Positions 1-64,000 of a stretch of 64,000 nucleotides of DNA are shown piece after piece; within the stretch, counting starts at the first letter, position 1; every line of letters starts with the position of its first letter. Both the position numbers and the translations under genes were made by a program. The notes beneath the pieces were generated by a model that was not told the origin of the DNA, did no database searches, and saw nothing but the letters and a program-made list of their open reading frames with translations. The stretch comes from Bacteroidetes bacterium HLUCCA01 (GTDB lineage Bacteria > Bacteroidota > Rhodothermia > Balneolales > HLUCCA01): contig LIHN01000018.1 in NCBI GenBank assembly GCA_001314545.1, positions 124,001 through 188,000 on the forward strand, in the 5' to 3' direction.

Positions 1-3000
1 CACATTTGCATTTACCTCCATACGTAACTTATCGTAGCGAACTCCTACCTGCGGGGCCTGATATCGATCTGCTCGCGCACCGAACTCCAGATATAAACTG
101 CTGCTGATATTGGTCGCACTCCTAAAATGCATGGCCGGTTCGGCCAGCCACCCTGTAATTTCATAGTTTCTTGGCGCAAGATCGGTGCTGCTTCGGTCAC
201 TTTCCTTCCATTCCATCCGCATTTGACCGGTAAGATCGCGGGTAAAACGATATCGTGATACAATGGCATAACGTTGCAGATACGACGTCTCGATACCTGC
301 TGACAATCGATTCAGCCGCTCAGATAGGCTGGCCGTTATTTCAGTATCAACCTCCCGCAGGTGCCGGAATAACTCCAGACGCTGATCCCAACGCAATGAA
401 CCCGCTATAGTGGCGGTTTCATTCCTCAGGCTTTCACCTCGAAGCAAATAGATACCTTCCTGATTCTGCGTTTCACTTTCTTCAGTCAAATTTATTTGAC
501 TTGAATAGCGAAGCCCGCGGAATACCGGTGCACTCCAGTAGGATTGTGGCTCCATTGTTATACTCCAACGCGCCTGTAGGGCGATTACGGGGATTAAATC
601 ATCGGAGGGTATCAGCTGCTGTATATACAAGCCTTCACCGGGCGTCTGTTCCGGGAAAAATTCATCTATCTGCGGGATGCCATCGTTGTTGAGGTCGACC
701 CATACATACTGACCGAACTCTGGACCAACTTCAAGGTATGTTTCCTGAAAAACAGACCGTACCTGTGTGGATGCGTCATACAAAAAACTGGTCTGCAACC
801 CACCATTAAGAATAGTTATGTCCTGTGAAGAACGAACAGATACGCCGGTTGCCCCCGATTCACCAGCTTCCGCAATGAAGAGCGGTGTGATTGTTTCCCT
901 TCGATATGCCAGCCTGTTATCTGATGACAGCCAGGTTCCCGACCGTAAACGTACGCTCAGCTCCGGCGCATGTGCCCTTGACGCTGGAATAATTGTGCCT
1001 GAATGCACCATAGATTCAGTTCGATAGGCATAACGAACACCGATTTGCCAGGTATCTTCTCCCGCCAGAAGAAGAGCCGGACTATGCTCAATAAACGAAA
1101 AACTGTCTCCCCGAAGCAGACCATTTCCGGTAACCGCTTTCCGGTATTCTGCTTCAAGCGTATACTCTGGTCGTAAGGTAGCACCCCCTAACGAAATCTG
1201 AATCCCGCTGTTGACATTGGCATTGTACCAGCTGGTTGTGCCCAACGAATCATGTTTTGACATTAGCTGACCTGCATCTGCACGAAAATCCCAGCGATCA
1301 AACAGCAGGATATTTGCATGAATATCATTGCGATGTCCGTTTTGCGCATCCCTGCTCAGGTGCTGGTAATGCCATCGTGCATCCATATTGTTGCCACGTT
1401 GAAGACCGAGCCCGGCCTGCAGCCGCATCTCGTCTGACGGGTTTACATCCACGATATCCCACTTTCGGTCAAACTCTACATCTCTGACCGGGTCAAAAAC
1501 AACAAAATCAGCAGACCTAAGTTCCAGATCAGCCCAGCTCCGCATTTGTACTTCTTCAGCTATTTCAAGGTCCCATTGCAGCCCTGTCTGAAGTTTCTGC
1601 GACGGATCCAATCCAGTAGTGCTATATCGGTTACGTTGCTGCTGACTTATACCCCACTGTGCAGAAAATGACAAGCCTTGAACTGGCCTGGCTATAGCCC
1701 GTAGTGCCAGAACCTGCTGCATTCCCGGCGGGCGTATGGATCGTATGGGTTCGTAGCTGCCTCTTCCCGGGCCGATCCACTCGTATATGATACCATTTAC
1801 CCCCTGACTGGACCTTCGGTAGCTTCCGTTACCATCACCAACCTGGGTAAACCGGACTCTGAAGTGCGATTGTGTATTCATCGGATCGTAACGGTATATA
1901 GTGTAGTTCGTCGAGGCAAGTACCGTATCTGTTCTTGTATAGAGAATGAAGGGCGAATCGGGTCTGTAGCCAACACTATCTACACCCGATACATTGATTT
2001 CTCCCTGGAAATTTCCTGCCTGTTGCAGCGTCTCAATTTCATCGGCCGTAAGTCCGGTAAAGTCGTCGAAGGTAATGTTGTCGGCCTGGCGTATAAACGT
2101 AGCCCCAAGCGATAGCCTGCCCCCCGCCAGAGCGCTGTAGTCTGTCTGCGCAGCGGTTATAGTACGGGTGAAACCACTGCCCAGATACTGATATTCCACC
2201 CGGATTCGGTGGGAATTTCGAAGTATCCGACGGTTGGTAAAATATAGTTCACCGATGCTGTAATCGATAATATAATCGTTCTCTTCCCCCCTGTCGAGCA
2301 GCTGTCCATCCAGATACACTTTTTCTGTTCCGGCAGCAATGGTAATGAAGGTTTCGCCCGACGTATTGGTTAATCGGTACGGCCCTTGAATTCCGGTCTG
2401 TCCGTTGAATTCCATGACACGGAATGTACCCGCAACAACAGCCAGTGTAGCGGAGGACTGTCCATTTTGTCCATGTCTGATACGTATATCTCCACCCTGG
2501 AGCCTTCGGCTGAGGTGCACAATGTTGCTCTTTGTGTAGGAAGCATCGATATCACCGAACTGCGCTTCGGTTTGCGGCGTTGTAATGCGTACATAAACCT
2601 GATCAAACGACCGCAAGTTTTGCGTTGTACCGTCCGGTTGAATAAAGGTGCTTCGGTCTGTCAGCGAGGCGGTTATGTAGACGTCTTCTCGGAGTCTGCC
2701 AGACAGGTCAAATCGCAGCCCGCTCTCAAGGCTGAGATCCTGATTGCTCCCTACGGCGATTCCTCTGGTTATACTTCCGCCCCCCTGCAATCCGGAGATG
2801 GTGCCTGATGGTACCGTGTTTTGGTAGGTAGCGGTCTCCCCCAGGCCGTCTTCTGCAGGAGTTGTGTGTACACGAAGCGGATAGCGGTGTTCACGGGGGA
2901 GTGGCAGTGGACGGTAGCTCCAGGTTACGTTAATCTCCCGGGGTTCAGGTGACCATGCAGCAGGCCATGTTATGGTTAAAGTTCCGGTTTTCTCATTAAA

Positions 3001-3309
3001 CCGGTAGTAAACGGATGGCAAAAGCTCCTGTTGATGGCGTACCGTAATGGATTCAGGTACAGTCAGCCAGTCCAGTTGAAGTACCGTCTCACCGGGTTGA
3101 GCAACAATCGTCCTACGGTTTCGGGGAAGAAAAACGACGGGGGCGGAGTGTACCGTATCGATGTGCGTTAACGTATAGTCGTACTCTGTCGCGTGAGTCT
3201 TTTCCGCCGCTGTATAGATTCGGGGAATAGTATTCACGTAACGACCCGATTCCTGTGAAGACATCAGATTCAGTATCATCACAATAAATACGAGACTCAA
3301 TGCAGGCAT
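1..3309 (-). CDS. Very large surface/outer-membrane protein, C-terminus cut by window edge
   Basis: An uninterrupted minus-strand frame of 1,103 codons runs from an ATG at 3309 off the left edge, so the 3' end is missing. The N-terminus (MPALSLVFIVMILNLMSSQ) looks like a secretion signal. Around residues 345-375 is a segment (VYLDGQLLDRGEENDYIIDY, then FTNRRIL and IRVEYQY) of the kind repeated in SprA-like and other giant Bacteroidota surface proteins. Later residues show alternating polar and aromatic strands typical of outer-membrane beta-barrels, and a calcium-loop-like DLNNDGIPQIDEF motif lies near residue 885. I infer an exported, probably outer-membrane protein. The exact family is not certain and no enzymatic motif was seen. 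The start has no clear ribosome binding site. Confidence 0.72.
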   Translation of the reverse strand, partial: MPALSLVFIVMILNLMSSQESGRYVNTIPRIYTAAEKTHATEYDYTLTHIDTVHSAPVVFLPRNRRTIVAQPGETVLQLDWLTVPESITVRHQQELLPSVYYRFNEKTGTLTITWPAAWSPEPREINVTWSYRPLPLPREHRYPLRVHTTPAEDGLGETATYQNTVPSGTISGLQGGGSITRGIAVGSNQDLSLESGLRFDLSGRLREDVYITASLTDRSTFIQPDGTTQNLRSFDQVYVRITTPQTEAQFGDIDASYTKSNIVHLSRRLQGGDIRIRHGQNGQSSATLAVVAGTFRVMEFNGQTGIQGPYRLTNTSGETFITIAAGTEKVYLDGQLLDRGEENDYIIDYSIGELYFTNRRILRNSHRIRVEYQYLGSGFTRTITAAQTDYSALAGGRLSLGATFIRQADNITFDDFTGLTADEIETLQQAGNFQGEINVSGVDSVGYRPDSPFILYTRTDTVLASTNYTIYRYDPMNTQSHFRVRFTQVGDGNGSYRRSSQGVNGIIYEWIGPGRGSYEPIRSIRPPGMQQVLALRAIARPVQGLSFSAQWGISQQQRNRYSTTGLDPSQKLQTGLQWDLEIAEEVQMRSWADLELRSADFVVFDPVRDVEFDRKWDIVDVNPSDEMRLQAGLGLQRGNNMDARWHYQHLSRDAQNGHRNDIHANILLFDRWDFRADAGQLMSKHDSLGTTSWYNANVNSGIQISLGGATLRPEYTLEAEYRKAVTGNGLLRGDSFSFIEHSPALLLAGEDTWQIGVRYAYRTESMVHSGTIIPASRAHAPELSVRLRSGTWLSSDNRLAYRRETITPLFIAEAGESGATGVSVRSSQDITILNGGLQTSFLYDASTQVRSVFQETYLEVGPEFGQYVWVDLNNDGIPQIDEFFPEQTPGEGLYIQQLIPSDDLIPVIALQARWSITMEPQSYWSAPVFRGLRYSSQINLTEESETQNQEGIYLLRGESLRNETATIAGSLRWDQRLELFRHLREVDTEITASLSERLNRLSAGIETSYLQRYAIVSRYRFTRDLTGQMRMEWKESDRSSTDLAPRNYEITGWLAEPAMHFRSATNISSSLYLEFGARADRYQAPQVGVRYDKLRMEVNANV

Positions 3310-3367
3310 GGGTAAGCGTTCTCAGTGCTGAAACGGGACCGACGTAGCCTGTGTGCGATTAACAGGC

Positions 3368-3402
3368 AAAAAAAAAGGAGACCAAATAGCTTTGGTCTCC
3401 TT
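3368..3402 (-). terminator. Rho-independent terminator of rpsF-rpsR-rplI
   Basis: A 10-bp perfect stem (GGAGACCAAA / TTTGGTCTCC) with a TAGC loop is followed, on the minus strand, by nine T residues. It lies 24 bases beyond the rplI stop and closes the ribosomal protein operon before the surface-protein gene. Confidence 0.9.
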
Positions 3403-3425
3403 GAAATGTACTTAAAAACGAGGAT

Positions 3426-3872
3426 TTACTTCTCGTCTTTGACTACCCACACTTTAACATCGGCTTTAATTTCGCCTTGTATGTGTACGCTGGCTGTGTA
3501 CTCGCCCAGTGCCTTGACGTCATCAATACTGATTTTCTTACGATCAATATCGAAACCTTTGTCGGTCAGGGCATCAGCAATGTTCTGGTTGGTTACAGTA
3601 CCAAAAATCTTTCCGTCTTCGCCTGCTGTGACACTTACTGTGACAGATACCGCGGATAGCTTCTCAGCAAGTTCTTTGGCCACAGCCAGTTTTGCCTCAC
3701 GTTTTTTAGAAGCCTGCTTGAGCTCCTCTTCGGCAGCCTTCATTGCTCCTTTGCTGGCAACTACTGCCAATCCCTGAGGAATCAGATAGTTTCTACCGTA
3801 ACCGTCCTTGACAGTGACGATTTCTCCGGCTTCGCCAAGATTTTCTACATCTTGCTTCAATACTAATTTCAT
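3426..3872 (-). CDS. rplI: 50S ribosomal protein L9
   Basis: This 148-residue protein matches L9, which binds 23S rRNA at the base of the L1 stalk. It shows the N-terminal KLVLKQDVENLGEAGEIVTV strand region, the conserved DGYGRNYLIPQGLA motif, a long connecting helix (residues about 45-75) and the C-terminal domain ending in VWVVKDEK. The ATG at 3872 is chosen because an AGGAGA ribosome binding site lies 8 bases upstream; a TTG six bases earlier would crowd that site. It is the last gene of rpsF-rpsR-rplI, 15 bases after rpsR, and is followed by a strong terminator. Confidence 0.97.
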   Translation of the reverse strand: MKLVLKQDVENLGEAGEIVTVKDGYGRNYLIPQGLAVVASKGAMKAAEEELKQASKKREAKLAVAKELAEKLSAVSVTVSVTAGEDGKIFGTVTNQNIADALTDKGFDIDRKKISIDDVKALGEYTASVHIQGEIKADVKVWVVKDEK

Positions 3873-3887
3873 AGTCAAATTCTCCTG

Positions 3888-4139
3888 TTATCTGTAGTTT
3901 TCAGCAACGAACGGAAGCAGGGCGAGATGCCGTGCACGCTTAACGGCAGTAGCGAGCTGACGCTGAAATTTTGCGCTTGTTCCGGTTACACGACGCGGGA
4001 GAATTTTACCCTGATCGTTAATGAATTTCCTCAGAACATCTACGTTCTTATAGTCAATGTAGATAAAACCGGATTTGGTGAAGAGACACTCTTTGTCCCG
4101 GATTTTACCTTTTTTGGGGTGTTGTGGATTTTTTAGCAT
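3888..4139 (-). CDS. rpsR: 30S ribosomal protein S18
   Basis: The 83-residue basic protein carries the S18 core: [20 protein letters not shown], then [30 protein letters not shown]18 pairs with S6 on the platform of the 30S subunit. It sits between rpsF (30-base gap) and rplI. No ssb gene lies between rpsF and rpsR, unlike in Firmicutes; that compact order is usual in Bacteroidota. The ATG at 4139 gives the expected length. Confidence 0.97.
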
Positions 4140-4169
4140 AATACTGTTCCTTTAGGTTCTGCAGATCAA

Positions 4170-4541
4170 TTACTGTTTGTCTTCTTCAGTGCGCTCACGA
4201 AGTACAGGCGTCTCGCCTTTTTTCTGTAATTCGCGGTATTGCAGCATTTTATTGTCGTAACGGATATTCAGATACCGCATTACATTGTCATCAATCTGCA
4301 TGGCACGCTCCAATTTGGCAATGAGCTCACCGGGGGCACTGTAGTACGCATTCACATAGTAACCCGTAGCTTTCCGGTCAATTTCATACTCAAGGCTTTG
4401 AATACCCCATTCGGCAATCTCATCTATTTCAGCGCCGTTTGCGGTCAGGAAGTCGGTGAATTTGCTCACCGTAGCTTTGATCTGCTCTTCATCCTGAACA
4501 GCGTTAACGATGTACGTTAACTCATAGTAGTTTTTTTTCAT
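4170..4541 (-). CDS. rpsF: 30S ribosomal protein S6
   Basis: The 123-residue protein begins MKKNYYELTYIVNAVQDEEQ and contains the S6 signature with YEIDRKATGYYVNAYYSAPG and the MQIDDNVMRYLNIRYD strand. S6 is the partner of S18 in the 30S platform. The C-terminal tail is short and charged. It is the first gene of the S6-S18-L9 operon, with AGGAG only two bases before the ATG, unusually close for a ribosome binding site. A stem-loop lies in the presumed leader 28 bases upstream of the start. Confidence 0.97.
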   Translation of the reverse strand: MKKNYYELTYIVNAVQDEEQIKATVSKFTDFLTANGAEIDEIAEWGIQSLEYEIDRKATGYYVNAYYSAPGELIAKLERAMQIDDNVMRYLNIRYDNKMLQYRELQKKGETPVLRERTEEDKQ

Positions 4542-4568
4542 ATCTCCTGCGGATGTTAATGATTAACA

Positions 4569-4589
4569 GTCGATGGTGATTCCATCAAC
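4569..4589 (-). promoter_or_regulatory. Stem-loop in the rpsF leader
   Basis: On the minus strand GTTGATGG and CCATCGAC form an 8-bp stem (one G-T pair) with loop AATCA, between nuoN and rpsF. S6 operons are often autoregulated through leader structures bound by S6:S18. Whether this hairpin serves that purpose is inference. Confidence 0.35.
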
Positions 4590-4660
4590 AGGGTCGCACA
4601 AGATACGAAATAACCAGCTCTGTTTGAAATTATAATTGAAGGACGTCCGGCTGACTGAGG

Positions 4661-6076
4661 CTAAAATGCTGCCAGAATATCCGCAACGGTCCAGGGCATC
4701 ACTCCCAATACTACGGTGAGTAGGGCAAGAAAACCTAGTGCGAGGGTATAGACGGTACCCACCGGTGCAAGCTGAATGTCTGTTGCTGGCGTTTTCATAT
4801 ACATAAAAACCATCACTCTGAGGTAATAGAAGGCAGCGGCTGCACTTGTAAGTACCCCAATAATCGCCAGAAGGATGAGCTGCGATTGCACTGCGGCGGC
4901 AAATACAAGATATTTTCCTGCGAAACCGAGCATTGGAGGAATTCCAGCAAGGGAGAAAAGAAAAATGGTGAGCAATACGCCCATCAATGGTTGCTTATAG
5001 CCAAGTCCGGCATAGTTGTCGAGTTCGGTCAGGTCCAGATCACGGTAACGTTCAAAGTACGCGATAACACCAAAAGCCCCGATATTCATAATCGTGTATG
5101 CAAACAGGTAAAACTGTACAGCTGAATACCCCTCCAGTGTTCCTGCAGATAGTCCAACCAGCGCATATCCGGCGTGTGCGATGGATGAGTAGGCAAGCAT
5201 CCGCTTTACATTGGTCTGTACGAGTGCAATCACATTTCCAAAGACCATGGTAAGTACTGCAATCACCTGCATGACTTCCGACCATTGAACATGGCTGCTT
5301 TCAAGTGCCCTGCTCAGAATCATCATCAGTGAGAAAAACCCGGCAGTTTTAGCAGCCGTTGCCATGTAGCCGGTTATCGGGGTGGGTGAACCCTGATAAA
5401 CATCGGGCGTCCACATATGAAACGGTACCGCTGAAATCTTAAAAAAGAAACCTGTAAGCAGCAAGGCAGTACCAGCCCAGTAGATGAGTCCTTTATCGGT
5501 CACCGCAGCTATAGCTTCGAGCGATGTGGAACCGGCTGCCCCATACAGCAATGCAATTCCGTACAGGAAAAATCCTGTAGAGAAAGCTCCGAGCAAGAAA
5601 TACTTGAGTGCGGCTTCTATGCTGCGTTTATCTGATTTGACCGATCCGGCAAGTACGTACAGCGCAACGGACATGGTCTCCAGCCCAATGAATATCGTTA
5701 CCAGATTGGTAGAGGTAGCCAGCACAATCATACCCGTCGTAGCGAAGAGTATGATGGCATATATTTCAGAGAAATACTCGCCGGCCTTCTCAAAATAATC
5801 ATGGCACAGCAACAGCGTAAACAACGTTCCAAGCAAAATAATGAATGTTCCAAAAGCCGCCATACCACCCACTGCAGCCATCCCACCAAATACATATCCA
5901 GCTTCCGCAAACAAATCTGCCCCCGCCCTGATCAACGCCACCGCAACAAGGAATACAGAAGTCCATAACACCGTCTGATGATTGGCCTGGAATGCAGACA
6001 GCATCATGACTGCAAGACCGGCGATGGCAACAATTACAGCCGGCAGATAGAGATAAATATCGTGAAGAAGTTCCAT
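4661..6076 (-). CDS. nuoN: NADH-quinone oxidoreductase subunit N
   Basis: A 471-residue polytopic membrane protein of the Mrp-antiporter-like family in the proton-pumping membrane arm of complex I. Seen motifs include GLETMSVALYVLAG in an early helix and the core FHMWTPDVYQGSPTPITGYM followed by KTAGFF, which hold the conserved Glu and Lys residues of the proton channel. The length is normal. It is last in nuoJKLMN, 18 bases after nuoM, and about 120 bases before rpsF in the same direction with no obvious terminator between them. Confidence 0.95.
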   Translation of the reverse strand: MELLHDIYLYLPAVIVAIAGLAVMMLSAFQANHQTVLWTSVFLVAVALIRAGADLFAEAGYVFGGMAAVGGMAAFGTFIILLGTLFTLLLCHDYFEKAGEYFSEIYAIILFATTGMIVLATSTNLVTIFIGLETMSVALYVLAGSVKSDKRSIEAALKYFLLGAFSTGFFLYGIALLYGAAGSTSLEAIAAVTDKGLIYWAGTALLLTGFFFKISAVPFHMWTPDVYQGSPTPITGYMATAAKTAGFFSLMMILSRALESSHVQWSEVMQVIAVLTMVFGNVIALVQTNVKRMLAYSSIAHAGYALVGLSAGTLEGYSAVQFYLFAYTIMNIGAFGVIAYFERYRDLDLTELDNYAGLGYKQPLMGVLLTIFLFSLAGIPPMLGFAGKYLVFAAAVQSQLILLAIIGVLTSAAAAFYYLRVMVFMYMKTPATDIQLAPVGTVYTLALGFLALLTVVLGVMPWTVADILAAF

Positions 6077-6094
6077 GAATTGTATTTTCTGAAA

Positions 6095-7696
6095 TTAATC
6101 GATTGTTACGGCAACTTCGTGCGTCACATCATAAAAGGAAACGGCCCACTGCGGTAATTGCTCATGACGTTCAGAAACTCTGACTGTAGTTGCCTTTTGC
6201 ATCGACTGATCAAGTAATTTTTCCACCTGCACCTCCGAAAATGACGTAAAATAGCTCGGATAAACCCCAATCCAGACAATAAATACCATAACCGGAATCA
6301 ATAATCCAATTTCCCGGGCATTCAAATCAACCAGTTTCTTATTCGCTTCGTTGGTTACGGGTCCGAACATCACACGTTGAAACATCCAAAGCATGTAAAC
6401 TGCCGCAAGTATCACTCCACTGGTTGCTATTACACCAAACCAGATGTTGTCAAGTACCTCCGAATTGAATGCGCCCATGAGTATCAGAAACTCACCCACA
6501 AATCCGTTAAGGCCGGGTAATCCGATGGACGAGAAGGTGGCAATCATAAACATGACGGCAAATACAGGCATAATTCCGGCCAGGCCACCAAATTCGGAAA
6601 TCATGCGGGTGTGACGTCGATCGTAAATCATACCTACAATCAGGAAGAGCGCCCCAGTAGACAGACCGTGATTGATGTTCTGTATTATTGCACCTTGTAC
6701 GGCTGTCGTGTTCAGCGCAAAGATACCAAGCACCACAAACCCCAGGTGACTGACCGAGGAGTATGCCACCAGCTTTTTTACATCCTTTTGGACCATTGCA
6801 ACCAGCGCACCATAGATTATTCCAATAACTGCGAGGGCTGCTATGTAGGGAGCAAATGCAATCACTGCGTTAGGAAAGATGGGTAATGCAAACCGAATCA
6901 GGCCATAGGTACCCATTTTCAGCATAATGGCTGCAAGTACCACCGATCCGGCCGTAGGTGCCTCCGTATGCGCATACGGCAACCAGGTATGAAATGGAAA
7001 CAATGGCACCTTGATACAGAAGGCCAGCGCGAATGCCAGGAACATGTACGTCTGCTCTACCAGTCCGATCTGATATTCCGGACCCGAGATAGTTCGCCAG
7101 TCGGAAGTGAATACACCACCATTGATGGCATCTCCGGCGTGAAAACCAAGATAAAGCAGGGCAACCAGCATGATGAGTGAGCCTACCAAGGTATAAATAA
7201 AGAACTTTACCGTTGCTTCTACCCTGCCTGAACCACCCCAGATACCAATAAGGAAGTACATCGGGATAAGCGTTAACTCAAAAAAGATGTAGAAAACAAC
7301 CATGTCCAGGGAAGCAAAAACACCAAGAGAGCCGGTTTGCAGAATGAGCAGCATCGAGTAGAAACCGGCAAGGTGCTTTTTAACTGAATCCCACGCAGAC
7401 AGAACTACGATGGGTCCCATGAACGTAGTCAGCATAAAAAGGAGCAGGCTCAGACCATCCAGTCCTACGATGTATTTTATGTCCAGTCCGCCGATCAGAG
7501 AATCACTTTCACTGACGAATTGAGCCATGTGGGATGCAGATGTATCAAAAGCCAGCATCAACGGCACCGACAGGGCGAGCGTTGCTAAGGTAAATGCCAG
7601 TGCGATCCACTTAATCATGGCGTCATGGCGCATCGCCAGTATAACGGCAACTCCCAGCAGCGGAAGGTAAATGGTGAGATTGAGTAGTAATTCCAT
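6095..7696 (-). CDS. nuoM: NADH-quinone oxidoreductase subunit M
   Basis: This 533-residue integral membrane subunit is antiporter-like and pumps protons in complex I. Diagnostic stretches are FELTLIPMYFLIGIWGG (conserved Glu), HTWLPYAHTEAPTAGSVVLA and KMGTYGLIRF, and KLVAYSSVSHLGFV. About fourteen hydrophobic segments are visible. The C-terminus has a longer soluble tail than many homologues (ending in HEVAVTID). It is 14 bases downstream of nuoL, so translation is probably coupled. Confidence 0.95.
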   Translation of the reverse strand: MELLLNLTIYLPLLGVAVILAMRHDAMIKWIALAFTLATLALSVPLMLAFDTSASHMAQFVSESDSLIGGLDIKYIVGLDGLSLLLFMLTTFMGPIVVLSAWDSVKKHLAGFYSMLLILQTGSLGVFASLDMVVFYIFFELTLIPMYFLIGIWGGSGRVEATVKFFIYTLVGSLIMLVALLYLGFHAGDAINGGVFTSDWRTISGPEYQIGLVEQTYMFLAFALAFCIKVPLFPFHTWLPYAHTEAPTAGSVVLAAIMLKMGTYGLIRFALPIFPNAVIAFAPYIAALAVIGIIYGALVAMVQKDVKKLVAYSSVSHLGFVVLGIFALNTTAVQGAIIQNINHGLSTGALFLIVGMIYDRRHTRMISEFGGLAGIMPVFAVMFMIATFSSIGLPGLNGFVGEFLILMGAFNSEVLDNIWFGVIATSGVILAAVYMLWMFQRVMFGPVTNEANKKLVDLNAREIGLLIPVMVFIVWIGVYPSYFTSFSEVQVEKLLDQSMQKATTVRVSERHEQLPQWAVSFYDVTHEVAVTID

Positions 7697-7710
7697 TAGT
7701 TATTTTCGAA

Positions 7711-9732
7711 TTATCCGAACAGTAACATTGTGACTACGAGAATGGTACCAAGTACCAGGGCAATGGCATAGCTCTGCGTAACGCCTGTTTGTACATACCT
7801 GAACAGACTGCCGGCAAATCGCACGGTTCCGGCGGTCAGGTTAACCAGACCATCAATTACTTTGATGTCAAAAACAGCGAGCACTTTGTCCGACAACCTG
7901 ACAATAGGGTTTGAGATATAGCCCTCATAAAATTCATCAAAGCGGTACTTGTCGGCCCAGATAGCATACAGTCCGCCGAACATAGCCGTGACGCGGGCAT
8001 CAGAGGCTTCGGCATTGTCATGGGCATACATTCTGTACGCCATATAGCTGGCAGCTCCAGCAACAACAACCGATAGTCCAAGAATCATCCATTTTATCCC
8101 TTTTGCCAGCACCAGGTCAAACTCGGATGCTACTCCGATAAGCCATCCGTGCAGCCAGTTCACATGAGCCGGGGTTCCGGTAAATGTTTCTACGATAAAA
8201 TCAGGAAAACCCATAAATCCGCCAACGATCGACAGCACTGCAAGAACCCAGAGCGGGGCAGTCATACTGAACGGGCTTTCGTGCAGGTATTTCTCACTGC
8301 CTTTTGCTTCAGCAAATTTTTCAGGCAGTTTAAATCGACCGTGGAAGGTGGTGAAGGTAAGCCTGAACATGTAGAATGCAGTCATAAATGCCGTTACTAC
8401 AGCCAGTCCCCACAAAATGTAATAAACCGGCTGAGCGGCCACTACGCCGGCATTTACAGTCATGGCCAGGATTTCATCCTTGGAGAAGAATCCGGCCAGT
8501 GGGGGAATGCCCGCTATGGCAATGGTGGCAATCAGAAATGTTTTGTAGGTATGCGGCATGAACTTTTTGAGTCCGCCCATGAAGCGCATATCCTGCGGGT
8601 CAAAGTGTACATGTTTGCCATCATGATCAAGTTTGTGTTCAACGCCATGCATGGCATGAATCACAGAACCCGATCCAAGAAACAAACAGGCCTTGAAAAA
8701 TGCATGGGTAACCACATGAAACATGGCCGCGATAAATGCACCGCTTCCCAGGGCCAGAAACATAAATCCGAGTTGGGAAACCGTAGAATAAGCCAGTACC
8801 CGTTTGATATCGTGTTGGGTAAGGGCTATGGTTGCGGCAATGAACGCGGTGAGGGCACCGATAACTGCTACAATGAGCATGGCGGTTGGGGCCATAACGT
8901 ACAGGGCCGACATCCGGGTAATCAGATAAATTCCCGAAGTAACCATGGTGGCAGCATGGATCAGCGCTGATACAGGGGTAGGACCGGCCATAGCGTCTGG
9001 CAACCATACGAATAACGGAATCTGGGCCGATTTACCGGTTGCACCGATGAACATGAGCAGAGCAATCCAGAATGCGGCATCATCCGGTATCATGTGTAAT
9101 GATGCAAATATGACGTCAAAATCAATACTTCCAACGAAATGAAACACCAGAAACATCCCAATAAGAAAAGCAAAATCCCCAATTCGGTTATAAACAAAGG
9201 CTTTCTTAGCAGCCGATGACTTTGCCATATCGCTGTACCAGAATCCGATGAGCAGGTACGAGCTTACCCCTACACCCTCCCAACCCAGAAAGAGCAGCAG
9301 AAGGTTGTTGGCCATCACCAGGTTCATCATGGCAAAAATGAACAAATTCAGATAGGCAAAAAACTTCCAGTATCCCTCATCGTCATTCATATACCCCATT
9401 GAGTAGATATGGATGAGTGAACCCACACCGGTTACGACCAGGGCCATGATAATAGACAGCTGGTCGACCCTCCAGGCAATATCAGAAGTAAAAGTACCCG
9501 CCTGAATCCAGGTAAATAACCGGTAAACATCGGCCGGAGCATCCGCACTCAGACCTGTGAACAGGAGCACCGAAATAAAAAACGGAACAGCTACACTGAC
9601 AATGGCTATCAGCGCTATCAACGTTTTTTGCTTCCGCCAGGCCGCTGAACTGAGTCCCATAATTCCGTTTACGAGGAAACCCAACAGGGGAAGGCCTATC
9701 AGAAAAGGAACTAAATCAAGGTATGGATTCAT
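7711..9732 (-). CDS. nuoL: NADH-quinone oxidoreductase subunit L
   Basis: This is the largest antiporter-like complex I subunit (673 residues). It contains the oxidored_q1_N region, the WEGVGVSSYLLIGFWYSD signature, and the core FVWLPDAMAGPTPVSALIHA with VTSGIYLITR, and the RVLAYSTVSQLGFMFLALG helix. The C-terminal portion carries the lateral amphipathic helix that in NuoL reaches along NuoM and NuoN. The gene follows nuoK by 37 bases. Electron-input subunits nuoA-I are absent from the window. Confidence 0.96.
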   Translation of the reverse strand: MNPYLDLVPFLIGLPLLGFLVNGIMGLSSAAWRKQKTLIALIAIVSVAVPFFISVLLFTGLSADAPADVYRLFTWIQAGTFTSDIAWRVDQLSIIMALVVTGVGSLIHIYSMGYMNDDEGYWKFFAYLNLFIFAMMNLVMANNLLLLFLGWEGVGVSSYLLIGFWYSDMAKSSAAKKAFVYNRIGDFAFLIGMFLVFHFVGSIDFDVIFASLHMIPDDAAFWIALLMFIGATGKSAQIPLFVWLPDAMAGPTPVSALIHAATMVTSGIYLITRMSALYVMAPTAMLIVAVIGALTAFIAATIALTQHDIKRVLAYSTVSQLGFMFLALGSGAFIAAMFHVVTHAFFKACLFLGSGSVIHAMHGVEHKLDHDGKHVHFDPQDMRFMGGLKKFMPHTYKTFLIATIAIAGIPPLAGFFSKDEILAMTVNAGVVAAQPVYYILWGLAVVTAFMTAFYMFRLTFTTFHGRFKLPEKFAEAKGSEKYLHESPFSMTAPLWVLAVLSIVGGFMGFPDFIVETFTGTPAHVNWLHGWLIGVASEFDLVLAKGIKWMILGLSVVVAGAASYMAYRMYAHDNAEASDARVTAMFGGLYAIWADKYRFDEFYEGYISNPIVRLSDKVLAVFDIKVIDGLVNLTAGTVRFAGSLFRYVQTGVTQSYAIALVLGTILVVTMLLFG

Positions 9733-9769
9733 GAATTACAGTATTAGCTGTGCAAATCGGCCGGATTGT

Positions 9770-10072
9770 TTACCAGCGCAGTAATTTGATTTTGGTGATG
9801 TCAACGGTCAGGTTGTTGCGGAAGATGGCAATAACGATGGCCAGTCCAACCGCAGCTTCTGCCGCTGCCACACAAAGCGAAAAAAAGACGAGAATTTGCC
9901 CGTGAATATCACCCATGAACGAGCTGAAAGCTACCAGTGTCAGGTTCACTGCATTGAGCATGAGCTCAACACTCATGAAAATAACGATGGCATTTTTACG
10001 GGTCAGTACCCCTATGGTACCAATGGCGAAGAGGATGGCGCTCAGAGCCAGAAACCAGGTTAAGGAAAGCAT
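9770..10072 (-). CDS. nuoK: NADH-quinone oxidoreductase subunit K
   Basis: A 100-residue, three-helix membrane subunit with the conserved buried glutamates of NuoK, in [13 protein letters not shown] (helix 2) and in [18 protein letters not shown] (helix 3), which belong to the E-channel of complex I. The length is exactly typical. Its ATG overlaps the TAA stop of nuoJ by one base, indicating coupling. Confidence 0.96.
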
Positions 10073-10584
10073 TAATTCTGGGACTTAGGATTACGCTGTG
10101 CGATGAACAAGGCACCGACTACTGCTACGGTGAGCAGAATGGCCGTCACCTCGAAGGGAAACAGATATTCTGTAAACATGGTTTTTCCGATAGCTTCTAC
10201 CGTACCGACGGATGTCATTTCAGCCGATATATCCGGAAGAACACCTGTGTAGCCTGCAATGGCATAAAACAGCTGCCCGGCAACGATTCCGCCCAGCAGA
10301 AATCCAAAGGCGTTGCGGAAGGTTTTTTTGGAAAAAATAGTCTGCTCGTCATCCACATTCAGCAACATGATCACGAACAGAAACAGGACCATGATGGCAC
10401 CGGCATACACCAGAATCTGAATTATTGCGAGGAACTGAGCTTTCAGCAGCAGATACACTCCGGCCAGCGATACCATGTTGAGTACCAGAAACAGCGCACT
10501 GTTGACGGTACTTCTGCTCATGATAGTTGCCAGTGCAGAACCTACGGCAAGCGTTGCAAGCAAAAAGAAGAGATACGTGACCAT
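10072..10584 (-). CDS. nuoJ: NADH-quinone oxidoreductase subunit J
   Basis: A 170-residue subunit with about five transmembrane helices, including the conserved [21 protein letters not shown] helix (AxIMVLFxFVIMLL type) that forms a pi-bulge in NuoJ. It opens the nuoJKLMN group and has a consensus Bacteroidetes-type promoter 33-63 bases upstream. In many bacteria nuoJ follows nuoI; here it instead follows uppP, so the complex I genes are split in this genome. Confidence 0.95.
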
Positions 10585-10616
10585 GTTGTGATGTTAAAAG
10601 CGGGGAAAATTGTGAC

Positions 10617-10647
10617 CAAAGGTACCGAAATTTGCTACCCTCATCAA
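10617..10647 (-). promoter_or_regulatory. Promoter of nuoJKLMN
   Basis: On the minus strand TTG (10647-10645) is followed after exactly 20 bases by TACCTTTG (10624-10617), a perfect match to the Bacteroidetes -33/-7 consensus (TTG, 19-21 bases, TAnnTTTG). Transcription would start near 10610, leaving a leader of about 25 bases before nuoJ. This lets nuo be transcribed independently of uppP. Confidence 0.7.
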
Positions 10648-10669
10648 TACTTAAATGCGTTGCCAACTG

Positions 10670-11491
10670 TTATTTAAAACCGAAATAGATTATTCCGAGC
10701 AGCCCTGCAGACCAGCAATAGTACGCAAAATAATGCAGTCCTTTCTGCTTAAAGAGTTTCAAAAGGAATTTAAGAGAGTAATACCCGCTCAGCAGGGAAG
10801 ACGTAAATGCCGCCAGAAGCGAAACCGACGCGTCCGATGGCATACCGGTCTGGGCAAGTTCAACGAATTCCAGCAGCATAGCACCGGCAATAACCGGTAA
10901 TAGCATCAAAAAGGAGAAATCCGCAACATCCTCGCGTTTCATCCCAAGCAGCACGCCGGTAGTTATGGTACTGCCCGATCGGGAAATGCCCGGTATCATC
11001 GCAAACATCTGCGCGATACCCATGACCAGTGCCTTGCCCGGAGTGACTTTACCCGTACCCGGCTGCACAAATTTATTCAGGTACAAAACTCCGCCTGTAA
11101 CCAGGAGCATGCCGCTGACCAGAACCGGGCTGTTGAAAGCCCCCTCAATGGTGTCACGAAGTGTAAACCCTGCAATACCGGCCGGAATCATAGAAAGAAC
11201 GATATACACGCTGATTCGTGCATCGTAGTTACCGGCCCACTGACCGGCCATTTGGGATGGAGCAACAACAAACTTAAATAAGTTGGATATTATTTCAGCA
11301 ATCCTCCTCCGGAAATAAATCATAATACTGAACAGTGATCCAAAATGAACCACTATTTCAAACGTTATGCCCTGGTCCAGATTACGACCCAGCAGCTCCT
11401 GGGCCAGGACAAGATGACCGGAACTGCTCACGGGTAAGAACTCAGTAACACCCTGCAGTATTCCGAGAAGAATAGACTCTAATAGTTCCAT
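10670..11491 (-). CDS. uppP: Undecaprenyl-diphosphatase (BacA/UppP)
   Basis: The 273-residue membrane enzyme removes a phosphate from undecaprenyl diphosphate so the carrier lipid can be reused for peptidoglycan and surface polysaccharides. It has both family signatures: GVTEFLPVSSSGHLVLA near the N-terminus, with the catalytic Glu and Ser, and PGISRSGSTITTG in the middle. The ATG at 11491 gives the standard MELLESILLGILQG start; an in-frame TTG ten codons earlier would only add a non-conserved tail. It lies directly upstream of nuoJ on the same strand. Confidence 0.95.
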   Translation of the reverse strand: MELLESILLGILQGVTEFLPVSSSGHLVLAQELLGRNLDQGITFEIVVHFGSLFSIMIYFRRRIAEIISNLFKFVVAPSQMAGQWAGNYDARISVYIVLSMIPAGIAGFTLRDTIEGAFNSPVLVSGMLLVTGGVLYLNKFVQPGTGKVTPGKALVMGIAQMFAMIPGISRSGSTITTGVLLGMKREDVADFSFLMLLPVIAGAMLLEFVELAQTGMPSDASVSLLAAFTSSLLSGYYSLKFLLKLFKQKGLHYFAYYCWSAGLLGIIYFGFK

Positions 11492-11535
11492 GGAAAGTTT
11501 TAATTTAACGTTTGAAAACAAGCGCTAATAATACA

Positions 11536-11543
11536 CAAACTTA
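11536..11543 (-). promoter_or_regulatory. Candidate -7 element for uppP
   Basis: The minus strand carries TAAGTTTG, an exact TAnnTTTG element, about 45 bases before the uppP ATG. The nearest upstream TTG is only 16 bases away rather than 19-21, so the full promoter is less certain than those before nuoJ and rpsT. Confidence 0.4.
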
Positions 11544-11574
11544 GCACAAGATTCACTTTCAACCCCAGGTTAAC

Positions 11575-12576
11575 ATGCAGACATACAGCATTGATATGGG
11601 CGCGCTGCAGGCGCAAATCGACCAGCACAGTGCTTTTATACAAGACATTAATTCCGAACTGAACAAAGTCATTGTCGGTCAACGTTATATGATTGACCGC
11701 CTGTTGGTGGGTCTTCTGACAGACGGACATGTGCTGTTGGAGGGCGTTCCGGGACTGGCCAAAACCCTGACGGTATCCTCCCTGGCCAAAGTTTTGTCGA
11801 CCAAATTCCAGCGCATTCAGTTTACCCCGGATCTGCTGCCCGCCGATTTGGTAGGTACGTTGATATACAATCAGAAAGAAGCAGCCTTTACTATAAAAAA
11901 AGGCCCCATATTTGCCAACATCATTCTCGCCGATGAAATCAACCGATCCCCGGCTAAGGTTCAGAGCGCGCTGCTGGAGTGTATGCAGGAGCATCAGGTA
12001 ACCATAGGGGAAGAAACCTTCATCCTGGAAGACCCCTTCCTGGTGCTGGCAACGCAAAATCCGGTGGAACAGGAAGGTACCTACCCCCTGCCGGAGGCGC
12101 AGGTAGACCGCTTTATGCTTAAAATAAAGATTGGTTACCCCACAGCAGCTGAGGAGCTCAAGATTATGCGGAATAACGCCCGCACCGGAGCCAAACCTCA
12201 GCTCAGCGAAGTAGTTTCACCCAAACAAATTCTGGATGCCCGCAAGGTAATCAATGCCATTTACATGGATGAAAAGGTTGAACAGTACATCATCGACCTT
12301 ATCCTTGCTACACGAAATCCTGAGAAATTCGGACTTTCAGACCTGAAAGATCTCATCAGCTATGGTGCCTCTCCGAGGGCCTCCATCAATCTGAACCTGG
12401 CCTCCAGGGCCATAGCCTTTATGGAACAACGTGCTTATGTGACTCCGGAGGATGTGCGGGTAATAGCGATGGATGTATTGCGACACCGCGTAATCCCTAC
12501 CTATGAAGCCGAAGCCGAGGATGTACAGTCTGAGCAGATTGTGGAACGAATTCTCAACGCTGTTCACGTTCCCTGA
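11575..12576 (+). CDS. MoxR-family AAA+ ATPase
   Basis: This 333-residue protein is a MoxR ATPase, a chaperone-like family that usually works with vWA-domain partners. Walker A is EGVPGLAKT (residues about 55-63), Walker B is ILADEINRSP (about 117-126), sensor 1 lies in VLATQNPVEQEGTYPLPEAQ, and the C-terminal lid contains SPRASINL and DVLRHRV. The ATG at 11575 is the start of the frame. Usual partners (a DUF58 protein and vWA proteins) are not adjacent; a BatA-like vWA protein and a DUF4175 protein are 15-20 kb away. It is divergent from uppP. Confidence 0.93.
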   Translation: MQTYSIDMGALQAQIDQHSAFIQDINSELNKVIVGQRYMIDRLLVGLLTDGHVLLEGVPGLAKTLTVSSLAKVLSTKFQRIQFTPDLLPADLVGTLIYNQKEAAFTIKKGPIFANIILADEINRSPAKVQSALLECMQEHQVTIGEETFILEDPFLVLATQNPVEQEGTYPLPEAQVDRFMLKIKIGYPTAAEELKIMRNNARTGAKPQLSEVVSPKQILDARKVINAIYMDEKVEQYIIDLILATRNPEKFGLSDLKDLISYGASPRASINLNLASRAIAFMEQRAYVTPEDVRVIAMDVLRHRVIPTYEAEAEDVQSEQIVERILNAVHVP

Positions 12577-12604
12577 AGACGCCGGGGCCTATATTACGTA
12601 TGAT

Positions 12605-12630
12605 GGGCCGGTACCAACCGGTGCCGGCCT
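12605..12630. terminator. Strong stem-loop between convergent moxR and nadA
   Basis: GGCCGGTACC, loop AACC and GGTGCCGGCC form a 10-bp GC-rich stem (one G-T pair) in the 80-base gap between the 3' ends of moxR and nadA. There is no T tract on either side, so it may stabilise 3' ends or act with Rho rather than as a classical intrinsic terminator. Confidence 0.4.
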
Positions 12631-12656
12631 TCTCAGCGTTAATGATGCAGGAAAGC

Positions 12657-13700
12657 TCAGCTCATTGCAAGCATTCTGTCCAGCGAGGCCTTGGCTCTGA
12701 TCCGCAGATTTTCTTCGAGCTCTATCTGCCAGACATCTTCCTGTAAGGCTTTGAGTGTATCTTCAAGGGTGATTTCATTCATGTGCGGACATCGTACGCT
12801 GCATAACCCAAGCATTTCTTTATCCGGATTTTCAGCGGCAATGTTGTCGGCCATGCTGCATTCGGTGAGTATCAGAAACTTGGCCGCGTCCGACTTTTTG
12901 ACATAGTCTACAATCGCCGTTGTACTTCCGCTGAAATCCGATGCCAGAACAACCTCAGGAGGGCATTCCGGATGGGCGATGACTACGGTTTCCGGGAATT
13001 GAGCCCGCGCATTTTGAATATCCTGAACGGTGAATTGTTCATGCACTTCGCACCGGCCGTCCCAGACGATCATAGCCTTGCGAAAATCATCCTGTACGGC
13101 TTCGCTTGGGGTTATTACCCGCTTACCGGTCTCACGGGCAACATTTTTAGCCAGGAACTCATCGGGCAGACAAATAACAGTGTCCGATTCAAGCTTGCGG
13201 ACAATATCCACAGCATTACTGGAAGTACAGCAAACATCGGTTTCAGCCTTCACGTCAGCATACGTATTGATGTACGTCACAACAGGAACCCCGGGGTATT
13301 TAGCCTTCAGATTACGAACGTCTTCAGCGGTGATGCTGGCAGCGAGGGAGCAACCCGCTATTTCGGCAGGCAAAAGCACCATGCGGCTTGGGTTGAGTAT
13401 TTTCGCGGTCTCAGCCATGAAGCGAACGCCACAGAAAACGATGCGGTCAGCGGTTGACTCAGCCGCCACACGACTCAGGCCCAGGGAATCCCCCACAAAA
13501 TCAGGTATACTGTTGAATAGGGCAGCTTCCATGTAATTATGGCCCAAAATAACCGCATTCTTCTCTCGTTTCAGCCGGTTGATTTCAACGGCCATTTCAG
13601 CTTTGACCCGCAGCTCTGCATCCGGTACAATCCGGCCAACACGAGCTTTAAGGTGCTCATACATACCACTGAACGTAGATGGATACTCAATTTTTTTCAT
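12657..13700 (-). CDS. nadA: Quinolinate synthase A
   Basis: NadA condenses iminoaspartate with dihydroxyacetone phosphate to make quinolinate for NAD. The 347-residue protein shows AVILGHNYM, FCGVRFMAETAKIL, VVTYINTYADVKAETDVCCTS, the HPECPPEV motif and CSVRCPHMNEI, which supply substrate contacts and the three cysteines for the [4Fe-4S] cluster. The ATG at 13700 (MKKIEYPS) is preferred over an upstream in-frame alternative at 13742 that would lie inside the rpsA terminator. nadB and nadC are not in the window. Confidence 0.95.
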   Translation of the reverse strand: MKKIEYPSTFSGMYEHLKARVGRIVPDAELRVKAEMAVEINRLKREKNAVILGHNYMEAALFNSIPDFVGDSLGLSRVAAESTADRIVFCGVRFMAETAKILNPSRMVLLPAEIAGCSLAASITAEDVRNLKAKYPGVPVVTYINTYADVKAETDVCCTSSNAVDIVRKLESDTVICLPDEFLAKNVARETGKRVITPSEAVQDDFRKAMIVWDGRCEVHEQFTVQDIQNARAQFPETVVIAHPECPPEVVLASDFSGSTTAIVDYVKKSDAAKFLILTECSMADNIAAENPDKEMLGLCSVRCPHMNEITLEDTLKALQEDVWQIELEENLRIRAKASLDRMLAMS

Positions 13701-13713
13701 AGGCTCTCTGCAT

Positions 13714-13751
13714 AAAAAAAGGTGGGACAGCGCCATTGCCATCCCACCTTT
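13714..13751 (-). terminator. Rho-independent terminator of rpsA
   Basis: On the minus strand AAAGGTGGGA pairs with TCCCACCTTT across a loop of about 14 bases and is followed by a run of T residues. It separates rpsA from nadA; the nadA start codon is only 13 bases beyond the T run, so nadA must be expressed by read-through or from a promoter overlapping the hairpin. Confidence 0.85.
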
Positions 13752-13774
13752 AAACTTACCGAAAATCGCTGAGA

Positions 13775-15805
13775 TTATTCAGCGTCTTTATCTTGCTCGG
13801 AAGAAGCTTCTTCTGACTCCTGCTTCTCAAGTTTAGCTTTCAAATCGGCCAGGCCGGACATCTCACCTACAGTGAGTGCGCCTGACACGTTCTCGGCTTT
13901 CTTGGAGCGGGGAGCTTTCTTTTTGCCCTTGGCTTCAGTTCCTTCCTCATCGTAAGCCTTTTCGCTGACTACAATGTTGCGGGAAGCTTCATCAAACTCG
14001 AGAACACCAACATTGATTTCTTCACCTTCCGTGTAACTTTCGGTGATGGTCTCAATTTTAGCTTCTTTGCCCGGCATGAAGGCTTCAACACCCAGGGGAA
14101 GTTTGACAAACATGCCTTTTTCCGTTGTTTTAACCACGACGGCTTTGTCGACCTTGGCACCGGGGTAGTAAGCTTCCGCGTACTGATCCCATGGATTGGC
14201 AGAAATCTGCTTGTGACCCAGAGAGATTCGACGGTTTTCAAAGTCGATCGACAGGATGACCACTTCCAGTTCATCGCCTTTATTGACGATTTCACTTGGG
14301 TGGTTCACCTTGGCTGTCCAGCTCAGGTCAGAAACGTGCACGAGTCCGTCGATACCGGGTTCCAGCTCAATAAAGATACCGAAATTGGTCAGGTTACGAA
14401 CAATACCCTTGTGCTTCGAACCGATCGGGTAGCGCATTTCGAGCTCTTTCCATGGATCGTTTTCCAGTTGTTTGACGCCCAGTGATACCTTTTTCTCGTT
14501 CTTGTTGATATTCAGTACCACGCACTCAATAACCTGATTTTTTTCGACCAGCTGTGATGGGTGCTTGATATGCTGCGTCCATGACATCTCGGAGATGTGA
14601 ATCAGACCTTCAACGCCTTTCTCAAGCTCAATGAACGCTCCGTAATCGGCAATGGATACCACTTTACCCTGCACCTTGGTGCCTTCCGGATACTTGGCAT
14701 CAATTTCGTCCCACGGATGCGGCTGGAGCTGCTTGAGACCCAGTGAAATACGCTTGCGATCCTGATCGAATTCAAGAACTACAACATTGAGGCGCTGGTC
14801 CAGTTTGACGATTTCAGACGGGTGTTCTACACGTCCCCATGAAAGGTCCGTGATATGCAGCAGTCCGTCAACACCACCCAGGTCAATAAATACACCAAAG
14901 TCGGTGATGTTTTTAACGGTGCCTTCCAGAATCTGGCCGGCTTCCATGGTTGCCAGAATTTCTTCGCGTTGCTCTTCCAGATCGGTTTCAACCAGTGCAC
15001 GGTGTGAAACAACCACATTTTCGCTGGTCATGTTCAGTTTGACAACCATGAATTCCATGGTTTTTCCAACATAGGCATCGAAATCGCGTACGGGACGAAC
15101 ATCAATTTGTGAGCCGGGGAGGAAGGCATCAATTCCGAAGATATCGACCACCATACCACCTTTGATACGGCGCTTGATATATCCTTCGATGACGGCCTGG
15201 TTGTTGAAAGACTCCTCGATTTTTTGCCACACACGCAGGGTATCTGCCTTACGTCGGGATAGCACAAGCTGCCCTTCGCGGTCTTCTACCTTATCGAGAA
15301 ATACCTCGATTTCATCGCCGGGCTTGAGTTCCTCAATATTCCGGAATTCATTGAGCGGTACAATACCTTCAGATTTAAAACCGATGTCAACGATGACATA
15401 TTTTTCGTCGAACGATACAACACGACCCTTGACAATTTCTTTTTCAGAGAAGGATGTGAGTGTTCCTTCATACATGGATACCAGTGTATGGTACTCATCG
15501 TCTGTATAGTCTTCTGAAGCCTCCTGGAGTTCTTCCAGCGTGTAAACTTTTTCGCTGATTTCACCCGTGTAGGACTTAATTTCATAGGTCTCTTCCGCAG
15601 CAACTTCCTGCGCTGCTTCAGGAGCCTCTTCTTCGGCTGCTTCGTTGTTCTCGCCGGCAGGTGCATCTTCGGCTACCGGTTCGGTGCCGGCCTGCTCATT
15701 TTCCTGCTCAACAGGGGTCGATTCCTGCTGAGGTGCCGTATCGGGTGTATCGTTGGTAATTTCTTCTTCGGGTGAAAGGTTTTCTTTCTTTAAATCATCT
15801 GACAT
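13775..15805 (-). CDS. rpsA: 30S ribosomal protein S1
   Basis: This 676-residue protein contains six S1 (OB-fold) RNA-binding domains from about residue 124 to 610, seen as repeats of KGxVxxxxxxGxFIEL..GxxGLxHxSxxSW and (R/K)ISLGxKQL. S1 recruits mRNA to the 30S subunit, important where Shine-Dalgarno sites are weak, as in this group. The N-terminal 75 residues are an acidic low-complexity tail rich in E, A and P, and the C-terminal 60 residues are charged; both are common in Bacteroidota. It follows cmk, the usual neighbour, and is closed by a terminator. Confidence 0.97.
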   Translation of the reverse strand: MSDDLKKENLSPEEEITNDTPDTAPQQESTPVEQENEQAGTEPVAEDAPAGENNEAAEEEAPEAAQEVAAEETYEIKSYTGEISEKVYTLEELQEASEDYTDDEYHTLVSMYEGTLTSFSEKEIVKGRVVSFDEKYVIVDIGFKSEGIVPLNEFRNIEELKPGDEIEVFLDKVEDREGQLVLSRRKADTLRVWQKIEESFNNQAVIEGYIKRRIKGGMVVDIFGIDAFLPGSQIDVRPVRDFDAYVGKTMEFMVVKLNMTSENVVVSHRALVETDLEEQREEILATMEAGQILEGTVKNITDFGVFIDLGGVDGLLHITDLSWGRVEHPSEIVKLDQRLNVVVLEFDQDRKRISLGLKQLQPHPWDEIDAKYPEGTKVQGKVVSIADYGAFIELEKGVEGLIHISEMSWTQHIKHPSQLVEKNQVIECVVLNINKNEKKVSLGVKQLENDPWKELEMRYPIGSKHKGIVRNLTNFGIFIELEPGIDGLVHVSDLSWTAKVNHPSEIVNKGDELEVVILSIDFENRRISLGHKQISANPWDQYAEAYYPGAKVDKAVVVKTTEKGMFVKLPLGVEAFMPGKEAKIETITESYTEGEEINVGVLEFDEASRNIVVSEKAYDEEGTEAKGKKKAPRSKKAENVSGALTVGEMSGLADLKAKLEKQESEEASSEQDKDAE

Positions 15806-15889
15806 GTATTGTAACCTGTTGTTGATTAGCCACTCAGAAATGGATGGTGGTCGCTTCTGAGGGATTAGAGTTATATGTTTATTAATGTT

Positions 15890-15954
15890 CGTGCCTGAGC
15901 ACGGGGTTCTGTTTCGGGTATGAGCCCGATAAAAGACTGTTTAATCAGTCTTTT
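15890..15954 (-). promoter_or_regulatory. Three consecutive hairpins in the cmk-rpsA intergenic leader
   Basis: In order of transcription these are AAAAGACTG / CAGTCTTTT (15954-15931, overlapping the cmk stop codon), TCGGG / CCCGA (15929-15914) and CGTGC / GCACG (15903-15890). They leave about 85 bases before the rpsA ATG. The arrangement could tune rpsA expression relative to cmk or serve S1 autoregulation; this role is inference. Confidence 0.5.
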
Positions 15955-16589
15955 ACCACGTTCATCAGAAACTCGACCTGATCTTCCAGGGTCATGGTTT
16001 CGGTATTCACTACAATCGCATCATCTGCTTTTCTGAGCGGAGCGGTATCCCTTTCCGCATCGGTTTTGTCGCGGGACCGGATATTCTCCACAACAGCGTT
16101 ATAATCGGATCGGGTGCCGCCGGAGGTCATTTCGTCAAGTCGGCGCCTGGCCCGTGTTTCAACGCTGGCATCAAAATAAAACTTGAAGTCAGCCTCGGGA
16201 AATACAACTGTTCCCAGATCACGTCCGTCAGCGATGTAAGTACCCGTCTGCACAAATTCGCGCAGGTGGCGGTTTACAAAATCACGACATCGTGGCATTG
16301 CCGCCACCGTACTGACCATTCCGGAAACCTGGGGTGAGCGAATTTCATCGGTAACCTCGGTTCCGTTCAGGAAAACGCGGAATACCCCATCGTCAAAACT
16401 GACCTTCAGATCACTTGCATCCAATGCTTCAAAGAACACCTCCGGATTGCTATGATGAGCGATGTAAATGAGCGTGACCGCCCGGTAAAATGCGCCGGAA
16501 TCAAGGAATGTGAATCCTGTGCGTCGGGAAAATGCCCGTGCCGTTGAACTTTTTCCGGACCCGGCAGGACCATCAATCACTACAATCAT
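15945..16589 (-). CDS. cmk: Cytidylate kinase
   Basis: The 214-residue P-loop kinase phosphorylates CMP and dCMP. Visible motifs are IDGPAGSGKSSTA (P-loop, residues 5-17), FLDSGAFYRAVTL, the SPQVSGMVSTVAAMPRCR region that binds CMP, and DGRDLGTVVFPEADFKFYFDA. The length is normal. It is upstream of rpsA, the usual cmk-rpsA pairing, and is divergent from rpsT. Confidence 0.95.
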   Translation of the reverse strand: MIVVIDGPAGSGKSSTARAFSRRTGFTFLDSGAFYRAVTLIYIAHHSNPEVFFEALDASDLKVSFDDGVFRVFLNGTEVTDEIRSPQVSGMVSTVAAMPRCRDFVNRHLREFVQTGTYIADGRDLGTVVFPEADFKFYFDASVETRARRRLDEMTSGGTRSDYNAVVENIRSRDKTDAERDTAPLRKADDAIVVNTETMTLEDQVEFLMNVVKD

Positions 16590-16622
16590 GTCAATCGCAA
16601 TCTAGATTAATTCAGAGTTGTG

Positions 16623-16652
16623 CAAATTAGAACTTATCTGCCTTATTATCAA
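16623..16652 (-). promoter_or_regulatory. Promoter of cmk-rpsA
   Basis: On the minus strand TTG (16652-16650) is followed after 20 bases by TAATTTG (16629-16623), one base short of the TAnnTTTG consensus. The predicted start is about 25-30 bases before the cmk ATG. It lies back to back with the rpsT promoter, with 8 bases between the two -33 elements. Confidence 0.5.
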
Positions 16653-16660
16653 ATAATTTC

Positions 16661-16691
16661 TTGTTTATGGGAATCTAAAACGCTAAATTTG
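16661..16691 (+). promoter_or_regulatory. Promoter of rpsT-gpmI
   Basis: TTG at 16661-16663 and TAAATTTG at 16684-16691 are separated by exactly 20 bases, a perfect match to the Bacteroidetes -33/-7 consensus. The start would be near 16697, giving a 40-base leader before rpsT. Confidence 0.75.
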
Positions 16692-16737
16692 TGGTCTTGA
16701 AAATTTCACTATTTGATACAAACGGTATTTAACTGAT

Positions 16738-16989
16738 ATGCCACAGCACAAATCTTCCATCAAACGTGTTCGCCAGGATATTAAGCGACGGATTCACAAT
16801 CGTGCTCTCCGCTCGAAGATGCGTACACTCATCAAAAATGTCCAGAAATCAACGGACAAGGAAACCGCGCAGCAACACCTGACATCGGCCGTATCCTATC
16901 TGGACAAAATGGCCGTCAAGGGCATTATCCACAAAAACAACGCCGCCAACAAGAAATCATCGTTGGTCAAGTTCGTTAACAATCTCTAA
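16738..16989 (+). CDS. rpsT: 30S ribosomal protein S20
   Basis: An 83-residue, lysine/arginine-rich helical protein: it begins MPQHKSSIKRVRQDIKRR, then NRALRSKMRTLIKNVQ, and near the end KGIIHKNNAANKKSSLVKFV. These are the S20 signatures; S20 binds 16S rRNA at the bottom of the 30S subunit. It is followed after 12 bases by gpmI, so the two are probably cotranscribed from the consensus promoter upstream. Confidence 0.96.
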   Translation: MPQHKSSIKRVRQDIKRRIHNRALRSKMRTLIKNVQKSTDKETAQQHLTSAVSYLDKMAVKGIIHKNNAANKKSSLVKFVNNL

Positions 16990-17001
16990 AGCAGTATTTA
17001 T

Positions 17002-18510
17002 ATGGCACGGGCTCTACTGGTAATTCTGGACGGCTACGGGATTACCGAAGACAAAGCAGTAAGCGCAATTGAACTAGCCCAAAAGCCCTTTCTGGATACC
17101 CTCTTCGGGTCGTATCCGCATACTTATCTCACCGCTGACGGGGAAGCCGTAGGGCTTCCTGAAGGCCAGTTCGGCAATTCGGAAGTGGGCCACCTTAATA
17201 TTGGTGCCGGTCGCATAGTCTGGCAGGAGCTCTCCAGAATCGACAAGTCCATTCGCGAAGGTGACTTCTTCAACGATCCTACCCTGCTCAAGGCTGTAGC
17301 CGATGCAAAAAAAACGGGTCGGCTCCACATTATGGGTCTGTTCTCCGACGGCGGCGTCCACTCCCACAACAACCACCTGTTCGCCCTGCTCGAATTGTGT
17401 AAACGCAATGAAATACCTGACGTTTACGTACATGCCTTCACAGACGGCCGCGACACCAAGCCCCAATCCGGTATCGGCTACGCCCGTGAATTCATGAAAA
17501 AAGCCGATGAAATCGGTACAGGTTCGCTGGCATCAATCATCGGGCGGTATTACGCCATGGACCGTGACAACCGATGGGAGCGCGTTGAAAAAGCATACCG
17601 GCTGCTGGTAGACGGCGTTGGCATCCATGCTGAAAATCCGGACGAAGTGTTCCTGAAGTCATACGCAGAAGGAATCACTGACGAATTCATCAATCCCCAT
17701 ACCCTGGGCGATACCGCAGCATCGCGCATCAAAGACGGTGATACGCTGCTGTTTTATAACTTCCGCGGCGACCGCGCCAGAGAAATAACCCAGGCGCTGA
17801 CCGGTGATCCTTTTGACGGTTTTGAGCGCCAACCGCTGCATATCCATTACTATACGTTTACCCAGTACGATGAACGCTTCCACCAGGCCCAGGTAGTTTT
17901 CAAGCCCGTATCACTGAAAAACACCCTCGGTGAAACCGTAGCCAGAGCCGGAAAAAAACAACTTCGCATAGCCGAAACCGAAAAGTATCCCCATGTGACC
18001 TACTTTTTCAATGGGGGCGATGAAAAGCCCAATGAGGGAGAAGACCGGATTCTGGTGGCATCCCCCAAGGTTGCAACCTACGATATGCAGCCCGAGATGA
18101 GTGCCCCTGAGGTAGCCGAAAAATTGGTAGCAGCGCTCAAAACAGAACTCTACGACCTGGTTATCCTGAATTTTGCAAACCCAGACATGGTGGGGCATAC
18201 CGGAGACATACAGGCAGCAGCCAAAGCCATAGAAGCTGTGGATACGTGTATGAAAGATGTAGTGACCACAGCGCGTGAACACGCCTATAACGTGGTTGTC
18301 ATCGCAGATCATGGCAATGCCGACATCATGGTTCAAACTGACGGCTCACCGCATACCGCACATACACTGGCCAAAGTCCCCTTGCTGCTCATTGCCAATG
18401 ATCCCGGTCTCAAGCCTGTGCCCGGTAAATTAGCTGACGTTGCTCCAACCCTGCTTAAACTCATGGAAATTGAGCAACCCGCTGAAATGACCGGTACAGC
18501 ATTGGTATAA
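17002..18510 (+). CDS. gpmI: 2,3-bisphosphoglycerate-independent phosphoglycerate mutase
   Basis: This 502-residue metalloenzyme of the alkaline phosphatase superfamily interconverts 3- and 2-phosphoglycerate. It has the N-terminal metal site LVILDGYGI, the catalytic serine in GQFGNSEVGHLNIGAGR, the substrate segment HAFTDGRDTKP, NFRGDRAREI, and C-terminal metal ligands in NFANPDMVGHTG and IADHGNAD. The length is normal. It is the second gene after rpsT and is closed by an intrinsic terminator. Confidence 0.96.
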   Translation: MARALLVILDGYGITEDKAVSAIELAQKPFLDTLFGSYPHTYLTADGEAVGLPEGQFGNSEVGHLNIGAGRIVWQELSRIDKSIREGDFFNDPTLLKAVADAKKTGRLHIMGLFSDGGVHSHNNHLFALLELCKRNEIPDVYVHAFTDGRDTKPQSGIGYAREFMKKADEIGTGSLASIIGRYYAMDRDNRWERVEKAYRLLVDGVGIHAENPDEVFLKSYAEGITDEFINPHTLGDTAASRIKDGDTLLFYNFRGDRAREITQALTGDPFDGFERQPLHIHYYTFTQYDERFHQAQVVFKPVSLKNTLGETVARAGKKQLRIAETEKYPHVTYFFNGGDEKPNEGEDRILVASPKVATYDMQPEMSAPEVAEKLVAALKTELYDLVILNFANPDMVGHTGDIQAAAKAIEAVDTCMKDVVTTAREHAYNVVVIADHGNADIMVQTDGSPHTAHTLAKVPLLLIANDPGLKPVPGKLADVAPTLLKLMEIEQPAEMTGTALV

Positions 18511-18548
18511 CGTCTTGATTTTACTAGCGGTAGAATATTAAGTCTGTC

Positions 18549-18575
18549 AGTCTGCTACTGGCAGACTTTTTTTTT
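18549..18575 (+). terminator. Rho-independent terminator after gpmI
   Basis: AGTCTGC, loop TACTG and GCAGACT form a 7-bp stem followed by a run of nine T residues, 38 bases after the gpmI stop. Confidence 0.88.
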
Positions 18576-18751
18576 GCTTTTACACTGCTTGCCGTTATAC
18601 TTTCAACAAGACATGAACTAATAGGGTATTCCATACGTTTTCAGTGTATTGAAACAGCAAACCAACCGAGAAATTGCACGTTTACCGGAGGCAGCATGTA
18701 CCGGAATGCAAGACTCACTCAACTCCACATTTCAGGAGACTTCAATTTATT

Positions 18752-21304
18752 ATGGAAGGTAATTTTTCAAACCGTGTCCGGGACGTAATTCAGTACAGTC
18801 GGGAGGAAGCCCTTCGTCTGGGACATGATTACATTGGAACCGAGCACCTGATTCTGGGGATTATCCGCCTGGGTGACGGAATTGCCATAAAAATACTGCG
18901 TAATCTCAAGTGCGACCTTCAGAAGCTCAAGAAGAACATTGAAGACACCGTTCGCGGAACCGGCGGTGCCGTAACGGTGGGAAATATCCCGCTGACCAAA
19001 CAAGCGGAGAAGGTTCTGCGCATCACCTACCTGGAAGCCAAACTCTATAAAAGTGACACCATCGGCACAGAACATCTGTTACTGTCTCTGTTGCGTGACG
19101 ATGAGAATATTGCCGCTCAAATCCTTCAGCAATTTAATATAACCTACGATGCGGTCCGGGAAGAACTGGACCTGATCATCAGTGGAAAAGCCAGGGAAAC
19201 CACCGAGGATACCCCTTCGGGACAAATTCACGTAGAAACCAGTCAGAAAACCTCATCCACTTCGAGGGAGAGAAAAATGGATAAAACTAAGACACCGGTA
19301 CTTGACAACTTCGGACGAGATTTGACCAAACTTGCTGAAGAAGGCAAACTGGATCCCATCGTTGGTCGTGAAAAAGAAATTGAGCGGGTTGCCCAGATTC
19401 TGAGCAGACGCAAAAAGAACAATCCGGTGCTCATTGGCGAACCCGGTGTGGGTAAAACCGCCATCGCCGAAGGCCTGGCCCTTCGAATCATCAAAAGGAA
19501 GGTATCTCGGGTTCTGTATGACAAGCGGGTAGTTGCCCTCGATTTGGCAGCACTTGTAGCCGGGACCAAATACCGCGGACAGTTTGAGGAGCGCATGAAA
19601 GCCGTGATGAACGAGCTGGAAAAAACCCCCAATGTTATCCTGTTTATAGATGAGCTGCATACCATTGTCGGGGCCGGGGGTGCAAGCGGATCCCTGGACG
19701 CCTCCAACATGCTCAAACCGGCCCTCGCCCGCGGCGACGTACAGGCTATCGGTGCTACGACATTGAATGAGTACCGGCAGTTTATCGAAAAAGACGGAGC
19801 TCTGGAGCGCCGGTTTCAGAAAATTATGGTCGACCCCACTACACCGGAGGAAACCATCGAAATACTCAACCGGACTAAAAACAAATACGAAAAACACCAC
19901 AGTGTGCGCTACAGCGAGGAGGCCGTGCAGGCGTGCGTAAAACTGACCGACCGCTACATCACCGACCGGTTCCTTCCCGACAAGGCGATCGACGCGCTGG
20001 ATGAAGCCGGTGCACGAGTACATTTGTCCAATATTATTGTCCCGCCGCACATCGTTCAGCTCGAAGAAGACATCGAGAAGACAAGTGCTGAGAAAAACGC
20101 CATGGTCAAACGGCAGCGCTTTGAGGAAGCCGCCAGACTTCGTGACAAGGAAAAAAGACTCATTGAAGACCTTGAGGAAGCCCAGGCTGAATGGGACAAG
20201 GAAAGCGAAGAAGTGGTCTATGACGTTACCGAAGACGATGTGGCACGCGTTGTTGCCATGATGACCGGCATTGCCGTAACCAAAATTGCGCAGAATGAGG
20301 GCAAAAAACTCCTCCGCATGGCCGGTGAGTTAGCTGGCAAAGTCATCGGACAGGATGAAGCCATTGTCAAGCTCAGCAAGGCCATTCAGCGTACCCGTGC
20401 GGGACTTAAAGATCCACAGCGACCTATCGGGTCCTTTATTTTCCTGGGCCCCACCGGCGTAGGCAAGACAGAGCTGGCTAAAATTCTGTCGAAATATCTT
20501 TTCGATACCGACGATGCCCTGATTCGTATTGATATGAGTGAATACATGGAGAAGTTCTCCGTATCACGGCTGGTAGGTGCCCCTCCCGGTTATGTTGGCT
20601 ATGAAGAGGGCGGTATTCTCACCGAAAAAGTTCGCCGAAAACCCTACAGCGTTGTTCTGCTCGATGAAATCGAGAAGGCACACCCGGACGTATTCAACCT
20701 GTTGCTTCAGGTACTGGATGACGGCGTGCTCACCGACAGCCTGGGAAGGAAAGTTGACTTCCGGAACACCATCATCATCATGACCAGCAATATTGGTGCA
20801 CGTGACATTAAAAACATGGGTAAAGGCATCGGCTTTGCTCAGTCAGATTCGACCTTCGATTACGCCAAGATGAAGAGTGTGATTCAGGATGCGCTCCGTC
20901 GGGTTTTCAACCCCGAGTTTCTCAACCGTGTTGATGATGTTATTGTATTCAAGCCCCTGGAAAAAGAAGACATCCTCAAAATTATTGAGAACATGTCGGA
21001 TCAGCTGTTTTCCCGCATCAAGGACATTGGTTACGATGTTGAAATCAGTAAAGGTGCCAAGGATTTCATTGCCGACAAAGGATTTGACCCTAAGTATGGT
21101 GCCCGACCGTTACGTCGCGCTATACAAAAATATGTAGAAGATCCGCTTGCCGAGGAATTACTCGCCGCAGAGAAAGCAGAAGGTTCAACGGTTCGTATTA
21201 AGATGAATACAACCCGTGACGGACTCATGTTTGAGTGGAAAGAGCCGGAGACTTCGGATGCACACGGGGGCAAGAACAAGTCGGCTTCCGAGGAAACCAA
21301 GTAA
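18752..21304 (+). CDS. clpC: ATP-dependent Clp protease ATPase subunit ClpC
   Basis: An 850-residue Hsp100 unfoldase that feeds proteins to ClpP. It has two N-terminal Clp repeats (residues 1-145, with [10 protein letters not shown] and [10 protein letters not shown]), a first AAA+ module with Walker [10 protein letters not shown] near 229, a UVR motif near 452-485 that marks ClpC rather than ClpA or ClpB, and a second AAA+ module with Walker [10 protein letters not shown] near 565. The ATG at 18752 is chosen because AGGAGA lies 12 bases upstream and homologues begin at MEGNFSNRV; an in-frame start 78 bases earlier adds no conserved sequence. No mcsA or mcsB is adjacent. Confidence 0.96.
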
Positions 21305-21313
21305 ACCACGGTC

Positions 21314-22447
21314 TTGAACATTGCACTCCAGAGTCCCTTCCCACCCTATCGGGGCGGCATCGCAACGTTTGGTCGGTACATGCTGGAGCATTTGCAGAAT
21401 CGCAACGGGGCAGGTACGGTAAACGGGATAAACTTCCGTCGGCTGTATCCGCCCCTGCTTTTTCCCGGCAGCTCCCAGTACACCGAACCACCGGTATTTC
21501 TTCCCGGGGTGCAGGATGTAGTTCATTCCTACAATCCTTTCAGCTGGAAACACGCGGCTGTCAAAATTAATGCACTAAAACCCGATGTGTATGTATATAC
21601 ACACTGGCATCCGTTTTTTTGTGCTTCACAGCTCTCAATAATTGGAAAGCTTCGCGCTTTACATCCCGGAATCCGGGTGGCGGGTCTTCTGCACAATGTT
21701 ATCCCCCATGAGGGTTTCCCGTTTCAGCACCGTCTCAGCACCGCCCTGTTCAAACAAACGGACATACCGTTTGTACTTTCGTCCCAGACTCAATCGGAGT
21801 ACACGGGTTTACTCCCAGATTCCAAACCGGTCCGACTGTACCATCCTGTTTATGAGCAAGACCTTCCGGCCACGTCACGCTCAACCCTGCGTGATCGCTT
21901 TGGGGTGCAGCCAGATGAAACGGCCTTGTTGTTTTTCGGACTGATCCGACCCTATAAGGGGCTGGATGTTCTGCTGAGGGCGCTGCACGGCATCGATTTG
22001 CATAAGAACAAGATCCGGTTGTTCATAGCCGGTGAATTTTACACCAAACGAGATCCGTACGATGAACTGCTTGAAGCTTCGGGATCCGAGCGGATCACCC
22101 TGATCGATCGTTTTGTGCGTGACGACGAAGCCGCAGAACTCATGACACTGTGTGATGCAATGGTACTTCCGTACCGGTCGGCTTCACAGAGCGGAATTTT
22201 ATCGAATGCGATCAATTTTGGCTTACCGGTCATTGCCAGTAATCTTCCCGGGCTCTCAGACCAGGTTGTACACGGTAAGACCGGACTACTGGTTGAGGCG
22301 GGAGGTGTGGATTCCCTGCGTGATGCTCTTATGGCTATCAAGCAACCTGACATGCTGGAAAGGATGCGAACGAATACCCTGAAATTGAAAAAACAATACA
22401 GCTGGACACGTTTTGCACAGCTCCTGCTGGATCACCTAAATAACTGA
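21314..22447 (+). CDS. Glycosyltransferase family 4-like protein
   Basis: The 377-residue protein starts from TTG at 21314 (NIALQSPFPPYRGGIATFGR), a typical GT4 N-terminus with the glycine-rich nucleotide-sugar loop. The C-terminal Rossmann half contains LLFFGLIRPYKGLDVLLRAL, GEFY and the acceptor/donor region VLPYRSASQSGILSNAINFG followed by GLPVIAS. A retaining transferase that decorates lipids or surface glycans is likely; the sugar cannot be told. It starts 9 bases after clpC ends, although the functions look unrelated. Confidence 0.85.
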   Translation: MNIALQSPFPPYRGGIATFGRYMLEHLQNRNGAGTVNGINFRRLYPPLLFPGSSQYTEPPVFLPGVQDVVHSYNPFSWKHAAVKINALKPDVYVYTHWHPFFCASQLSIIGKLRALHPGIRVAGLLHNVIPHEGFPFQHRLSTALFKQTDIPFVLSSQTQSEYTGLLPDSKPVRLYHPVYEQDLPATSRSTLRDRFGVQPDETALLFFGLIRPYKGLDVLLRALHGIDLHKNKIRLFIAGEFYTKRDPYDELLEASGSERITLIDRFVRDDEAAELMTLCDAMVLPYRSASQSGILSNAINFGLPVIASNLPGLSDQVVHGKTGLLVEAGGVDSLRDALMAIKQPDMLERMRTNTLKLKKQYSWTRFAQLLLDHLNN

Positions 22448-22467
22448 GTAGCACAGCTATTTATATA

Positions 22468-22498
22468 TTGACAACCGGCAAATTGCTCCGTATTTTAA
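22468..22498 (+). promoter_or_regulatory. Possible promoter of the tRNA cluster
   Basis: TTG (22468-22470), 20 bases, then TATTTTAA (22491-22498) resembles the -33/-7 pattern with two mismatches in the -7 element. It lies about 175 bases before tRNA-Pro in an AT-rich gap that holds no gene. Confidence 0.3.
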
Positions 22499-22673
22499 CT
22501 ATTCTTGACACAAAATTTATTGTTTTGTTTTTTGACGTATTGATACACAACGGAAGTTGATGTGAACTTAAGATAGCCGGAGATGCTTGCATGGCTGGCA
22601 AAAGTTCTAATCAGAAAATGAATAGTGTTTGGCATACATGCAGTGTGTGCTTAGATAGCCTGGAAACGGGATT

Positions 22674-22747
22674 CGGGGCGTAGCGCAGCCCGGTAGCGCA
22701 TCTGCTTTGGGAGCAGAGGGTCGCAGGTTCAAATCCTGTCGCCCCGA
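22674..22747 (+). tRNA. tRNA-Pro (TGG)
   Basis: A full cloverleaf folds: acceptor CGGGGCG / CGCCCCG, anticodon arm TCTGC TTTGGGA GCAGA with anticodon TGG, T arm GCAGG TTCAAAT CCTGT, discriminator A. The CCA end is not encoded. Confidence 0.96.
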
Positions 22748-22767
22748 CGATACACTATTCTGTTTGA

Positions 22768-22841
22768 GCGCCCGTAGCTCAACTGGATAGAGCAACTGCC
22801 TTCTAAGCAGTAGGTTACAGGTTCGAGTCCTGTCGGGCGTA
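22768..22841 (+). tRNA. tRNA-Arg (TCT)
   Basis: Acceptor GCGCCCG pairs with CGGGCGT (one G-T), the anticodon arm is ACTGC CTTCTAA GCAGT with anticodon TCT, and the T arm is ACAGG TTCGAGT CCTGT. CCA is not encoded. Confidence 0.96.
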
Positions 22842-22856
22842 CTTCAGTATTGAACC

Positions 22857-22927
22857 GGCGACATGGCCGAGTGGCTAGGCAGAGGTCTGCAAAACCTCGT
22901 ACGGCGGTTCGAATCCGCCTGTCGCCT
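22857..22927 (+). tRNA. tRNA-Cys (GCA)
   Basis: Acceptor GGCGACA / TGTCGCC, anticodon arm GAGGT CTGCAAA ACCTC with anticodon GCA, T arm GGCGG TTCGAAT CCGCC, discriminator T as expected for tRNA-Cys. Confidence 0.96.
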
Positions 22928-22964
22928 CAAGACCGGTAATCTAAGCGTTGTTTATTTGTACTAT

Positions 22965-23037
22965 GCCGCGTTCGTCTAGGGGCCTAGGACGCCGCCCTTT
23001 CACGGCGGTAGCACGGGTTCGAATCCCGTACGCGGTA
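22965..23037 (+). tRNA. tRNA-Glu (TTC), copy 1
   Basis: Acceptor GCCGCGT / ACGCGGT, anticodon arm CCGCC CTTTCAC GGCGG with anticodon TTC, T arm ACGGG TTCGAAT CCCGT. It differs from the second copy by one base in the D loop (G versus A). Confidence 0.96.
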
Positions 23038-23046
23038 CGCATTCAC

Positions 23047-23121
23047 GGAGCCTGTAGCTCAGTAGGTTAGAGTGCCAGGTTGTGGCCCTGGAGGTCGTGG
23101 GTTCGAACCCCATCAGGCTCC
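23047..23121 (+). tRNA. tRNA-His (GTG)
   Basis: The encoded extra G at position -1 (23047) faces C73 (23121), the hallmark of tRNA-His. The acceptor is GAGCCTG / CAGGCTC, the anticodon arm CCAGG TTGTGGC CCTGG has anticodon GTG, and the T arm is GTGGG TTCGAAC CCCAT. Confidence 0.96.
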
Positions 23122-23138
23122 CCATTGTGTATCATCAT

Positions 23139-23211
23139 GCCGCGTTCGTCTAGAGGCCTAGGACGCCGCCCTTTCACGGCGGTAGCACGGGTTCGAATCC
23201 CGTACGCGGTA
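23139..23211 (+). tRNA. tRNA-Glu (TTC), copy 2
   Basis: Near-identical to the copy at 22965-23037 with the same anticodon TTC; a single D-loop base differs. The last tRNA of the cluster, followed 4 bases later by the terminator stem. Confidence 0.96.
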
Positions 23212-23215
23212 CCCC

Positions 23216-23253
23216 AAAAGGGCATTCATGCAGCGCATGGATGCCCTTTTTTT
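23216..23253. terminator. Bidirectional terminator between tRNA cluster and methyltransferase
   Basis: AAAAGGGCAT pairs with ATGCCCTTTT and is followed by further T residues on the plus strand; the A tract on the other arm gives a T tract for the minus strand. It ends the tRNA operon and overlaps the stop codon of the convergent methyltransferase gene. Confidence 0.85.
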
Positions 23254-24097
23254 ATGGCGCTGGTTTACGGGCAAAGCCCATAATTCCGGTACCCTTGCGG
23301 TTCTCCCCAACCATGTCAAGACTCATGAGCAGCAGCCCCGGCAGTAAGGTAAGCGCATACCAGAAGGGCAGTACCACCACCGCTGCAAAACCCAGGCGGG
23401 TGAGCCACAACATTGGCCATTTAATAAGCATCACCCAGGCTGTGTGACCAAACCAGCCATAGGTATACCGGATATCGACAGGTTCAAGTCCGGCAGCACG
23501 AAATTTATCTGACAGCTCTTCGCGGCTATATCCCGCCCGTGCATGTTCGCCAACAAAACTCTCATCACCATCTGCATCGTCCTCAGCCAGATGCGAGGGG
23601 GAATGCATGAGAAAATACCCTCCGGGTTTGAGAACCTGCTGCATATTGCGCATTACACGCACGTCTTCAACAATATGCTCAAGTACATCAACACACAAAA
23701 CAAGGTGATACGATTTGGACAATGAGGGAGAGAGCAAATCCATTTGCGTGAAGGTAATCTGTCCTGCATCTATATCGCCACGAAAAAAATGGGTGCAGTC
23801 CTGAAGATAATCCTGCTTGACATCAACAGCGTCAATACGCGTACCGGGAAAAGCATGCAGCATGAAACGATCGTACTGCCCGAAGCCGCAGCCCGCGTCG
23901 AGTATACAAAGCCGGGAATCCGACTTTTCTACCTGTACCACCTCCCTGCCGTACCAGCTTCGCAGCCTGGATCGGATATACCAGCTGCGGAGGAAGAACA
24001 AATCCAGTAAACTGTAAAAAAGGCTTCGTAAAACTCGGCTGCGACGTATCAGTCCGGCAAATTTATCTTTTACCGGATCGTATGCTATTTGACTCAT
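23252..24097 (-). CDS. Class I SAM-dependent methyltransferase with C-terminal membrane segments
   Basis: The 281-residue protein contains the SAM-binding glycine loop ILDAGCGFGQYDRFML (residues about 65-80), the acidic end of strand 2 in IDAVDVKQDYL, and VLCVDVLEHIVEDVRVM followed by LKPGGYFLMHSPSH. After residue 215 it turns hydrophobic (VMLIKWPMLWLTRLGFAAVV and a second stretch), suggesting membrane attachment. The gene follows the GT2 gene by 8 bases, so lipid or glycan modification is a reasonable guess. The substrate is unknown. Confidence 0.82.
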   Translation of the reverse strand: MSQIAYDPVKDKFAGLIRRSRVLRSLFYSLLDLFFLRSWYIRSRLRSWYGREVVQVEKSDSRLCILDAGCGFGQYDRFMLHAFPGTRIDAVDVKQDYLQDCTHFFRGDIDAGQITFTQMDLLSPSLSKSYHLVLCVDVLEHIVEDVRVMRNMQQVLKPGGYFLMHSPSHLAEDDADGDESFVGEHARAGYSREELSDKFRAAGLEPVDIRYTYGWFGHTAWVMLIKWPMLWLTRLGFAAVVVLPFWYALTLLPGLLLMSLDMVGENRKGTGIMGFARKPAP

Positions 24098-24105
24098 ATT
24101 GGATG

Positions 24106-25068
24106 TTAAATCGTTGTCCGGATGTTGGCTGCACGCTTACGCTTGCGCGACTTAATCAGCATCTCGCCAAGAAAACCGACGGAAAAGAACTGCAGGCCAA
24201 GCAGAATAAACAAGGCTCCGAAGAGCAGCAGGGGTCGGTTCGACAGATACTGATCGTAAAATATCCGCATATATACCAGGTATATGGTGATGATACTACC
24301 GGCACTGACGAAACCCACGCCGAGGCTTCCGAAGAAGTGCATGGGTCGCTGAAAGTAGACGTTGATAAACAGCAGCGTGAGCAAATCCAGAAAGCCGTTG
24401 ATAAATCGGGAAAGCCCGAATTTGGTTTTTCCGAATTTTCGGGGGTGGTGCGTGACTACTTTTTCACCGATTGCCTCGAACCCTTCCCATTTGGCCAGTG
24501 CAGGAATATAGCGATGCATCTCGCCGTAGAGCTCAATATTCTGCACAACCTCCCGTCGATACACCTTCAGACCACAGTTGAAATCATGAAGGCCAATGCC
24601 GGTTGCCCGGGAGGTAACCCAGTTGAAAAACCGCGATGGAATGGTCTTGCTCATCGGATCGTGGCGAATTTTTTTCCAGCCGCTGACCAGATCCAGATTA
24701 TCGGTTTCAATCATATCGATCATCGCCGGAAATTCGGCAGGGTCATCCTGCAGATCTGCGTCCATGGTAGCCACAAAATCGCCTCCGGCCATTTCAAATC
24801 CTTTGGCCAATGCCATGCTTTTGCCATAATTTCTGCGGAATCGCATGGCCCTGACAGGAAATCCCTCCGCTTTTATCTGTTCGATAACGTTCCAGGAGCG
24901 GTCCGTACTTCCGTCATCCACGAAAATCAGTTCGTAGGTAAAGCGGGGTTCCAGTGCCGATTTAACGGCACCGGCCAGTTCACGTAGTGAGTCCTGCTCG
25001 TTGAGCAAGGGAACGACTACACTAACACGGGGACGCTTCTGAAAGTCGGATTCGATTTCTGCCGTCAA
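24106..25068 (-). CDS. Family 2 glycosyltransferase, DPM1/GtrB type, membrane anchored
   Basis: The 320-residue protein starts from TTG at 25068. It has the GT2 fold start VSVVVPLLNEQDSLREL, FVDDGSTDRSW, RRNYGKSMALAKGFEMAGGD, the metal-binding MDADLQDDPAE, and two C-terminal transmembrane helices (residues about 230-255 and 270-300). This architecture transfers a sugar to polyprenyl phosphate at the cytoplasmic face. It is cotranscribed with the downstream methyltransferase and divergent from the MerR gene. The sugar is unknown. Confidence 0.87.
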   Translation of the reverse strand: MTAEIESDFQKRPRVSVVVPLLNEQDSLRELAGAVKSALEPRFTYELIFVDDGSTDRSWNVIEQIKAEGFPVRAMRFRRNYGKSMALAKGFEMAGGDFVATMDADLQDDPAEFPAMIDMIETDNLDLVSGWKKIRHDPMSKTIPSRFFNWVTSRATGIGLHDFNCGLKVYRREVVQNIELYGEMHRYIPALAKWEGFEAIGEKVVTHHPRKFGKTKFGLSRFINGFLDLLTLLFINVYFQRPMHFFGSLGVGFVSAGSIITIYLVYMRIFYDQYLSNRPLLLFGALFILLGLQFFSVGFLGEMLIKSRKRKRAANIRTTI

Positions 25069-25142
25069 CTATTTGAATCTTGGTGCTGCAGTTAGGATAT
25101 TAGGAGGTTCAAGTTACAAAAATCACGAGGAAAAAGATTGAT

Positions 25143-25466
25143 ATGAAAAAACTCTACTACAGTATTGGAGAGGTGAGTAAACTCGCCGATGTTAAACCAC
25201 ATGTGCTTCGGTACTGGGAGAGTCTTTTCCCCGAGCTCAAACCCCAGAAGAACAAGGCCGGAAAACGAACCTATACCGAGCAGGACCTGGAAGTGGTTCT
25301 GCGCCTCAAAGACCTGATCAAAGATCAGAAATTCAGTACAGCCGGCGCCCGTAAAGCCTATAAAAAGAACCCTGGTGAGCCCGAAGTCGCCTCTTTACCG
25401 GTGGGCGTACGCCGGGAACTCAGTGAAATACGACTGTTTCTGCAGACCCTTCACGACCAGCTCTGA
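25143..25466 (+). CDS. MerR-family transcriptional regulator
   Basis: A 107-residue protein with a complete MerR winged helix: YYSIGEVSKLADVKPHVLRY, WESLFPELKP and RTYTEQDLEVVLRLKDLI. The sequence after residue 70 is short, with no ligand domain and no cysteine metal site, so it may sense by dimer partners or act constitutively. The HTH with WESLFPEL resembles the short MerR proteins common in Bacteroidota. It sits 9 bases before the metallo-beta-lactamase-fold gene, with which it is probably cotranscribed. Confidence 0.88.
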   Translation: MKKLYYSIGEVSKLADVKPHVLRYWESLFPELKPQKNKAGKRTYTEQDLEVVLRLKDLIKDQKFSTAGARKAYKKNPGEPEVASLPVGVRRELSEIRLFLQTLHDQL

Positions 25467-25475
25467 GGTTTACCT

Positions 25476-26345
25476 ATGCTATCTGCCCGCTTCGGAGAAT
25501 ACACCCTCTACGCGCTGGAGGGAGATCAGTTCATGCTGGATGGCGGGGCCATGTTTGGTGTGGTACCCAAGCCGCTGTGGTCGCGCAAAATTCCGGCTGA
25601 CGAGCAGAACCGCATAGCCATGTGCGCGCGTTTACTGCTCATTCATTCTCACAAAACCGACCGGCTCTATCTCATTGACACCGGGATGGGCACCAAATTC
25701 AACGCCAAATTGGCGGAAATCTACAACCTCCGTCAACCTTCAGGCACACTGCAGGAACAGATCCTTAAGGCCGGGTTCAGCATGAATCAGGTCACGGATG
25801 TGATTTTCACCCACCTGCATTTTGATCATTGCGGCGGCGCCAGTGTCTGGAAAGATGAGAAGACCTCTGACATACTTTTTCCAGAAGCCAACCTATGGGT
25901 AACACGGTCGCACTGGAATACCGCCATTCAGCCTAATATGCGCGAAAAAGCGTCATTTCTGCGCGAAAACCTGGACCCGATTGCCCGACATCCCAGACTT
26001 ATTCTCACCGATGGAGCCCATGTTTTTGAAGACGACTTCTATACCATGGTCGTTAATGGTCATACTACCGGCATGCAGCTACCCGTTCTGGAGGACGGCA
26101 GTAGAAAGCTCGTGTATGCCGCCGATCTGCTGCCTACGCATGCTCACGCACCTGTACCCTGGATTATGGGGTACGATATGTTCCCGCTGATCAGTATGGA
26201 GGAGAGAAACCGATTATTTGCCCGGGCTGTAAGTGAGTCATGGCTTCTTTTTCTCGAGCACGATCCCACGCATCAGATCATTCAGCTGGAACATGACGGC
26301 AAGAATTTCAGCATGGCTGCCAGCCTGAAACTCGATGAACTATGA
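25476..26345 (+). CDS. Metallo-beta-lactamase-fold hydrolase
   Basis: The 289-residue protein has the MBL metal motif HLHFDHCGG (residues about 112-120), preceded by LYLIDTGMGTKF, with a later NGHTTGMQLPV histidine, YAADLLPTHAH and LFLEHDP. These provide the two zinc sites. It resembles the lactonase/quorum-quenching-like and YtnP-like branches of the fold, but the substrate cannot be assigned from sequence. It follows the MerR gene by 9 bases, suggesting a small regulated unit. Confidence 0.85.
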   Translation: MLSARFGEYTLYALEGDQFMLDGGAMFGVVPKPLWSRKIPADEQNRIAMCARLLLIHSHKTDRLYLIDTGMGTKFNAKLAEIYNLRQPSGTLQEQILKAGFSMNQVTDVIFTHLHFDHCGGASVWKDEKTSDILFPEANLWVTRSHWNTAIQPNMREKASFLRENLDPIARHPRLILTDGAHVFEDDFYTMVVNGHTTGMQLPVLEDGSRKLVYAADLLPTHAHAPVPWIMGYDMFPLISMEERNRLFARAVSESWLLFLEHDPTHQIIQLEHDGKNFSMAASLKLDEL

Positions 26346-26370
26346 AGCAATGAAGACGGTTGGTTATCGT

Positions 26371-26378
26371 TATCTTTG
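26371..26378 (+). promoter_or_regulatory. Candidate -7 element for the DUF4175 gene
   Basis: TATCTTTG matches TAnnTTTG exactly, 42 bases before the start of the large DUF4175 gene. No TTG lies at the expected 19-21 base distance upstream, so this is tentative. Confidence 0.35.
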
Positions 26379-26419
26379 ATGAATCCTAATTCAACCGAAT
26401 TCATACCTCAACGCGCATT

Positions 26420-29400
26420 TTGAGCAGGAAAATACCCACTATTGACCACGTCTCAGCAGTCCTGAACGGGCTGTATCAGTCGCTTGGTATGCGGCGTATT
26501 TTTGCTTCCTTTTTTCTGGGCAGCGGTATCACCTTGCTCGGACTATGGCTTACGTTGCTGATGGAATCCTGGCTGTGGATGTCGCCGTTTATCCGTACGA
26601 TCGGACTTACCCTGAGTGTAATTGCCGGCCTGAGTGCATCCCTGGTAATGTACATCCGGATTCCACGGCCCGATTTCACGCAACTCTACCGGGATGTAAG
26701 CGTGCAACGGAAATTACCCGAGCTGCGCTACCTTATGGATCTGCAGAGAACAGCCGGTCCGGATCGCAGTTCGCTGCACGATGCTGCCATGGACCAGCAA
26801 CGCAGCAGCCTGAATTCGCAGACCCTTGAATCCGAAATCAACGCCTACCGCTCCGGGCATGAAATCACCGGAACGCTGCAACTGGCAAGCTTCCTGAGTA
26901 TAATCGGCTTGCTGCTTTTCGGTGGCTTCTCGGTCATAGAACAGGCTGCATTTCAGCGGATACTTACCCCGTCAGAGGCGTACTTCCGGCCAAACCCCTT
27001 CACCTTTTCCGTATCCCCCGGCGACTCCACCCTCGAGCAGGGCACCGGGCAACAAATTCGCGTTAATTTTACGTCCGGACAGCAGCTGCCCGAACAGGTA
27101 CGACTTGCCTTCAGGACCAGGGCAGAAACCGATTTCCGATTGCAGCCTATGGAAACTGAAAGCGAAGGCAATTTTGTCTCCTCTTCGCTTCAATTGTTTG
27201 ACAATGCCGAGTATTATCTGCTCATGGACGGGTACCGCAGCGAGGTTTATGAGCTGCAGGTTCAGCTGCTGCCACGGTTTACAGACTTACAGATTACCGG
27301 CATTCCACCCGCATACACCGGTATTGACACACTGCGACTGAACTACCCTTTTAGTCGGGTTGAAACCTACCCGGGCACCGAGATTCAGATAGCAGGCGGT
27401 GTTAATCAGCCTCTCAGCAAGATTGTCATCAACAGTACCCTCCGGGACTCCGTTAGCATGTCATTACAGGATGACAGCAGCACGTATGCAACTGCATTCA
27501 CCACGACTTCCTCCCGCGACAGCCTCTGGTTTGATCTTCGCGAGTCCGGAGGGCTGCAAAATCGGAATACGTTCAGTTTTGAGATTGTGCCTGTGGCTGA
27601 CCAGTCACCCCTGGTGCAATTAACCGAACCGGAATCTCTGGTGAGTTTACTGGAGCCGTCCGAGCTTGAAATGGCATATGAGATGGAAGACGATTTCGGT
27701 TTTAGCAGGATCCGGCTTGGATATGTTGTTGAACGTTCATTTGGCGGATCCGGACAACAAACCCGTTATATAGCTCTGCCAACGCCGTCAGACCGCATTG
27801 CAACAGGTCAATACACCTGGAACCTGTCGGAACTTCAGCTACTGCCTTTGGATGCTGTTCGATACTGGATTGAAGTGACAGACAACGACGCCTACAGCGG
27901 GTTCAAAACCACACGGTCTGCAGAGCAAAGAGTGGTGGTTCAGTCCATTACAGAAAATCTGCTGGCTCAGGAAGAACAGGAAAACGAAGTTGCCGATCAG
28001 CTTCGCGATTTTCAGCAGGCTTATGAGCAAAATCGCAGGGAATTTGAAGACCTCCGTCAGCAGATTCTGCAGAATGAGGGCGATAACTGGGATCAGCAGC
28101 AGGCCGCCGAAGACATCCGTGAATCCCGCGAGGAGCTTTCCAGGCAACTTGATGAAATTACCGAGCAGTTTGAGCAGCTCCGTGAAGACCTGGCCGATGA
28201 CAATCAGCTATCGCAGGAAACCAAAGCCCTTTACGAAGATTTACAGCGACTCATCGAGGAAATAGACGATCCAGCCATCCTGGAAGCTATGCAAAAACTG
28301 CAGGAAGGACTGCATGACATGAACATGGACCAGGTACGTGAGTCCATGGAGCAACTCGAATTTGACGAGGAGCGCTATCAGCAGCGACTTGAGCGTACAC
28401 TTGAGCTCTTCCGCGACCTGCAGATGAATGCCGAACTGGACCGGATGAATGCCATTTTGGAGGACCTTGCACAGCAGGAAGAATCCCTGATTGGTGATGA
28501 AATCCCTTCAGCACAGGAACAGCAGCAACGCCAGCAACAAATTCAGGAAAACCTGGATATGGTGCGTCAAAAGCTTGAAGAGCTGCCCGAACGAAGCTCC
28601 CGACGAAACCAACAGGAAATATCGCGGCTCAGTGAGGAGCTGCAGGAACAGATCCGGCAAACCGATCAGCAACTGGGAGAGGATTTACAGCAACTGCAGC
28701 AAGGCGGTGAGGGATCCGACCAGGAATCGCAGCAACGCCGTGAAGAAATCCGGGATCAGCTCGAATCCATGCAGCAACAGATTTCACAGTCGAGTCAGAT
28801 GATGGGCCAGGAATCCGTCCAGGTTAACCGTCGGGCGCTGCTCGGCCTCATGCAAAACCTGCTGTTGCTGTCAGACGCTCAGGAAGAGCTCGTAGAAAAA
28901 ACGGGGAATCTGGTTCAGGGAAGTGCCGGCTTTGTAGAAGCAGCGCGCGATCAACGGGTCATCTCCAGATCCTTTTCACAAATTACCGACTCGCTTTTCC
29001 GCGTATCGGCCGAGGTGCCCCGTTTCCCAAACCTGATCAACGACCGCAAGGCCGTGGTTCAGCAGCATCTGGACCGTGCCGTACAGTTACTGGCTGAGCG
29101 CGACCGCAACCGGTCTGTATCCGAAGAGCGTACCGCTCTGGGCGGCATCAACGACATCGCATCCATGCTGGCCGACCTGCTTGAGCAACTCGACAACATG
29201 AGTGGCCAGGGCGGCGGGGGTGGAATGAGCGCCGAACAGCTTACGGAACAACTCCAGCAAATGTCGGGCGAACAGGCGCGCTTAAATCAAATGATGCAGG
29301 ACATGATCAATGATATGGCCGGAGAGCGTCTGATGCAGGATCAGATGGAACGACTTGATCAGATGGCCCGACAGCAAAACGAAATTCGACGGCAACTTCG

Positions 29401-29803
29401 TCAGCTGCAGCAAGAGGGTGGTTTTTCTCCGGGTGACCAGCTCAGCAGTGAGCTGGAACGACTCGCTGAACAGATGGAGGATGCCATCAATGACCTGCGC
29501 GGAGGTGTGACAGAGGAACGTGTGCTGGTTCAGCGCCAGCAGAATATTCTGTCACGCATGCTGCAGGCCGAGCGTGCGCTCAATGAACGTGACGAGGACG
29601 AGGAGCGCCGCGGCGAGGAAGCCACGGACGTAGAGCGTATCAGTCCGTCAGAGCTGACCCTGGAAACCCTCCGGGAGGAAATAGAGCGGCGTATGCTGCA
29701 GTCTGATGACACCCGCTTCACCCGGGAATATCAGGAGCTGATTCGCCAGTACTTCCGGATTCTCGAGGAGCAGGAACGGCGGCGCTCAGCCGGGGACCGT
29801 TAA
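26420..29803 (+). CDS. DUF4175-type membrane protein with long glutamine-rich coiled coil
   Basis: This 1,127-residue protein starts with hydrophobic segments (residues about 28-75, and 153-172) and is followed by a beta-rich region to about 510. From about 515 to the end it is almost entirely charged and glutamine-rich coiled coil with a short glycine linker (GQGGGGGMS) near 935. This layout fits the DUF4175 family, whose members often sit by MoxR and vWA genes. The start is uncertain: TTG at 26420 gives the longest form, an ATG at 26489 is possible. The function is unknown; an envelope scaffold or mechanosensing role would be speculation. Confidence 0.75.
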   Translation: MSRKIPTIDHVSAVLNGLYQSLGMRRIFASFFLGSGITLLGLWLTLLMESWLWMSPFIRTIGLTLSVIAGLSASLVMYIRIPRPDFTQLYRDVSVQRKLPELRYLMDLQRTAGPDRSSLHDAAMDQQRSSLNSQTLESEINAYRSGHEITGTLQLASFLSIIGLLLFGGFSVIEQAAFQRILTPSEAYFRPNPFTFSVSPGDSTLEQGTGQQIRVNFTSGQQLPEQVRLAFRTRAETDFRLQPMETESEGNFVSSSLQLFDNAEYYLLMDGYRSEVYELQVQLLPRFTDLQITGIPPAYTGIDTLRLNYPFSRVETYPGTEIQIAGGVNQPLSKIVINSTLRDSVSMSLQDDSSTYATAFTTTSSRDSLWFDLRESGGLQNRNTFSFEIVPVADQSPLVQLTEPESLVSLLEPSELEMAYEMEDDFGFSRIRLGYVVERSFGGSGQQTRYIALPTPSDRIATGQYTWNLSELQLLPLDAVRYWIEVTDNDAYSGFKTTRSAEQRVVVQSITENLLAQEEQENEVADQLRDFQQAYEQNRREFEDLRQQILQNEGDNWDQQQAAEDIRESREELSRQLDEITEQFEQLREDLADDNQLSQETKALYEDLQRLIEEIDDPAILEAMQKLQEGLHDMNMDQVRESMEQLEFDEERYQQRLERTLELFRDLQMNAELDRMNAILEDLAQQEESLIGDEIPSAQEQQQRQQQIQENLDMVRQKLEELPERSSRRNQQEISRLSEELQEQIRQTDQQLGEDLQQLQQGGEGSDQESQQRREEIRDQLESMQQQISQSSQMMGQESVQVNRRALLGLMQNLLLLSDAQEELVEKTGNLVQGSAGFVEAARDQRVISRSFSQITDSLFRVSAEVPRFPNLINDRKAVVQQHLDRAVQLLAERDRNRSVSEERTALGGINDIASMLADLLEQLDNMSGQGGGGGMSAEQLTEQLQQMSGEQARLNQMMQDMINDMAGERLMQDQMERLDQMARQQNEIRRQLRQLQQEGGFSPGDQLSSELERLAEQMEDAINDLRGGVTEERVLVQRQQNILSRMLQAERALNERDEDEERRGEEATDVERISPSELTLETLREEIERRMLQSDDTRFTREYQELIRQYFRILEEQERRRSAGDR

Positions 29804-29908
29804 ATTCAGGCTGCTTGTAAGCACCTATCCGGCGGATTCAGCATTACGATGGAACACTTACACCAACAGGTTACGTACGGAACTGAAATCAGCGCCCTGC
29901 AGGATTAC

Positions 29909-30646
29909 TCACGACCCGGCCAGGGTCTGATAGGCTTCAAGAACCCCCAGACTGGTCTTGCCTTTGGTAACAGTAACGTTCTTCAACGACTTTACCGCAT
30001 CAACTGCATTGGCCGGAGCAAAAGCCCTGCCTGTAATTTCCAATGCCGGCACATCTCCGCCGCTGTCGCCGATATATGCCATCTCTTCCAACGGTATTCC
30101 GGTGACCCTCGATAAGTTTCTGAGTCCTCCGGCCTTATTGCAGGATTTCAGGATGATATTCACCGATACTTCGGTGTGGTGAACTTCGAAATTCGGGAAA
30201 TTTTCCTCCACGTACGACCTCGCCTTGTCAAAAACACGTAGTATGACATTCACATCACTATGAATAACGCCGGCATCGGTCTGTTTGCTGAATTCGAGCA
30301 TTACTTCACTGAAATCTTCACGAATAAGATGTTTGACCCAGCTGCGGACCTCGGCTACCTCCTGCTCGTGCTGGTAATAGTCGGGCGAGAACTCGAGCTG
30401 CTGTTTTTGCGGATAATAGATACCACCGCCGCTTTCAAAGACTATCGGCTGTCGTACATCAAGCCACTGGGCTACGGCCTCGGCATACGGAAAAGGCCGG
30501 CCGCTGCAAATACTGAGTTGAGGTATATCGGGGTTCGACTGAGAAAGCTGATTGAGTTCGCGAATCCAGGAAATACTGGGCCAATGGGGAGTTACAAACG
30601 GGATGGTTATGCAGCCGTCGAGGTCAACGACAAATAATTTGGTCAT
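29909..30646 (-). CDS. HAD-superfamily phosphatase (Cof/SPP-like)
   Basis: The 245-residue protein opens with the HAD nucleophile motif FVVDLDGCIT, has SICSGRP (motif II Ser/Thr region), a conserved lysine in ILKSCNKAGGLRNLSRVTG, and motif IV in MAYIGDSGGDVPALEITG. A middle cap domain of type C2 gives the usual Cof/sucrose-phosphatase shape. The substrate is a small phosphorylated metabolite. It is the last gene after glycerate kinase and the vWA protein, 25 bases downstream of the latter. Confidence 0.84.
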   Translation of the reverse strand: MTKLFVVDLDGCITIPFVTPHWPSISWIRELNQLSQSNPDIPQLSICSGRPFPYAEAVAQWLDVRQPIVFESGGGIYYPQKQQLEFSPDYYQHEQEVAEVRSWVKHLIREDFSEVMLEFSKQTDAGVIHSDVNVILRVFDKARSYVEENFPNFEVHHTEVSVNIILKSCNKAGGLRNLSRVTGIPLEEMAYIGDSGGDVPALEITGRAFAPANAVDAVKSLKNVTVTKGKTSLGVLEAYQTLAGS

Positions 30647-30671
30647 AAAGAAATTGGATTAATCGACAGGT

Positions 30672-31697
30672 TCAGTCATTGACGGGCGGGCGGTACCGTG
30701 GCAAGGCCAGGGCAACTAACAGTGCTACGAGTGCAAGGGCAACAAACCAACGATACTGATTCTTGTAGTCAGCATATTCCTCGGCACTCAGACTTTGAGC
30801 ATCCATATCCGACAGGCGGGAAATAAATCCGTCCATTCCATCCGCACTTCGTGTGATTTCGTAGTATTGCCCTCTTCCGGATTGCGCTATCTCCTGCAAA
30901 AGACCGGGTTCAAGCCGCGAGGTTACAATCTGCTGACCGGCGTCACGCACGTAGTCAAGCAACCGGCCGGTATCCGGGTCGTAGATTGGAATGGTTGCCC
31001 CTCCTGCCGTACCAATCCCAACCGAATGCAGGAGAATTCCCTGTTGGGTCAGCCGGTCGGTGACAGACCGAATATCTTCACTGTGATCTTCCCCGTCGGA
31101 TATGAGCAGCAGCACACGGACCGTCTGCCCGTTTTCATCGGATGCCGACTCAAAGGCATTCAGTGCCGTGCGGAGTGCTTCCTGAAAATTTGTGCTTCCG
31201 CTGGGCATGAGGGATGGATCGGCAATATTCAGAAAGGTTCGGAATGCAGCATAGTCGGAAGTAAGAGGCGCCAATTGCACCGCTTCACCGGAAAATGCGA
31301 CCAACCCTATACGGTCGCCCTGCAGTCGGTCAATCATGCGGAGAATCTCGAACCTCGCTTTATCAAGCCGGTTGGGACGCACATCCTGTGCCAGCATACT
31401 CCTGGAAACGTCCAGCACAACCATAATATCCACACCACGGCGCTCAACCTGACGAACTTCGGTACCAATTTGGGGACCAGCCAGAGCGATAATAATCAGA
31501 ACCAGCGCCACGTAGGTTAAAAAAGAGGATATTTTCCGGTTTGTAGTGATTTCATTGGCATAAAGCTTTGAAAATACGTCATCGGAAAAGTATTTCTGCC
31601 TACGTTTCCTGAGATACCTGCGATAGAAGGCAGAACCGATAAGCATCGCTGCTGCAAGCAAGAGCAACCAAAGATAGGCAGGGTTTTCCCAGGTCAT
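30672..31697 (-). CDS. vWA-domain membrane protein, BatA/BatB-like
   Basis: The 341-residue protein has an N-terminal transmembrane pair (residues about 8-25 and 58-75), a von Willebrand A domain with a complete MIDAS (DVSRSM near 95-100, the SGSTNF threonine, and LISDGEDH), and a C-terminal helix near 318-335 with a short tail. This is the BatA/BatB architecture, with the domain in the periplasm. These proteins usually work with a MoxR ATPase; here moxR is 18 kb away. The start is 4 bases after the glycerate kinase stop, so the two are translationally coupled. Confidence 0.9.
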   Translation of the reverse strand: MTWENPAYLWLLLLAAAMLIGSAFYRRYLRKRRQKYFSDDVFSKLYANEITTNRKISSFLTYVALVLIIIALAGPQIGTEVRQVERRGVDIMVVLDVSRSMLAQDVRPNRLDKARFEILRMIDRLQGDRIGLVAFSGEAVQLAPLTSDYAAFRTFLNIADPSLMPSGSTNFQEALRTALNAFESASDENGQTVRVLLLISDGEDHSEDIRSVTDRLTQQGILLHSVGIGTAGGATIPIYDPDTGRLLDYVRDAGQQIVTSRLEPGLLQEIAQSGRGQYYEITRSADGMDGFISRLSDMDAQSLSAEEYADYKNQYRWFVALALVALLVALALPRYRPPVND

Positions 31698-31701
31698 CGG
31701 T

Positions 31702-32988
31702 TCAGTGTATCAGAATAAGTTGGAGGTCGGTCAGATTGGTACCGGTTGGTCCGGGTTGGAAGATAGCATCAATCTGCGAAAAATAGGTATAGGAATCGAA
31801 TTTTGTGAGGTATTCGGCTGTATCCAGATTCATTTTTCGGGCCAATAACGCAGTTTGTTCGGTGCATATTGCACCCGCTGCCGGGGTGTTTCCGTCGATG
31901 CCGTCTGTACCGGCACTCAACAGGGTGATATGGGTACCCGGCCGGGTTTGAGCCAGACGATGCAGCGGGTCGGCCAGCATGAGTGCCAGGTGCGTGTTCC
32001 TCCCTCCCTTACCGGCTGCCGGACCAACTTTCAGGTCGGCCTCGCCGAAGTAAATGCGCAGGGTTGGCGGCGTATCTCCGTTCTGGCCGCGATTTCGAAG
32101 CTCGGATTCAAGATCACCGACTATCATGGAGACCAGGTTGTCCATTGCTCCGCTGAAAGCTGCATTCATGGCATGCGATCGGATACCCTTTGCACGTGCT
32201 TTTCGGGCGATGGCAGCGGCATTCTGTTCCGGTGTGGCGAGCATTACGTTGTAAACCTGTAGGCGGGCTGCGGAAGCGGCGTTATGGGGAGGCTGGGTTG
32301 GTGCACTTCCGATGGTCTGGAGATCATTTCCGGGGACATCGGAAATTACGAAATTCACCACATCCGCGCCGTTGAATGCCTCCAGAAGCCGCCCTCCCTT
32401 AACCGCGGAGAGTTGCTTGCGGGTCCGGTTCATTTCGGCGATAGAAGCTCCTGATGCAAGAAGCTCACGGAATCGTTGCCGTTTGTGCTCCATGGTAACC
32501 CCGGGCGCCGGCTTTGCCAGCATTGCCGATGCCCCTCCTGTCAGTGCAAACAGAACGAGGTCGTCTGCCCGGACCTCACGGGCGATTTCAATAAGTTTTT
32601 CTGTACTTCGCAGGGAGTGCTCGCCCGGTACCGGGTGGTCGCCGGGAAGCATGTATACACCCGTTGCTGTGTGCGTGGCGTCGGGTTGTGGCAGCGCCGA
32701 AACCGGACCGATTACCGCTCCGCCGGCAAGACGTTTGCCCAGTAACTGAATCATACCCTCTGCCAGTGAAAAAGCACCCTTCCCGGCCCCGAACACCCAT
32801 ACATTCCGATAGGAATTCAGGTTGATTTCATGTCCGTCGGGCAACCGAAGCATCGATTTCGTGAAGGATGTCTGCTCCAGAAACCGGGCTGCGGGCTGCA
32901 TCGCATCCATAGCTTCGGCAAACATCTGCCTGAGCAATTCAAACTGTGGTCGGGGATCGGAGGTAGGGGGCGTTTTTTCAGAAGTCAT
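31702..32988 (-). CDS. Glycerate 2-kinase, MOFRL family
   Basis: A 428-residue kinase of the GckA/TtuD class that phosphorylates D-glycerate. It contains VWVFGAGKGAFSLAEGM, LPGDHPVPGEHSLRST, LFALTGGASAMLAKPAPG, NFVISDVPGNDLQTIGSAPT and the C-terminal MOFRL domain with GKGGRNTHLALMLA and LSAGTDGIDGNTPAAGA. The first 30 residues are low complexity. It heads a three-gene minus-strand unit with the vWA protein and the HAD phosphatase. Confidence 0.9.
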   Translation of the reverse strand: MTSEKTPPTSDPRPQFELLRQMFAEAMDAMQPAARFLEQTSFTKSMLRLPDGHEINLNSYRNVWVFGAGKGAFSLAEGMIQLLGKRLAGGAVIGPVSALPQPDATHTATGVYMLPGDHPVPGEHSLRSTEKLIEIAREVRADDLVLFALTGGASAMLAKPAPGVTMEHKRQRFRELLASGASIAEMNRTRKQLSAVKGGRLLEAFNGADVVNFVISDVPGNDLQTIGSAPTQPPHNAASAARLQVYNVMLATPEQNAAAIARKARAKGIRSHAMNAAFSGAMDNLVSMIVGDLESELRNRGQNGDTPPTLRIYFGEADLKVGPAAGKGGRNTHLALMLADPLHRLAQTRPGTHITLLSAGTDGIDGNTPAAGAICTEQTALLARKMNLDTAEYLTKFDSYTYFSQIDAIFQPGPTGTNLTDLQLILIH

Positions 32989-33314
32989 GCAACCAAAATA
33001 GGTAAACTACGGCAAACTGTGCAGATAAATCCCGTTTTCCCCGGGGTAATGGTCATCTGCAGCATCATCAGGCAGGCTGTAACCGCCACTGCGAAAGACA
33101 CCGGGAATGACAGAAGTCCGGGAATGGAACCGCAACACCCCTACTATTTAACGGTTCCTTATGGGGGGCAGGTTTTGTATCTTTAACGCCAAGAATTTGC
33201 GGTTTTATTCCGGCGTGCATACCGGAATCTGCCACCGTTAACCTGCTTTTGGCCAGGCTGTCAAAACCAGGTATGCGGTGGAAATCAACGCCGCCAACCC
33301 TCCGATGAAAATCA
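32989..33314 (+). promoter_or_regulatory. 326-base divergent intergenic region before cysS
   Basis: No gene is visible here. A possible -7 element TATCTTTA lies at 33178-33185, with no good -33 partner. Downstream of it a perfect inverted repeat, ATTCCGG at 33207-33213 and CCGGAAT at 33222-33228 (8-base loop), would fall in the cysS leader. Confidence 0.3.
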
Positions 33315-34769
33315 ATGGAAAAACTACACGTCTTCAACACCCTTACCCGCAGCAAAGAACGCTTCGTTCCTCTTCAGGAAGGCTTCGTTGGCATGTACGT
33401 CTGCGGTCCAACCGTCTACGGAGATGCCCATCTGGGCCACGCCAAGAGTTACGTCTCCTTTGATATCATCGTTCGTTATCTCCGCTATCTGGGCTTCAAG
33501 GTCCGTTATGTGCAAAACATTACCGATGTAGGCCATCTCACTGATGATGCCGATGACGGTGAGGACAAGCTCCAGAAGCAGTCCATAGCCGAGCGTAAGG
33601 AACCCATGGAAATAGCCGAGCACTACACCTACACCTATTTCCGTGATATGGACGCCCTGAATGTGCTCCGACCCGATATTTCTCCGCGGGCAACCGGCCA
33701 CATACCCGAACAAATTGCCATGATTGAACAGCTCCTGGAAAAGGGTCATGCCTATCCGGCCGATGGTAATGTCTACTTCGATGTGACCAGTGACCCCGAT
33801 TATGGCAAACTTTCAGGCAGGAAGCTGGACGAAGCTGAGAGCGGCACACGGGTGAATACGGCCGGCGACAAACGCAATCCGGCCGACTTCGCCCTGTGGA
33901 AAAAAGCGGATTCTTCCCATCTGATGCAATGGCCGTCTCCCTGGGGACCGGGCTATCCGGGCTGGCACATTGAATGCTCGGCCATGAGCTCAAAATATCT
34001 CGGCCGCACCTTTGATATTCACGGAGGGGGACTGGAAAATCAGTTCCCGCACCACGAGTGTGAAATTGCCCAAAGCGAGTGCGCCCATGGCCAGGATTTT
34101 GTCAAGTATTGGCTGCATAACAATATGGTCACGCTCAACGGACAGAAGATGGGTAAATCGTTGGGGAATGCCATCAGTCTGCAGCAATTTTTCACCGGAA
34201 ATCATCCGCTGCTCACCCGGAGCTGGAGTCCGGCCGTGATCCGGTTTTTCCTGCTCCAAAGCCACTATCGAAGTACTACCGATTTCTCGGAGCAGGCGCT
34301 GGAAGCGGCTGAAAGCGGCCTGAAGAATCTGACCTCCATCCTGGATACGCTTATGAAATCGCCGGATACGGGTAAGGGTGCTCATTTTGACACCCACGCT
34401 TTGCAGGCAGAACTGGAAGCCCAGATGAATGACGATTTCAACACGGCGCGGGCCCTGGCTGTGTTGTTTGATCGACTCAAGCCCCTGCGTACTGCGGTAA
34501 CCAGCGGACAGATACCGGTCAATATGGCCGAAGTCAAAGACCTGTTGAGCCGGTTTACCGTTGATGTGCTGGGTCTGCAGCAAACCGAAAACATACCCGC
34601 AGATGGCACGGAAAAACTGGATGCCGCGCTGCAACTCATTATCGAACTCCGGGCTCAGGCTCGCAAAGAGCGAGACTGGCCAACCGCCGATCTTATCCGC
34701 GACAGACTGGCGGCAGCCGGCATCCGCATTGAAGATGGTCCTGCCGGATCCACCTACAAAATCGATTAA
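33315..34769 (+). CDS. cysS: Cysteinyl-tRNA synthetase
   Basis: This 484-residue class I synthetase charges tRNA-Cys. It has the zinc-binding and HIGH-type motif VCGPTVYGDAHLGHA near residues 28-40, the ECSAMS and HHECEIAQSE zinc/substrate regions, WLHNNMVTLNGQKMGKSLGN with the KMSKS-type loop near 277, and a DALR-like C-terminal helical domain ending in RKERDWPTADLIRDRL. The length is typical. It is first in cysS-lgt-rlmN. Confidence 0.96.
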   Translation: MEKLHVFNTLTRSKERFVPLQEGFVGMYVCGPTVYGDAHLGHAKSYVSFDIIVRYLRYLGFKVRYVQNITDVGHLTDDADDGEDKLQKQSIAERKEPMEIAEHYTYTYFRDMDALNVLRPDISPRATGHIPEQIAMIEQLLEKGHAYPADGNVYFDVTSDPDYGKLSGRKLDEAESGTRVNTAGDKRNPADFALWKKADSSHLMQWPSPWGPGYPGWHIECSAMSSKYLGRTFDIHGGGLENQFPHHECEIAQSECAHGQDFVKYWLHNNMVTLNGQKMGKSLGNAISLQQFFTGNHPLLTRSWSPAVIRFFLLQSHYRSTTDFSEQALEAAESGLKNLTSILDTLMKSPDTGKGAHFDTHALQAELEAQMNDDFNTARALAVLFDRLKPLRTAVTSGQIPVNMAEVKDLLSRFTVDVLGLQQTENIPADGTEKLDAALQLIIELRAQARKERDWPTADLIRDRLAAAGIRIEDGPAGSTYKID

Positions 34770-34772
34770 CCT

Positions 34773-35855
34773 ATGCAAGATTATTTCATTTGGGATGGAA
34801 GTCCCGTACTGGTGGAACTGGGTCCTTTTTCCCTGCCCTTTGACCTGAGCATTCCCGGACTGGTTCTGGCCCTGATTGTATACTATGCTGCTGTTTTTCA
34901 GCTTGGCAAACCATCGCAAAAGGGCAGCAAGTCCCGGAAGCGTAAACCAACCGATACACCTGCAGCTACCTTGAACGGCTGGCAACGTGCCGGAATAGCC
35001 GCCGGGGCCTTTGGACTGGGGCAACTGCTTTTTATGGCGTCGGATGCCGGCACCATTTCCCAGATTGGTCCTATTGCCCTGCGCTGGTACGGCCTGTTGT
35101 TTGCTACCTCGTTTCTGCTGGGATACTACCTGGGCAGCAAGACCTTTGAACATGCCGGGAAGCCCCAGCAGCAGCCCGAAACCCTGTTTCTGTATCTAAT
35201 GGCGGGCACGGTACTCGGCGCGCGACTGGGACATGTATTTTTCTACGATTTCGATTACTACATCCGGAACCTCAATGAAATCTTCTACTTCTGGCAGGGC
35301 GGGCTGGCCTCCCACGGCGCCGTTGCCGGTGTTTTGCTGGCTATCTACGCCTTTACCCGAAAATATCCTGATTCCGGCTTTCTGTGGACGGCCGACCGCA
35401 TCGCCATCCCCTTTGCAATAGGCGGGGCATTTGTACGCATCGGGAATTTCTTCAACTCAGAAATTCTGGGAAGTCCCACCGACGTCAGCTGGGCGGTCAT
35501 ATTTGCACGGGAAGATATGGTTCCCCGCCACCCGGCTATGCTCTATGAGTCCTTTTCATACCTGATCATTTTTATCCTCCTCATTGTGGTGTACCGATAC
35601 TTCCGCAATAATCCGCCTGTCGGGGTATTAACCGGTATATTCATGGCCGGTGTTTTTCTGGCACGGTTCGTCATTGAATTTGCCAAAGAGCGTCAACCCG
35701 GGTTTGATGAAACATTATCCTTTCTGAGCATGGGCCAACTGCTGAGTATTCCCTTAATTGCCGTGGGAATCTGGCTGCTGGTTCGCGCCGACTGGGCTTC
35801 GGGTCAGTCTGCACGGCTTCAGTCCGGCCAGAAGCAAACCGGTACCTCCCAATGA
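34773..35855 (+). CDS. lgt: Prolipoprotein diacylglyceryl transferase
   Basis: Lgt attaches diacylglycerol to the lipobox cysteine of prelipoproteins. The 360-residue protein has about eight transmembrane segments and the family core: IALRWYGLLFATSFLLGYYL, GARLGHVFFYD, FWQGGLASHGAVAG, AFVRIGNFFNSEILGSPTD and HPAMLYESFSYL. It is longer than E. coli Lgt because of an inserted hydrophilic loop after the first helix (residues about 45-70). It starts 3 bases after cysS and overlaps rlmN by four bases (ATGA). Confidence 0.95.
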   Translation: MQDYFIWDGSPVLVELGPFSLPFDLSIPGLVLALIVYYAAVFQLGKPSQKGSKSRKRKPTDTPAATLNGWQRAGIAAGAFGLGQLLFMASDAGTISQIGPIALRWYGLLFATSFLLGYYLGSKTFEHAGKPQQQPETLFLYLMAGTVLGARLGHVFFYDFDYYIRNLNEIFYFWQGGLASHGAVAGVLLAIYAFTRKYPDSGFLWTADRIAIPFAIGGAFVRIGNFFNSEILGSPTDVSWAVIFAREDMVPRHPAMLYESFSYLIIFILLIVVYRYFRNNPPVGVLTGIFMAGVFLARFVIEFAKERQPGFDETLSFLSMGQLLSIPLIAVGIWLLVRADWASGQSARLQSGQKQTGTSQ

Positions 35856-36958
35856 GCGAGACAACCGAACAACGGCACGATCTGAAATCGCTCACCAAAC
35901 GGGAACTGGCCGAATTGTGTGCCGGTCTCGGCATGAAAAAATTTCGCAGCGACCAGATTTTCCAGTGGCTCTATCAAAAAGGCGCGGTCACCTTTGATGA
36001 AATGACCAACCTGCCCAAAGACCTGCGTGAAAAACTTGGAGAAATAGCCTACATACGCAGTCTGAGCCTGCACCAGAAACAAACCTCCCGTGACGGGACC
36101 ACCAAATATCTGTACAATCTGCACGATGGCAACCGTGTTGAAGCCGTACTTATTCCGGAATTTTTTGACGATGGTGTGGCCGACCGGCTCACGGTCTGTG
36201 TTTCTTCACAGGTTGGTTGTGTATTCGGATGCGCCTTCTGTGCCACCGGGAAAATGGGGTTCTTCCGTAACCTGACCCCCGGCGAAATTGTGGATCAAAT
36301 CACGACCATCAACCTGGATTCCCTCGAACGGTTCGGCAAGCGCATCACCAATATCGTGTATATGGGGATGGGTGAACCCCTGCACAACTACCAGGCGGTA
36401 ATGACCTCCACGGAAATCCTGACCGACCCGCTCTCGCTGGACCTCTCCCCGCGCCGAATTACGGTTTCAACGGTCGGTCTGACCCGACAGATCCGGCAGA
36501 TTGCCGATGAAAACCGTCCTTTCAACCTTGCCATCTCCCTGCATGCGGCCTCCGATGAAAAACGGGACCAGATCATGCCCATTAACGACAAACTGGATCT
36601 CGGCGCACTTAAGGATGCGCTGCAGCACTACCATCGGAGCACCGGAAAGCCGGTAACCTTTGAATATCTGCTCTTTGACGGTTTTAACGACCATCCTTCC
36701 GATGCCGAAAATCTTGCTGCCATTACCCGCTGGCTGCCTAGCAAGGTAAACATCATCATGTACAACAATGTGCTTGGCGTAGCACTGCAGCGGGCCAGGG
36801 AAGAACGACTCAATGCCTTTATGAAGCAGCTCACCCGTGAGCGTGTACGGGCAACGGTACGAAGAAGCCGGGGCGATGACATTGACGCCGGTTGCGGTCA
36901 GCTGGCCATCCGGGAAGGCCAGGCGCAAGGCAAAACCATGGCCAAAGCGACGCCCTGA
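35852..36958 (+). CDS. rlmN: Dual-specificity RNA methyltransferase RlmN
   Basis: This 368-residue radical SAM enzyme methylates C2 of adenosine 2503 in 23S rRNA and of A37 in some tRNAs. It carries the cluster motif GCVFGCAFCATGKMGF (CxxxCxxC), NIVYMGMGEPLHNY, RRITVSTVGL, and near the C-terminus VTFEYLLFDGFND and the cysteine in DIDAGCGQLA that takes part in the ping-pong mechanism. Its start overlaps the lgt stop, so coupling is likely. Confidence 0.96.
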   Translation: MSETTEQRHDLKSLTKRELAELCAGLGMKKFRSDQIFQWLYQKGAVTFDEMTNLPKDLREKLGEIAYIRSLSLHQKQTSRDGTTKYLYNLHDGNRVEAVLIPEFFDDGVADRLTVCVSSQVGCVFGCAFCATGKMGFFRNLTPGEIVDQITTINLDSLERFGKRITNIVYMGMGEPLHNYQAVMTSTEILTDPLSLDLSPRRITVSTVGLTRQIRQIADENRPFNLAISLHAASDEKRDQIMPINDKLDLGALKDALQHYHRSTGKPVTFEYLLFDGFNDHPSDAENLAAITRWLPSKVNIIMYNNVLGVALQRAREERLNAFMKQLTRERVRATVRRSRGDDIDAGCGQLAIREGQAQGKTMAKATP

Positions 36959-37105
36959 CGGCAACGGCGGGGTAAGCCGGGCAGCAGTGCGACTTTTCAG
37001 CTATGCCGGAAAGGCTGCTTTTGCCCGATGTTCACCGCTGCCTGCGCAGGCAAGCCGGAAGACGATTTCAGACGTCATGCACTGCAGCAGCAAAGGGGGT
37101 ACGGC

Positions 37106-38200
37106 TTAGTGAATCAGACTGAGGAGCCGACTAAAACGGGGCAAATTGGTCTCGTGATTCCAGGAGAAATAGACAATAGCCGGTTTGCCGATCACATGAT
37201 CGTCCGGCACGAAACCCCAGTGTCTGGAATCCTCGCTGTTATCCCGGTTGTCACCCATCATGAAATAGTAATCTTTCTGGACTGTGTAGGTCAAAGCGGG
37301 CTGGCCGTTGATTACAAATCCATCGGGTGTCCGCTGTACCTCATTACGCTCATGACGTTCAACCACATCCCGGTACACGGCCCAGGTTTCATCGCTTAAT
37401 TCAAGTTCCATCCCTTTGTAGGGGATCACGAAGGCCGGAAGATGATCATGGTTACCGTCCATTCCCCTACGGAAGGTAAAATTACTGCGGATGTAATCCT
37501 GAGCCGAGTCAGGTCGCATGCGCGGCTCCACGGAAACCACTTCATCCCAGCTTTGGATTTCCTCGCGGACCGCTCCGGTCATGTTCACCACAAAAGTCCC
37601 CGGGCTCTCGCTGCCAAGCAGCATTCCACCGGCCAGGCGGACCTTGGAATCGTTCAGGCGAATGCGTTCACGGGTCGTGACTGTGTAGAGCTGCTCATAG
37701 GTTTCCATTACTTCCGCCGGCTCACCGTTGATGTAGAGGACTTTTTCGCGGATTTCAAGTTCATCGCCCGGCATTCCCACCGCCCGCTTGATGTAATTGG
37801 TTTTTTGCGAGATGGGTTTTGCATCAACCGGATAGTTGAAAACCACTATATCATTTCGTTTGATATCCTGAAATCCGGGAATCCGGAACCAGGGAAGGGT
37901 TACCCCGGGAACATGGATGGATGTGAACGGGAGGGCGATGGTCATCGGAGTCCGCGGACCGTAGTTCATTTTGGAAACAATCAGGAAGTCGCCGGTGAGC
38001 AGGGTCTGCTCCATGGACGGTGTGGGGATGCGGTACGCTTCAAAGAAGAAGGTGCGGATAATGATGGCGGCGATGGCAGCCCACAATGCCGCATCCAGCC
38101 AGCTCTTTGCCCATGCTTTGGCACGAGCCATGGTATCGGCTTCGTTACGGTCTTTCCGCCGGGAAGAGCGTCGGCGGGTCGTCTTGTCGTTTTTGGTCAA
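37106..38200 (-). CDS. lepB: Signal peptidase I
   Basis: The 364-residue membrane protease removes signal peptides on the outer face of the membrane. After a basic N-terminus comes one transmembrane helix (residues about 34-52), then the catalytic serine in IPTPSMEQTLLTGD (Ser62), the catalytic lysine in NYIKRAVGMPGDELEI, and the conserved C-terminal MGDNRDNSEDSRHWGFVP. A large insertion between the last two boxes, common in Bacteroidota, makes it longer than E. coli counterparts in that region. It is third after lepA and a secreted unknown. Confidence 0.95.
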   Translation of the reverse strand: MTKNDKTTRRRSSRRKDRNEADTMARAKAWAKSWLDAALWAAIAAIIIRTFFFEAYRIPTPSMEQTLLTGDFLIVSKMNYGPRTPMTIALPFTSIHVPGVTLPWFRIPGFQDIKRNDIVVFNYPVDAKPISQKTNYIKRAVGMPGDELEIREKVLYINGEPAEVMETYEQLYTVTTRERIRLNDSKVRLAGGMLLGSESPGTFVVNMTGAVREEIQSWDEVVSVEPRMRPDSAQDYIRSNFTFRRGMDGNHDHLPAFVIPYKGMELELSDETWAVYRDVVERHERNEVQRTPDGFVINGQPALTYTVQKDYYFMMGDNRDNSEDSRHWGFVPDDHVIGKPAIVYFSWNHETNLPRFSRLLSLIH

Positions 38201-38212
38201 GATCTTCCTCTG

Positions 38213-38815
38213 CTAGTTTAAATTCAGTTGGTTAAACCGGGCCGGACGGTTGATTTCGTCCGTGGTGTATTCCCCGTCGCGATAGGTAATGCGGAACCAT
38301 TTACGGCGTTCGGGAGAATAAAAGACATCTTCGAAGTTACCGGGTCGATTCACGCCCATGAGCTTACCGGAGAATGTCCGCTTGATTTCAGGCATAAAAT
38401 CAATGTATTCAATAGACCCGGCGTAGACCAGTCCGCGGGTGAAAGGTCCGTCAATATCCAGCACAATCATAGGGATGCTGTCATTGACCACAAACCAGTA
38501 CTCAAACTGCACAGAATTCCCCGGTCGAACATTCTCCATCCCGATAAAATCATCGAGTGTTACAGTCGGGTCACCGAACACGGCCTGAAGCCGGGACCGA
38601 ATTTCGGAGGTGGGCAGCTGATCAACAACCGTGCCTCCCTGAAAACCCGACCCGGTCATAATGATATCAGCAAAACGCTGTTCAAATGCAGCTTTCCCGG
38701 CATTTTCCACCTTCTCAATAACCGGCTCAGCGAACGTAGGGAGGGTCTGCGCTCTCAGGGTGAAAGCGACCGAAAGGAAAAAGGCTACCAGAAAAGCGGA
38801 TCGGAAAATATTCAT
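38213..38815 (-). CDS. Secreted protein of unknown function
   Basis: The 200-residue product begins with a clear signal peptide (MNIFRSAFLVAFFLSVAFTL, then cleavage around RAQ). I do not recognise the mature part. It is a small globular domain rich in beta strand with IPMIVLDIDGPFTRGLVYAG and WFRITYRDGEYTTDEIN. It has no cysteines and no lipobox. It lies 24 bases after lepA and 12 bases before lepB, a consistent three-gene unit, so an envelope or export-related role is possible but only inferred from position. Confidence 0.78.
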   Translation of the reverse strand: MNIFRSAFLVAFFLSVAFTLRAQTLPTFAEPVIEKVENAGKAAFEQRFADIIMTGSGFQGGTVVDQLPTSEIRSRLQAVFGDPTVTLDDFIGMENVRPGNSVQFEYWFVVNDSIPMIVLDIDGPFTRGLVYAGSIEYIDFMPEIKRTFSGKLMGVNRPGNFEDVFYSPERRKWFRITYRDGEYTTDEINRPARFNQLNLN

Positions 38816-38839
38816 GAAATGCTCTGTTATATTGCGGGT

Positions 38840-40636
<1,797 letters not shown>

Positions 40637-40640
40637 GTAG

Positions 40641-41078
40641 TTGGATTGGCATTTTGATACAGACTTCGAAAATACGAAGAATCGTTCTCATTTGGTAAAA
40701 ATTGCGCCAATGCTACTGAGAAGACCGAAATATACGCCGTGGGAATGTAAATAATTCTAATACGGATATTCGTATTGTATTACTGCCGGAAAATTAAATA
40801 TTTTACCAGTGACGGCTTCAGTGTGTACGCAGACACCGGATGCGGCCGTGGCACCGGGCACAGAGAACAAATTCAGGATCTGTTCGTTAGCTGCAGTAGT
40901 CTGCTGAAATTAATCCAACCCGTGCTATGCGGGTCGATCAAGCGCCTGAGTGTAGCAGGGCGTATGCAATCACCAAATTGTATGGGTATCCCGTGCGTAA
41001 CATTTTGAACAGCATTTCGACCACCCTTTTAGAATCTTATACCCCAGCAATAACCGTCATGATGACCTGACGGTATTC
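40641..41078 (+). other. Unexplained structured intergenic region, possible small RNA
   Basis: This 440-base stretch between divergent lepA and the his leader has no convincing coding frame. It contains several hairpins: an AATACG / CGTATT repeat at 40759-40776; a nested stem with ACGGC ... GCCGT enclosing GTGT ... ACAC at about 40813-40851; CCCG / CGGG near 40919-40933; and CGCC.TG / CA.GGGCG near 40942-40962. A strong plus-strand terminator follows at 41079. It does not match tmRNA, RNase P or SRP RNA motifs that I know. A plus-strand small RNA is inferred. Confidence 0.35.
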
Positions 41079-41118
41079 AGGCCCGTCCGTTGGAATACAC
41101 GGCCGGGCCTTTTTTTTT
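41079..41118 (+). terminator. Strong intrinsic terminator upstream of the his leader
   Basis: AGGCCCG / CGGGCCT with an inner CCGT / ACGG stem is followed by nine T residues. It ends a plus-strand transcript originating in 40641-41078, or isolates the his promoter. An overlapping GTATTC / GAATAC pairing (41074-41079 with 41094-41099) could compete with it. Confidence 0.8.
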
Positions 41119-41188
41119 CGGGGCGTATTTTTTTGTAAACACATGCTCAACGGGAGCAAAACATCGCTTTTTTAGCTATATTCCAGTT

Positions 41189-41287
41189 ATGATTTTACAC
41201 ATCACCCATCTCTGCAATCACCGGCATCACGGCGCAAGCACCGTGCATCATCCGTTGCATCCTTTCTGCGGGCACCATCACGCATAA
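41189..41287 (+). CDS. hisL: His-rich leader peptide of the his operon
   Basis: A 32-codon frame opens with ATG at 41189 and ends TAA at 41285. Eleven of 32 residues are histidine (MILHITHLCNHRHHGAS, then TVHHPLHPFCGHHHA). It lies 99 bases before hisG. Histidine operons in other bacteria are controlled by ribosome stalling on such codons. CGGGC at the peptide's end can pair with GCCCG at 41312-41316, which can alternatively pair with CGGG at 41339-41342. No clear T tract follows, so the exact read-out (termination or translation control) is not visible. No ribosome binding site is obvious. Confidence 0.75.
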   Translation: MILHITHLCNHRHHGASTVHHPLHPFCGHHHA

Positions 41288-41386
41288 TATTGCGTTTATC
41301 CCCTCCAATACGGCCCGGCATCGAATTGCTCCCATCCGCGGGAATTTCTATCAATACTATACTATTAAACCGAAAATTCAATTATT

Positions 41387-42256
41387 GTGGAACCCAGTTC
41401 AACCTTACGCATAGCCCTGCAAAAAAGCGGCCGACTCACCGAAGAAAGTATTGCCCTGCTCAAACAGGCCGGCATGAAATTCGACAGTTACAAAGGACAT
41501 ATGATTGTGCCCGTTCAGAACTTCGACATCGAATTACTGCTCATCCGTGATGACGATATTCCGGAATACGTGCAGGACGGGGTCTGCGATATCGGCTTTG
41601 TAGGTGCCAATGTAACCGCCGAGAAAAATGCCGATGTTCAGGTTATCCGAAACCTGGGATTCGGAAAATGCCGGTTGTCGGTAGCCGTACCGAAAAGCGG
41701 TCCCTACCAATCGGCCCGCGACCTCAACGGAAAGCGCATCGCCACCAGCTATCCCTATCTGACCCAGAAATATTTCCGCGAAAACGGCATGGAAGTAAAA
41801 ACCGTGGAAATCTCCGGCGCCGTGGAAATCGCGCCCCGGCTCGGCGTCGCGGATGCCGTGTGCGACCTGGTGTCAACCGGTGGAACCCTCCGCCAGAACG
41901 GCCTGATTGAAACCGATGTAATTTTTACCTCCGAAAGTCAGCTGATTCAGACCAACAAGCCCATTTCCGACGAAAAGCAGGAGCTCATTGACAAGTTCCT
42001 GCTGCGCATCGGGGGATGTCAGCTGGCCCAGCGCTCGCGCTACATCATGATGAACGCACCCAAAGCCTCCCAGGAGGAAATTCTGCGCACCATCTCCGCC
42101 CTGAAGAGTCCGACCGTGCTTCCTCTGGCCGACCCCGACATGGTTGCCATTCACTCGGTCGTTCCGATCAACGAATTCTGGACCATCACCGAAAAACTCA
42201 AGGCCGCCGGAGCCACCGGCATCGTCATTCTGCCCATCGAAAATATGATCATGTAG
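41387..42256 (+). CDS. hisG: ATP phosphoribosyltransferase, long form
   Basis: HisG joins ATP and PRPP in the first step of histidine synthesis and is feedback inhibited by histidine. The 289-residue long form has the catalytic domains with LRIALQKSGRLTEES, VCDIGFVGANVTAE, RIATSYPYLTQKYF, and VEIAPRLGVADAVCDLVSTG GTLRQNGL, plus a C-terminal ACT-like regulatory domain (about residue 215 on, VLPLADPDMVAIHSVVP). The start is GTG at 41387. Having the regulatory domain means HisZ is not needed. It is first in the his operon. Confidence 0.95.
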   Translation: MEPSSTLRIALQKSGRLTEESIALLKQAGMKFDSYKGHMIVPVQNFDIELLLIRDDDIPEYVQDGVCDIGFVGANVTAEKNADVQVIRNLGFGKCRLSVAVPKSGPYQSARDLNGKRIATSYPYLTQKYFRENGMEVKTVEISGAVEIAPRLGVADAVCDLVSTGGTLRQNGLIETDVIFTSESQLIQTNKPISDEKQELIDKFLLRIGGCQLAQRSRYIMMNAPKASQEEILRTISALKSPTVLPLADPDMVAIHSVVPINEFWTITEKLKAAGATGIVILPIENMIM

Positions 42257-42258
42257 CC

Positions 42259-43554
42259 ATGCGTGTTTTTGACTATGCCCAGCTGGATGAAACCCGACGT
42301 CGGGAGCTGCTGCTGCGCCCCCGGATTGACTATGCCTCCCTGTTCGGCACGGTTCAGGCAATTATAGATCAGGTACGCGAGACCGGCGATGAAGCCCTGC
42401 TGGCCTTCACCCGTCAGTTTGATAAGGCTGCGTTGGTGTCGCCCGTGTATACCGTGCGCGACAAAGACCAGATACCGGTCTCCGGGGAGGTCCGGAAGGC
42501 CTTTCAGACAGCTTTCGACAATATCTACCTGTTTCACCGGGCCCAACGCCCTCAGGAAGTAACCGTTGAAACCATGCCCGGCGTGGTTTGCAGTCGCTAT
42601 CCCAGGGCGATACCCCGGGTAGGGCTCTACGTACCGGGTGGAAGCGCCGTATTGCCCTCCTCCGTACTCATGCTGGCCATTCCGGCCCGGCTGGCCGGCT
42701 GCGAGGAGGTCCTCATCGCAACCCCGCCCCGACCTGACGGCAGCGTTGCCCCGGAAGTAGAATATGCAGCGGCCTTGTGCGGTGTGAAGACCATTTTATT
42801 GGCCGGCGGTGCCCAGGCGGTGGCGGCTATGGCCTACGGAACGGCCACCGTACCGAAAGTAGACAAGATTCTGGGTCCGGGTAACCAGTATGTCACCGCT
42901 GCCAAAATGCTGCTGCAAAACAGCGATGCCATGATCAGCATCGACATGCCGGCCGGTCCGTCCGAGGTACTGGTTATAGCCGATCAACAGGCCGACCCGG
43001 CATTCGTAGCCGCCGATCTGCTCTCCCAGGCCGAACACGGCCCCGATTCCCAGGTAGTACTGGTGACCCTCCCCGGCTTCGCTGTGGATGAGCTTCAGCG
43101 GGAACTGGACAGCCAGTGCGGTACCCTGCCCCGTAAAGACATCGCCCTCCGGGCACTGGAAAACAGCTTCATCCTGCAAACATCCGGTCGGCAGGAAGCA
43201 TTGGATTTCACCAATGCCTACGCACCCGAACACCTGATCCTCAACACAGAGGATGCCGACGAGCTGGTAACATACATACAGACCGCCGGCAGTGTCTTTG
43301 CAGGACCCTGGACGCCTGAATCGGTAGGCGACTATGCCTCGGGAACCAATCACACCCTGCCCACCTACGGCTACGCCCGCATGTACAGCGGTGTCTCCAT
43401 TGATTCCTACCTGCGGCAGATGACCGTACAACGGCTGACTCCGGAAGGGTTGCAGCAGGTAGGTCCGGCCGTGGAAGTCATGGCCCGAACCGAAGGGCTG
43501 GCAGCGCACGAGCGGGCCGTAAGCATCCGCCTGTCCCGGCTGGATGCCGGCTGA
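42259..43554 (+). CDS. hisD: Histidinol dehydrogenase
   Basis: The 431-residue zinc enzyme oxidises histidinol to histidine in two NAD-dependent steps. Signatures are RVGLYVPGGSAVLPSSVLM, KILGPGNQYVTAAKMLL, SIDMPAGPSEVLVIAD, LLSQAEHGPDSQV and NAYAPEHLIL. The ATG at 42259 (MRVFDYAQLDE) is chosen because it follows the hisG stop by 2 bases; the frame is open further upstream inside hisG but that is not conserved. The 165-base gap after hisD is unusually large for this operon. Confidence 0.95.
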   Translation: MRVFDYAQLDETRRRELLLRPRIDYASLFGTVQAIIDQVRETGDEALLAFTRQFDKAALVSPVYTVRDKDQIPVSGEVRKAFQTAFDNIYLFHRAQRPQEVTVETMPGVVCSRYPRAIPRVGLYVPGGSAVLPSSVLMLAIPARLAGCEEVLIATPPRPDGSVAPEVEYAAALCGVKTILLAGGAQAVAAMAYGTATVPKVDKILGPGNQYVTAAKMLLQNSDAMISIDMPAGPSEVLVIADQQADPAFVAADLLSQAEHGPDSQVVLVTLPGFAVDELQRELDSQCGTLPRKDIALRALENSFILQTSGRQEALDFTNAYAPEHLILNTEDADELVTYIQTAGSVFAGPWTPESVGDYASGTNHTLPTYGYARMYSGVSIDSYLRQMTVQRLTPEGLQQVGPAVEVMARTEGLAAHERAVSIRLSRLDAG

Positions 43555-43665
43555 GTGACGATCGCCGTGTTGTCCGGCCAGCCAGACCACGTGTTGCATG
43601 CCCCGCGGCCGACCATATAGCCTCCTCCTGCTGCAATACCCCGGCAGGCGGAAAAAAAGCCTTCG

Positions 43666-43719
43666 ATTACCCGTATTTTCAGACATCACCACCATCCTGA
43701 ACACCCACATCACACTCCC
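43666..43719 (+). promoter_or_regulatory. His-codon tract in frame before hisC
   Basis: Directly upstream of and in frame with the hisC GTG lie the codons CAT CAC CAC CAT CCT GAA CAC CCA CAT CAC: seven histidines in ten codons. No ATG, GTG or TTG opens this stretch after the in-frame TAG at 43618; an ATT at 43666 would give TRIFRHHHHPEHPHH, which resembles the E. coli his leader peptide. It may be a second histidine-responsive element or a His-rich HisC extension; translation is unproven. Confidence 0.35.
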
Positions 43720-44772
43720 GTGAAATTCGACGTACACAGTCTGGTTCGCACCAACATCCGCCTGCTTACCCCCTACCGGTGTGCGCGTGACGACTACGAC
43801 CGTGGCATTCTGCTGGATGCCAACGAAAACGCCATCGGTTCCGTACCCGCTGATCCGCGCGACCTCAACCGCTACCCGGATCCGCACCAGGAAGCCTTCC
43901 GGGCCCGCTATGCCGCCTTCCGCGGTGTACAGCCCGCCAACGTCTTCTGCGGTGTTGGAAGCGATGAAGCCATTGACCTGCTGCTGCGCATATTCTGCCG
44001 GCCGGGCGATGACAGCATTCTTATCGCGCCCCCCACCTACGGCATGTACAAGGTCAGTGCTGCCATCAACGACGTGGATGTACAGTCGATCCCGCTGAGC
44101 CGCGATTTTCAACTGCGCGTTGACGACATTCTGGCGGCTGTCAGACCCGCAACCAAGCTTATTTTCCTGTGCTCACCGAACAATCCCACCGGAAACGTGC
44201 TGCATCGACAAGACATCCGGCGTATTCTACTGGACTTCAACGGTATTGTGGTGGTAGACGAAGCCTATGTCGATTTCAGTGACGAACCCAGCTTTGCCGG
44301 GGAGCTGGATGCCTTCGAAAATCTGGTCGTGCTGCAGACCCTCTCGAAGTCCTTCGGACTGGCCGGCATCCGTCTGGGTCTGGCCCTGGCCTCAGCGGAA
44401 ATCATCGATTATATGATGCGGGTCAAGGCCCCCTACAACATCAACAAGCTCACCACCGAGGTTGCCCTGAAAGCTATGGACAACCTCGATGAAATGCATC
44501 GCCACGTGCAGCTGCTCAACGCCGAGCGGGGACGCGTGGCCGACAGGCTTCGTGAAATTCCCGCTGTGGGTCGTATCCACCCCTCCGACGCCAATTTTCT
44601 GCTGGTCGAAGTGCCCGACGCCCTGCGTATATACCGGGAAATGGCCGATGCCGGCGTGGTTATCCGGTACCGGGGCGATCAGATCCACTGCGAAAGCACC
44701 ATACGGATTACCATCGGTACTCCGGAGGAAAACGATGCCATGCTCACCATGTTAACCGAAAAGCTCTCATGA
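43720..44772 (+). CDS. hisC: Histidinol-phosphate aminotransferase
   Basis: A 350-residue fold type I PLP enzyme that converts imidazole acetol phosphate to histidinol phosphate. It shows LLTPYRCARDDYDRGILLDANEN, RYPDPHQEAFRARYA, FLCSPNNPTGNVL, VVVDEAYVDF and the PLP lysine in TLSKSFGLAGIRLG, then RVKAPYNIN. The GTG at 43720 gives the normal N-terminus (KFDVHSLVRTNIRLLTPY). Its stop overlaps the hisB start by four bases. An unusual His-codon tract precedes it in frame. Confidence 0.95.
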   Translation: MKFDVHSLVRTNIRLLTPYRCARDDYDRGILLDANENAIGSVPADPRDLNRYPDPHQEAFRARYAAFRGVQPANVFCGVGSDEAIDLLLRIFCRPGDDSILIAPPTYGMYKVSAAINDVDVQSIPLSRDFQLRVDDILAAVRPATKLIFLCSPNNPTGNVLHRQDIRRILLDFNGIVVVDEAYVDFSDEPSFAGELDAFENLVVLQTLSKSFGLAGIRLGLALASAEIIDYMMRVKAPYNINKLTTEVALKAMDNLDEMHRHVQLLNAERGRVADRLREIPAVGRIHPSDANFLLVEVPDALRIYREMADAGVVIRYRGDQIHCESTIRITIGTPEENDAMLTMLTEKLS

Positions 44773-45662
44773 ATATCTGGATTACCCCACCCGCCCTGCG
44801 CGGCGATGATGACACCCTGACCTTCCGCCCCGGCACCCTTCGTGCCCTGCTTGCTCTCAGCGACAAGCAGCATCGGATTGGCAGCGACGCAAGTGTACTG
44901 GAAGCCGGGCAACTGGCTTTGCTGCGACAGGAAGGTCTGGAACTGGGCGATTTCGGCACGGCCGGGGCCGATGTTATTGTTGACGCCCAGCACCGCGACC
45001 TGGTTATCGCCGACTTCGACGGGGAGTTTCCCTTCAGCAGTCCGGACTGGGAGGGAATGGTCCGGCACCTGCTCGGGCAGCGTCGGTCGGCCGAAAAACG
45101 ACGGACCACCAACGAAACCGATATTTTTGTCAAAGTTGACCTCGACGGGTCGGGTAAAAACACCATCGAAACGGGTATCCCTTTCTTTGATCATATGCTT
45201 GAGCAGATTGCCCGGCATGGATTTATTGACCTTGAAGTGTATTGCAAAGGCGATCTGCACATCGATGAGCACCATACCATTGAGGATGTAGGCATTACGC
45301 TTGGCGAGACGCTGCTGCAGGCCCTGGGCGAGAAGCGGGGCATTGAGCGGTACGGATTTGTGCTGCCTATGGATGAGGCCCGGGCTACTGTGGCGCTTGA
45401 TTTGTCCGGCAGGCCGTATCTGGTTTTTGAAGGGTCGTTCACCCGCGAGAAGGTCGGCGATTTCCCCACGGAGATGACCAAACACTTTTTCTACTCCCTG
45501 GCCATGGGGCTGAAAGCCACGCTGAATATTCAGTTTGAAGGTGAAAACGATCACCACAATATTGAGGCTTGTTTCAAGGGCTTTGCACGCACGCTCAAGC
45601 AGGCGGTGGCGGGCAATCCGAACGATCCGAACGGTATTCCCAGCAGCAAAGGGGCGCTTTGA
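44769..45662 (+). CDS. hisB: Imidazoleglycerol-phosphate dehydratase with decayed phosphatase domain
   Basis: Residues about 107-297 are a complete dehydratase domain with FFDHMLEQIARHG, DEHHTIEDVGI and DHHNIEACFKGFAR metal motifs and the terminal IPSSKGAL. Residues 1-106 align loosely with the histidinol-phosphatase half of bifunctional HisB (LTFRPGTLRALLAL resembles LAFEPGVIPQLLKL of E. coli), but the DRDGT nucleophile motif, the zinc-binding loop and the GDR.TD motif are absent and the domain is about 60 residues too short. So dehydration should work but phosphatase activity should not. The start overlaps hisC by ATGA. Confidence 0.9.
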   Translation: MNIWITPPALRGDDDTLTFRPGTLRALLALSDKQHRIGSDASVLEAGQLALLRQEGLELGDFGTAGADVIVDAQHRDLVIADFDGEFPFSSPDWEGMVRHLLGQRRSAEKRRTTNETDIFVKVDLDGSGKNTIETGIPFFDHMLEQIARHGFIDLEVYCKGDLHIDEHHTIEDVGITLGETLLQALGEKRGIERYGFVLPMDEARATVALDLSGRPYLVFEGSFTREKVGDFPTEMTKHFFYSLAMGLKATLNIQFEGENDHHNIEACFKGFARTLKQAVAGNPNDPNGIPSSKGAL

Positions 45663-45785
45663 GTGCCCGGGCTGATCTTTGGACGCATGCCTTGTGCCTG
45701 ATGGCCTCGGGTTAGATGCCACGGCCGGCAGCCGGACGTTCAGACCGAACCGGAATTAACTATTAACGCATCTTTATTTTCGTAC

Positions 45786-46379
45786 ATGATTGCCATCATT
45801 GATTACAAAGCCGGGAACCTCATGTCGGTTTCCAACGCCCTGCTTCGCATCGGGGCCGATTTTCAGGTTACCTGGAAGCGCGAGGTGCTGGACCGGGCCG
45901 ATGCGGTGATTTTCCCCGGGGTTGGTCACGCAGAGTCGGCCATGCAGGCCCTTGAGGAGCGGGACCTGGTGAGCTGGCTGCAGCACACAACCAAGCCGGT
46001 TTTGGGTATCTGTCTGGGGATGCAGCTGTTGTACGAAAGCAGCGCTGAGGGTGATACCCGGGGACTGGGCGTTTTGCCGGGTCGGCTGGAGCGCTTTGAC
46101 GAGTCGCGCGGGAAGGTGCCCCATCTGGGCTGGAATGCGTTCTCGGAGCTGCGTGACCACCCGCTGCTGGACGGGCTTCGTGCGGAGCAGCAGATGTACT
46201 ATGTGCACAGTTATTACGCGCCGGTAACCGGTGACACGGTGGCCTCCTGCGATTATCAGCTACCGTTTACGGCCGTTGCGGCCCGGGGGAATTTCATGGG
46301 GGCGCAGTTTCATCCGGAGAAGTCGGGCGAGAACGGCGAGGTGCTGCTGCGTAACTTCCTGAAAATGGTTCGCGGCTAA
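45786..46379 (+). CDS. hisH: Imidazole glycerol phosphate synthase glutaminase subunit
   Basis: The 197-residue class I glutamine amidotransferase supplies ammonia to HisF. The nucleophile lies in GICLGMQLLYES (Cys near residue 77) and the His/Glu pair in GAQFHPEKSGENG; GNLMSVSNAL and FPGVGHAESAM are also HisH-like. The ATG at 45786 gives the normal length. It follows hisB by 123 bases. Its partner hisF is not in the window. Confidence 0.95.
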   Translation: MIAIIDYKAGNLMSVSNALLRIGADFQVTWKREVLDRADAVIFPGVGHAESAMQALEERDLVSWLQHTTKPVLGICLGMQLLYESSAEGDTRGLGVLPGRLERFDESRGKVPHLGWNAFSELRDHPLLDGLRAEQQMYYVHSYYAPVTGDTVASCDYQLPFTAVAARGNFMGAQFHPEKSGENGEVLLRNFLKMVRG

Positions 46380-46626
46380 CCGCACGCTAACGCAGGGAAA
46401 CTCCCTCGCTTTTGCCTGGAATCGCGAAGCAGATCCGGTTACCGATATTCCGGACCGGAATCCGTTGCCCTGTATATCGAGTCGCCCCGCAGCGGGTATA
46501 AAACACCTGCGTTGCGGCGAAATAATGCCCTCGAACCGGTAAAAACCCTATATTTCGGGTCAGATTCTATCCATAATTTCATCGAACATCCGGTCTGCCG
46601 GGTGTTCCGACATCCCCTGAGTATCC
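46380..46626 (+). other. 247-base spacer between hisH and hisA
   Basis: No gene is seen. The spacer holds a palindrome ATTCCGG A CCGGAAT at 46447-46461 and a stem TCGCC..GCA / TGC.GGCGA at about 46481-46521. A weak -7-like TATATTTC occurs near 46551. An internal promoter or RNA structure for hisA is possible. Confidence 0.3.
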
Positions 46627-47346
46627 ATGAACGTTATTCCCGCCATTGACCTGCTCGACGGTAAGGTTGTACGCCTGCAAAAAGGCGATTATGCCAAAGT
46701 AACCGTGTACGATGACGACCCGGTAGCTGTGGCCCGCAGGTTTGCCGAAGCCGGTTTCGGACACATTCACGTGGTAGATCTGGACGGTGCGAAGTCGGGC
46801 CGATTTGAAAACCTGCCCCATATTCAGCGCATCATCGACCAGACCGGACTGACTGTGCAGACGGGAGGCGGGGTGCGGGTGTTTCGTCAGGTAGAAGAAC
46901 TATTCCGGGCCGGGCTGTCTAAGATTGTATGCTCCTCGATGGCCGTCAAAAACGAGCCGGACTGGCTGAAGGCCCTGCAGACCTTTGGCGGGGAGCAATG
47001 TATTCTGGGGATGGATCTCAAAGACGGGAAAATGGCCTATGCCGGGTGGCTGGAAACCATGGATGAACCCGTGGATGCCTATCTGGGTCGGATGCTGTCG
47101 GAAGGGTTGCAGGAAGTGCTGTGTACCGACATCTCCCGCGATGGCATGCTCTCGGGCAGCAACATCGAATTATATCAATCCCTGATGGAGAACTTCCCTT
47201 CGCTGCGTTTCATTGCCAGTGGCGGGGTAGCCGGAGAGGAGGACCTCAGACGGCTTTGCGAGATTGATGTTTACGGAGTTGTGGTAGGTCGCGCCTACCT
47301 TGAAGGGCACATATCGCTCATTTCCATGAAAAATTATCATGGTTGA
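46627..47346 (+). CDS. hisA: ProFAR isomerase (HisA)
   Basis: This 239-residue TIM barrel isomerises ProFAR to PRFAR. Key sites are VIPAIDLLDGKVVRLQKGDY (catalytic Asp in IDLLDG), HVVDLDGAKSG, QTGGGVR, the second catalytic Asp in CTDISRDGMLSG and FIASGGV. It is the last his gene here; hisF and hisIE, which normally follow, are absent, so the pathway is completed elsewhere in the genome. Confidence 0.95.
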   Translation: MNVIPAIDLLDGKVVRLQKGDYAKVTVYDDDPVAVARRFAEAGFGHIHVVDLDGAKSGRFENLPHIQRIIDQTGLTVQTGGGVRVFRQVEELFRAGLSKIVCSSMAVKNEPDWLKALQTFGGEQCILGMDLKDGKMAYAGWLETMDEPVDAYLGRMLSEGLQEVLCTDISRDGMLSGSNIELYQSLMENFPSLRFIASGGVAGEEDLRRLCEIDVYGVVVGRAYLEGHISLISMKNYHG

Positions 47347-47780
47347 GTGTTGATTTTCGCCTGGCGGCCCGATAGCCGGACAAGCCCGAAAAATTTAGCT
47401 TAAACTTCTATTTAACAGTGAGATATATACTGAACAAACTGCGCTGTTGCCATTTATTTTTGCGGGTGCGTAGGATGTTTATAAGAATTTTTTAATATTT
47501 CCGTATAACAAATGAGTTTCAAAACGCTCTATTGTTAAGAAGCAATAACGTAGTTTGCTTTGATTAGTGTGCGTCGTATTATAGTCAAATATGCTTAACG
47601 GCAAAATTTGACGTAATGAAAGGTGGAAAAAGCGAGGTCTTTTGGTCTGTGTCGGGCGGAATTCTGGCTGTGTCTGGCAAGTATGTTCCGGGTTGACCAG
47701 GGATTTGCGGGAAAGCTTTTCGAGCGTCACATTGCTTTACATGTTTCACACAACAACAAACAAAAAAACGGAGATCAATC
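47347..47780 (+). promoter_or_regulatory. 434-base AT-rich region before the pilus operon
   Basis: No gene is evident. The composition turns AT-rich after about 47400 and stays so through the two pilin genes. A ribosome binding site GGAG lies 7 bases before the pilin ATG at 47781. No convincing TTG/TAnnTTTG pair or sigma-54 site was found, although the region must hold the operon promoter. Confidence 0.4.
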
Positions 47781-48236
47781 ATGGGTCAACAACAACTTTT
47801 ACTGGTAATTCTGGTTACCATTATTGTTGGAATCGCTACGGTTGTAGCAATTAACACGTTCGGAAGTGCTGCAGAGTCCGCGAATCATGACGCTGTTCGG
47901 CAGGATGTTGCACAAATAGCCTCATCTGCTCAAGCTTATTATATCAAACCTGCTATGTTAGCTGGTGGAGACAGGGACTTCACTGACATTGATTTTAATA
48001 ACATCACATTCGCGGGTACGATTGATGCTGATGATCCACTAATAGCTTCTAATGAAAACGGAACTTATGTAATTAGTGATGGGGATGACGATGAGTTCAC
48101 AATAACTGCATATCCCTCAAGTAATGAGGATTATGCAGATAATCCTACAGGTGGCGACTCTATGGAGGCGACAATATTACCTAACTCAATAACATGGGTT
48201 CGAAGTAGTCCTGGTGAAGCTGCGGCTGGTTCTTGA
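47781..48236 (+). CDS. Major pilin-like subunit 1, no canonical prepilin leader
   Basis: The 151-residue protein begins MGQQQLLLVILVTIIVGIAT, so the hydrophobic N-terminal helix of a type IV pilin starts at residue 5 or 6 with no basic leader and no Glu at position +5. After the helix come DAVRQDVAQIASSAQAYYIK, a typical pilin alpha1-C pattern, a glycine spacer and an acidic beta-rich C-terminus. It is paralogous to the next gene. It has a good ribosome binding site, is AT-rich compared with the rest of the operon, and is followed by an intrinsic terminator. I infer a structural pilin. Confidence 0.75.
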   Translation: MGQQQLLLVILVTIIVGIATVVAINTFGSAAESANHDAVRQDVAQIASSAQAYYIKPAMLAGGDRDFTDIDFNNITFAGTIDADDPLIASNENGTYVISDGDDDEFTITAYPSSNEDYADNPTGGDSMEATILPNSITWVRSSPGEAAAGS

Positions 48237-48254
48237 TGAATTAAAACATATTAT

Positions 48255-48286
48255 GGGCTAATCTACTTATTAGGTTAGCCCTTTTT
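48255..48286 (+). terminator. Intrinsic terminator between the two pilin genes
   Basis: GGGCTAA and TTAGCCC form a 7-bp stem with a 13-base loop, followed by TTTTT at 48282-48286. It lies 18 bases after the pilin 1 stop and ends 4 bases before the pilin 2 ATG. Partial read-through would give abundant pilin 1 mRNA and lower levels of the downstream machinery. Confidence 0.75.
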
Positions 48287-48290
48287 GTTT

Positions 48291-48671
48291 ATGGGACAGC
48301 AACAGGTAATTCTACTCATTTTAGTGACCCTAATTGCAGGGATTGCCACAATAGTTGGGGTTAATACCATGCAAAAAAGTCATGAAGCTTCCAACATGGA
48401 TGCTATAAGACAGCAAGTATTGCTGTCTCAAAATCTAGCTGTAGCATACTATTCAAAATCAAGGATGCTTGGGGGTGGTGGATATTCATTTGATGGTTTG
48501 ACACTGGATGATATAAATCTGGAAAGTGAGTCTGAAGATGCAACCTACTCACTGATCGTTGAAGACGGAAATAGTCAAGAATTTGAAATACTTGTTACAA
48601 CAAGATTTGGTGACGATTATCGAGTAACTGTTACCAATGATGATATTGTTTGGGAATCAGTAGATGAATAA
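48291..48671 (+). CDS. Pilin-like subunit 2, paralogue of subunit 1
   Basis: The 126-residue protein begins MGQQQVILLILVTLIAGIAT and continues with VGVNTMQKSHEASNMDAIRQ and AYYSKSRMLGGGG, closely matching subunit 1 in its first 60 residues; the C-terminal halves diverge. It also lacks a leader peptide and Glu5. The ATG at 48291 is chosen over TTG at 48285. No ribosome binding site is possible because the T run of the terminator ends 4 bases upstream. The gene is clearly AT-rich. A minor or alternative pilin is likely. Confidence 0.72.
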   Translation: MGQQQVILLILVTLIAGIATIVGVNTMQKSHEASNMDAIRQQVLLSQNLAVAYYSKSRMLGGGGYSFDGLTLDDINLESESEDATYSLIVEDGNSQEFEILVTTRFGDDYRVTVTNDDIVWESVDE

Positions 48672-48706
48672 AATTCTTTATTTCAGCTACCAAATAAGAA
48701 AATAAT

Positions 48707-50029
48707 ATGCCCGTCTTTCGTCTTAAAGGAATCAGCCCCAATGGTAAGCTCATTACCAATGAGTTTGAGGCGGATACCCGCAAGATAGCCCAGGAACGGG
48801 TCAACCGATTCGTCAAGTCCAAGAATATTAAAATCCAGTCCCTTGACCAACGGGCCAACTACCTGTACAAAGTCGAAAAAGACGGCAAAGTCCTGTCCGG
48901 CGAGCAGGAAGCCTACAGCAAGGAAGAACTCGAACGCGCCCTGCTCAAGCTCGGCTACCGCATCAAATCCGTCCAGAAAGAGCTTATCAGTTTCAAGGGC
49001 GGCGTTCCCATAGACGAGGTCGTGAATTTCATCAACATCTCGGCCGACCTCCTCAAGCAAAAACTCACCTTCGACGAAATTCTGAATCTTCTCTACGAAG
49101 ACACCCAGAACAAGCGGATGAAGGAAATCATCAAAACCATCCAGAAAGACCTCAAAGACGGTAAGGAGGGTAACGAGGTCTATGGCAAACACGCCGACGT
49201 TTTCGGTAAATTCGCCAGCTATATGCTCAGCGTAGCCTCCACCTCCGGAAACATGGCCCTGGTATTCGAAAGCACCGCCAAGTTCATGGAGCGCGATGCC
49301 ACCTTCAAGAAAAACCTGCGCCGCTCCCTGCTCATGCCCGTTATCACCGTACTGGCCGTAGTCGGTGTAGTGCTGTTCTACGTAGGCTATATCTTCCCCT
49401 CCACTGCCGAGCTGTTCGTTGAAATGGGGGTCGACCTGCCTCCTATGACCGAATGGACCCTGAATTTCAGTTACTTCCTGCGCGACACCTGGTTGCTGCT
49501 GGTTGCCGCACACGTGATACCCATCGCCGCCTTCATCTCCTTCATACGTACCGAAAAGGGCAAACTGTTTCTCGACCGATTTATTATCATGGTCCCCGTC
49601 ATCGGCGACCTCCTGCATAAAACCAGCATCGAAATCTTTGCACGGGTCTTCTACACCCTGTACAGCGGCTCCGGACAAAACGTAGAGGTCATCAAAGTCG
49701 CCTCGGAGGCCTGCCGGAACACCTACATGGAGAAACAGATTAAGGAAAAAGCCGTGCGAGGCATGCTTCAGGACGGTAAAGGCCTGATGGAAGGCCTGGA
49801 AGCCTCCGGCGTCTTCACGAAAACCGCCCTGTCGCGATTCCGCCTGGGCGCAGAAACCGGCGACCTTAAAAACAACGCCCGACAACTGGCCGAGTACTAC
49901 GAAATTCAGACCACCTACAAAATGAATTCGGTCATTGATGTCATTAATCTGTTCATCAACATGTTTATCATGATTGCACTGGTGGCCATCACCATCGTGT
50001 CATCAGAAACAGCGGTAATTCAGCCTTAA
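48707..50029 (+). CDS. pilC: Type IV pilus inner-membrane platform protein PilC
   Basis: The 440-residue protein belongs to the PilC/GspF family that connects assembly ATPases to the pilin. It has the T2SSF domains with VVNFINISADLLKQKLTFDEIL and the second repeat around IEIFARVFYTLYSGSGQNVEV, and three hydrophobic segments (about 208-235, 260-285, 415-435). Unusually, the cytoplasmic N-terminus holds two tandem copies of the small module that normally occurs once (FRLKGISPNGKLITNEFEA and YLYKVEKDGKVLSGEQEA). Base composition switches sharply to GC-rich at its start. Confidence 0.9.
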   Translation: MPVFRLKGISPNGKLITNEFEADTRKIAQERVNRFVKSKNIKIQSLDQRANYLYKVEKDGKVLSGEQEAYSKEELERALLKLGYRIKSVQKELISFKGGVPIDEVVNFINISADLLKQKLTFDEILNLLYEDTQNKRMKEIIKTIQKDLKDGKEGNEVYGKHADVFGKFASYMLSVASTSGNMALVFESTAKFMERDATFKKNLRRSLLMPVITVLAVVGVVLFYVGYIFPSTAELFVEMGVDLPPMTEWTLNFSYFLRDTWLLLVAAHVIPIAAFISFIRTEKGKLFLDRFIIMVPVIGDLLHKTSIEIFARVFYTLYSGSGQNVEVIKVASEACRNTYMEKQIKEKAVRGMLQDGKGLMEGLEASGVFTKTALSRFRLGAETGDLKNNARQLAEYYEIQTTYKMNSVIDVINLFINMFIMIALVAITIVSSETAVIQP

Positions 50030-50038
50030 AGCTAATTT

Positions 50039-50060
50039 TTTGCAGGGTTTAACCTGCAAA
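50039..50060 (+). promoter_or_regulatory. Stem-loop between pilC and pilB
   Basis: TTTGCAGG and CCTGCAAA form an 8-bp perfect stem with loop GTTTAA in the 93-base gap. No T tract follows on the plus strand, so it is more likely an RNA processing or stability element than a terminator. Confidence 0.4.
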
Positions 50061-50122
50061 TAGATGTATATTGCACGATAACTACGCGTTTAGTGTCTAA
50101 CTGATTTCAGACTCCGGCAGCT

Positions 50123-51895
50123 ATGGCCCTTCAGATGAATTTAAAAAGGCGAAGCGGTGACCTCCTTATTGAAAAGAGCATCGTTACCCGTGAACAGCTC
50201 GCGCAGGCTCTGGCAACCCAGGAATCCGAGCCGGAGGCCATACGCCGCAGACTCGGCGCCATCCTGACAGATGACTTTGGCATCGACCGGCACACGGTCA
50301 TGAAACACATCGCCGACTTCTACGCCTTCCGGGACATCAGCAGTGTTTCGGATATCAAAAGCGAAGAACGCATCCATAGCATCAAACGCATCCTGGAGTC
50401 CTTGCCCAAGGAGTCTGTAGATGAACTCGTCCATCGCAAAACCGTCCCCTTTCGTGTTGAGCGCAACAACCTGATTCTGGCCTCCGCGGATCCGACCGAT
50501 CCCGTAATTATCTCGCTGGTTGACAAGCTGGGTTTCAAGAGCTACGAGATTACCTATTGTCGCCTGGAACTCGTAGAGGACATCCTGTCAAGGGTGTACG
50601 AACAGAAAAATGAATTCCTGGACCTCCTCGAAGAAATTGAGCTGGACGATTCGGCCATGGCTGAACAGGAAGTCAACGAGGCTGAGATTGATGCCGAAAT
50701 CAATCAGAGCATGCTCAACTCCCTGGTGGAGGGTATGCTCATTGAGGCCGTCCGGCAGGGCGTCAGTGATATTCACATCATCCCGGGCATCGGTAACACC
50801 ACCGACATCCATTTTCGTATTGACGGCAAACTCATGCTCTGGCACACCCAGACCGGGGTCAAGCCCGAAGCCCTTTCGGCCGTGGTCAAAGACAAGACCC
50901 GGAACGTAGACCGTTTCGAGCGGGACAGCTCCCAGGACGGGTTCATCCAGCGGAAGATTGACAACCACAACCTGCGCTTCCGGGTGTCGATTATGCCCAT
51001 TGTGGGGCAGGAATTTGAGCGAAAATTCGAAAGTATTGTTATCCGGATTCTGGATGACCGCAAGGTAATCACCGACCTGAATAAGCTCGGGCTTCAGAAA
51101 CAGGCCTTTAAAGATTTCAACAAGGCCATCCGCAAGCCGTCCGGCATCGTGATTATCACCGGTCCTACCGGCAGCGGGAAGTCGACCACCCTGGTTGCAG
51201 CGCTGTACTCTGTAATTGATCCATCGGTGAATGTACTGACGGTAGAGGAGCCCGTGGAGTATCTTATCCGCGGTGCGAGGCAGCTCAAGATCAGCGATAA
51301 CATGACCTTCGATATGGCCATCCGCGGAATCCTCCGTCATGACCCGGACATTGTGCTTGTGGGTGAGATCCGGGATCTGAAAACCGCTGAAATCGCCATC
51401 AAACTGGCCAATACCGGTCACCTTACCTTCTCCACCCTGCACACCAACGATGCTCCCAGTGCGGTAGCCCGGCTGTTCAAAATGGGAGTGGAACCGTTTT
51501 TGATTGCCAGCGCGGTGAACCTGGTTATGGCCCAGCGGCTGATCCGGCGACTCTGTCAGCACTGCAAAGCTCCGATCCGGGATATTGATCCGGAGCTGCC
51601 CCGATCGGTAGGATTCACCGATGCTGAGATTGCACATACTACCTTTTATGGAGCGGTAGGCTGCGATAAATGCAACAAAGGGTATAAAGGTCGGGTAGCG
51701 ATTCACGAGGCCCTGTTCTTCGACAAAAACATTAAGAGCATCATATTCGCCTCCGGTGACGACATCGACGAAGATCAGATTCGCGAGCAGGCCATTAAAA
51801 ACGGTATGCTCACAATGCGTGCCAGTGGCAGGGAGCGCATCAAAGAAGGCTCTACTACCATTGAGGAAATCATCGCCATAACCATCGAGGACTAA
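50123..51895 (+). CDS. pilB: Type IV pilus assembly ATPase PilB
   Basis: A 590-residue secretion ATPase that drives pilus extension. It contains an N-terminal GspE_N-like domain (KRRSGDLLIEKSIVTREQLA), Walker A GPTGSGKSTT near residue 346, the Asp box and Walker B HDPDIVLVGEIRDLKTAEIA near 405, the His box TGHLTFSTLHTNDAP, and the tetracysteine zinc motif CQHC ... CDKCNKGYKGR near 478-520 that marks PilB/GspE rather than PilT. The order pilC-pilB is reversed relative to many T4P operons. Confidence 0.94.
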   Translation: MALQMNLKRRSGDLLIEKSIVTREQLAQALATQESEPEAIRRRLGAILTDDFGIDRHTVMKHIADFYAFRDISSVSDIKSEERIHSIKRILESLPKESVDELVHRKTVPFRVERNNLILASADPTDPVIISLVDKLGFKSYEITYCRLELVEDILSRVYEQKNEFLDLLEEIELDDSAMAEQEVNEAEIDAEINQSMLNSLVEGMLIEAVRQGVSDIHIIPGIGNTTDIHFRIDGKLMLWHTQTGVKPEALSAVVKDKTRNVDRFERDSSQDGFIQRKIDNHNLRFRVSIMPIVGQEFERKFESIVIRILDDRKVITDLNKLGLQKQAFKDFNKAIRKPSGIVIITGPTGSGKSTTLVAALYSVIDPSVNVLTVEEPVEYLIRGARQLKISDNMTFDMAIRGILRHDPDIVLVGEIRDLKTAEIAIKLANTGHLTFSTLHTNDAPSAVARLFKMGVEPFLIASAVNLVMAQRLIRRLCQHCKAPIRDIDPELPRSVGFTDAEIAHTTFYGAVGCDKCNKGYKGRVAIHEALFFDKNIKSIIFASGDDIDEDQIREQAIKNGMLTMRASGRERIKEGSTTIEEIIAITIED

Positions 51896-51906
51896 AAGGA
51901 GACGGC

Positions 51907-52425
51907 ATGACCGACTACTCGGATATTCTCTTTATGATGGCAGCCATGGTCCTGTTTTCCATATTGGTGAACAACGCCAACCGGTCATTTGTACGCAATA
52001 CGGTGATGGATGTAGAAACGCAGATTGAGTACAATGCCATATCACTGGGGCAGTCGGTTATAGAGGAGGCCCGCAACCGTGCTTTTGACGAGGTGGCCGT
52101 TGGTGGTGGAAGCGAATTGGGTAACCCGGGTCTATTAACCCCGGCTCAGATACCATCGGCTTTCACGCCGCCGGTTGATCTGGGTCCTGAAACCGGTGAG
52201 TCTTACCCCGATTTCAATGATTTTGACGATTTTAACGGTCTTGCGATTACCCGCAGCAACGGGTTTGGTGACTTTGACATTGCTGTTCAGGTGTTTTTTG
52301 TAGATCCGGCCAATTCTACTGTGAACGCCGGAACCCGAACCACTATGAAACGCATGGAGGTTACCATCAGCCACGAGTCGATGAGTAATACGGTAACGCT
52401 GAGCTATTTACGAAGCTACTTTTAG
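51907..52425 (+). CDS. Minor pilin-like protein A
   Basis: The 172-residue protein starts MTDYSDILFMMAAMVLFSIL, a single N-terminal hydrophobic helix continuing into an amphipathic helix, then a beta-rich domain with aspartate/phenylalanine repeats (FNDFDDFNGLAI). This is the shape of a minor pilin or pseudopilin. There is no prepilin leader and no G before the helix. It starts 11 bases after pilB. A role in priming or capping the fibre is inferred from shape and position. Confidence 0.6.
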   Translation: MTDYSDILFMMAAMVLFSILVNNANRSFVRNTVMDVETQIEYNAISLGQSVIEEARNRAFDEVAVGGGSELGNPGLLTPAQIPSAFTPPVDLGPETGESYPDFNDFDDFNGLAITRSNGFGDFDIAVQVFFVDPANSTVNAGTRTTMKRMEVTISHESMSNTVTLSYLRSYF

Positions 52426-52435
52426 AGGAAACAAC

Positions 52436-52942
52436 ATGGAACATGGTATCACACTCCAGCAACGCGTCAACGAGGGACTTGGGCAGGTTCTGCGCAATGT
52501 CCCCTTGCTGTTTCGCAATTTTGCTCCGGAAGACCTGCGCGATTTCCTGCGGCTGGGTCACGCTCAGCTGTATAAACCCGATGAAGTTATCATCGACGAG
52601 GCCAGTACGGAACTGGATACGGCTTTTCTGATTGTGCAGGGCAATGCTTCGGTGTGGAAGGATGACCTGCATCTGGCTACCATCGGAGTAGGTGATATTC
52701 TTGGAGAGACCTTCCTGTTCAATAAAATGGGTCGGACTGCCTCCGTGAGTGCCACCGATGAAGTGATTGCCCTGAAATTCCGCCGGTCTGAGGTTCTGGA
52801 TTTCTTCCGTAAGAAACCGGAGCGACTTTTCAAGTTGTTTACCATCAACATTGTGGAAATTCAGCAACGACGAATCTCCAGTATGAACGCAAAAATGATC
52901 CAGTTGCAGAAGCGACTGATGAACCGGGAGGGTGTGGAATAG
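52436..52942 (+). CDS. Cyclic nucleotide-binding domain protein
   Basis: The 168-residue protein is a single cNMP-binding domain: LFRNFAPEDLRDFLRLGHAQ, an eight-stranded jelly roll, and the phosphate-binding cassette GDILGETFLFNKMGRTASVS, which keeps the Gly-Glu and Arg-Thr-Ala residues used to bind cAMP or cGMP. A C-terminal helix (IQQRRISSMNAKMIQLQKRL) follows. There is no DNA-binding domain, so it is not a Crp-like regulator by itself. Embedded between minor pilin genes, it may make pilus activity respond to a cyclic nucleotide. Confidence 0.85.
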   Translation: MEHGITLQQRVNEGLGQVLRNVPLLFRNFAPEDLRDFLRLGHAQLYKPDEVIIDEASTELDTAFLIVQGNASVWKDDLHLATIGVGDILGETFLFNKMGRTASVSATDEVIALKFRRSEVLDFFRKKPERLFKLFTINIVEIQQRRISSMNAKMIQLQKRLMNREGVE

Positions 52943-52945
52943 TCT

Positions 52946-53485
52946 GTGAATCCGAGCCTGCTCATAGGATTTGTAATTGGCGGTATGCTGCTGCTCTCAC
53001 TGATGGTGATGAATAACCGCATATCCCAGAACAGCGCCCAGGTAACCTTGTCTGAAATGACCAGGCAATCGATGAGTGCAGTCTCGGATATCGTGGGGCA
53101 CGACCTGCGCAGGCTGGGCTCAGGAGCCGGTGCCAATCCCATTGCCGTGGCAACGCGTAACCGTCTGGTATTCAACGGTGCCCAGGAAGATAATGCGGTG
53201 GTTCAGGTGGAGTGGTTTTTTGACGATACTTTAGTACCGGCAGCTGCTGATAATCCCCGGGAACGGGTTTTGCTGCGCGTAGCTGACGGTGACACCACTC
53301 GTATGGAAATGGGTGTGACCTCGTTTAATTTCATCTACTTTGATGCCGCCGGCGATACCACAGCGGTGCTCAATGACATCCGCCGGATTCGTGTCCAGAT
53401 GATGGTGGAGAGTAAATCACCAATTGGTGATGAATTTTCACAGGCGTACTGGGAGGCAGACCATTCTCCCCGTGCGCTGCAATAA
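52946..53485 (+). CDS. Minor pilin-like protein B (PilW-like)
   Basis: The 179-residue protein starts from GTG at 52946, 3 bases after the cNMP gene. The first residues, NPSLLIGFVIGGMLLLSLM, form a transmembrane helix at the very N-terminus. Then come SQNSAQVTLSEMTRQSMSAV and DIVGHDLRRLGSG, a pattern like PilW/GspJ pseudopilins, and a beta-rich domain. Again there is no leader peptide. The call as a minor pilin rests on topology and locus. Confidence 0.6.
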   Translation: MNPSLLIGFVIGGMLLLSLMVMNNRISQNSAQVTLSEMTRQSMSAVSDIVGHDLRRLGSGAGANPIAVATRNRLVFNGAQEDNAVVQVEWFFDDTLVPAAADNPRERVLLRVADGDTTRMEMGVTSFNFIYFDAAGDTTAVLNDIRRIRVQMMVESKSPIGDEFSQAYWEADHSPRALQ

Positions 53486-53500
53486 TCCCACGGAGGCGTT

Positions 53501-54553
53501 ATGGGCAGAGCTTTACTTTTTTTGGTTGCCGGCAGTTTTGTAATCTTCGGTATGCTGCAACTGGGCGTGAGCGGACGACAATCCAGCATGAATGAAATCA
53601 ATGTGGGATATGTGCTGGACGCCCAGGCCCGTAATATTGCCAACAGTGCCCTGGAGTCGGCCCTGAACCGGCTTATGACGGATGATACCTGGCGGGCTGG
53701 TCCGCAGCAACCCTTCCGTTATCAGTATGGTGATGAGTACGCGGATGTTCAGGTGGTTGACGCCAGCATGCAGGGTGTGACGCTCCCGCCCAACGTTATT
53801 GAAATCCGCAGCAAAGGTGTAAGCGGCGACCGCCAGGCCAGCGCCGTAGCGCGCATCGAGGTGGAAGACAGTCTGCCCACCATTGAAAGTACGATGGGTA
53901 TTTTCACCAACAACCTGACCGTGAATATCTCCGGAAGCTCATTTCTGATCGATGGTAACGACAATGCGGCCGTACCCGGCGGAGCCCTCCCCGGCATTGC
54001 CGTGAACAGCCAGGCCGCCTACGACGAGTTCATGAAACTCAACAGCAGTCAGCTCGACAAGATTCAAGGACCCGGTGGTGGAACCAGTATTGTGCTGAAC
54101 ACCGAGATGGATGCGGATGCATTGGAAACCTTTATTGCGCAGGCCGTAGCCAATGCTGATGCTGTTTACGACGATCATACCGCATCCGGCGCCAACTCAC
54201 TGGGCTCTGTTGAAGACCCGCAAATCATTGTAGTCAACGGTACCCTGGATATCAGAAACGCAACCGGAGCCGGCATTATTATCGTTCGGGAAGGCGGCAT
54301 ACTGGACGCCCGGGGAAATCTGGATAACTACCAGGGCCTTATCATCATCCAGGGGACTGCCGGCATGAGCCGGGGCAATATCCACATCCGCGGGGCCATG
54401 CTGTTCGGGGGTGCCAATCCCGCCATTGAAATCGACATCGACTTCCGGGGCAACGTGAACATCCTCTACGACAGTTCGGTACTCAACCAGTTGTCAGCAA
54501 GTATGCCGGAAACCGCAGGGAAAAAACAGCGGGTTGTAGGTATTTATGACTAA
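53501..54553 (+). CDS. Large PilX-like minor pilin with beta-helix-like C-terminus
   Basis: The 350-residue protein begins MGRALLFLVAGSFVIFGMLQ, an N-terminal hydrophobic helix, followed by ARNIANSALESALNRLM, which resembles the ANSALE.AL segment of PilX-type minor pilins. The C-terminal half (IIVVNGTLDIRNATGAGIII, REGGILDARGNLDN, GNIHIRGAM) reads as short right-handed beta-helix turns. It has no leader peptide. A tip adhesin-like or surface-exposed minor subunit is plausible, but inferred. Confidence 0.62.
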   Translation: MGRALLFLVAGSFVIFGMLQLGVSGRQSSMNEINVGYVLDAQARNIANSALESALNRLMTDDTWRAGPQQPFRYQYGDEYADVQVVDASMQGVTLPPNVIEIRSKGVSGDRQASAVARIEVEDSLPTIESTMGIFTNNLTVNISGSSFLIDGNDNAAVPGGALPGIAVNSQAAYDEFMKLNSSQLDKIQGPGGGTSIVLNTEMDADALETFIAQAVANADAVYDDHTASGANSLGSVEDPQIIVVNGTLDIRNATGAGIIIVREGGILDARGNLDNYQGLIIIQGTAGMSRGNIHIRGAMLFGGANPAIEIDIDFRGNVNILYDSSVLNQLSASMPETAGKKQRVVGIYD

Positions 54554-54658
54554 TTGCATGCTGGTTAATCTTTTAAATGTGCGTAAAATACCTTACTCTC
54601 TGTATAGTGTCCGGATACTGTCAACCCCTGAACTAAACGCAGTGCAACACGGCCGTTA

Positions 54659-55888
54659 ATGTCAGCATACCTAGAAAAGCTACACTCTGAAGTCTTCGAA
54701 CCGGTACGAAATGAAGTACCTGACCTCATTGTCGGCAAAGAACGGTATCTGCTCATCAGCGAAGTGCTTGACCGGCTGCCCGAACGCCAGGCCCAGGCCA
54801 TGCGGGATTACCTCACCGCAGTACTGGAGCACATGGAATATACCAGCGCGTCCGATGTGGATCTGGGAGGTATAGGCGGGCAGAATCATATCTGGTTCCG
54901 AACCTACGGAGCCAAAAAACCCTGGCTTGACGGTCCGGACCTGACCCCTTTCGAAGCCGATATCCTCTGCGTTGCCAATCTGACCACGGAGCAGCTGGAT
55001 ATTCTGCTGGCTGAAAAAAATCTGGACTTCTCTTTCACCGTTGACCTCAAAAATATTGGTCAACGCCGGTTCAGGGCCAATATGTACTTTGATCTGGACC
55101 ACCTTGCACTGAACATGCGCCGGATTAATTCGGAAGTGCGACCGTTCAAAAGTCTGAATCTGCATCCCGAAGTGGCCAAAGCACTGAGTCTGAAGTTTTA
55201 TAAATATGGACTCACGCTCGTTACCGGAATAACCGGAAGCGGAAAATCTTCCACCCTGGACACCATCGTTGACGCCAATAACCGATCGGTAGACGGCCAC
55301 ATCGTTATCATCTCCTCCCCTATTGAAATGGTACACGTACCACGCCGGTGCATTATCCGTCACCGCGAGGTCGGTCGAGACACCCTCTCCTTCAAACAAG
55401 GCGCTATTGAGGCCCTCCGGCAGGATCCGGATATCATCGTGCTGGGTGAGCTTCGTGATGCGGAAACCATCTTGACAGCCCTGGAAATCACGGATTCCGG
55501 GCATAAAACCTTTTCCACTCTGCATACGGCCTCTGCCACGGAAAGCATCGACCGTATCATCGGCGAGGTGCCCCCGGATGAGCAGAATCGCGTAAGGTTG
55601 CGTCTGGCCGATGTACTCACCTGTGTCATATCCCAGAAGCTGGTTCCCACCAAAGACGGAAAGCTGACTCTGGCCAAGGAAGTACTGCTGAACACCTCTT
55701 CTGTGAAGGCGGCCATCCGTAATAACAATACCGGCGAGATTTATCAGATGCTCATGGAGGGCGGCAATATGGGCATGATGACCATGGAACAGGATCTGAA
55801 ACGGCTCTATGACGAAGGTTTGATATCCCTGGAAGAAGCCTATAACCAGGCCAACAACAAGAAACGTCTCAAAGATATTATTTCATAA
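54659..55888 (+). CDS. pilT: Type IV pilus retraction ATPase PilT
   Basis: The 409-residue ATPase has Walker A GITGSGKSSTLD near residue 189, the Asp/Walker B region RQDPDIIVLGELRDAETI and the His box SGHKTFSTLHTASATESIDR. It lacks the zinc tetracysteine of PilB, and QKLVPTKDGKLTLAKEVL is the PilT-like C-terminal region. PilT depolymerises pili and powers twitching. The N-terminal region is longer than usual. The 105-base gap upstream, the largest in the machinery part of the operon, could hold an internal promoter. Confidence 0.9.
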   Translation: MSAYLEKLHSEVFEPVRNEVPDLIVGKERYLLISEVLDRLPERQAQAMRDYLTAVLEHMEYTSASDVDLGGIGGQNHIWFRTYGAKKPWLDGPDLTPFEADILCVANLTTEQLDILLAEKNLDFSFTVDLKNIGQRRFRANMYFDLDHLALNMRRINSEVRPFKSLNLHPEVAKALSLKFYKYGLTLVTGITGSGKSSTLDTIVDANNRSVDGHIVIISSPIEMVHVPRRCIIRHREVGRDTLSFKQGAIEALRQDPDIIVLGELRDAETILTALEITDSGHKTFSTLHTASATESIDRIIGEVPPDEQNRVRLRLADVLTCVISQKLVPTKDGKLTLAKEVLLNTSSVKAAIRNNNTGEIYQMLMEGGNMGMMTMEQDLKRLYDEGLISLEEAYNQANNKKRLKDIIS

Positions 55889-55899
55889 ATCGATACAGC

Positions 55900-57612
55900 G
55901 TGTTCGACCTAAAAAAGCGAGAAATTACCGGCATCACCGTAGACGGCGAGTTCCTCAGACTGGCTACGCTGGAGGTGTCGCAAGACCTGGTCAAAGTTGT
56001 CAAACTGCAACGGGCGCGGCTACTCAGTCTTCCTGATGATCTGAAAGACGACCGGGATCGCGATGATCTGGACATTCCCGGAAATGATGAAGACGACGAG
56101 ACGGCTATCTTCGGGCTGTCGGATACGGAACCGGCCGGTCCGGGCGCACTGGAAGAGTCTCTGGATGAAGACTGGGATATGACCCAGGAGAACATTCCCG
56201 GCCTGGATGACAAGTCGAACGCTACGATCATGGCCGATCTGCTTCGCGAACACCTGCTGCAGAGCATTACCACCAGTGTAGCCATTCCCCTCAACCAGAC
56301 CCACCTGCAGCTCTTCAGCGATATTGATGTAAAAAAGCTCAGCCGGAAAAAAATAACGGCTACCCTGCATGAGCGTATGGAAACCATGTATGACCACCCC
56401 ATTGCGCCCGATCAGCTGGTGTGGCATCGGGTTAACGGCAACGGAACGCTGCTGGTAGGCTCTATTGAGCGGGATGTGTTTCCGGTGACGGTACTGGATG
56501 CGGCGCTTCCATTGTTTGACGGGAAGATCATGGTGAAAACGGTGCTGAGTGAAGAACTCATTCTGGCCGGACTGATTCGCACCAATTATACCCTGCTTGA
56601 CCACGAGTACACCTGCATTGTACATGTAGAAGAGAACAATACTACGCTTATTTTCATGAAGGGCAAGGAGTTTCATGCGGTTTTGCCCGTGATTAAAGAA
56701 GGCAGCAAAAATCAGCGGGTGGGCAGGACCATATTCTCCAAGATACTCTTTGAGGTAGACCGCGGTAAAATTCCAACACTGGATCGCATTGTAGTCACCG
56801 GGGATACCCTGGGCGGCAACCTGTTGCTTTTCCTGGCCGATCAGTTTATCGATGTGGAGGTCACTCCGTTTGAATATGACGGAGACAAATTTGATGTGGA
56901 TGCCACCCTGGACGATGATTACCGCGACTACCTCAAAGCCATTGGTATTGCCTGGGCAGGCAGCGACCATGCCAAAGCGGATTTCATACATCTCTCCTTC
57001 CTTCCAAAATATATTCAGGTTCGTCAGCAGGTATTCAAACTGGACTGGCACGGGTATGTACTTCTGGCCATGATTGCGCTTATGCCGGTGCTGGGTAACC
57101 ATTACTATCAGCTGAAAAAAGCGGACTTTGAAAGCAATCGGCAGACCATCCAGCTGCTTGACCGGCAGATTTCAGAAACCAGGGCCGTGACCACGGTAGT
57201 TGAGAATCTTTCGGCCGAGTACGCCCTGATGGAAGCCAAGGCCGGCGTACTGGATGAGCTGAGTGCCAATACCCTGAAATGGTCGCGCACCCTGCAGCTG
57301 ATTAACGCCGCTACTGAAGGCATCAACTCATTGTGGTTTACCAATTTTCAGGGTTCTCCTGAGAATCTGATCATACAAGGCACATCGCTGTACCGCGACC
57401 GGATTCCGCAGATCAGCAACCGGTTTCACCGGGCTACCCTGCAGCAGGTAACCGAGCGGGAAGAACGCGGTATCATCGTCTATGACTTTGTGCTTCTGGT
57501 AAACGAAGTGGTTGATGATCCCGACTTTTTCGATCCGGAAAAAGCAATCCTTCCCGAGCAGGTACTCGAGTTAACTGAAACAACCGGTACACGCGGTACC
57601 ATCCGGCAATAA
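55900..57612 (+). CDS. PilM-PilN fusion, alignment subcomplex
   Basis: The 570-residue protein, GTG start, seems to join two T4P proteins. Residues 1-360 are PilM-like (actin-like fold start EITGITVDGEFLRLATLEVS, later EYTCIVHVEENNTTLIFMKG and DRIVVTGDTLGGNLLLFLAD) with an acidic linker at 50-90. Residues about 358-570 are PilN-like: FIHLSFLPKYIQVRQ resembles the NLLP motif by which PilN binds PilM, followed by one transmembrane helix (about 386-405), a coiled coil and a ferredoxin-like domain. The fusion would fix the stoichiometry of a normally non-covalent pair. Confidence 0.75.
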   Translation: MFDLKKREITGITVDGEFLRLATLEVSQDLVKVVKLQRARLLSLPDDLKDDRDRDDLDIPGNDEDDETAIFGLSDTEPAGPGALEESLDEDWDMTQENIPGLDDKSNATIMADLLREHLLQSITTSVAIPLNQTHLQLFSDIDVKKLSRKKITATLHERMETMYDHPIAPDQLVWHRVNGNGTLLVGSIERDVFPVTVLDAALPLFDGKIMVKTVLSEELILAGLIRTNYTLLDHEYTCIVHVEENNTTLIFMKGKEFHAVLPVIKEGSKNQRVGRTIFSKILFEVDRGKIPTLDRIVVTGDTLGGNLLLFLADQFIDVEVTPFEYDGDKFDVDATLDDDYRDYLKAIGIAWAGSDHAKADFIHLSFLPKYIQVRQQVFKLDWHGYVLLAMIALMPVLGNHYYQLKKADFESNRQTIQLLDRQISETRAVTTVVENLSAEYALMEAKAGVLDELSANTLKWSRTLQLINAATEGINSLWFTNFQGSPENLIIQGTSLYRDRIPQISNRFHRATLQQVTEREERGIIVYDFVLLVNEVVDDPDFFDPEKAILPEQVLELTETTGTRGTIRQ

Positions 57613-57625
57613 CATCCTCCCGATC

Positions 57626-58498
57626 ATGTCATACGCTTTACGAAATACACTGATTTTGCTGGCTACCCTGTTGCTTCTGGGAGCAGGCGGATGGATATTT
57701 TTGCGGTTCAGTTTCGCCCAGGAAATTCTGGAGCAGGAGTCGTTGATTTCACAGAAGGAGAACGAGGTTTCACGACTGAGTGCGACGGCCGATAATTTCA
57801 CGCAGGTTCAGGAAATGACGAACACTATCCGGTTTGAACTGGAAAATCACAACAAGGAACTGCTGCCTTCGGCCAATGTAGCGGCCGTGTACGGATTTCT
57901 GGACCGTGTTAACCGGGGAAGCGCCTACACAACCATGAATTTCGCTTTTCGTGATTCGGTGCGCAACAACGACCATGGCTTGCTGCAGGTACGCCTCGAC
58001 GGAGACGGAACCTATCGGGCCCTGTTCAACTTTCTGACCATTCTGGAACAGAGTAAGCCCATCATTCGGGTGACCGATATCCGACTGGCCCCGGAGGGTT
58101 CTACCCGTGAATCGCTTAATCGTGTTCGTTATGAAATGAATGTAGATTTCTACTACGCACGGGGTGGAACACAAACCGACCCCGAAATGCTGGTTCGCAC
58201 ATCGGTACCGCGCCGACTGTACAATCCGTTTTACGCGCTGGTTCACGAAGTGCCGCCCAACGAAGATAACCTGGTTAACGTGGAACAAAGTCGTCTGGTC
58301 GGGCTTGTCCGCAGTGGTGCCTATATCATCGATCAGGCCAATGAGCTGCGTTTCATCCCGTTAGACGGTCCGGTTTACCTGGGTTCCATGATACGGGTAA
58401 ATATGAACGAACAAACGGCTGAATTCCGGCTGAATCGCGGTGGCATACGCGACCTTGTAGTGTTACGAATCAACGAATCGATTAATGAATCGGAATAA
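57626..58498 (+). CDS. PilO-PilP fusion, alignment subcomplex
   Basis: The 290-residue protein has one transmembrane helix (residues about 7-27), a coiled coil and a ferredoxin-like domain typical of PilO (to about residue 190). The C-terminal 100 residues contain YNPFYALVHE and SRLVGLVRSGAYIIDQANEL with GPVYLGSMIRVN, a beta-domain of the PilP/GspC homology type that contacts the secretin. PilP is usually a separate lipoprotein. It lies 13 bases after the PilM-PilN gene and 12 before the secretin. Confidence 0.68.
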   Translation: MSYALRNTLILLATLLLLGAGGWIFLRFSFAQEILEQESLISQKENEVSRLSATADNFTQVQEMTNTIRFELENHNKELLPSANVAAVYGFLDRVNRGSAYTTMNFAFRDSVRNNDHGLLQVRLDGDGTYRALFNFLTILEQSKPIIRVTDIRLAPEGSTRESLNRVRYEMNVDFYYARGGTQTDPEMLVRTSVPRRLYNPFYALVHEVPPNEDNLVNVEQSRLVGLVRSGAYIIDQANELRFIPLDGPVYLGSMIRVNMNEQTAEFRLNRGGIRDLVVLRINESINESE

Positions 58499-58510
58499 CC
58501 CCCCAGTTTT

Positions 58511-59755
58511 ATGATGAACGTTCTACCTACTTATTTCAACCGCGCTGTGCTGCAACTGCTGAGTATTTCGATGCTGCTTGCGCTGCCGGTCCAGTCTATT
58601 GCCCAGGATCGACTCCCCTTCCGGGAATTTACCAATCCGGACGAGCTGGTGACCCTGGGGCAGGAAACCTCCCTTTCACAGGCTTTTATCATACTGGGCG
58701 GGTTCAGTCGCAGTTTTGAGGACAAAATTCTCATCGACCGGTCTGCCACACCCGGATCCATTGGCATCAACATCCCCAGTATGCACTGGCGTCAGGCCCT
58801 GGATGCCATCGCCCGGGCCAACAACCTGCTGATTCAGGAACAACGTGAGTTTATTGAGGTTCTCCCGAACCGCATGCCAGAAGACGAAAACGGTGCGCAG
58901 TCTGAAACGCAGCCAACACCGGGACCGGCTGCCGGAGGTCCGGGGCCGGAGATCAATGCAACGCTGGATACACGTGAAATCGAAATATCGGCCATTTTCT
59001 TCGAGGGTAACCGGCGGATTCTTCGTGAAATCGGAATCAACTGGACCGCGATACAAGACGGGGTAGTCCGCGTATCCAATCTGGCAGCCGAAAGTGTATC
59101 CCTGGAGGCTCTTCAGGCTGAAATTGAGCCCCAGCGTCTTTCGGGCGACTGGGAAGTGGGGGCACTGCTAAACACGCTGGAACTGCTCAACGTAGGTGAG
59201 ATTCTTTCCAGCCCGCGAATTAAAGTAATGGATGGCCAGGAAGGAGATATTCAGGTAGGGCAGGATTTCTCCATCAAACAGCGTGACTTTGCCGGCAACA
59301 TTACCGATGCATTTTTCAGCACAGGTACCATCCTGACGGCTACACCCTACATTATGACGGACCGCGACACCTCCTTCATCTATCTGGACCTGCGCGTGGA
59401 GCGCAGTACGGCCAATCCGGATCCGGTCAGTACGATCATCAATAAGCAGGAAGCCGTGACCCAGGTGCTCTTGTACAGCGGAGAATCCACGGTTATAGCC
59501 GGACTGTACGAAACCGATGAACTGACCATCCGTCGGGGTATACCGTTCCTGAAGGATCTGCCCCCCTGGTTTTTCGGCTTGCGTTACATCTTCGGATACA
59601 ATTCCTACGAAACGGCCCAAAATGAGCTCATAATTGTGGTCAGAGCCGAGATTATCCCATCGTTACGCGAACGTTTCAACCTGGAACAGACTCCAACCAT
59701 TGATGTGCTTCGGGAGGGTCGCCAACGGTTAATTGAGGGTGCACAAAGACCCTGA
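58511..59755 (+). CDS. pilQ: Type IV pilus secretin PilQ, compact
   Basis: The 414-residue protein has a signal peptide (about residues 1-31, ending near SIAQ), an N0/STN-like domain (about 45-120, SIGINIPSMHWRQALDAIAR), a proline/glycine linker and the secretin domain with VGEILSSPRIKVMDGQEGDI, GTILTATPYIM, STVIAGLYETDELTIRRGIP and NELIIVVRAEII. It forms the outer-membrane pore. It is much shorter than usual PilQ, with no AMIN domains for peptidoglycan binding, so anchoring may rely on the PilP-like partner. Confidence 0.9.
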   Translation: MMNVLPTYFNRAVLQLLSISMLLALPVQSIAQDRLPFREFTNPDELVTLGQETSLSQAFIILGGFSRSFEDKILIDRSATPGSIGINIPSMHWRQALDAIARANNLLIQEQREFIEVLPNRMPEDENGAQSETQPTPGPAAGGPGPEINATLDTREIEISAIFFEGNRRILREIGINWTAIQDGVVRVSNLAAESVSLEALQAEIEPQRLSGDWEVGALLNTLELLNVGEILSSPRIKVMDGQEGDIQVGQDFSIKQRDFAGNITDAFFSTGTILTATPYIMTDRDTSFIYLDLRVERSTANPDPVSTIINKQEAVTQVLLYSGESTVIAGLYETDELTIRRGIPFLKDLPPWFFGLRYIFGYNSYETAQNELIIVVRAEIIPSLRERFNLEQTPTIDVLREGRQRLIEGAQRP

Positions 59756-60124
59756 TTGATGATATCCATCCCCTTTTTTGAAGCGCTGCCGGTTCTCCGC
59801 CGCTTTGAGGATACGGCAGATCCGCGTAGCCCGAATACACATTTCAGACTATTTTACGCAGGCAGCATTCCTGGGCGGTGGCATTCAGTACGCAGATACA
59901 CTGCTCAAATCACCGCAGGCACCGGCTGCATTCTTTGCGGAACAGATTGCAACGCGGCACACTGAGAATTTCTCAGGGCTTGAGTGCCGATGGGATGAAG
60001 TTAAAAATGACCGTGGTGAAGGCCGGTCGATCGGTGCCATCTGCATGCTACCCCGCCCCATACAAAAGCTTCTGGTCATATCACCGGTTTGAGTGTGCCA
60101 TTTTTGCGGTTAAAGCCGGATTGG
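59756..60124. other. 369-base gap after the pilus operon
   Basis: No gene I can support. Weak unconserved frames exist on the plus strand. A composite hairpin (CGGCAC ... GTGCCG enclosing CTGAG / CTCAG) lies at about 59955-59989 but has no T tract. The region may be the remnant of a lost gene or simply the 3' region of the convergent pilQ and NlpC/P60 genes. Confidence 0.3.
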
Positions 60125-60586
60125 CTACATAATCCTTCTCGAGCGCAGGTATCTTCTTGACCAATAGCGCTCATCCAGGCGGGAAACCATCGGCCCTCTG
60201 GAGGTGGAGGCGTGCAAAAAGCGGTCGCCATCCAGCATAATTCCTACATGATAGGTGTTACGTCCGGTCCGGAAAAAGACCATATCACCGGCCCGGAGGC
60301 GGGATTTCCTCACTCTGGTACCGGTACGCATTTGTTCCCGCGTAGTCCGAGGCAGGTTGATGCCAAACTGCTCGCGCATAACAATCATCACAAAGGCTGA
60401 GCAGTCCACACCGCTGCGACTCGTCCCCCCGAGGACATAAGGCGTTCCCTGCCAGCGATCGTGCATCTCCATGAGGCGGGACTCCACAGAGCGGGCAGAT
60501 TTTCGGGACGAGGCACAGGAGCCAATCAGCACCAGCAACAGCATTACCGCAACAGTGCGTAACAGCGTCTGCCGGGCCGCAATCAT
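60125..60586 (-). CDS. NlpC/P60 family lipoprotein peptidase
   Basis: The 153-residue protein has a lipoprotein signal with lipobox LIGSC (Cys near residue 24) and a complete NlpC/P60 domain: GTPYVLGGTSRSGVDCSAFV with the catalytic Cys, GINLPRTTREQ, GDMVFFRTG and YHVGIMLDGDRFLHAS with the catalytic His. It resembles MepS/Spr endopeptidases that cleave peptidoglycan cross-links. Its start is 3 bases after the metF stop, so the two are cotranscribed despite unrelated roles. Confidence 0.9.
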   Translation of the reverse strand: MIAARQTLLRTVAVMLLLVLIGSCASSRKSARSVESRLMEMHDRWQGTPYVLGGTSRSGVDCSAFVMIVMREQFGINLPRTTREQMRTGTRVRKSRLRAGDMVFFRTGRNTYHVGIMLDGDRFLHASTSRGPMVSRLDERYWSRRYLRSRRIM

Positions 60587-60589
60587 TGC

Positions 60590-61555
60590 TTACACCACGT
60601 TGCTTTGACCCAGCGGCAACGACTCAATCACATTGATAGCCGGCGAGGGATCACTCATAATGTAGAAATGCAGACCGGGAACCCCATGATCAAGCAATTC
60701 CAGGCATTGCTTACGTGCCCACTCCTGCCCGATACTGCTTGTACTTTCCGGATCAGCCGCGACCGCATCGCTCAGGTCGCAGGGAATGGAAAGATGAAAT
60801 GCCTTCGGCAGGGTTACCAGGTGGTTCGCCCGGGTGAGTACCTTCAGACCGGGAATGATCGGGATGGTGATACCCTCGGCCCGGCATTTATCCACAAATT
60901 CGAAGAAGACCTGGTTGTCAAAAAACATCTGCGTAACGATGTAGTCGGCCCCGGCTGCCACCTTATCCTTGAGTCTTTTAATATCCCAGACCAGATTCGG
61001 CGCTTCGTTATGCTTCTCGGGATAGCCTCCCACACCCACACAAAAATCGGTGTGACTGGCCTCCATGAGATCTTCCAGATAGATGCCCTTGTTCATATCC
61101 TTTACCTGGCGAACCAGATCGCTGGCATAGGTATTGACCGCCCGGTCCTTATGATGGGGCTTGGGAGCGCCGTGGTCGTCACCGCGAACCGCCAGTACAT
61201 TATCGATACCCAGATAATGCAGCTCGATGAGGGCATCCTCGGTTTCTTCCTTGGTAAATCCTTTACAGATAAGATGCGGCACGGGATCTACGTTGTAGCG
61301 GTGTTTGATGGCGGCACACAGTCCGATGGTGCCCGGGCGTTTGCGCTTGACCCGGCGTTTCATGGTACCGTTGCCCAGATCGATGTACTCGGCTTCGGCA
61401 GCATGGGAGGTAATATCGATGAAGGGCGGATTGAATTTCTTGACCCGGTCGAGTGCATCAAATACGTTCTGGATGCTGGCGCCCCGGCGTGGTGGAATAA
61501 TTTCGAAAGAAATGAGCGGCTCGGTCGCGCGATCGTAATGTTCGGTAACTTTCAT
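60590..61555 (-). CDS. metF: 5,10-methylenetetrahydrofolate reductase
   Basis: The 321-residue flavoenzyme makes 5-methyltetrahydrofolate, the methyl donor for methionine synthesis. Motifs include ISFEIIPPRRG (catalytic Glu), FIDITSHAAEAEYI, YLGIDNVLAVRGDDHG, and GADYIVTQMFFDNQVFFEFV, with PIIPGLKVLTRANHLVTLPK. The ATG at 61555 (MKVTEHYDRA) is preferred; an in-frame TTG at 61627 would add 24 unconserved residues. No SAM riboswitch was seen upstream, although one occurs 2 kb away before another gene. Confidence 0.94.
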   Translation of the reverse strand: MKVTEHYDRATEPLISFEIIPPRRGASIQNVFDALDRVKKFNPPFIDITSHAAEAEYIDLGNGTMKRRVKRKRPGTIGLCAAIKHRYNVDPVPHLICKGFTKEETEDALIELHYLGIDNVLAVRGDDHGAPKPHHKDRAVNTYASDLVRQVKDMNKGIYLEDLMEASHTDFCVGVGGYPEKHNEAPNLVWDIKRLKDKVAAGADYIVTQMFFDNQVFFEFVDKCRAEGITIPIIPGLKVLTRANHLVTLPKAFHLSIPCDLSDAVAADPESTSSIGQEWARKQCLELLDHGVPGLHFYIMSDPSPAINVIESLPLGQSNVV

Positions 61556-61701
61556 CGGCGGAAATGTGTTGTAGGGTAGATGGAAACTCAGACGGGTTAT
61601 GGGTATACTTGGCTTCCCGGCAGGCAAACGCCGGTGAAACCAACAAATGACCTTGCCAAAGCATCCCTAACTGAATAATCTACTAAAAATTTCGGGAAAT
61701 T

Positions 61702-62424
61702 ATGGAACTGTTAGTCAATATTGACCATATCGCGACCTTACGGAATGCACGCGGCGAGGGTGTGCCGGATCCGGTAGAGGCGGCCCGGATATGCGAAGAC
61801 AACGGAGCGGCCGGCATCGTGTTTCACCTGCGTGAAGACCGAAGACACATCCGTGATCATGACGTATATGCACTTCGGGAACACATCCGCGGTACCGTTG
61901 ATTTTGAAATGGCCGCCACCGATGAAATGCTGGGAATCTGCGAGAAAATTCGCCCGCATATTTGTACCCTGGTCCCGGAGAGCCGCCAGGAGCTCACTAC
62001 CGAGGGCGGACTGAACATGCGGATGATTTTTGAGGATTACCGTTCCCGCGTGATACCGCGACTGCTGGATACCGGTACTATAATCAGTCTTTTTGTAGAC
62101 CCCAATCCCGACGACATACAACGTTGCAGGGAGCTGGGCGTCCAGGCCATCGAGCTGCATACCGGAATGTATGCCAACGCCCGGAAAGCTTCGGTGGTGG
62201 AACATGAGCTTGAACGTCTGCGCGAAGCCGCTGAACTGGCGCACAGCCTTGGACTCATCGTGAATGCGGGCCACGGGCTTAACTTTACCAATACCACACC
62301 CTTCATCCGGGCGGTACCGCATCTGGCCGACATCAGTATCGGTCACGCGCTGGTGACCCATGCCGTGTTTCACGGACTGGCAACTTCGGTGCGCACCATG
62401 GCCGATATCATCAGCAAAGGTTAA
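61702..62424 (+). CDS. pdxJ: Pyridoxine 5'-phosphate synthase
   Basis: The 240-residue TIM-barrel enzyme condenses 1-deoxyxylulose 5-phosphate with aminoacetone phosphate to form pyridoxine phosphate. Characteristic segments are LLVNIDHIATLRNARG, DNGAAGIVFHLREDRRHI, FEMAATDEML, TLVPESRQELTTEGGL, AIELHTGMYANA and VNAGHGLNFTNT. The length is typical. It is 12 bases upstream of era. Confidence 0.96.
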   Translation: MELLVNIDHIATLRNARGEGVPDPVEAARICEDNGAAGIVFHLREDRRHIRDHDVYALREHIRGTVDFEMAATDEMLGICEKIRPHICTLVPESRQELTTEGGLNMRMIFEDYRSRVIPRLLDTGTIISLFVDPNPDDIQRCRELGVQAIELHTGMYANARKASVVEHELERLREAAELAHSLGLIVNAGHGLNFTNTTPFIRAVPHLADISIGHALVTHAVFHGLATSVRTMADIISKG

Positions 62425-62436
62425 CGGGTAAGGCTC

Positions 62437-63363
62437 ATGGATTTCATTGAACCCCCAAACGACGAGCTCAACGATTCGCCTGAGTTTTCGCCCGGGCACC
62501 GGGCGGGTTTCGTAGCGATTATTGGTCGACCCAACGCGGGAAAGTCCACCCTTTTGAACGCCATCCTGGAGTTCAAGCTGGCCATCGCCACGCACAAGGC
62601 ACAGACTACCCGCCATCAGATACTGGGTATCCTCAGCGAAGCGGCCCACCAGATGGTCTTTCTGGATACACCGGGAATCATCGAACCCGAATACAAGCTT
62701 CAGGAAGCCATGATGCAGGCGGTGGCGCGGTCGACCAAGGACGCTGATGTGCTGTTGCATCTGGTAGATGCTACCCGTCCGGCGGATGAAGAACGGGTCT
62801 GGAAATACATGCATGCTTCAGGAAAACCTGCTGTGCTGGTGATCAATAAAGTGGATGCGGCGGGCGATGAGGTCGTTGATGCGATTAAGGCGGCATGCAC
62901 CGCAGCATTTGCCTACCGTGAAATTGCAGCGATTTCTGCTGCCCGTGGTACCGGACTTGATGAGCTCAAAATGGCTCTGGGCCGACAATTACCGCTAAGT
63001 CCGCCGCTGTACCCGCCCGATCAGCTCAGCGAACACCCGGTCCGGTTCTTTGTATCGGAGCTCATACGGGAGCAAATATTCCTGCAGTACGCCCAGGAGA
63101 TACCTTACTCATGCACGGTCACCATTTCTTCATTCAAAGAGGAAGAAAAAATGGATCACATCCACGCCGAAATTATCGTGAACCGGGACTCACAGAAGGG
63201 AATTCTGATTGGTAAAGGCGGGATGAAACTAAAAAAATTGGGCACAAAGGCCCGCGAGCAAATCGAGCAGCTGACCGGCAGGAAGGCCAATCTTCAGCTA
63301 TTCGTAAAAGTCAGGGAAAAGTGGCGCGATAAAGACAGCTACCTGCGCGGATACGGGTACTGA
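62437..63363 (+). CDS. era: GTPase Era
   Basis: The 308-residue GTPase assists 16S rRNA processing and 30S assembly. It has P-loop GRPNAGKSTLLNAIL, the switch KAQTTRHQILGI, G3 DTPGIIEPE, G4 NKVD, G5 SAARGTG, and a C-terminal KH domain with IIVNRDSQKGILIGKGGMKLKKLGTKAREQIEQL. The N-terminus is about 20 residues longer than E. coli Era. It follows pdxJ directly. Confidence 0.96.
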   Translation: MDFIEPPNDELNDSPEFSPGHRAGFVAIIGRPNAGKSTLLNAILEFKLAIATHKAQTTRHQILGILSEAAHQMVFLDTPGIIEPEYKLQEAMMQAVARSTKDADVLLHLVDATRPADEERVWKYMHASGKPAVLVINKVDAAGDEVVDAIKAACTAAFAYREIAAISAARGTGLDELKMALGRQLPLSPPLYPPDQLSEHPVRFFVSELIREQIFLQYAQEIPYSCTVTISSFKEEEKMDHIHAEIIVNRDSQKGILIGKGGMKLKKLGTKAREQIEQLTGRKANLQLFVKVREKWRDKDSYLRGYGY

Positions 63364-63526
63364 CGGCAGGCCGGCGCTTTACGTGAAATTGCGAATGACG
63401 GGCTGCCAGCGCGGGTACGCACAGTATTCCTGCTTGCCACGGGACGGATTGTACGTGGGGCATATTCCGGGAATTCAGCCAGCGATTCGCCACAATTTTC
63501 ATCGAATCTGGATTGGCATAAAAAAA

Positions 63527-63560
63527 TTTTGTGCATGGTTTGAAAAAGTCCTTATACTTG
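63527..63560 (+). promoter_or_regulatory. Promoter of the Met/Cys leader
   Basis: TTTTG (63527-63531), 21 bases, TATACTTG (63553-63560) fits the Bacteroidetes consensus with one mismatch. The start would be at or within a few bases of the leader ATG at 63566, so the leader mRNA may be leaderless. Confidence 0.55.
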
Positions 63561-63565
63561 TAACC

Positions 63566-63625
63566 ATGTCAAAACAACAAAACACATCCATCGCCAAGCG
63601 AAGCTGTATGATGCTCTGTAGCTAA
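63566..63625 (+). CDS. Met/Cys leader peptide (attenuator)
   Basis: A 19-codon frame, MSKQQNTSIAKRSCMMLCS, ends TAA at 63623-63625. Near its end are Cys-Met-Met-Leu-Cys-Ser. The stop codon is one base before a 9-base segment that pairs with the 5' arm of the terminator. This is the classical layout of a transcription attenuator: a ribosome stalled at TGT ATG ATG leaves the antiterminator free, and one that reaches the stop masks it. The regulated amino acid should be methionine and/or cysteine. Confidence 0.7.
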   Translation: MSKQQNTSIAKRSCMMLCS

Positions 63626-63626
63626 C

Positions 63627-63687
63627 AGGGCTTTTGAAGTTTATGACATAATCAAAAAAGCCCTCCATTTCCTGCAGGGCTTTTTTT
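63627..63687 (+). terminator. Attenuator: competing antiterminator and terminator
   Basis: Segment A AGGGCTTTT (63627-63635) is a perfect complement of AAAAGCCCT (63656-63664) in segment B. Segment B (AAAAAAGCCCT, 63654-63664) is also complementary to segment C AGGGCTTTTTT (63676-63686). B:C with the T run to 63687 is an intrinsic terminator; A:B excludes it. Confidence 0.8.
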
Positions 63688-63712
63688 GTACCATGTTCTT
63701 TTGTTACTGGAA

Positions 63713-63846
63713 AGCTCTTATCAAGAAAGGCGGAGGGATCAGGCCCTGTGATGCCTTAGCAACCGCCCCGGTTTAACCGCCGGGGGTCAGGTGCTAAATC
63801 CTGCCCGGCTGGTGCATGCACTGGCTTGGGGAAGATGAGAGAAGCT
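63713..63846 (+). ncRNA. SAM-I (S-box) riboswitch
   Basis: The RNA shows the S-box core: CTTATCAAGAAAGGCGGAGG, GGCCCTGTGATGCCTTAGCA followed by ACC, the P3 hairpin, GGTGCTAAATCCTGC and GATGAGAG. Stem P1 pairs CTCTTATC (63715-63722) with GATGAGAG (63834-63841). The conserved kink-turn and SAM pocket segments are all present. It senses SAM and controls the terminator downstream. Confidence 0.93.
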
Positions 63847-63865
63847 GGATTTTATCTGTTAAAGT

Positions 63866-63908
63866 AAAAGCCTCTTCTGTCATCGTAAAAACGGAAGAGG
63901 CTTTTTTT
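63866..63908 (+). terminator. Riboswitch-controlled terminator
   Basis: AAAAGCCTCTTCTGT pairs with ACGGAAGAGGCTTTT and ends in seven T residues. The 5' arm (CTCTTCTGTCATC) partly matches the 3' strand of P1 (GATGAGAG), so P1 disruption could form an antiterminator when SAM is scarce. Confidence 0.88.
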
Positions 63909-63938
63909 ATTCAAGCAATTGTCAACCAAAAACAACCG

Positions 63939-64000
63939 ATGAAATCGACGTTCAATACCTGGTACGAGGAAAAGATGTACGCCACCGACGAGCTGGCCGC
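63939..64000 (+). CDS. Start of a SAM-regulated gene, cut by window edge
   Basis: An ATG at 63939, 31 bases after the riboswitch terminator, opens a frame that runs to the edge (MKSTFNTWYEEKMYATDELA). Only about 20 residues are visible and I cannot identify them. The position after a SAM riboswitch and a Met/Cys attenuator implies methionine or sulfur-amino-acid metabolism or transport. Confidence 0.6.
   Translation, partial: MKSTFNTWYEEKMYATDELA

Follow-up and report, generated by a model that had tools for sequence, protein, structure and literature searches.

Glu5 is common in known pilins, though not absolute. Pilins of archaea are synthesised with a leader that is cut by enzymes of the EppA/FlaK/PibD type, and MSHA pilins have leaders as well. 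Cleavage of the leader by a dedicated peptidase is regarded as a pre-assembly step needed by every type IV filament (PMC10191384), known prepilin leaders being 6-26 residues long (PMC4471445), and suppressor mutations that make prepilins less toxic to a cyanobacterial pilD mutant have been described (PMC8546353). MSHA loci are without a prepilin peptidase of their own, and the genomes that bear them carry one belonging to another system (PMC6668835). For Melioribacter roseus, pilBCTQ were reported but neither pilA nor pilD, a set judged probably incomplete (PMC3534657). A literature search found no published description of a natural leaderless pilin. Genome searches detect pilins by their leader.

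The window analysed here is a stretch of 64,000 nucleotides from Bacteroidetes bacterium HLUCCA01, and profile searches identified genes for a type IVa-pilus-like machine (PilC, PilB, PilT and a secretin) at positions 47781-59755. With the type IVa pili of Pseudomonas, Neisseria, Myxococcus and Geobacter the locus shares PilB, PilC, PilT, a PilQ-type secretin, a PilO-like part and the predicted pilin fold, as well as a GspI/J/K-like trio of minor subunits, likened by fold in the case of m2 and by gene order in the cases of m1 and m3. It differs from them in that the leader, the prepilin peptidase and the Glu5 of the major pilin are all missing, and in that its PilM/N-like and PilO-like genes appear to be fused and divergent. 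Judged from its genes, the operon probably encodes a retractable machine of the type IVa kind. It does not qualify as a type II secretion system, which has leader-bearing pseudopilins with a peptidase and no retraction ATPase: here PilT is present and no peptidase was found. The MSHA-type pilus is similar in having no peptidase in its locus, but there the enzyme lies elsewhere in the genome and the pilins carry leaders, and both are missing here. Archaeal class III pilins also carry Gln close to where the helix begins and in many cases lack Glu5; the sequence-only reading had drawn this parallel, which stands as a resemblance, whereas membership among archaeal-type pili was rejected because the archaeal-type peptidase (PF06847) was not found in the window's genome.

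Components of the operon

Table 1. Genes of the pilus-like operon, with window coordinates and the basis of each assignment
Feature	Coordinates	Strand	Basis
Predicted major pilin p1, leaderless, MGQQQLLLVILVTIIVGIATVVAINTF...	47781..48236	+	AF2 model, Geobacter pilin profile match, start support
Second major-pilin-like subunit p2, leaderless, MGQQQVILLILVTLIAGIATIVGV...	48291..48671	+	Pilin profile, E 8e-37 (p2 is itself one of the profile's own rows)
PilC/GspF-like platform protein	48707..50029	+	PF00482, E 3e-27
PilB-like assembly ATPase	50123..51895	+	PF00437, 6e-101; best NCBIfam TIGR02538 PilB, 4e-128
Minor subunit m1, leaderless, M[STN]DYSD..., putatively GspI/PilV-like	51907..52425	+	Gene order and local motif only
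Cyclic-nucleotide-binding-domain protein	52436..52942	+	PF00027, E 8e-10
Minor subunit m2, leaderless, predicted GspJ/PilW-like fold	52946..53485	+	AF2 model and Foldseek
Minor subunit m3, leaderless, MGRALLF..., putatively GspK/PilX-like	53501..54553	+	Gene order and ARNxAxSxLE motif only
PilT-like retraction ATPase with AIRN...GE motif	54659..55888	+	PF00437, 3e-31; TIGR01420; PDB 5fl3
PilM/PilN-like fusion: cytoplasmic part, membrane helix, periplasmic part	55900..57612	+	Position, layout, conservation in orthologous operons
PilO/GspM-like protein	57626..58498	+	GspM NF040576, 5e-6; PF04350, E 0.026 (weak)
Secretin, PilQ-like	58511..59755	+	PF00263, E 1e-26; best NCBIfam PilQ, 2e-24

The matches of PilC, PilB, PilT and the secretin are clear, and these genes sit where the sequence-only reading had placed a machine of the T4P family (Table 1). 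For the two ATPases and the secretin the best NCBIfam models were type_IV_pilB, pilT_fam and IV_pilus_PilQ, all scoring under the curated cut-offs; the PilT-like ATPase came slightly below that of TIGR01420 pilT_fam (3.5e-91), and matched the PilT structure 5fl3 in the PDB with an E-value of 3e-63. The same reading had also held PilM/N/O/P-like proteins to be recognisable. The PilO/GspM-like protein, which possibly has a PilP-like tail, gave weak matches; the PilM/PilN-like protein matched no family in Pfam or NCBIfam and is so named, provisionally, for its position and layout. The gene for the cyclic-nucleotide-binding-domain protein is kept in Balneolales operons.

Among the minor subunits, m2 was modelled (AF2, pLDDT 86) with a helix spanning residues 3-55, and its top three Foldseek matches were structures of Pseudomonas T2SS minor pseudopilins, with E-values from 1e-3 to 6e-3. 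Profiles of m1, m2 and m3 had no significant match to PDB sequences, and profile searches with m1 likewise found no significant family. By their place in the operon and their motifs, m1 and m3 may correspond to GspI/PilV and GspK/PilX, respectively; orthologues of m1 share the same start position and those of m3 begin MGR or MGK.

Pfam and NCBIfam fail to recognise the major pilins, and matches to MacB_PCD were dropped as under the cut-off. The AF2 model of p1 (pLDDT 91.2) nevertheless resembles a type IV pilin, with a predicted helix over residues 2-55 and beta strands after it; the best two Foldseek matches were PilV and PilE, with weak E-values (0.06 and 0.17), and the profile of the pilin family matches the Geobacter pilin 9egp with E 0.0014. 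Since pilin identity rests on predicted fold, the proteins that begin GQQQ might instead be membrane-anchored accessory proteins, the real pilins lying elsewhere with normal leaders. This is highly improbable: the canonical N-methyl prepilin (PF07963) was not found in the window's genome, the predicted fold and the Geobacter match both point to a pilin, and GQQQ genes stand first in the operon in most lineages.

Translational starts and the N-terminus of the major pilins

That the two major pilins start MGQQQ at the helix, as proposed from the sequence, is upheld both by the in-frame context upstream and by a census of homologues. The ATG of p1 at 47781 is directly preceded by a Shine-Dalgarno-like CGGAG, and the 28 in-frame codons upstream contain no ATG, GTG or TTG. 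For p2 (ATG at 48291) a stop lies 4 codons upstream, with one TTG 2 codons upstream that would be worth two residues only. The three minor-pilin-like proteins, likewise proposed to begin at the helix, have in-frame stops 14, 1 and 5 codons upstream. The census was blind to the N-terminus, using a profile without its first 16 columns, and returned 144 distinct homologues; the profile derives from MGQQQ-selected sequences, and pilins with very different N-termini would escape it. An MGQQQ start was present in 127 of the 144, residue 1 was encoded by ATG, GTG or TTG in 142, and residue 2 was Gly, Ala or Ser in 143. MGQQQ is encoded by 20 different 15-mers, so that it is the protein that is conserved and not the DNA alone. 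Used as a DNA pattern, it hit 31 of 41 related genomes, and the reversed control hit 1. A third match in the window's genome (G000:C16:152196) is internal to a FlgD-like flagellar gene and is no pilin, and two further pattern matches (L181 and L184) are short chance reading frames.

A misread start, in which the true leader lies upstream behind a frameshift or an unconventional start codon, is barely credible. The 28 open codons upstream of p1 do end in KKRRSI, which resembles a basic leader, but they hold no start codon, RRSI is the translated Shine-Dalgarno region CGGAGATCAATC, and a relative of the same genus has a stop 4 codons upstream of its pilin start. A frameshifted leader was rejected, as no more than 14 and 12 of 94 genes have an open upstream start in the other two frames. 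Across the homologues no conserved upstream start giving a canonical leader was found: an in-frame stop lies within 5 codons upstream in 98 of the 144, and an upstream start within 40 codons in only 6. The class III signal peptide, a hydrophilic leader some 6-26 residues long with Gly or Ala at its end, is thus absent from these pilins. When aligned to solved pilins, the canonical +1 falls at residue 4, so that a leader could at most be Met-Gly-Gln, and the position equivalent to Glu5 is Leu8, in agreement with the earlier claim that the major pilins have no Glu5.

The leaderless pilin reaches far past this genome. The same start is found in the Balneolales, other Rhodothermia, Ignavibacteria-type and other members of the phylum, and KSB1.

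Survey of prepilin peptidases

No prepilin peptidase gene had been noticed beside the operon, and a profile search of the window's genome (98% complete) found no Peptidase_A24 (PF01478). No PilD homologue was detected in 131 of the 146 pilin-bearing Bacteroidota genomes surveyed, most of them drafts, and an A24 peptidase was present in the other 15. It was absent from 94 of 105 pilin-bearing genomes of the class, from 90 of the 102 making up the phylum sample, and from 20 of 24 genomes that were traced from named contigs. The search is sensitive: it detected the enzyme in 12 of 14 control genomes, as it did in many members of one family of the same phylum. An A24 enzyme hidden in an assembly gap, below the reach of the profile, or shared with another system is very unlikely. 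Most of the genomes being drafts, and MSHA loci borrowing an enzyme from another system (PMC6668835), would speak for it, as would the 15 genomes that do carry a peptidase; against it, near-complete and one-contig genomes (e.g., G014) are also negative, and a borrowed peptidase would need a leader to cut, of which there is none.

In all five genomes in which the surroundings of a peptidase were inspected, the enzyme lies in a separate locus beside a canonical prepilin (...G/FSLTELL, the slash marking the cleavage site), and N-methyl prepilins were found in both of two peptidase-bearing relatives versus 1 of 39 others. The accessory locus of some Balneolaceae (L062, L208) has, like the operon described here, its own ATPase, secretin and PilM/N/O-like genes, but encodes a leader-bearing prepilin (DESG/FSLTELL) and an adjacent Peptidase_A24. 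At three KSB1 peptidase loci (L209, L213, L215) no canonical prepilin was seen in the short flanks scanned.

Proposed assembly without a prepilin peptidase

Together with the predicted folds and the conserved starts, the survey points to a type IVa-like machine that works with no prepilin peptidase and whose pilins lost, or never had, a class III leader, a reading to which we give a probability of roughly 0.78. The N-terminal helix would serve as an uncleaved signal-anchor, the pilin being inserted with its N-terminus in the cytoplasm. Deformylase and methionine aminopeptidase, the latter requiring at residue 2 the Gly, Ala or Ser present in 143 of 143 census homologues, would then produce the mature N-terminus, which in the major pilins would be GQQQ; residue 2 of m1 and m2 is often Asn, Lys or Arg, and removal of Met therefore cannot be general. 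PilB and PilC would build the subunits onto the GspI/J/K-like minor complex, the secretin would export the fibre, and PilT would retract it.

Insertion without PilD had been offered as one of two options, the other being a minimal cut, MG/QQQ; the former fits better because no candidate peptidase co-occurs. A reduced class III signal, from which some membrane peptidase, divergent or unrelated, removes Met-Gly alone to leave Gln at +1, is nonetheless conceivable, if unlikely. Of 143 homologues, 138 carry Gly and 4 carry Ala at residue 2, amino acids that prepilin peptidases prefer at -1, so that a two-residue cut by some other enzyme could occur, and Gln at +1 is reminiscent of archaeal substrates. 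On the other side, neither the A24 nor the archaeal-type peptidase is in the genome, the former being missing from most relatives too; comparison of orthologous operons revealed no additional conserved gene able to supply a peptidase; m1 and m2 are without Gly at residue 2; and two residues fall outside the 6-26 spanned by known prepilin leaders (PMC4471445).

It is likely that a separate branch of type IV pili, found in the Balneolales, other Rhodothermia, Ignavibacteria-type bacteria and KSB1, builds fibres from subunits that receive no dedicated proteolytic maturation. If true, not every machine of the type IV pilus superfamily would need a prepilin peptidase. A natural system with neither leader nor enzyme would reveal which N-terminal part extraction and packing truly require, and allows a direct test of why the leader exists at all.

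Leader-based searches would also have passed over the pili of entire lineages, apparently those of M. roseus among them. Its type IV pilus genes very probably belong to the same operon lineage, and, in contrast to the published report, a pilin can now be named: a contig labelled M. roseus (L112), from a genome without PF01478, encodes a leaderless GQQQ pilin.

Operon layout and pilin identity

In the 3.37 Mb genome (98% complete), whose closest named contigs are labelled Balneolales, Balneolaceae or, in some cases, just Bacteroidetes, the pilus genes run in the order of two small MGQQQ-starting proteins (p1 and p2), PilC, PilB, a small membrane protein (m1), a cyclic-nucleotide-binding protein, two further membrane proteins (m2 and m3), PilT, a PilM/N-like protein, a PilO-like protein and a secretin. 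The sequence-only reading had recognized a type IV pilus family machine, and this was borne out: the nearest NCBIfam models of PilB, PilT and the secretin are type IVa pilus models, all three matched below the strict cut-off, and PilT matches solved PilT structures at 3e-63. Judged by its sequence, the PilO-like protein appears to resemble a PilP domain in its C-terminal part, so both PilM/N and PilO/P could be fusions. The cyclic-nucleotide-binding protein is kept between minor subunits in Balneolales operons, was not detected in the Ignavibacteria-type operons compared, and could place the pili under control of a nucleotide signal. Gene content of the downstream flank is ordinary.

Features of the pilus operon, its flank and compared loci
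Feature	Position	Content
Operon	47781-59755	12 genes, head to tail
p1	47781-48236	major pilin
p2	48291-48671	major-pilin-like
m1	51907-52425	minor-pilin-like; likened to GspI
Cyclic-nucleotide-binding protein	52436-52942	inside the operon
m2	52946-53485	minor-pilin-like; likened to GspJ
m3	53501-54553	minor-pilin-like; likened to GspK
PilO-like protein	57626-58498	PilP-like C-terminal part (putative)
Downstream flank	60125-63363	NlpC/P60 lipoprotein (-), MTHFR (-), PdxJ, Era-like GTPase
Accessory locus, some Balneolaceae	L062:4020-10766; L208:2758-9528	ATPase, secretin, canonical prepilin, Peptidase_A24
Balneolales draft G032	C255:5252-6347	three N-methyl prepilin-like genes
KSB1 operon	L101, about 10750-15950	minor-subunit triplet in tandem twice, both leaderless

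The AlphaFold model of p1 (47 sequences; pLDDT 91.2) has a single helix at residues 2 to 55 with strands after it. Comparison of the pilin family profile with the PDB gave a Geobacter pilin (9egp, E 0.0014), with 2m7g and PilE1 weaker, and a Foldseek search of 350,542 chains placed the minor pilins PilV and PilE as the best two matches of p1, at weak E-values of 0.06 and 0.17. The m2 model (pLDDT 86, helix 3-55) has Pseudomonas type II secretion minor pseudopilin structures as its top three Foldseek matches (E 1e-3 to 6e-3). Sequence searches with m1 and m3 gave no match, and only gene order and local motifs suggest these as minor subunits.

N-termini of the pilins

Starts were evaluated in orthologous operons from related genomes and named contigs, using a profile with its first 16 columns deleted, so that the MGQQQ motif was not selected for, and then reading residue 1; the profile derives from MGQQQ sequences, and strongly divergent pilins would therefore escape this census. 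Among 144 distinct pilins, 127 begin MGQQQ, six read GQQQ after a GTG or TTG start codon and one after ATA, nine have variant starts (MANKE three times, MAQQQ, MGNQQ, MGSQQ, MGNRE, MGIQQ and MSQKT), and one has a broken or unusual frame. The motif is encoded by 20 different 15-mers (94 genes). An in-frame stop lies at most five codons upstream in 98/144, an upstream ATG, GTG or TTG occurs within 40 codons in just six, and the orthologues of the minor subunits likewise begin at the helix. The comparison of orthologous operons upheld the claim that majors and minors begin at the helix with no basic leader. The open codons upstream of p1 in the window, basic-looking (KKRRSI), were considered as a leader and rejected: no start codon is among them, translation of the Shine-Dalgarno-like CGGAGATCAATC accounts for RRSI, and at this site a stop codon is present in a same-genus relative.

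Alignment to solved mature pilins matches position 9 of the profile with residue 6 of the mature protein, so that the canonical +1 would be residue 4 and the equivalent of Glu5, lacking from the major pilins as had been noted, is Leu8. At most Met-Gly-Gln precedes the canonical +1; leaders of known prepilins have 6-26 residues (PMC4471445). All 143 judgeable pilins have Gly, Ala or Ser as their second residue, and this suits methionine removal and the -1 position of a peptidase cut alike; the main rival to an uncleaved helix is therefore that an unknown peptidase cuts off two residues, which we consider unlikely. In m1 and m2, residue 2 is often Asn, Lys or Arg, and Met would be kept there.

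Prepilin peptidases and canonical leaders

Profile searches of the window's genome found neither PF01478 (Peptidase_A24, prepilin peptidase) nor the archaeal-type PF06847, in line with insertion without PilD, one of the two options of the sequence-only reading. PF01478 was absent from 39/41 genomes in the relatives sample. It was found in 11 of 105 pilin-bearing genomes in the class sample (146 genomes) and 12 of 102 in the phylum sample (297 genomes); merging the two tables by hand gave 146 pilin-bearing genomes, mostly drafts, with the enzyme in 15. Of 24 genomes reached via named contigs, four carry it (Balneolaceae G165 and G169, Ignavibacteriae G172, and KSB1 G170 with three copies). As a sensitivity control, the same search was positive in 12/14 reference genomes and, within the same phylum, in many genomes of family f27.

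In the loci inspected, from a subset of enzyme-bearing genomes, PF01478 adjoins a canonical prepilin at a locus separate from the MGQQQ operon: in G025 (L062; G169 is identical in sequence) and G107 (L208), where each locus also encodes an ATPase, a secretin and PilM/N/O-like proteins of its own, in G165 (L212) and in G172 (L211, L214), while in G031 enzyme and N-methyl motif are ~0.5 kb apart. This pairing was absent from the short KSB1 flanks scanned. The Balneolaceae accessory locus seems to have been acquired separately. The enzyme and the leader occur together, and the MGQQQ operon is without both; in G025 and G031, where the enzyme is present, the MGQQQ pilins are still leaderless. The canonical N-methyl motif PF07963 occurs in both enzyme-bearing relatives and one more of the 41, the fragmented draft G032, where prepilin-like genes with zero PF01478 matches probably reflect incomplete assembly.

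Reviews regard processing as a prerequisite (PMC10191384). MSHA loci have no peptidase of their own, with one supplied from elsewhere in the same genomes (PMC6668835), whereas no PF01478 was found in the window's genome; Nanoarchaeota are the single group reported to have no detected peptidase (PMC4471445). Among the open-access papers searched, none described pilins that naturally lack a leader. The operon would function as a type IVa-like pilus machine, yet sequence comparison makes a strong case that it has neither the class III leader nor the prepilin peptidase, both of which define such machines.

Proposed assembly and distribution

The analysis shows the genes of the machine, pilin starts that lack a leader, predicted pilin folds, the missing peptidase and wide conservation. 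In the inferred mechanism, the pilin helix would insert as an uncleaved signal-anchor, changed at its N-terminus only by deformylase and, where residue 2 permits, methionine aminopeptidase; PilB and PilC would assemble the fibre on the three minor subunits, and PilT would retract it.

The leaderless start is common to Balneolales, other Rhodothermia, Ignavibacteria-type genomes and KSB1, where 36/82 genomes match the pilin profile, three weakly. In Gracilimonas-type genomes (L046, L047, L082, L182, L183, L187) the MGQQQ genes lie elsewhere, apart from pilC/pilB, and the minor trio was not detected in these operons. The contig labelled Chitinophagaceae bacterium T5-Br10_B2g13 (L072) encodes a Balneolaceae-like PilB 67% identical to that of the window, and its label is probably wrong.

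Follow-up and report, generated by a model that had tools for sequence, protein, structure and literature searches.

The window, that is, the whole stretch of 64,000 nucleotides of Bacteroidetes bacterium HLUCCA01 DNA analysed here, carries before a metY operon what we consider, with a probability of roughly 0.86, to be a two-stage transcription gate within one mRNA leader: an attenuator that would respond to Cys and Met charging, followed by a SAM-I OFF switch. The window comes from a 3.37-Mb MAG and bears this leader near its 3' end, in a region of 575 nt between era (62437-63363) and the gene starting at 63939. The single leader comprises a promoter-like pair, a leader ORF, an attenuator, a boxA-like motif, a SAM-I riboswitch and a second terminator. 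A sequence-only reading had placed two termination devices in series before one gene, and both terminators, the ORF and an aptamer matching RF00162 were indeed recovered. The features, all on the plus strand, are as follows.

63529..63534, +, -35-like element TTGTGC, as read from the sequence
63553..63558, +, -10-like element TATACT, after a spacer of 18 nt following TTGTGC
63566..63625, +, leader peptide ORF of 19 aa, MSKQQNTSIAKRSCMMLCS (ending in SCMMLCS before the stop), with ATG at 63566 and TAA ending at 63625
63605..63619, +, putative control codons Cys-Met-Met-Leu-Cys (TGT ATG ATG CTC TGT), as read from the sequence
63627..63635, +, segment 2 (AGGGCUUUU), antiterminator strand, starting one nt past the leader stop codon
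63654..63689, +, intrinsic terminator 1, formed of segments 3 and 4 (hairpin 63654-63686) and a U-run
63695..63701, +, GTTCTTT, a boxA-like motif separating the devices
63715..63841, +, SAM-I (S box) riboswitch aptamer (RF00162, 80.4 bits, E 1.5e-18)
63834..63884, +, riboswitch antiterminator, GAUGA.AGAAG (63834-63844) with CUUCU.UCAUC (63874-63884), -17.1 kcal/mol
63866..63908, +, intrinsic terminator 2 of the expression platform, hairpin 63866-63905 and U-run, -20.8 kcal/mol
63939..64000 in the window, running on to 64418, +, first operon gene, encoding a CoA_binding_2 protein

Extending the sequence past the window, as had been proposed in order to identify the gene, placed this CoA_binding_2 protein at the head of an operon that continues with metY (O-acetylhomoserine sulfhydrylase), an OsmC-like gene, metX and a bifunctional aspartokinase/homoserine dehydrogenase (AK-HSD), and such a metY-metX-AK/HSD content fits a control by sulfur amino acids. 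A metF-like methylenetetrahydrofolate reductase gene (60593-61627, minus strand) lies with pdxJ (61702-62421, plus strand) upstream of the metY leader, at 1.5-3 kb, so that Met and PLP genes cluster at this end of the window.

The conservation of the leader was assessed by running the Rfam SAM-I model over 128 genomes of the order, which is Balneolales according to its named members (Balneola, Rhodohalobacter and Balneolaceae MAGs), and by reading the flanks of the 133 loci obtained. The 110 SAM riboswitches located before metY or its CoA-binding neighbour are referred to as metY loci. In this survey of other SAM riboswitches, of a kind suggested by the sequence-only reading, a leader ORF with at least 4 Cys/Met in ten residues precedes the aptamer in 99 of the 110 metY loci and in 30 of 35 genera. 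With a score of at least 5 Cys+Met per 10-residue window, a leader was found at 96 of the 133 SAM loci versus 3 of 1330 dinucleotide shuffles of the upstream regions. The enrichment is confined to the reading frame: over the last 15 codons, the Cys+Met share is 45% in frame and 16% and 2% in the other frames. The short ORF is thus rich, near its end, in codons for the amino acids of the pathway, as in known leader-peptide attenuators; usual peptide ends in the order are CCMCMCM, MMCMCC and CCMSCC, and the same-genus peptide (loci L005/L190) is MSQQQNISIAKRSCMMLCN; a same-genus genome is G001 (JAFIEZ010000010.1).

The leader ORF is followed by an attenuator spanning 63627-63686, in which a 2:3 antiterminator is opposed to the 3:4 terminator. 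Segment 2 pairs with segment 3 (63656-63664) at -12.3 kcal/mol, and terminator 1 folds at about -14 kcal/mol (-13.8, z -4.2), no shuffle folding equally well. The 5' arm of the terminator can therefore pair with a segment that would be covered by a ribosome at the stop codon. Neither terminator was found by a generic terminator scan of the window, probably because of the loop and tail limits of the scan. A test of terminator and antiterminator was feasible in 95 of the 99 metY loci with a leader ORF. All 95 have a terminator 1 and, close to the leader stop (starting at -15 to +3 nt relative to it), a segment complementary to its 5' arm, and the antiterminator duplex was better than in shuffles (p<=0.05) in 89 of them. 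The arms and segments form 82 distinct pairs and covary, with changes on both pairing sides such as AACCC/GGGTT in L008, L046 and L065 or GGCTCTCT/AGAGAGCC in L021.

When the nascent RNA was folded only through segment 3, with an assumed ribosome footprint of 15 nt beyond the P site (a general figure), the antiterminator (-12.3) was obtained with the ribosome at the first Cys codon and no competing structure (-0.2) with the ribosome at the stop codon; without a ribosome, a long-range structure hid segment 2. At equilibrium, the full window RNA favoured terminator 1 in every ribosome state tested, and the model consequently depends on the co-transcriptional order of events. Classical attenuators likewise depend on the order of synthesis. 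A 1:2 protector hairpin is present in the fold of the window, and its significance in only 28 of the 95 loci leaves the no-translation state uncertain and does not support a protector conserved across loci; a stem joining the leader start with the region before the terminator was significant in only 24 of 94 loci.

The second device is a SAM-I riboswitch, the only one in the genome, whose match to RF00162 exceeds the gathering score of 44.4 and covers positions 1-108 of the 108 of the model. In the predicted fold, the P1 3' strand can pair alternatively with the terminator arm, in the manner of a transcriptional OFF platform. Terminator 2 is present in 92 of the 95 loci; only 45 of these 92 have a riboswitch antiterminator that did better than shuffles, as judged with a crude P1 window. 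No T box was found among the Rfam matches at E<=1 in the part of the window between 60000 and 64000, which were limited to SAM and Thr_leader, and a T box upstream of the SAM switch was rejected on this ground. A threonine leader was also rejected, the Thr_leader match being below threshold (23 versus 55 bits), the codons being Cys/Met and the operon being that of metY.

The distribution of the leader is specific. In the genomes of the order with two SAM riboswitches, the second one precedes metH, and none of these 22 metH-linked riboswitches carries the leader. The metH assignment relies on an NCBIfam metH N-terminal match for L007 and, for the others, on the length (ORFs of about 335 aa) and position. 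At these loci (e.g. L007), the aptamer starts some 45 nt ahead of the gene, and the sequence directly upstream of it shows by eye promoter-like boxes that are rich in AT (e.g. TATCTTTG). Similarly, no comparable leader was found at the 54 SAM loci of outgroups from other families of the same class, even though most of them precede metY; two of these (L136 and L176) have ORFs that score 4 but stop 169 and 191 nt short of the aptamer, with no terminator, and they were left out of the count. Within the order, a qualifying leader is missing in 11 of the 110 metY loci, including all five of genus g22, and four loci of genus g25 have the leader ORF without terminator 1. In these g25 loci (L023, L044, L063 and L080), a long inverted repeat (e.g. 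AATTATCTCACA...TGTGAGATAATT) encloses the Cys/Met ORF and extends as far as the boxA, and they likely use a different control mode. The parts of the tandem, their pairing, their conservation and their gene partners are in this way established by sequence comparison.

Some Bacteroidota outside the order carry a Met/Cys leader ahead of metY but no SAM riboswitch at the Rfam gathering threshold (L215, L218, L220, L230, L236, L238 and L253), which rules out a SAM switch before every leader-bearing metY and indicates that the order combines two devices known separately. Six of these SAM-less leaders were tested: a terminator together with a significant antiterminator was found in two (L215 and L220), the result was borderline in three, and the remaining one lacks a terminator. 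Two successive Met/Cys leader ORFs are seen in L253 and in L215 (about 130-420 nt before metY), and in L215 each ORF is followed by its own U-tailed hairpin, i.e. a tandem of leader-peptide attenuators. The simplest history would be that an S box was already present in the ancestor of the order when a leader attenuator was placed ahead of it, and that g22 and a few others subsequently lost the attenuator.

These comparisons bear on whether the upstream elements belong to the regulation of the operon at all. The SAM riboswitch could regulate alone, with an ORF that is there by accident and an upstream hairpin that terminates era or a small RNA: era ends 203 nt upstream of the ORF, and chance often produces short ORFs as well as hairpins with a U-tail. 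Against this, the ORF, the hairpin and the complementary segment recur in 95 loci, the Cys/Met content is far above that of shuffles and only in frame, a promoter-like pair precedes the ORF in 94 of 95 loci and the unit is missing before the metH SAM switches. Terminator 1 as the era terminator is rejected because the hairpin is conserved together with the ORF, and this explanation, already disfavoured, is in our opinion very improbable. Alternatively, both devices could be real but separate, if another promoter located downstream of terminator 1 and upstream of the aptamer gave a transcript under SAM control only, without a strict two-input gate; dual promoters have been reported for an adenine/T box tandem (PMC9481103). 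The sequence-only reading had itself stated that transcription starting between the devices would refute their presence on one RNA. A TTGN3-N15..20-TAN3T pair is found ahead of the leader codons in 94 of 95 loci, versus 24% in shuffles, whereas the gap contains the loose TTGN3...TAN3T pattern in a raw count of only 18 loci out of 95. Moreover, the gap holds the conserved boxA, while promoter-like boxes (seen by eye) occupy that place at the leaderless metH SAM loci. The distribution of promoter-like pairs consequently favours a single RNA, and we regard separate transcripts as unlikely. The most frequent distance of the -10 box from the start codon is 7 nt (42 of 95 loci), so that the predicted transcript has little or no sequence ahead of the leader ORF, starting at the leader ATG or within 1-2 nt of it.

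The boxA-like motif between the devices, which the sequence-only reading had overlooked, is new here. GTTCTTT is present upstream of the aptamer in 104 of 111 metY loci, 14-22 nt before it in nearly all of them, and the leading G occurs in every match although the query was TTCTTT only. It was found at that place in none of the 22 metH loci, where a single TTCTTT match lies at -45, and it is also present where the leader ORF is missing, as in g22. As the MAG of the window has no 16S, the rrn boxA was taken from relatives: the same 7-mer occurs in the rrn leaders or spacers of the five members of the order examined (G006, G012, G044, G096 and G109; e.g. GTTCTTTGACATGGTGAAG). A boxA-like TTCTTT also precedes SAM aptamers of the class outgroups f6 and f19 (L145, L150, L152, L154, L156 and L176), and in f19 it is located in the loop of a small hairpin (CTTGTTCTTTTCAAG). 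The boxA consensus GYTCTTTAANA was described for gamma-proteobacteria (PMC5725501). The rrn boxA binds NusB-S10 and blocks Rho, as established for E. coli (PMC4807359, PMC5725501), whereas the boxA in the 5' UTR of suhB, a position similar to that seen here, can promote Rho termination (PMC5725501). The GTTCTTT core is thus identical to that of rrn operons of the same order but, in contrast to the rrn and suhB cases, it has an attenuator on one side and a riboswitch on the other and precedes a biosynthetic operon. It probably protects the untranslated riboswitch leader from Rho; this is the least certain step of our proposal, and since the suhB boxA acts in the opposite way, the effect here could have either sign.

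The suhB case also raises the possibility that the uORF works by Rho-dependent termination (as tnaC) or by boxA/Nus (as suhB) and not by a 2:3/3:4 switch, with g25 as the model. In nearly all loci the ORF is closely followed by a boxA, and the g25 loci have an ORF inside a long hairpin without a U-tailed terminator 1. An intrinsic terminator and a matching antiterminator are nevertheless kept in 95 loci, which makes this mode of action improbable. Tentatively, and with slightly less than even odds, a three-part relay can be envisaged in which the attenuator decides, the rrn-type boxA loads a Nus antitermination complex and the modified polymerase reads a Rho-protected SAM riboswitch with an altered response at terminator 2. 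If so, boxA-NusB would be a conserved partner of a riboswitch, of which we found no description.

For the two-stage gate that we favour, stalling, ligand response and the role of boxA are what we infer from these arrangements, and its operation would be as follows. The near-leaderless ORF of 19 codons would be translated as soon as it is made. With sufficient Cys-tRNA and Met-tRNA, the ribosome would reach the stop codon and cover segment 2, and terminator 1 would form; a stall at the Cys or Met codons would let segment 2 pair with segment 3 before segment 4 exists, leading to read-through. Past terminator 1, the transcribed boxA would probably load NusB-S10 and shield the untranslated riboswitch leader from Rho. 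In the second stage, SAM would stabilise P1 and release the 5' arm of terminator 2, and transcription would stop, whereas in its absence the P1 3' strand would pair with this arm. Full transcription of metY-metX-AK/HSD would thus require low SAM together with low charging of the tRNAs for Cys or Met. The two-input gate of the sequence-only reading stands in that both devices form one conserved unit (30 of 35 genera); its logic has to be amended, the predicted ON state requiring low SAM together with a shortage of Cys or of Met, since stalling at one type of codon would be enough.

Regarding the two amino acids, the genome of the window has only a weak match to CysE (serine acetyltransferase, 49 bits) and a full-length match to cystathionine beta-synthase (499 bits) just below the cut-off, whereas a CysE-like protein is matched clearly in G044 and G096, at about 165 bits, which falls short of the curated cut-off (210). 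The MetY of this organism may feed both Met and Cys, which would explain why the leader reads both.

The closest known systems are the T box-Met/SAM-I tandems of Bacillota, with nine examples, two having the T box first and seven the SAM-I first (PMC9481103). They also associate a sensor of tRNA charging with a SAM-I OFF switch in one leader, respond to low charging and low SAM and, in the published SAM-I/T box cases, stand before metX/metY as here (PMC9481103), so that the idea of a gate on charged tRNA and SAM is not new. However, their sensor is a T box RNA that binds uncharged tRNA-Met, whereas here it is a translated leader peptide with predicted stalling and with both Cys and Met codons; the present tandem occurs in about 100 species and has a boxA between its devices. 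The SAM-I/AdoCbl tandem (NOR gate) similarly places two independent OFF devices, one of them SAM-I, in series before one gene (PMC9481103), but both of its sensors are metabolite riboswitches. The trp, his and thr leaders share the short ORF with control codons and the antiterminator/terminator switch, and the cysS leader uORFC-8-2 of Rhodobacterales shares the Cys codons (PMC8632094); the leader described here differs from all of these by its mixed Cys and Met codons, its predicted near-leaderless ORF and the riboswitch that follows. The sequence-only reading was not aware of any combination of a leader peptide with an S box and, apart from the T box-Met/SAM-I analogue already reported (PMC9481103), which that reading had not mentioned, we found in the open-licence literature no description of a leader-peptide/SAM-I tandem, of its Cys input, of its spread over 30 genera or of its boxA.

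We therefore suggest that in about 100 species one RNA would combine a metabolite riboswitch with a sensor that reads Cys/Met charging through translation, and that the logic of the Bacillota T box-Met/SAM-I tandems has apparently been reached with different parts. The nearly invariant boxA raises the question of whether a Nus antitermination complex keeps Rho off long untranslated riboswitch leaders. Finally, these data add a Cys/Met leader attenuator for metY that matches no Rfam family and is also found without a SAM switch in other Bacteroidota, and the order thereby shows how two regulators became stacked.

Follow-up and report, generated by a model that had tools for sequence, protein, structure and literature searches.

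The leader region described here is intergenic and lies at the end of the window, by which we mean the whole 64,000-nucleotide stretch of DNA from Bacteroidetes bacterium HLUCCA01 that was analyzed. It is located between a gene for an Era-type GTPase and an operon that runs beyond the window. Its parts follow one another in the order promoter-like pair, 19-codon ORF, terminator 1, GTTCTTT motif, SAM-I aptamer, terminator 2 and the first ATG at 63939. The features have the following coordinates in the window:

62437-63363, same strand as the leader: Era-type GTPase/KH-domain gene
63529-63558, + strand: predicted sigma-70-type promoter (TTGTGC, 18 nt, TATACT), from sequence
63566-63625, + strand: leader ORF, MSKQQNTSIAKRSCMMLCS, read from the sequence; a Cys/Met ORF is present at 73 of 78 same-order sites
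63566-63649, + strand: long-range helix P0, 63566-63575 (start codon region) with 63639-63649; lineage-specific
63613-63619, + strand: segment 1 (protector), pairing with 63625-63631 (1:2, −9.4 kcal/mol); partly supported across relatives
63627-63635, + strand: segment 2, antiterminator 5′ arm AGGGCTTTT, starting one base (63626) past the stop codon
63655-63687, + strand: terminator 1, with segment 3 at 63655-63664 and segment 4 plus U-tract at 63676-63687
63695-63701, + strand: boxA-like GTTCTTT, at 72 of 78 primary sites; core common to rRNA leaders of relatives
63715-63841, + strand: SAM-I riboswitch aptamer (RF00162), Rfam score 80.4 bits against a gathering score of 44.4
63867-63908, + strand: terminator 2, from sequence; predicted from its position to be the expression platform of the SAM riboswitch
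63939-64000, + strand: start of the first operon gene, for a CoA-binding protein (PF13380); the rest lies past the window

Reading the contig on past the window (locus L002) gave the operon order CoA-binding protein, MetY, OsmC, MetX and AK-HSD. The named relatives of the first gene belong to Balneolales and Balneolaceae; one from a Bacteroidetes MAG, for example, is 97% identical and one from a Balneolales MAG 80%. MetY is of the O-acetylhomoserine aminocarboxypropyltransferase type (TIGR01326 match, 688 bits), the third gene encodes an OsmC-like protein, MetX is a homoserine O-acetyltransferase (PRK00175 match) and AK-HSD is a fused aspartate kinase-homoserine dehydrogenase. A gene for an Rrf2 regulator follows 644 nt beyond AK-HSD. 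MetY and MetX make homocysteine, and the operon as a whole serves the synthesis of homocysteine and methionine. A sequence-only reading of the DNA had described the region as a Met/Cys leader-peptide attenuator; the attenuator stood up to the analysis below, but the description was incomplete, having overlooked the SAM-I riboswitch with its own terminator directly downstream; the protector pairing, the boxA-like GTTCTTT and the promoter-like pair had likewise gone unmentioned.

Leader ORF and alternative RNA pairings

The leader ORF comprises 19 codons, from the ATG at 63566 to the TAA at 63623-63625. Its putative regulatory codons are Cys14 (TGT, 63605-63607), Met15 (ATG, 63608-63610), Met16 (ATG, 63611-63613) and Cys18 (TGT, 63617-63619). 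Taken alone, the peptide is only mildly unusual: when the region upstream of the aptamer was shuffled 300 times, 8 shuffles equalled its Cys/Met score. The −10 box ends 7 nt ahead of the ATG, and the leader mRNA is therefore predicted to be leaderless.

Segment 2, AGGGCTTTT at 63627-63635, is a perfect 9-nt complement of AAAAGCCCT at 63656-63664, the 5′ arm of terminator 1, and this degree of complementarity was reached by none of 500 shuffles. The 3′ arm and U-tract of the terminator are formed by AGGGCTTTTTTT (63676-63687). The ORF, the terminator and the 9-nt antiterminator arm one base past the stop codon had all been claimed by the sequence-only reading and were confirmed by direct reading. 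The protector pairing joins GCTCTGT at 63613-63619 to ACAGGGC at 63625-63631, and its duplex energy was reached by 88 of 500 shuffles. A 129-nt stretch of the leader folded at −35.9 kcal/mol versus −23.5 kcal/mol for dinucleotide shuffles (z −3.94), better than all 200 of them. A simple terminator scan with a loop limit of 3-8 found none, and a stricter consensus scan found no promoter in 62000-64000; the empty result of the simple promoter and terminator scan is due to its strict rules.

The effect of ribosome position was modeled by folding with masked segments. When 63590-63624 was masked to represent a stalled ribosome, a footprint that spans both Met codons (63608-63613), the antiterminator alone formed (−12.3) in RNA up to segment 3. 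Masking 63608-63638, as for a ribosome at the stop codon, led to formation of terminator 1 in the window RNA, and with no ribosome masked the protector and the terminator folded together.

Leaders at related SAM riboswitch sites

The comparative sample consisted of 141 non-duplicate SAM sites from the same class: 78 same-order sites at the operon, 8 second SAM sites and 55 sites from other orders. Some of the same-order sites were obtained by similarity to the window and others by the aptamer alone, and the duplicate loci L018, L023, L042 and L052 were removed. The second SAM sites belong to the same genomes; the seven that were read are all followed by a protein that we take to be the N-terminal part of MetH. 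Among the 40 named loci 26 were read, in 5 of which no SAM core was found; named carriers of the leader include Fodinibius roseus, Fodinibius sediminis and Aliifodinibius salipaludis.

A leader was scored when an ATG ORF ending 15-135 nt upstream of the aptamer contained at least three Cys/Met in 12 codons. By this rule leaders were found at 71 of the 78 same-order operon sites, at none of the 8 second SAM sites and at 2 of the 55 other-order sites. The two other-order matches (L082 and L099) look like chance, being equalled or beaten by 15 and 2 of 300 shuffles, respectively. Reading by hand added L133, which has a TTG start, and L139, where the stop lies further upstream than the rule allowed, bringing the same-order total to 73 of 78. 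A longer GTG start was assigned to L129, and L113, with only 125 nt upstream, was counted as a miss. The leader is absent at L033, L069, L130, L138 and L146.

The leader peptides, of which MSMCCMSCHGR, MKQIATLISCCMCCMRESHTA and MKRIQKHICRLCCMCMCMPHLQPED are examples, all contain cysteine (71/71 distinct leaders), and an internal methionine is present in 69 of 71, the exceptions being L032 and L014, a member of the window's own family that does have cysteine. Cysteine makes up 17.3% and methionine 13.0% of the residues, and the cysteine codons are TGT (175) or TGC (96). Since cysteine is the more constant codon, 'Cys/Met' is a safer label than 'Met'. Alignments, covering 15 of the 17 leaders of family f3 and chosen subsets of 20 and 14 from the 43 leaders of family f4, were used for reading only. 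Over the last 15 codons, Cys plus Met amounts to 42% in frame, while the two other frames give 17% and 2%. The strongly structured leader RNA would suit a T-box, or a different RNA that binds a tRNA or a ligand and works independently of translation, but the constraint acts on codons in frame, and there was no Rfam T-box match at gathering nor at E ≤ 5. Besides SAM-I and tRNAs no Rfam family matched the window at gathering, and the sub-threshold rows were at chance level; T-box and other Rfam families were rejected, and this explanation is very improbable.

A terminator was found at 68 of the 73 leader sites, including the window; for five of these (L003, L014, L022, L133 and L137) the terminator was set or redrawn manually. 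The five sites at which none was found (L019, L024, L027, L032 and L080) all belong to one genus. At L019, L024, L027 and L080 of this genus (g7) no intrinsic terminator is present; the leader ORF extends nearly to the SAM aptamer, and its start pairs with its end in a long hairpin, of 12 bp in L019. The mechanism in this genus may differ and involve Rho or a direct effect on the aptamer.

At the 68 sites with a terminator, the pairing of the stop-codon region with the terminator 5′ arm (2:3) was stronger than expected (p < 0.05 against 500 shuffles) in 62, with a median of −13.5 kcal/mol versus −6.2 kcal/mol for shuffles. In a covariation test the arm belonging to each site was set against arms from other genera, using 65 distinct sites after removal of 3 repeated rows. 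Among the cross-genus pairs, the cognate one ranked in the best 20% at 42 of 65 sites for 2:3, at 61 of 65 for the terminator pairing 3:4 and at 25 of 65 for the protector 1:2, where 13 would be expected. Against shuffles, 1:2 reached p < 0.05 in 15 of 68 sites, and the protector as a general feature is only partly supported.

At every one of the 65 distinct sites the antiterminator arm starts within −9 to +6 nt of the stop codon, and at 63 of them two or more Cys/Met codons are situated 10-30 nt ahead of the arm. The geometry proposed from the single sequence, in which a ribosome at the stop codon covers segment 2 and one at the Cys/Met codons does not, fits the window and the relatives as far as positions show. 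A lack of conservation of peptide or pairing in relatives had been named beforehand as one result that would refute a Met/Cys leader-peptide attenuator, and both were conserved, as judged from the ORF, the arm against shuffles and the cognate 2:3 arms.

Two further explanations can be weighed against these data. Many leaders carry CC or CxC clusters, as would suit a Cys-rich nascent peptide that stalls the ribosome through metal binding or oxidation, the leader then being a sensor of redox state or zinc, not of tRNA charging. We regard this as improbable because the order of residues is not conserved, Met-dominated leaders exist (L011, with six internal Met and one Cys, and L258, described below), and the conserved feature is the position of codons relative to the arm. 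Alternatively, the hairpin could be an ordinary 3′ terminator, belonging either to the Era-type GTPase gene (same strand, end at 63363) or to a small RNA, with the peptide arising by chance. However, a promoter-like pair lies in between, and across the order the Cys/Met ORF, the arm and the terminator stand at a conserved distance from the SAM aptamer; this explanation was rejected and is hardly credible. An attenuator and a SAM-I riboswitch as tandem off-switches appear, from these comparisons, to be kept across a Balneolales-type order.

A −10 box lies 4-9 nt ahead of the leader start at 27 of the 73 leader sites, including the window and all members of families f1, f2 and f5, and leaderless translation of the leader is accordingly predicted for many lineages. 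In family f3 strong promoters of the TTGACA/TAAACT type lie 23-59 nt from the leader start (17/17), and at 16 sites of family f4 no promoter was found by the rule used. Helix P0, which joins the start codon region to the stretch past segment 2, reached p < 0.05 at 23 of 73 sites and had the cognate pair in the best 5% at 27 of 70 (3 repeated rows removed). As a general feature it is unsupported, and it was kept as a lineage-specific one. It is strong in some lineages, for example in the window, L128, L135 and L140, and there it could lock out re-initiation.

The GTTCTTT motif occurs ahead of the aptamer, mostly 14-24 nt upstream, at 72 of 78 primary sites, none of the 8 second SAM sites and 6 of 55 other-order sites, against a background of 0.006 per 70 nt for the loci concerned. 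It was also found ahead of 16S in 8 of 9 rRNA loci read from six genomes, and 3′ of 16S in the ninth (L193). The rRNA loci read are those of relatives; in the genome of the window no 16S was found. By its consensus we take GTTCTTT to be a probable boxA, a Nus antitermination site.

Outside the class, elsewhere in the phylum, 50 SAM sites were sampled, of which 23 have GTTCTTT and 5 (L225, L231, L249, L253 and L258) pass the same leader threshold. In L231 a leader ending in MAMCMCCMCNIGPR is followed by a terminator and a MetY-like ORF, and in L258 a Met-rich leader with one Cys is followed by a terminator, GTTCTTT and a MetY-like ORF; because of the terminator and the MetY-like ORF downstream, both were taken as real by eye. 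In addition, L167, from a MAG labelled Ignavibacteriales, has a PCPCCCM leader ahead of the SAM core and a hairpin without U-tract.

Cysteine, methionine and the proposed mechanism

Genomes with and without the leader were compared for cystathionine β-synthase (CBS). A strong match (E < 1e-100, or in one genome a match split over contigs) was present in 70 of 73 genomes with the leader and in 2 of the 5 without it. The lack of CBS in 3 of 5 versus 3 of 73 genomes gives a Fisher p of 0.0025 if kinship and genome completeness are ignored; completeness is 67-80% for the three leader genomes that lack a strong CBS match. The genomes that have neither the leader nor a strong CBS match are those of L033, L130 and L138 (G034, G191 and G128). 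By profile match, a full-length CBS is present in the genome of the window. A profile search of the four genomes of the window's family found no strong CysE, and cysteine in this family is therefore probably derived from homocysteine. Homocysteine is the precursor of methionine and, via CBS, probably also of cysteine. A sensor of both amino acids fits such a pathway, with the SAM aptamer reporting a further product.

We consider it highly probable, from sequence and comparison, that the leader, which stands in series with a SAM-I riboswitch, is a classical transcription attenuator in which the ribosome responds to Cys and Met codons. Sequence and comparison show the ORF with its codons, the mutually exclusive pairings and their positions, the content of the operon and the conservation; the stalling, the response to amino acids, the combined logic and the roles of boxA and of leaderless initiation are what we infer from them. 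The course of events would be as follows. RNA polymerase would start at the leader AUG or right beside it, and a ribosome would load on the leader ORF. With Cys-tRNA or Met-tRNA in short supply, this ribosome would stall at TGT-ATG-ATG (63605-63613), opening the protector pairing 1:2 and leaving segment 2 free, so that 2:3 could form and terminator 1 would not. If both are plentiful, the ribosome would reach the stop codon and cover segment 2, 3:4 would form and transcription would end. Without translation, 1:2 would likewise lead to termination. Read-through transcripts would next meet the boxA-like site and then the SAM aptamer, where high SAM would cause a stop at terminator 2. Full expression should thus need low charged Cys- or Met-tRNA together with low SAM.

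A rather unlikely alternative is that the attenuator senses cysteine alone, the Met codons being incidental and the SAM riboswitch reporting the methionine branch. The presence of cysteine in every distinct leader, the two leaders without internal methionine and the frequent lack of CBS in genomes without the leader would agree with this. It does not account well for a methionine share of 13% of internal residues, for the six internal Met and single Cys of L011, or for the leader in the window, where Met accounts for two of the three codons in the best position. For the attenuator that reads both amino acids, a more elaborate version can be put forward tentatively, with the odds somewhat against it: a serial AND gate on a single transcript in which a leaderless Cys/Met leader acts as a one-shot device, its start codon being locked in P0 after the pioneer ribosome, boxA reloads polymerase with the Nus complex for the untranslated stretch, and the SAM-I riboswitch follows.

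Relation to known regulatory leaders

Classical leader attenuators of the his, thr, leu, trp and phe type consist of a short ORF with regulatory codons, a protector, an antiterminator and a terminator, and the position of the ribosome decides between the structures. The leader in the window has the same layout of ORF, antiterminator and terminator, with a predicted protector, and its best sub-threshold Rfam match was Thr_leader (RF00506; 23 bits versus a gathering score of 55). Unlike the classical leaders it combines Cys and Met codons, has an ORF that is predicted to be leaderless, and is placed in series with a riboswitch. The downstream half of the region is a member of the SAM-I (S-box) family RF00162, and is distinguished by having its own attenuator and a boxA-like site ahead of it.

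Cysteine attenuators have been published before. For the uORFC-8-2 motif of cysS in Rhodobacterales, in which a uORF with tandem Cys codons precedes an intrinsic terminator, ribosome-mediated attenuation has been proposed (PMC8632094). As far as that paper's accessible part goes, this motif differs in controlling cysteinyl-tRNA synthetase and having two Cys codons, with no SAM riboswitch mentioned. Short Cys-rich ORFs ahead of cysteine genes have been described in mycobacteria and actinobacteria (PMC4633059, PMC1262725); in the portions available these have Cys only, unlike the leader in the window, and PMC1262725 reports no conserved terminator for the mycobacterial Cys uORFs and no conserved RNA structures for actinobacterial methionine operons. 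Leader peptides outside Proteobacteria and Actinobacteria (PMC2965389) and clues to leader peptides in a flavobacterium (PMC9723704) also appear in the literature. Neither a Met/Cys leader nor a leader peptide arranged in series with a SAM riboswitch appears in the accessible parts of these papers, and a literature search, with most subscription journals outside its reach, turned up no description of a Met/Cys leader that precedes a SAM riboswitch. Each part of the present leader is of a known kind; what is new is that Cys and Met codons are mixed, that a SAM-I riboswitch follows in series and that a boxA-like site is present.

If the proposed mechanism is correct, a leader-peptide attenuator and a metabolite riboswitch, two classic RNA strategies for amino acid control, would be joined in one leader that reads two end products of homocysteine and then SAM. 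Methionine would be added to the amino acids sensed by attenuators outside the familiar set, and culturable bacteria would harbor a natural two-input logic gate. If the AND gate also holds, two kinds of sensor, tRNA charging and a small-molecule aptamer, would have been multiplied and kept across an order. The boxA-like site before the SAM aptamers would bear on how polymerase crosses long untranslated riboswitch leaders.
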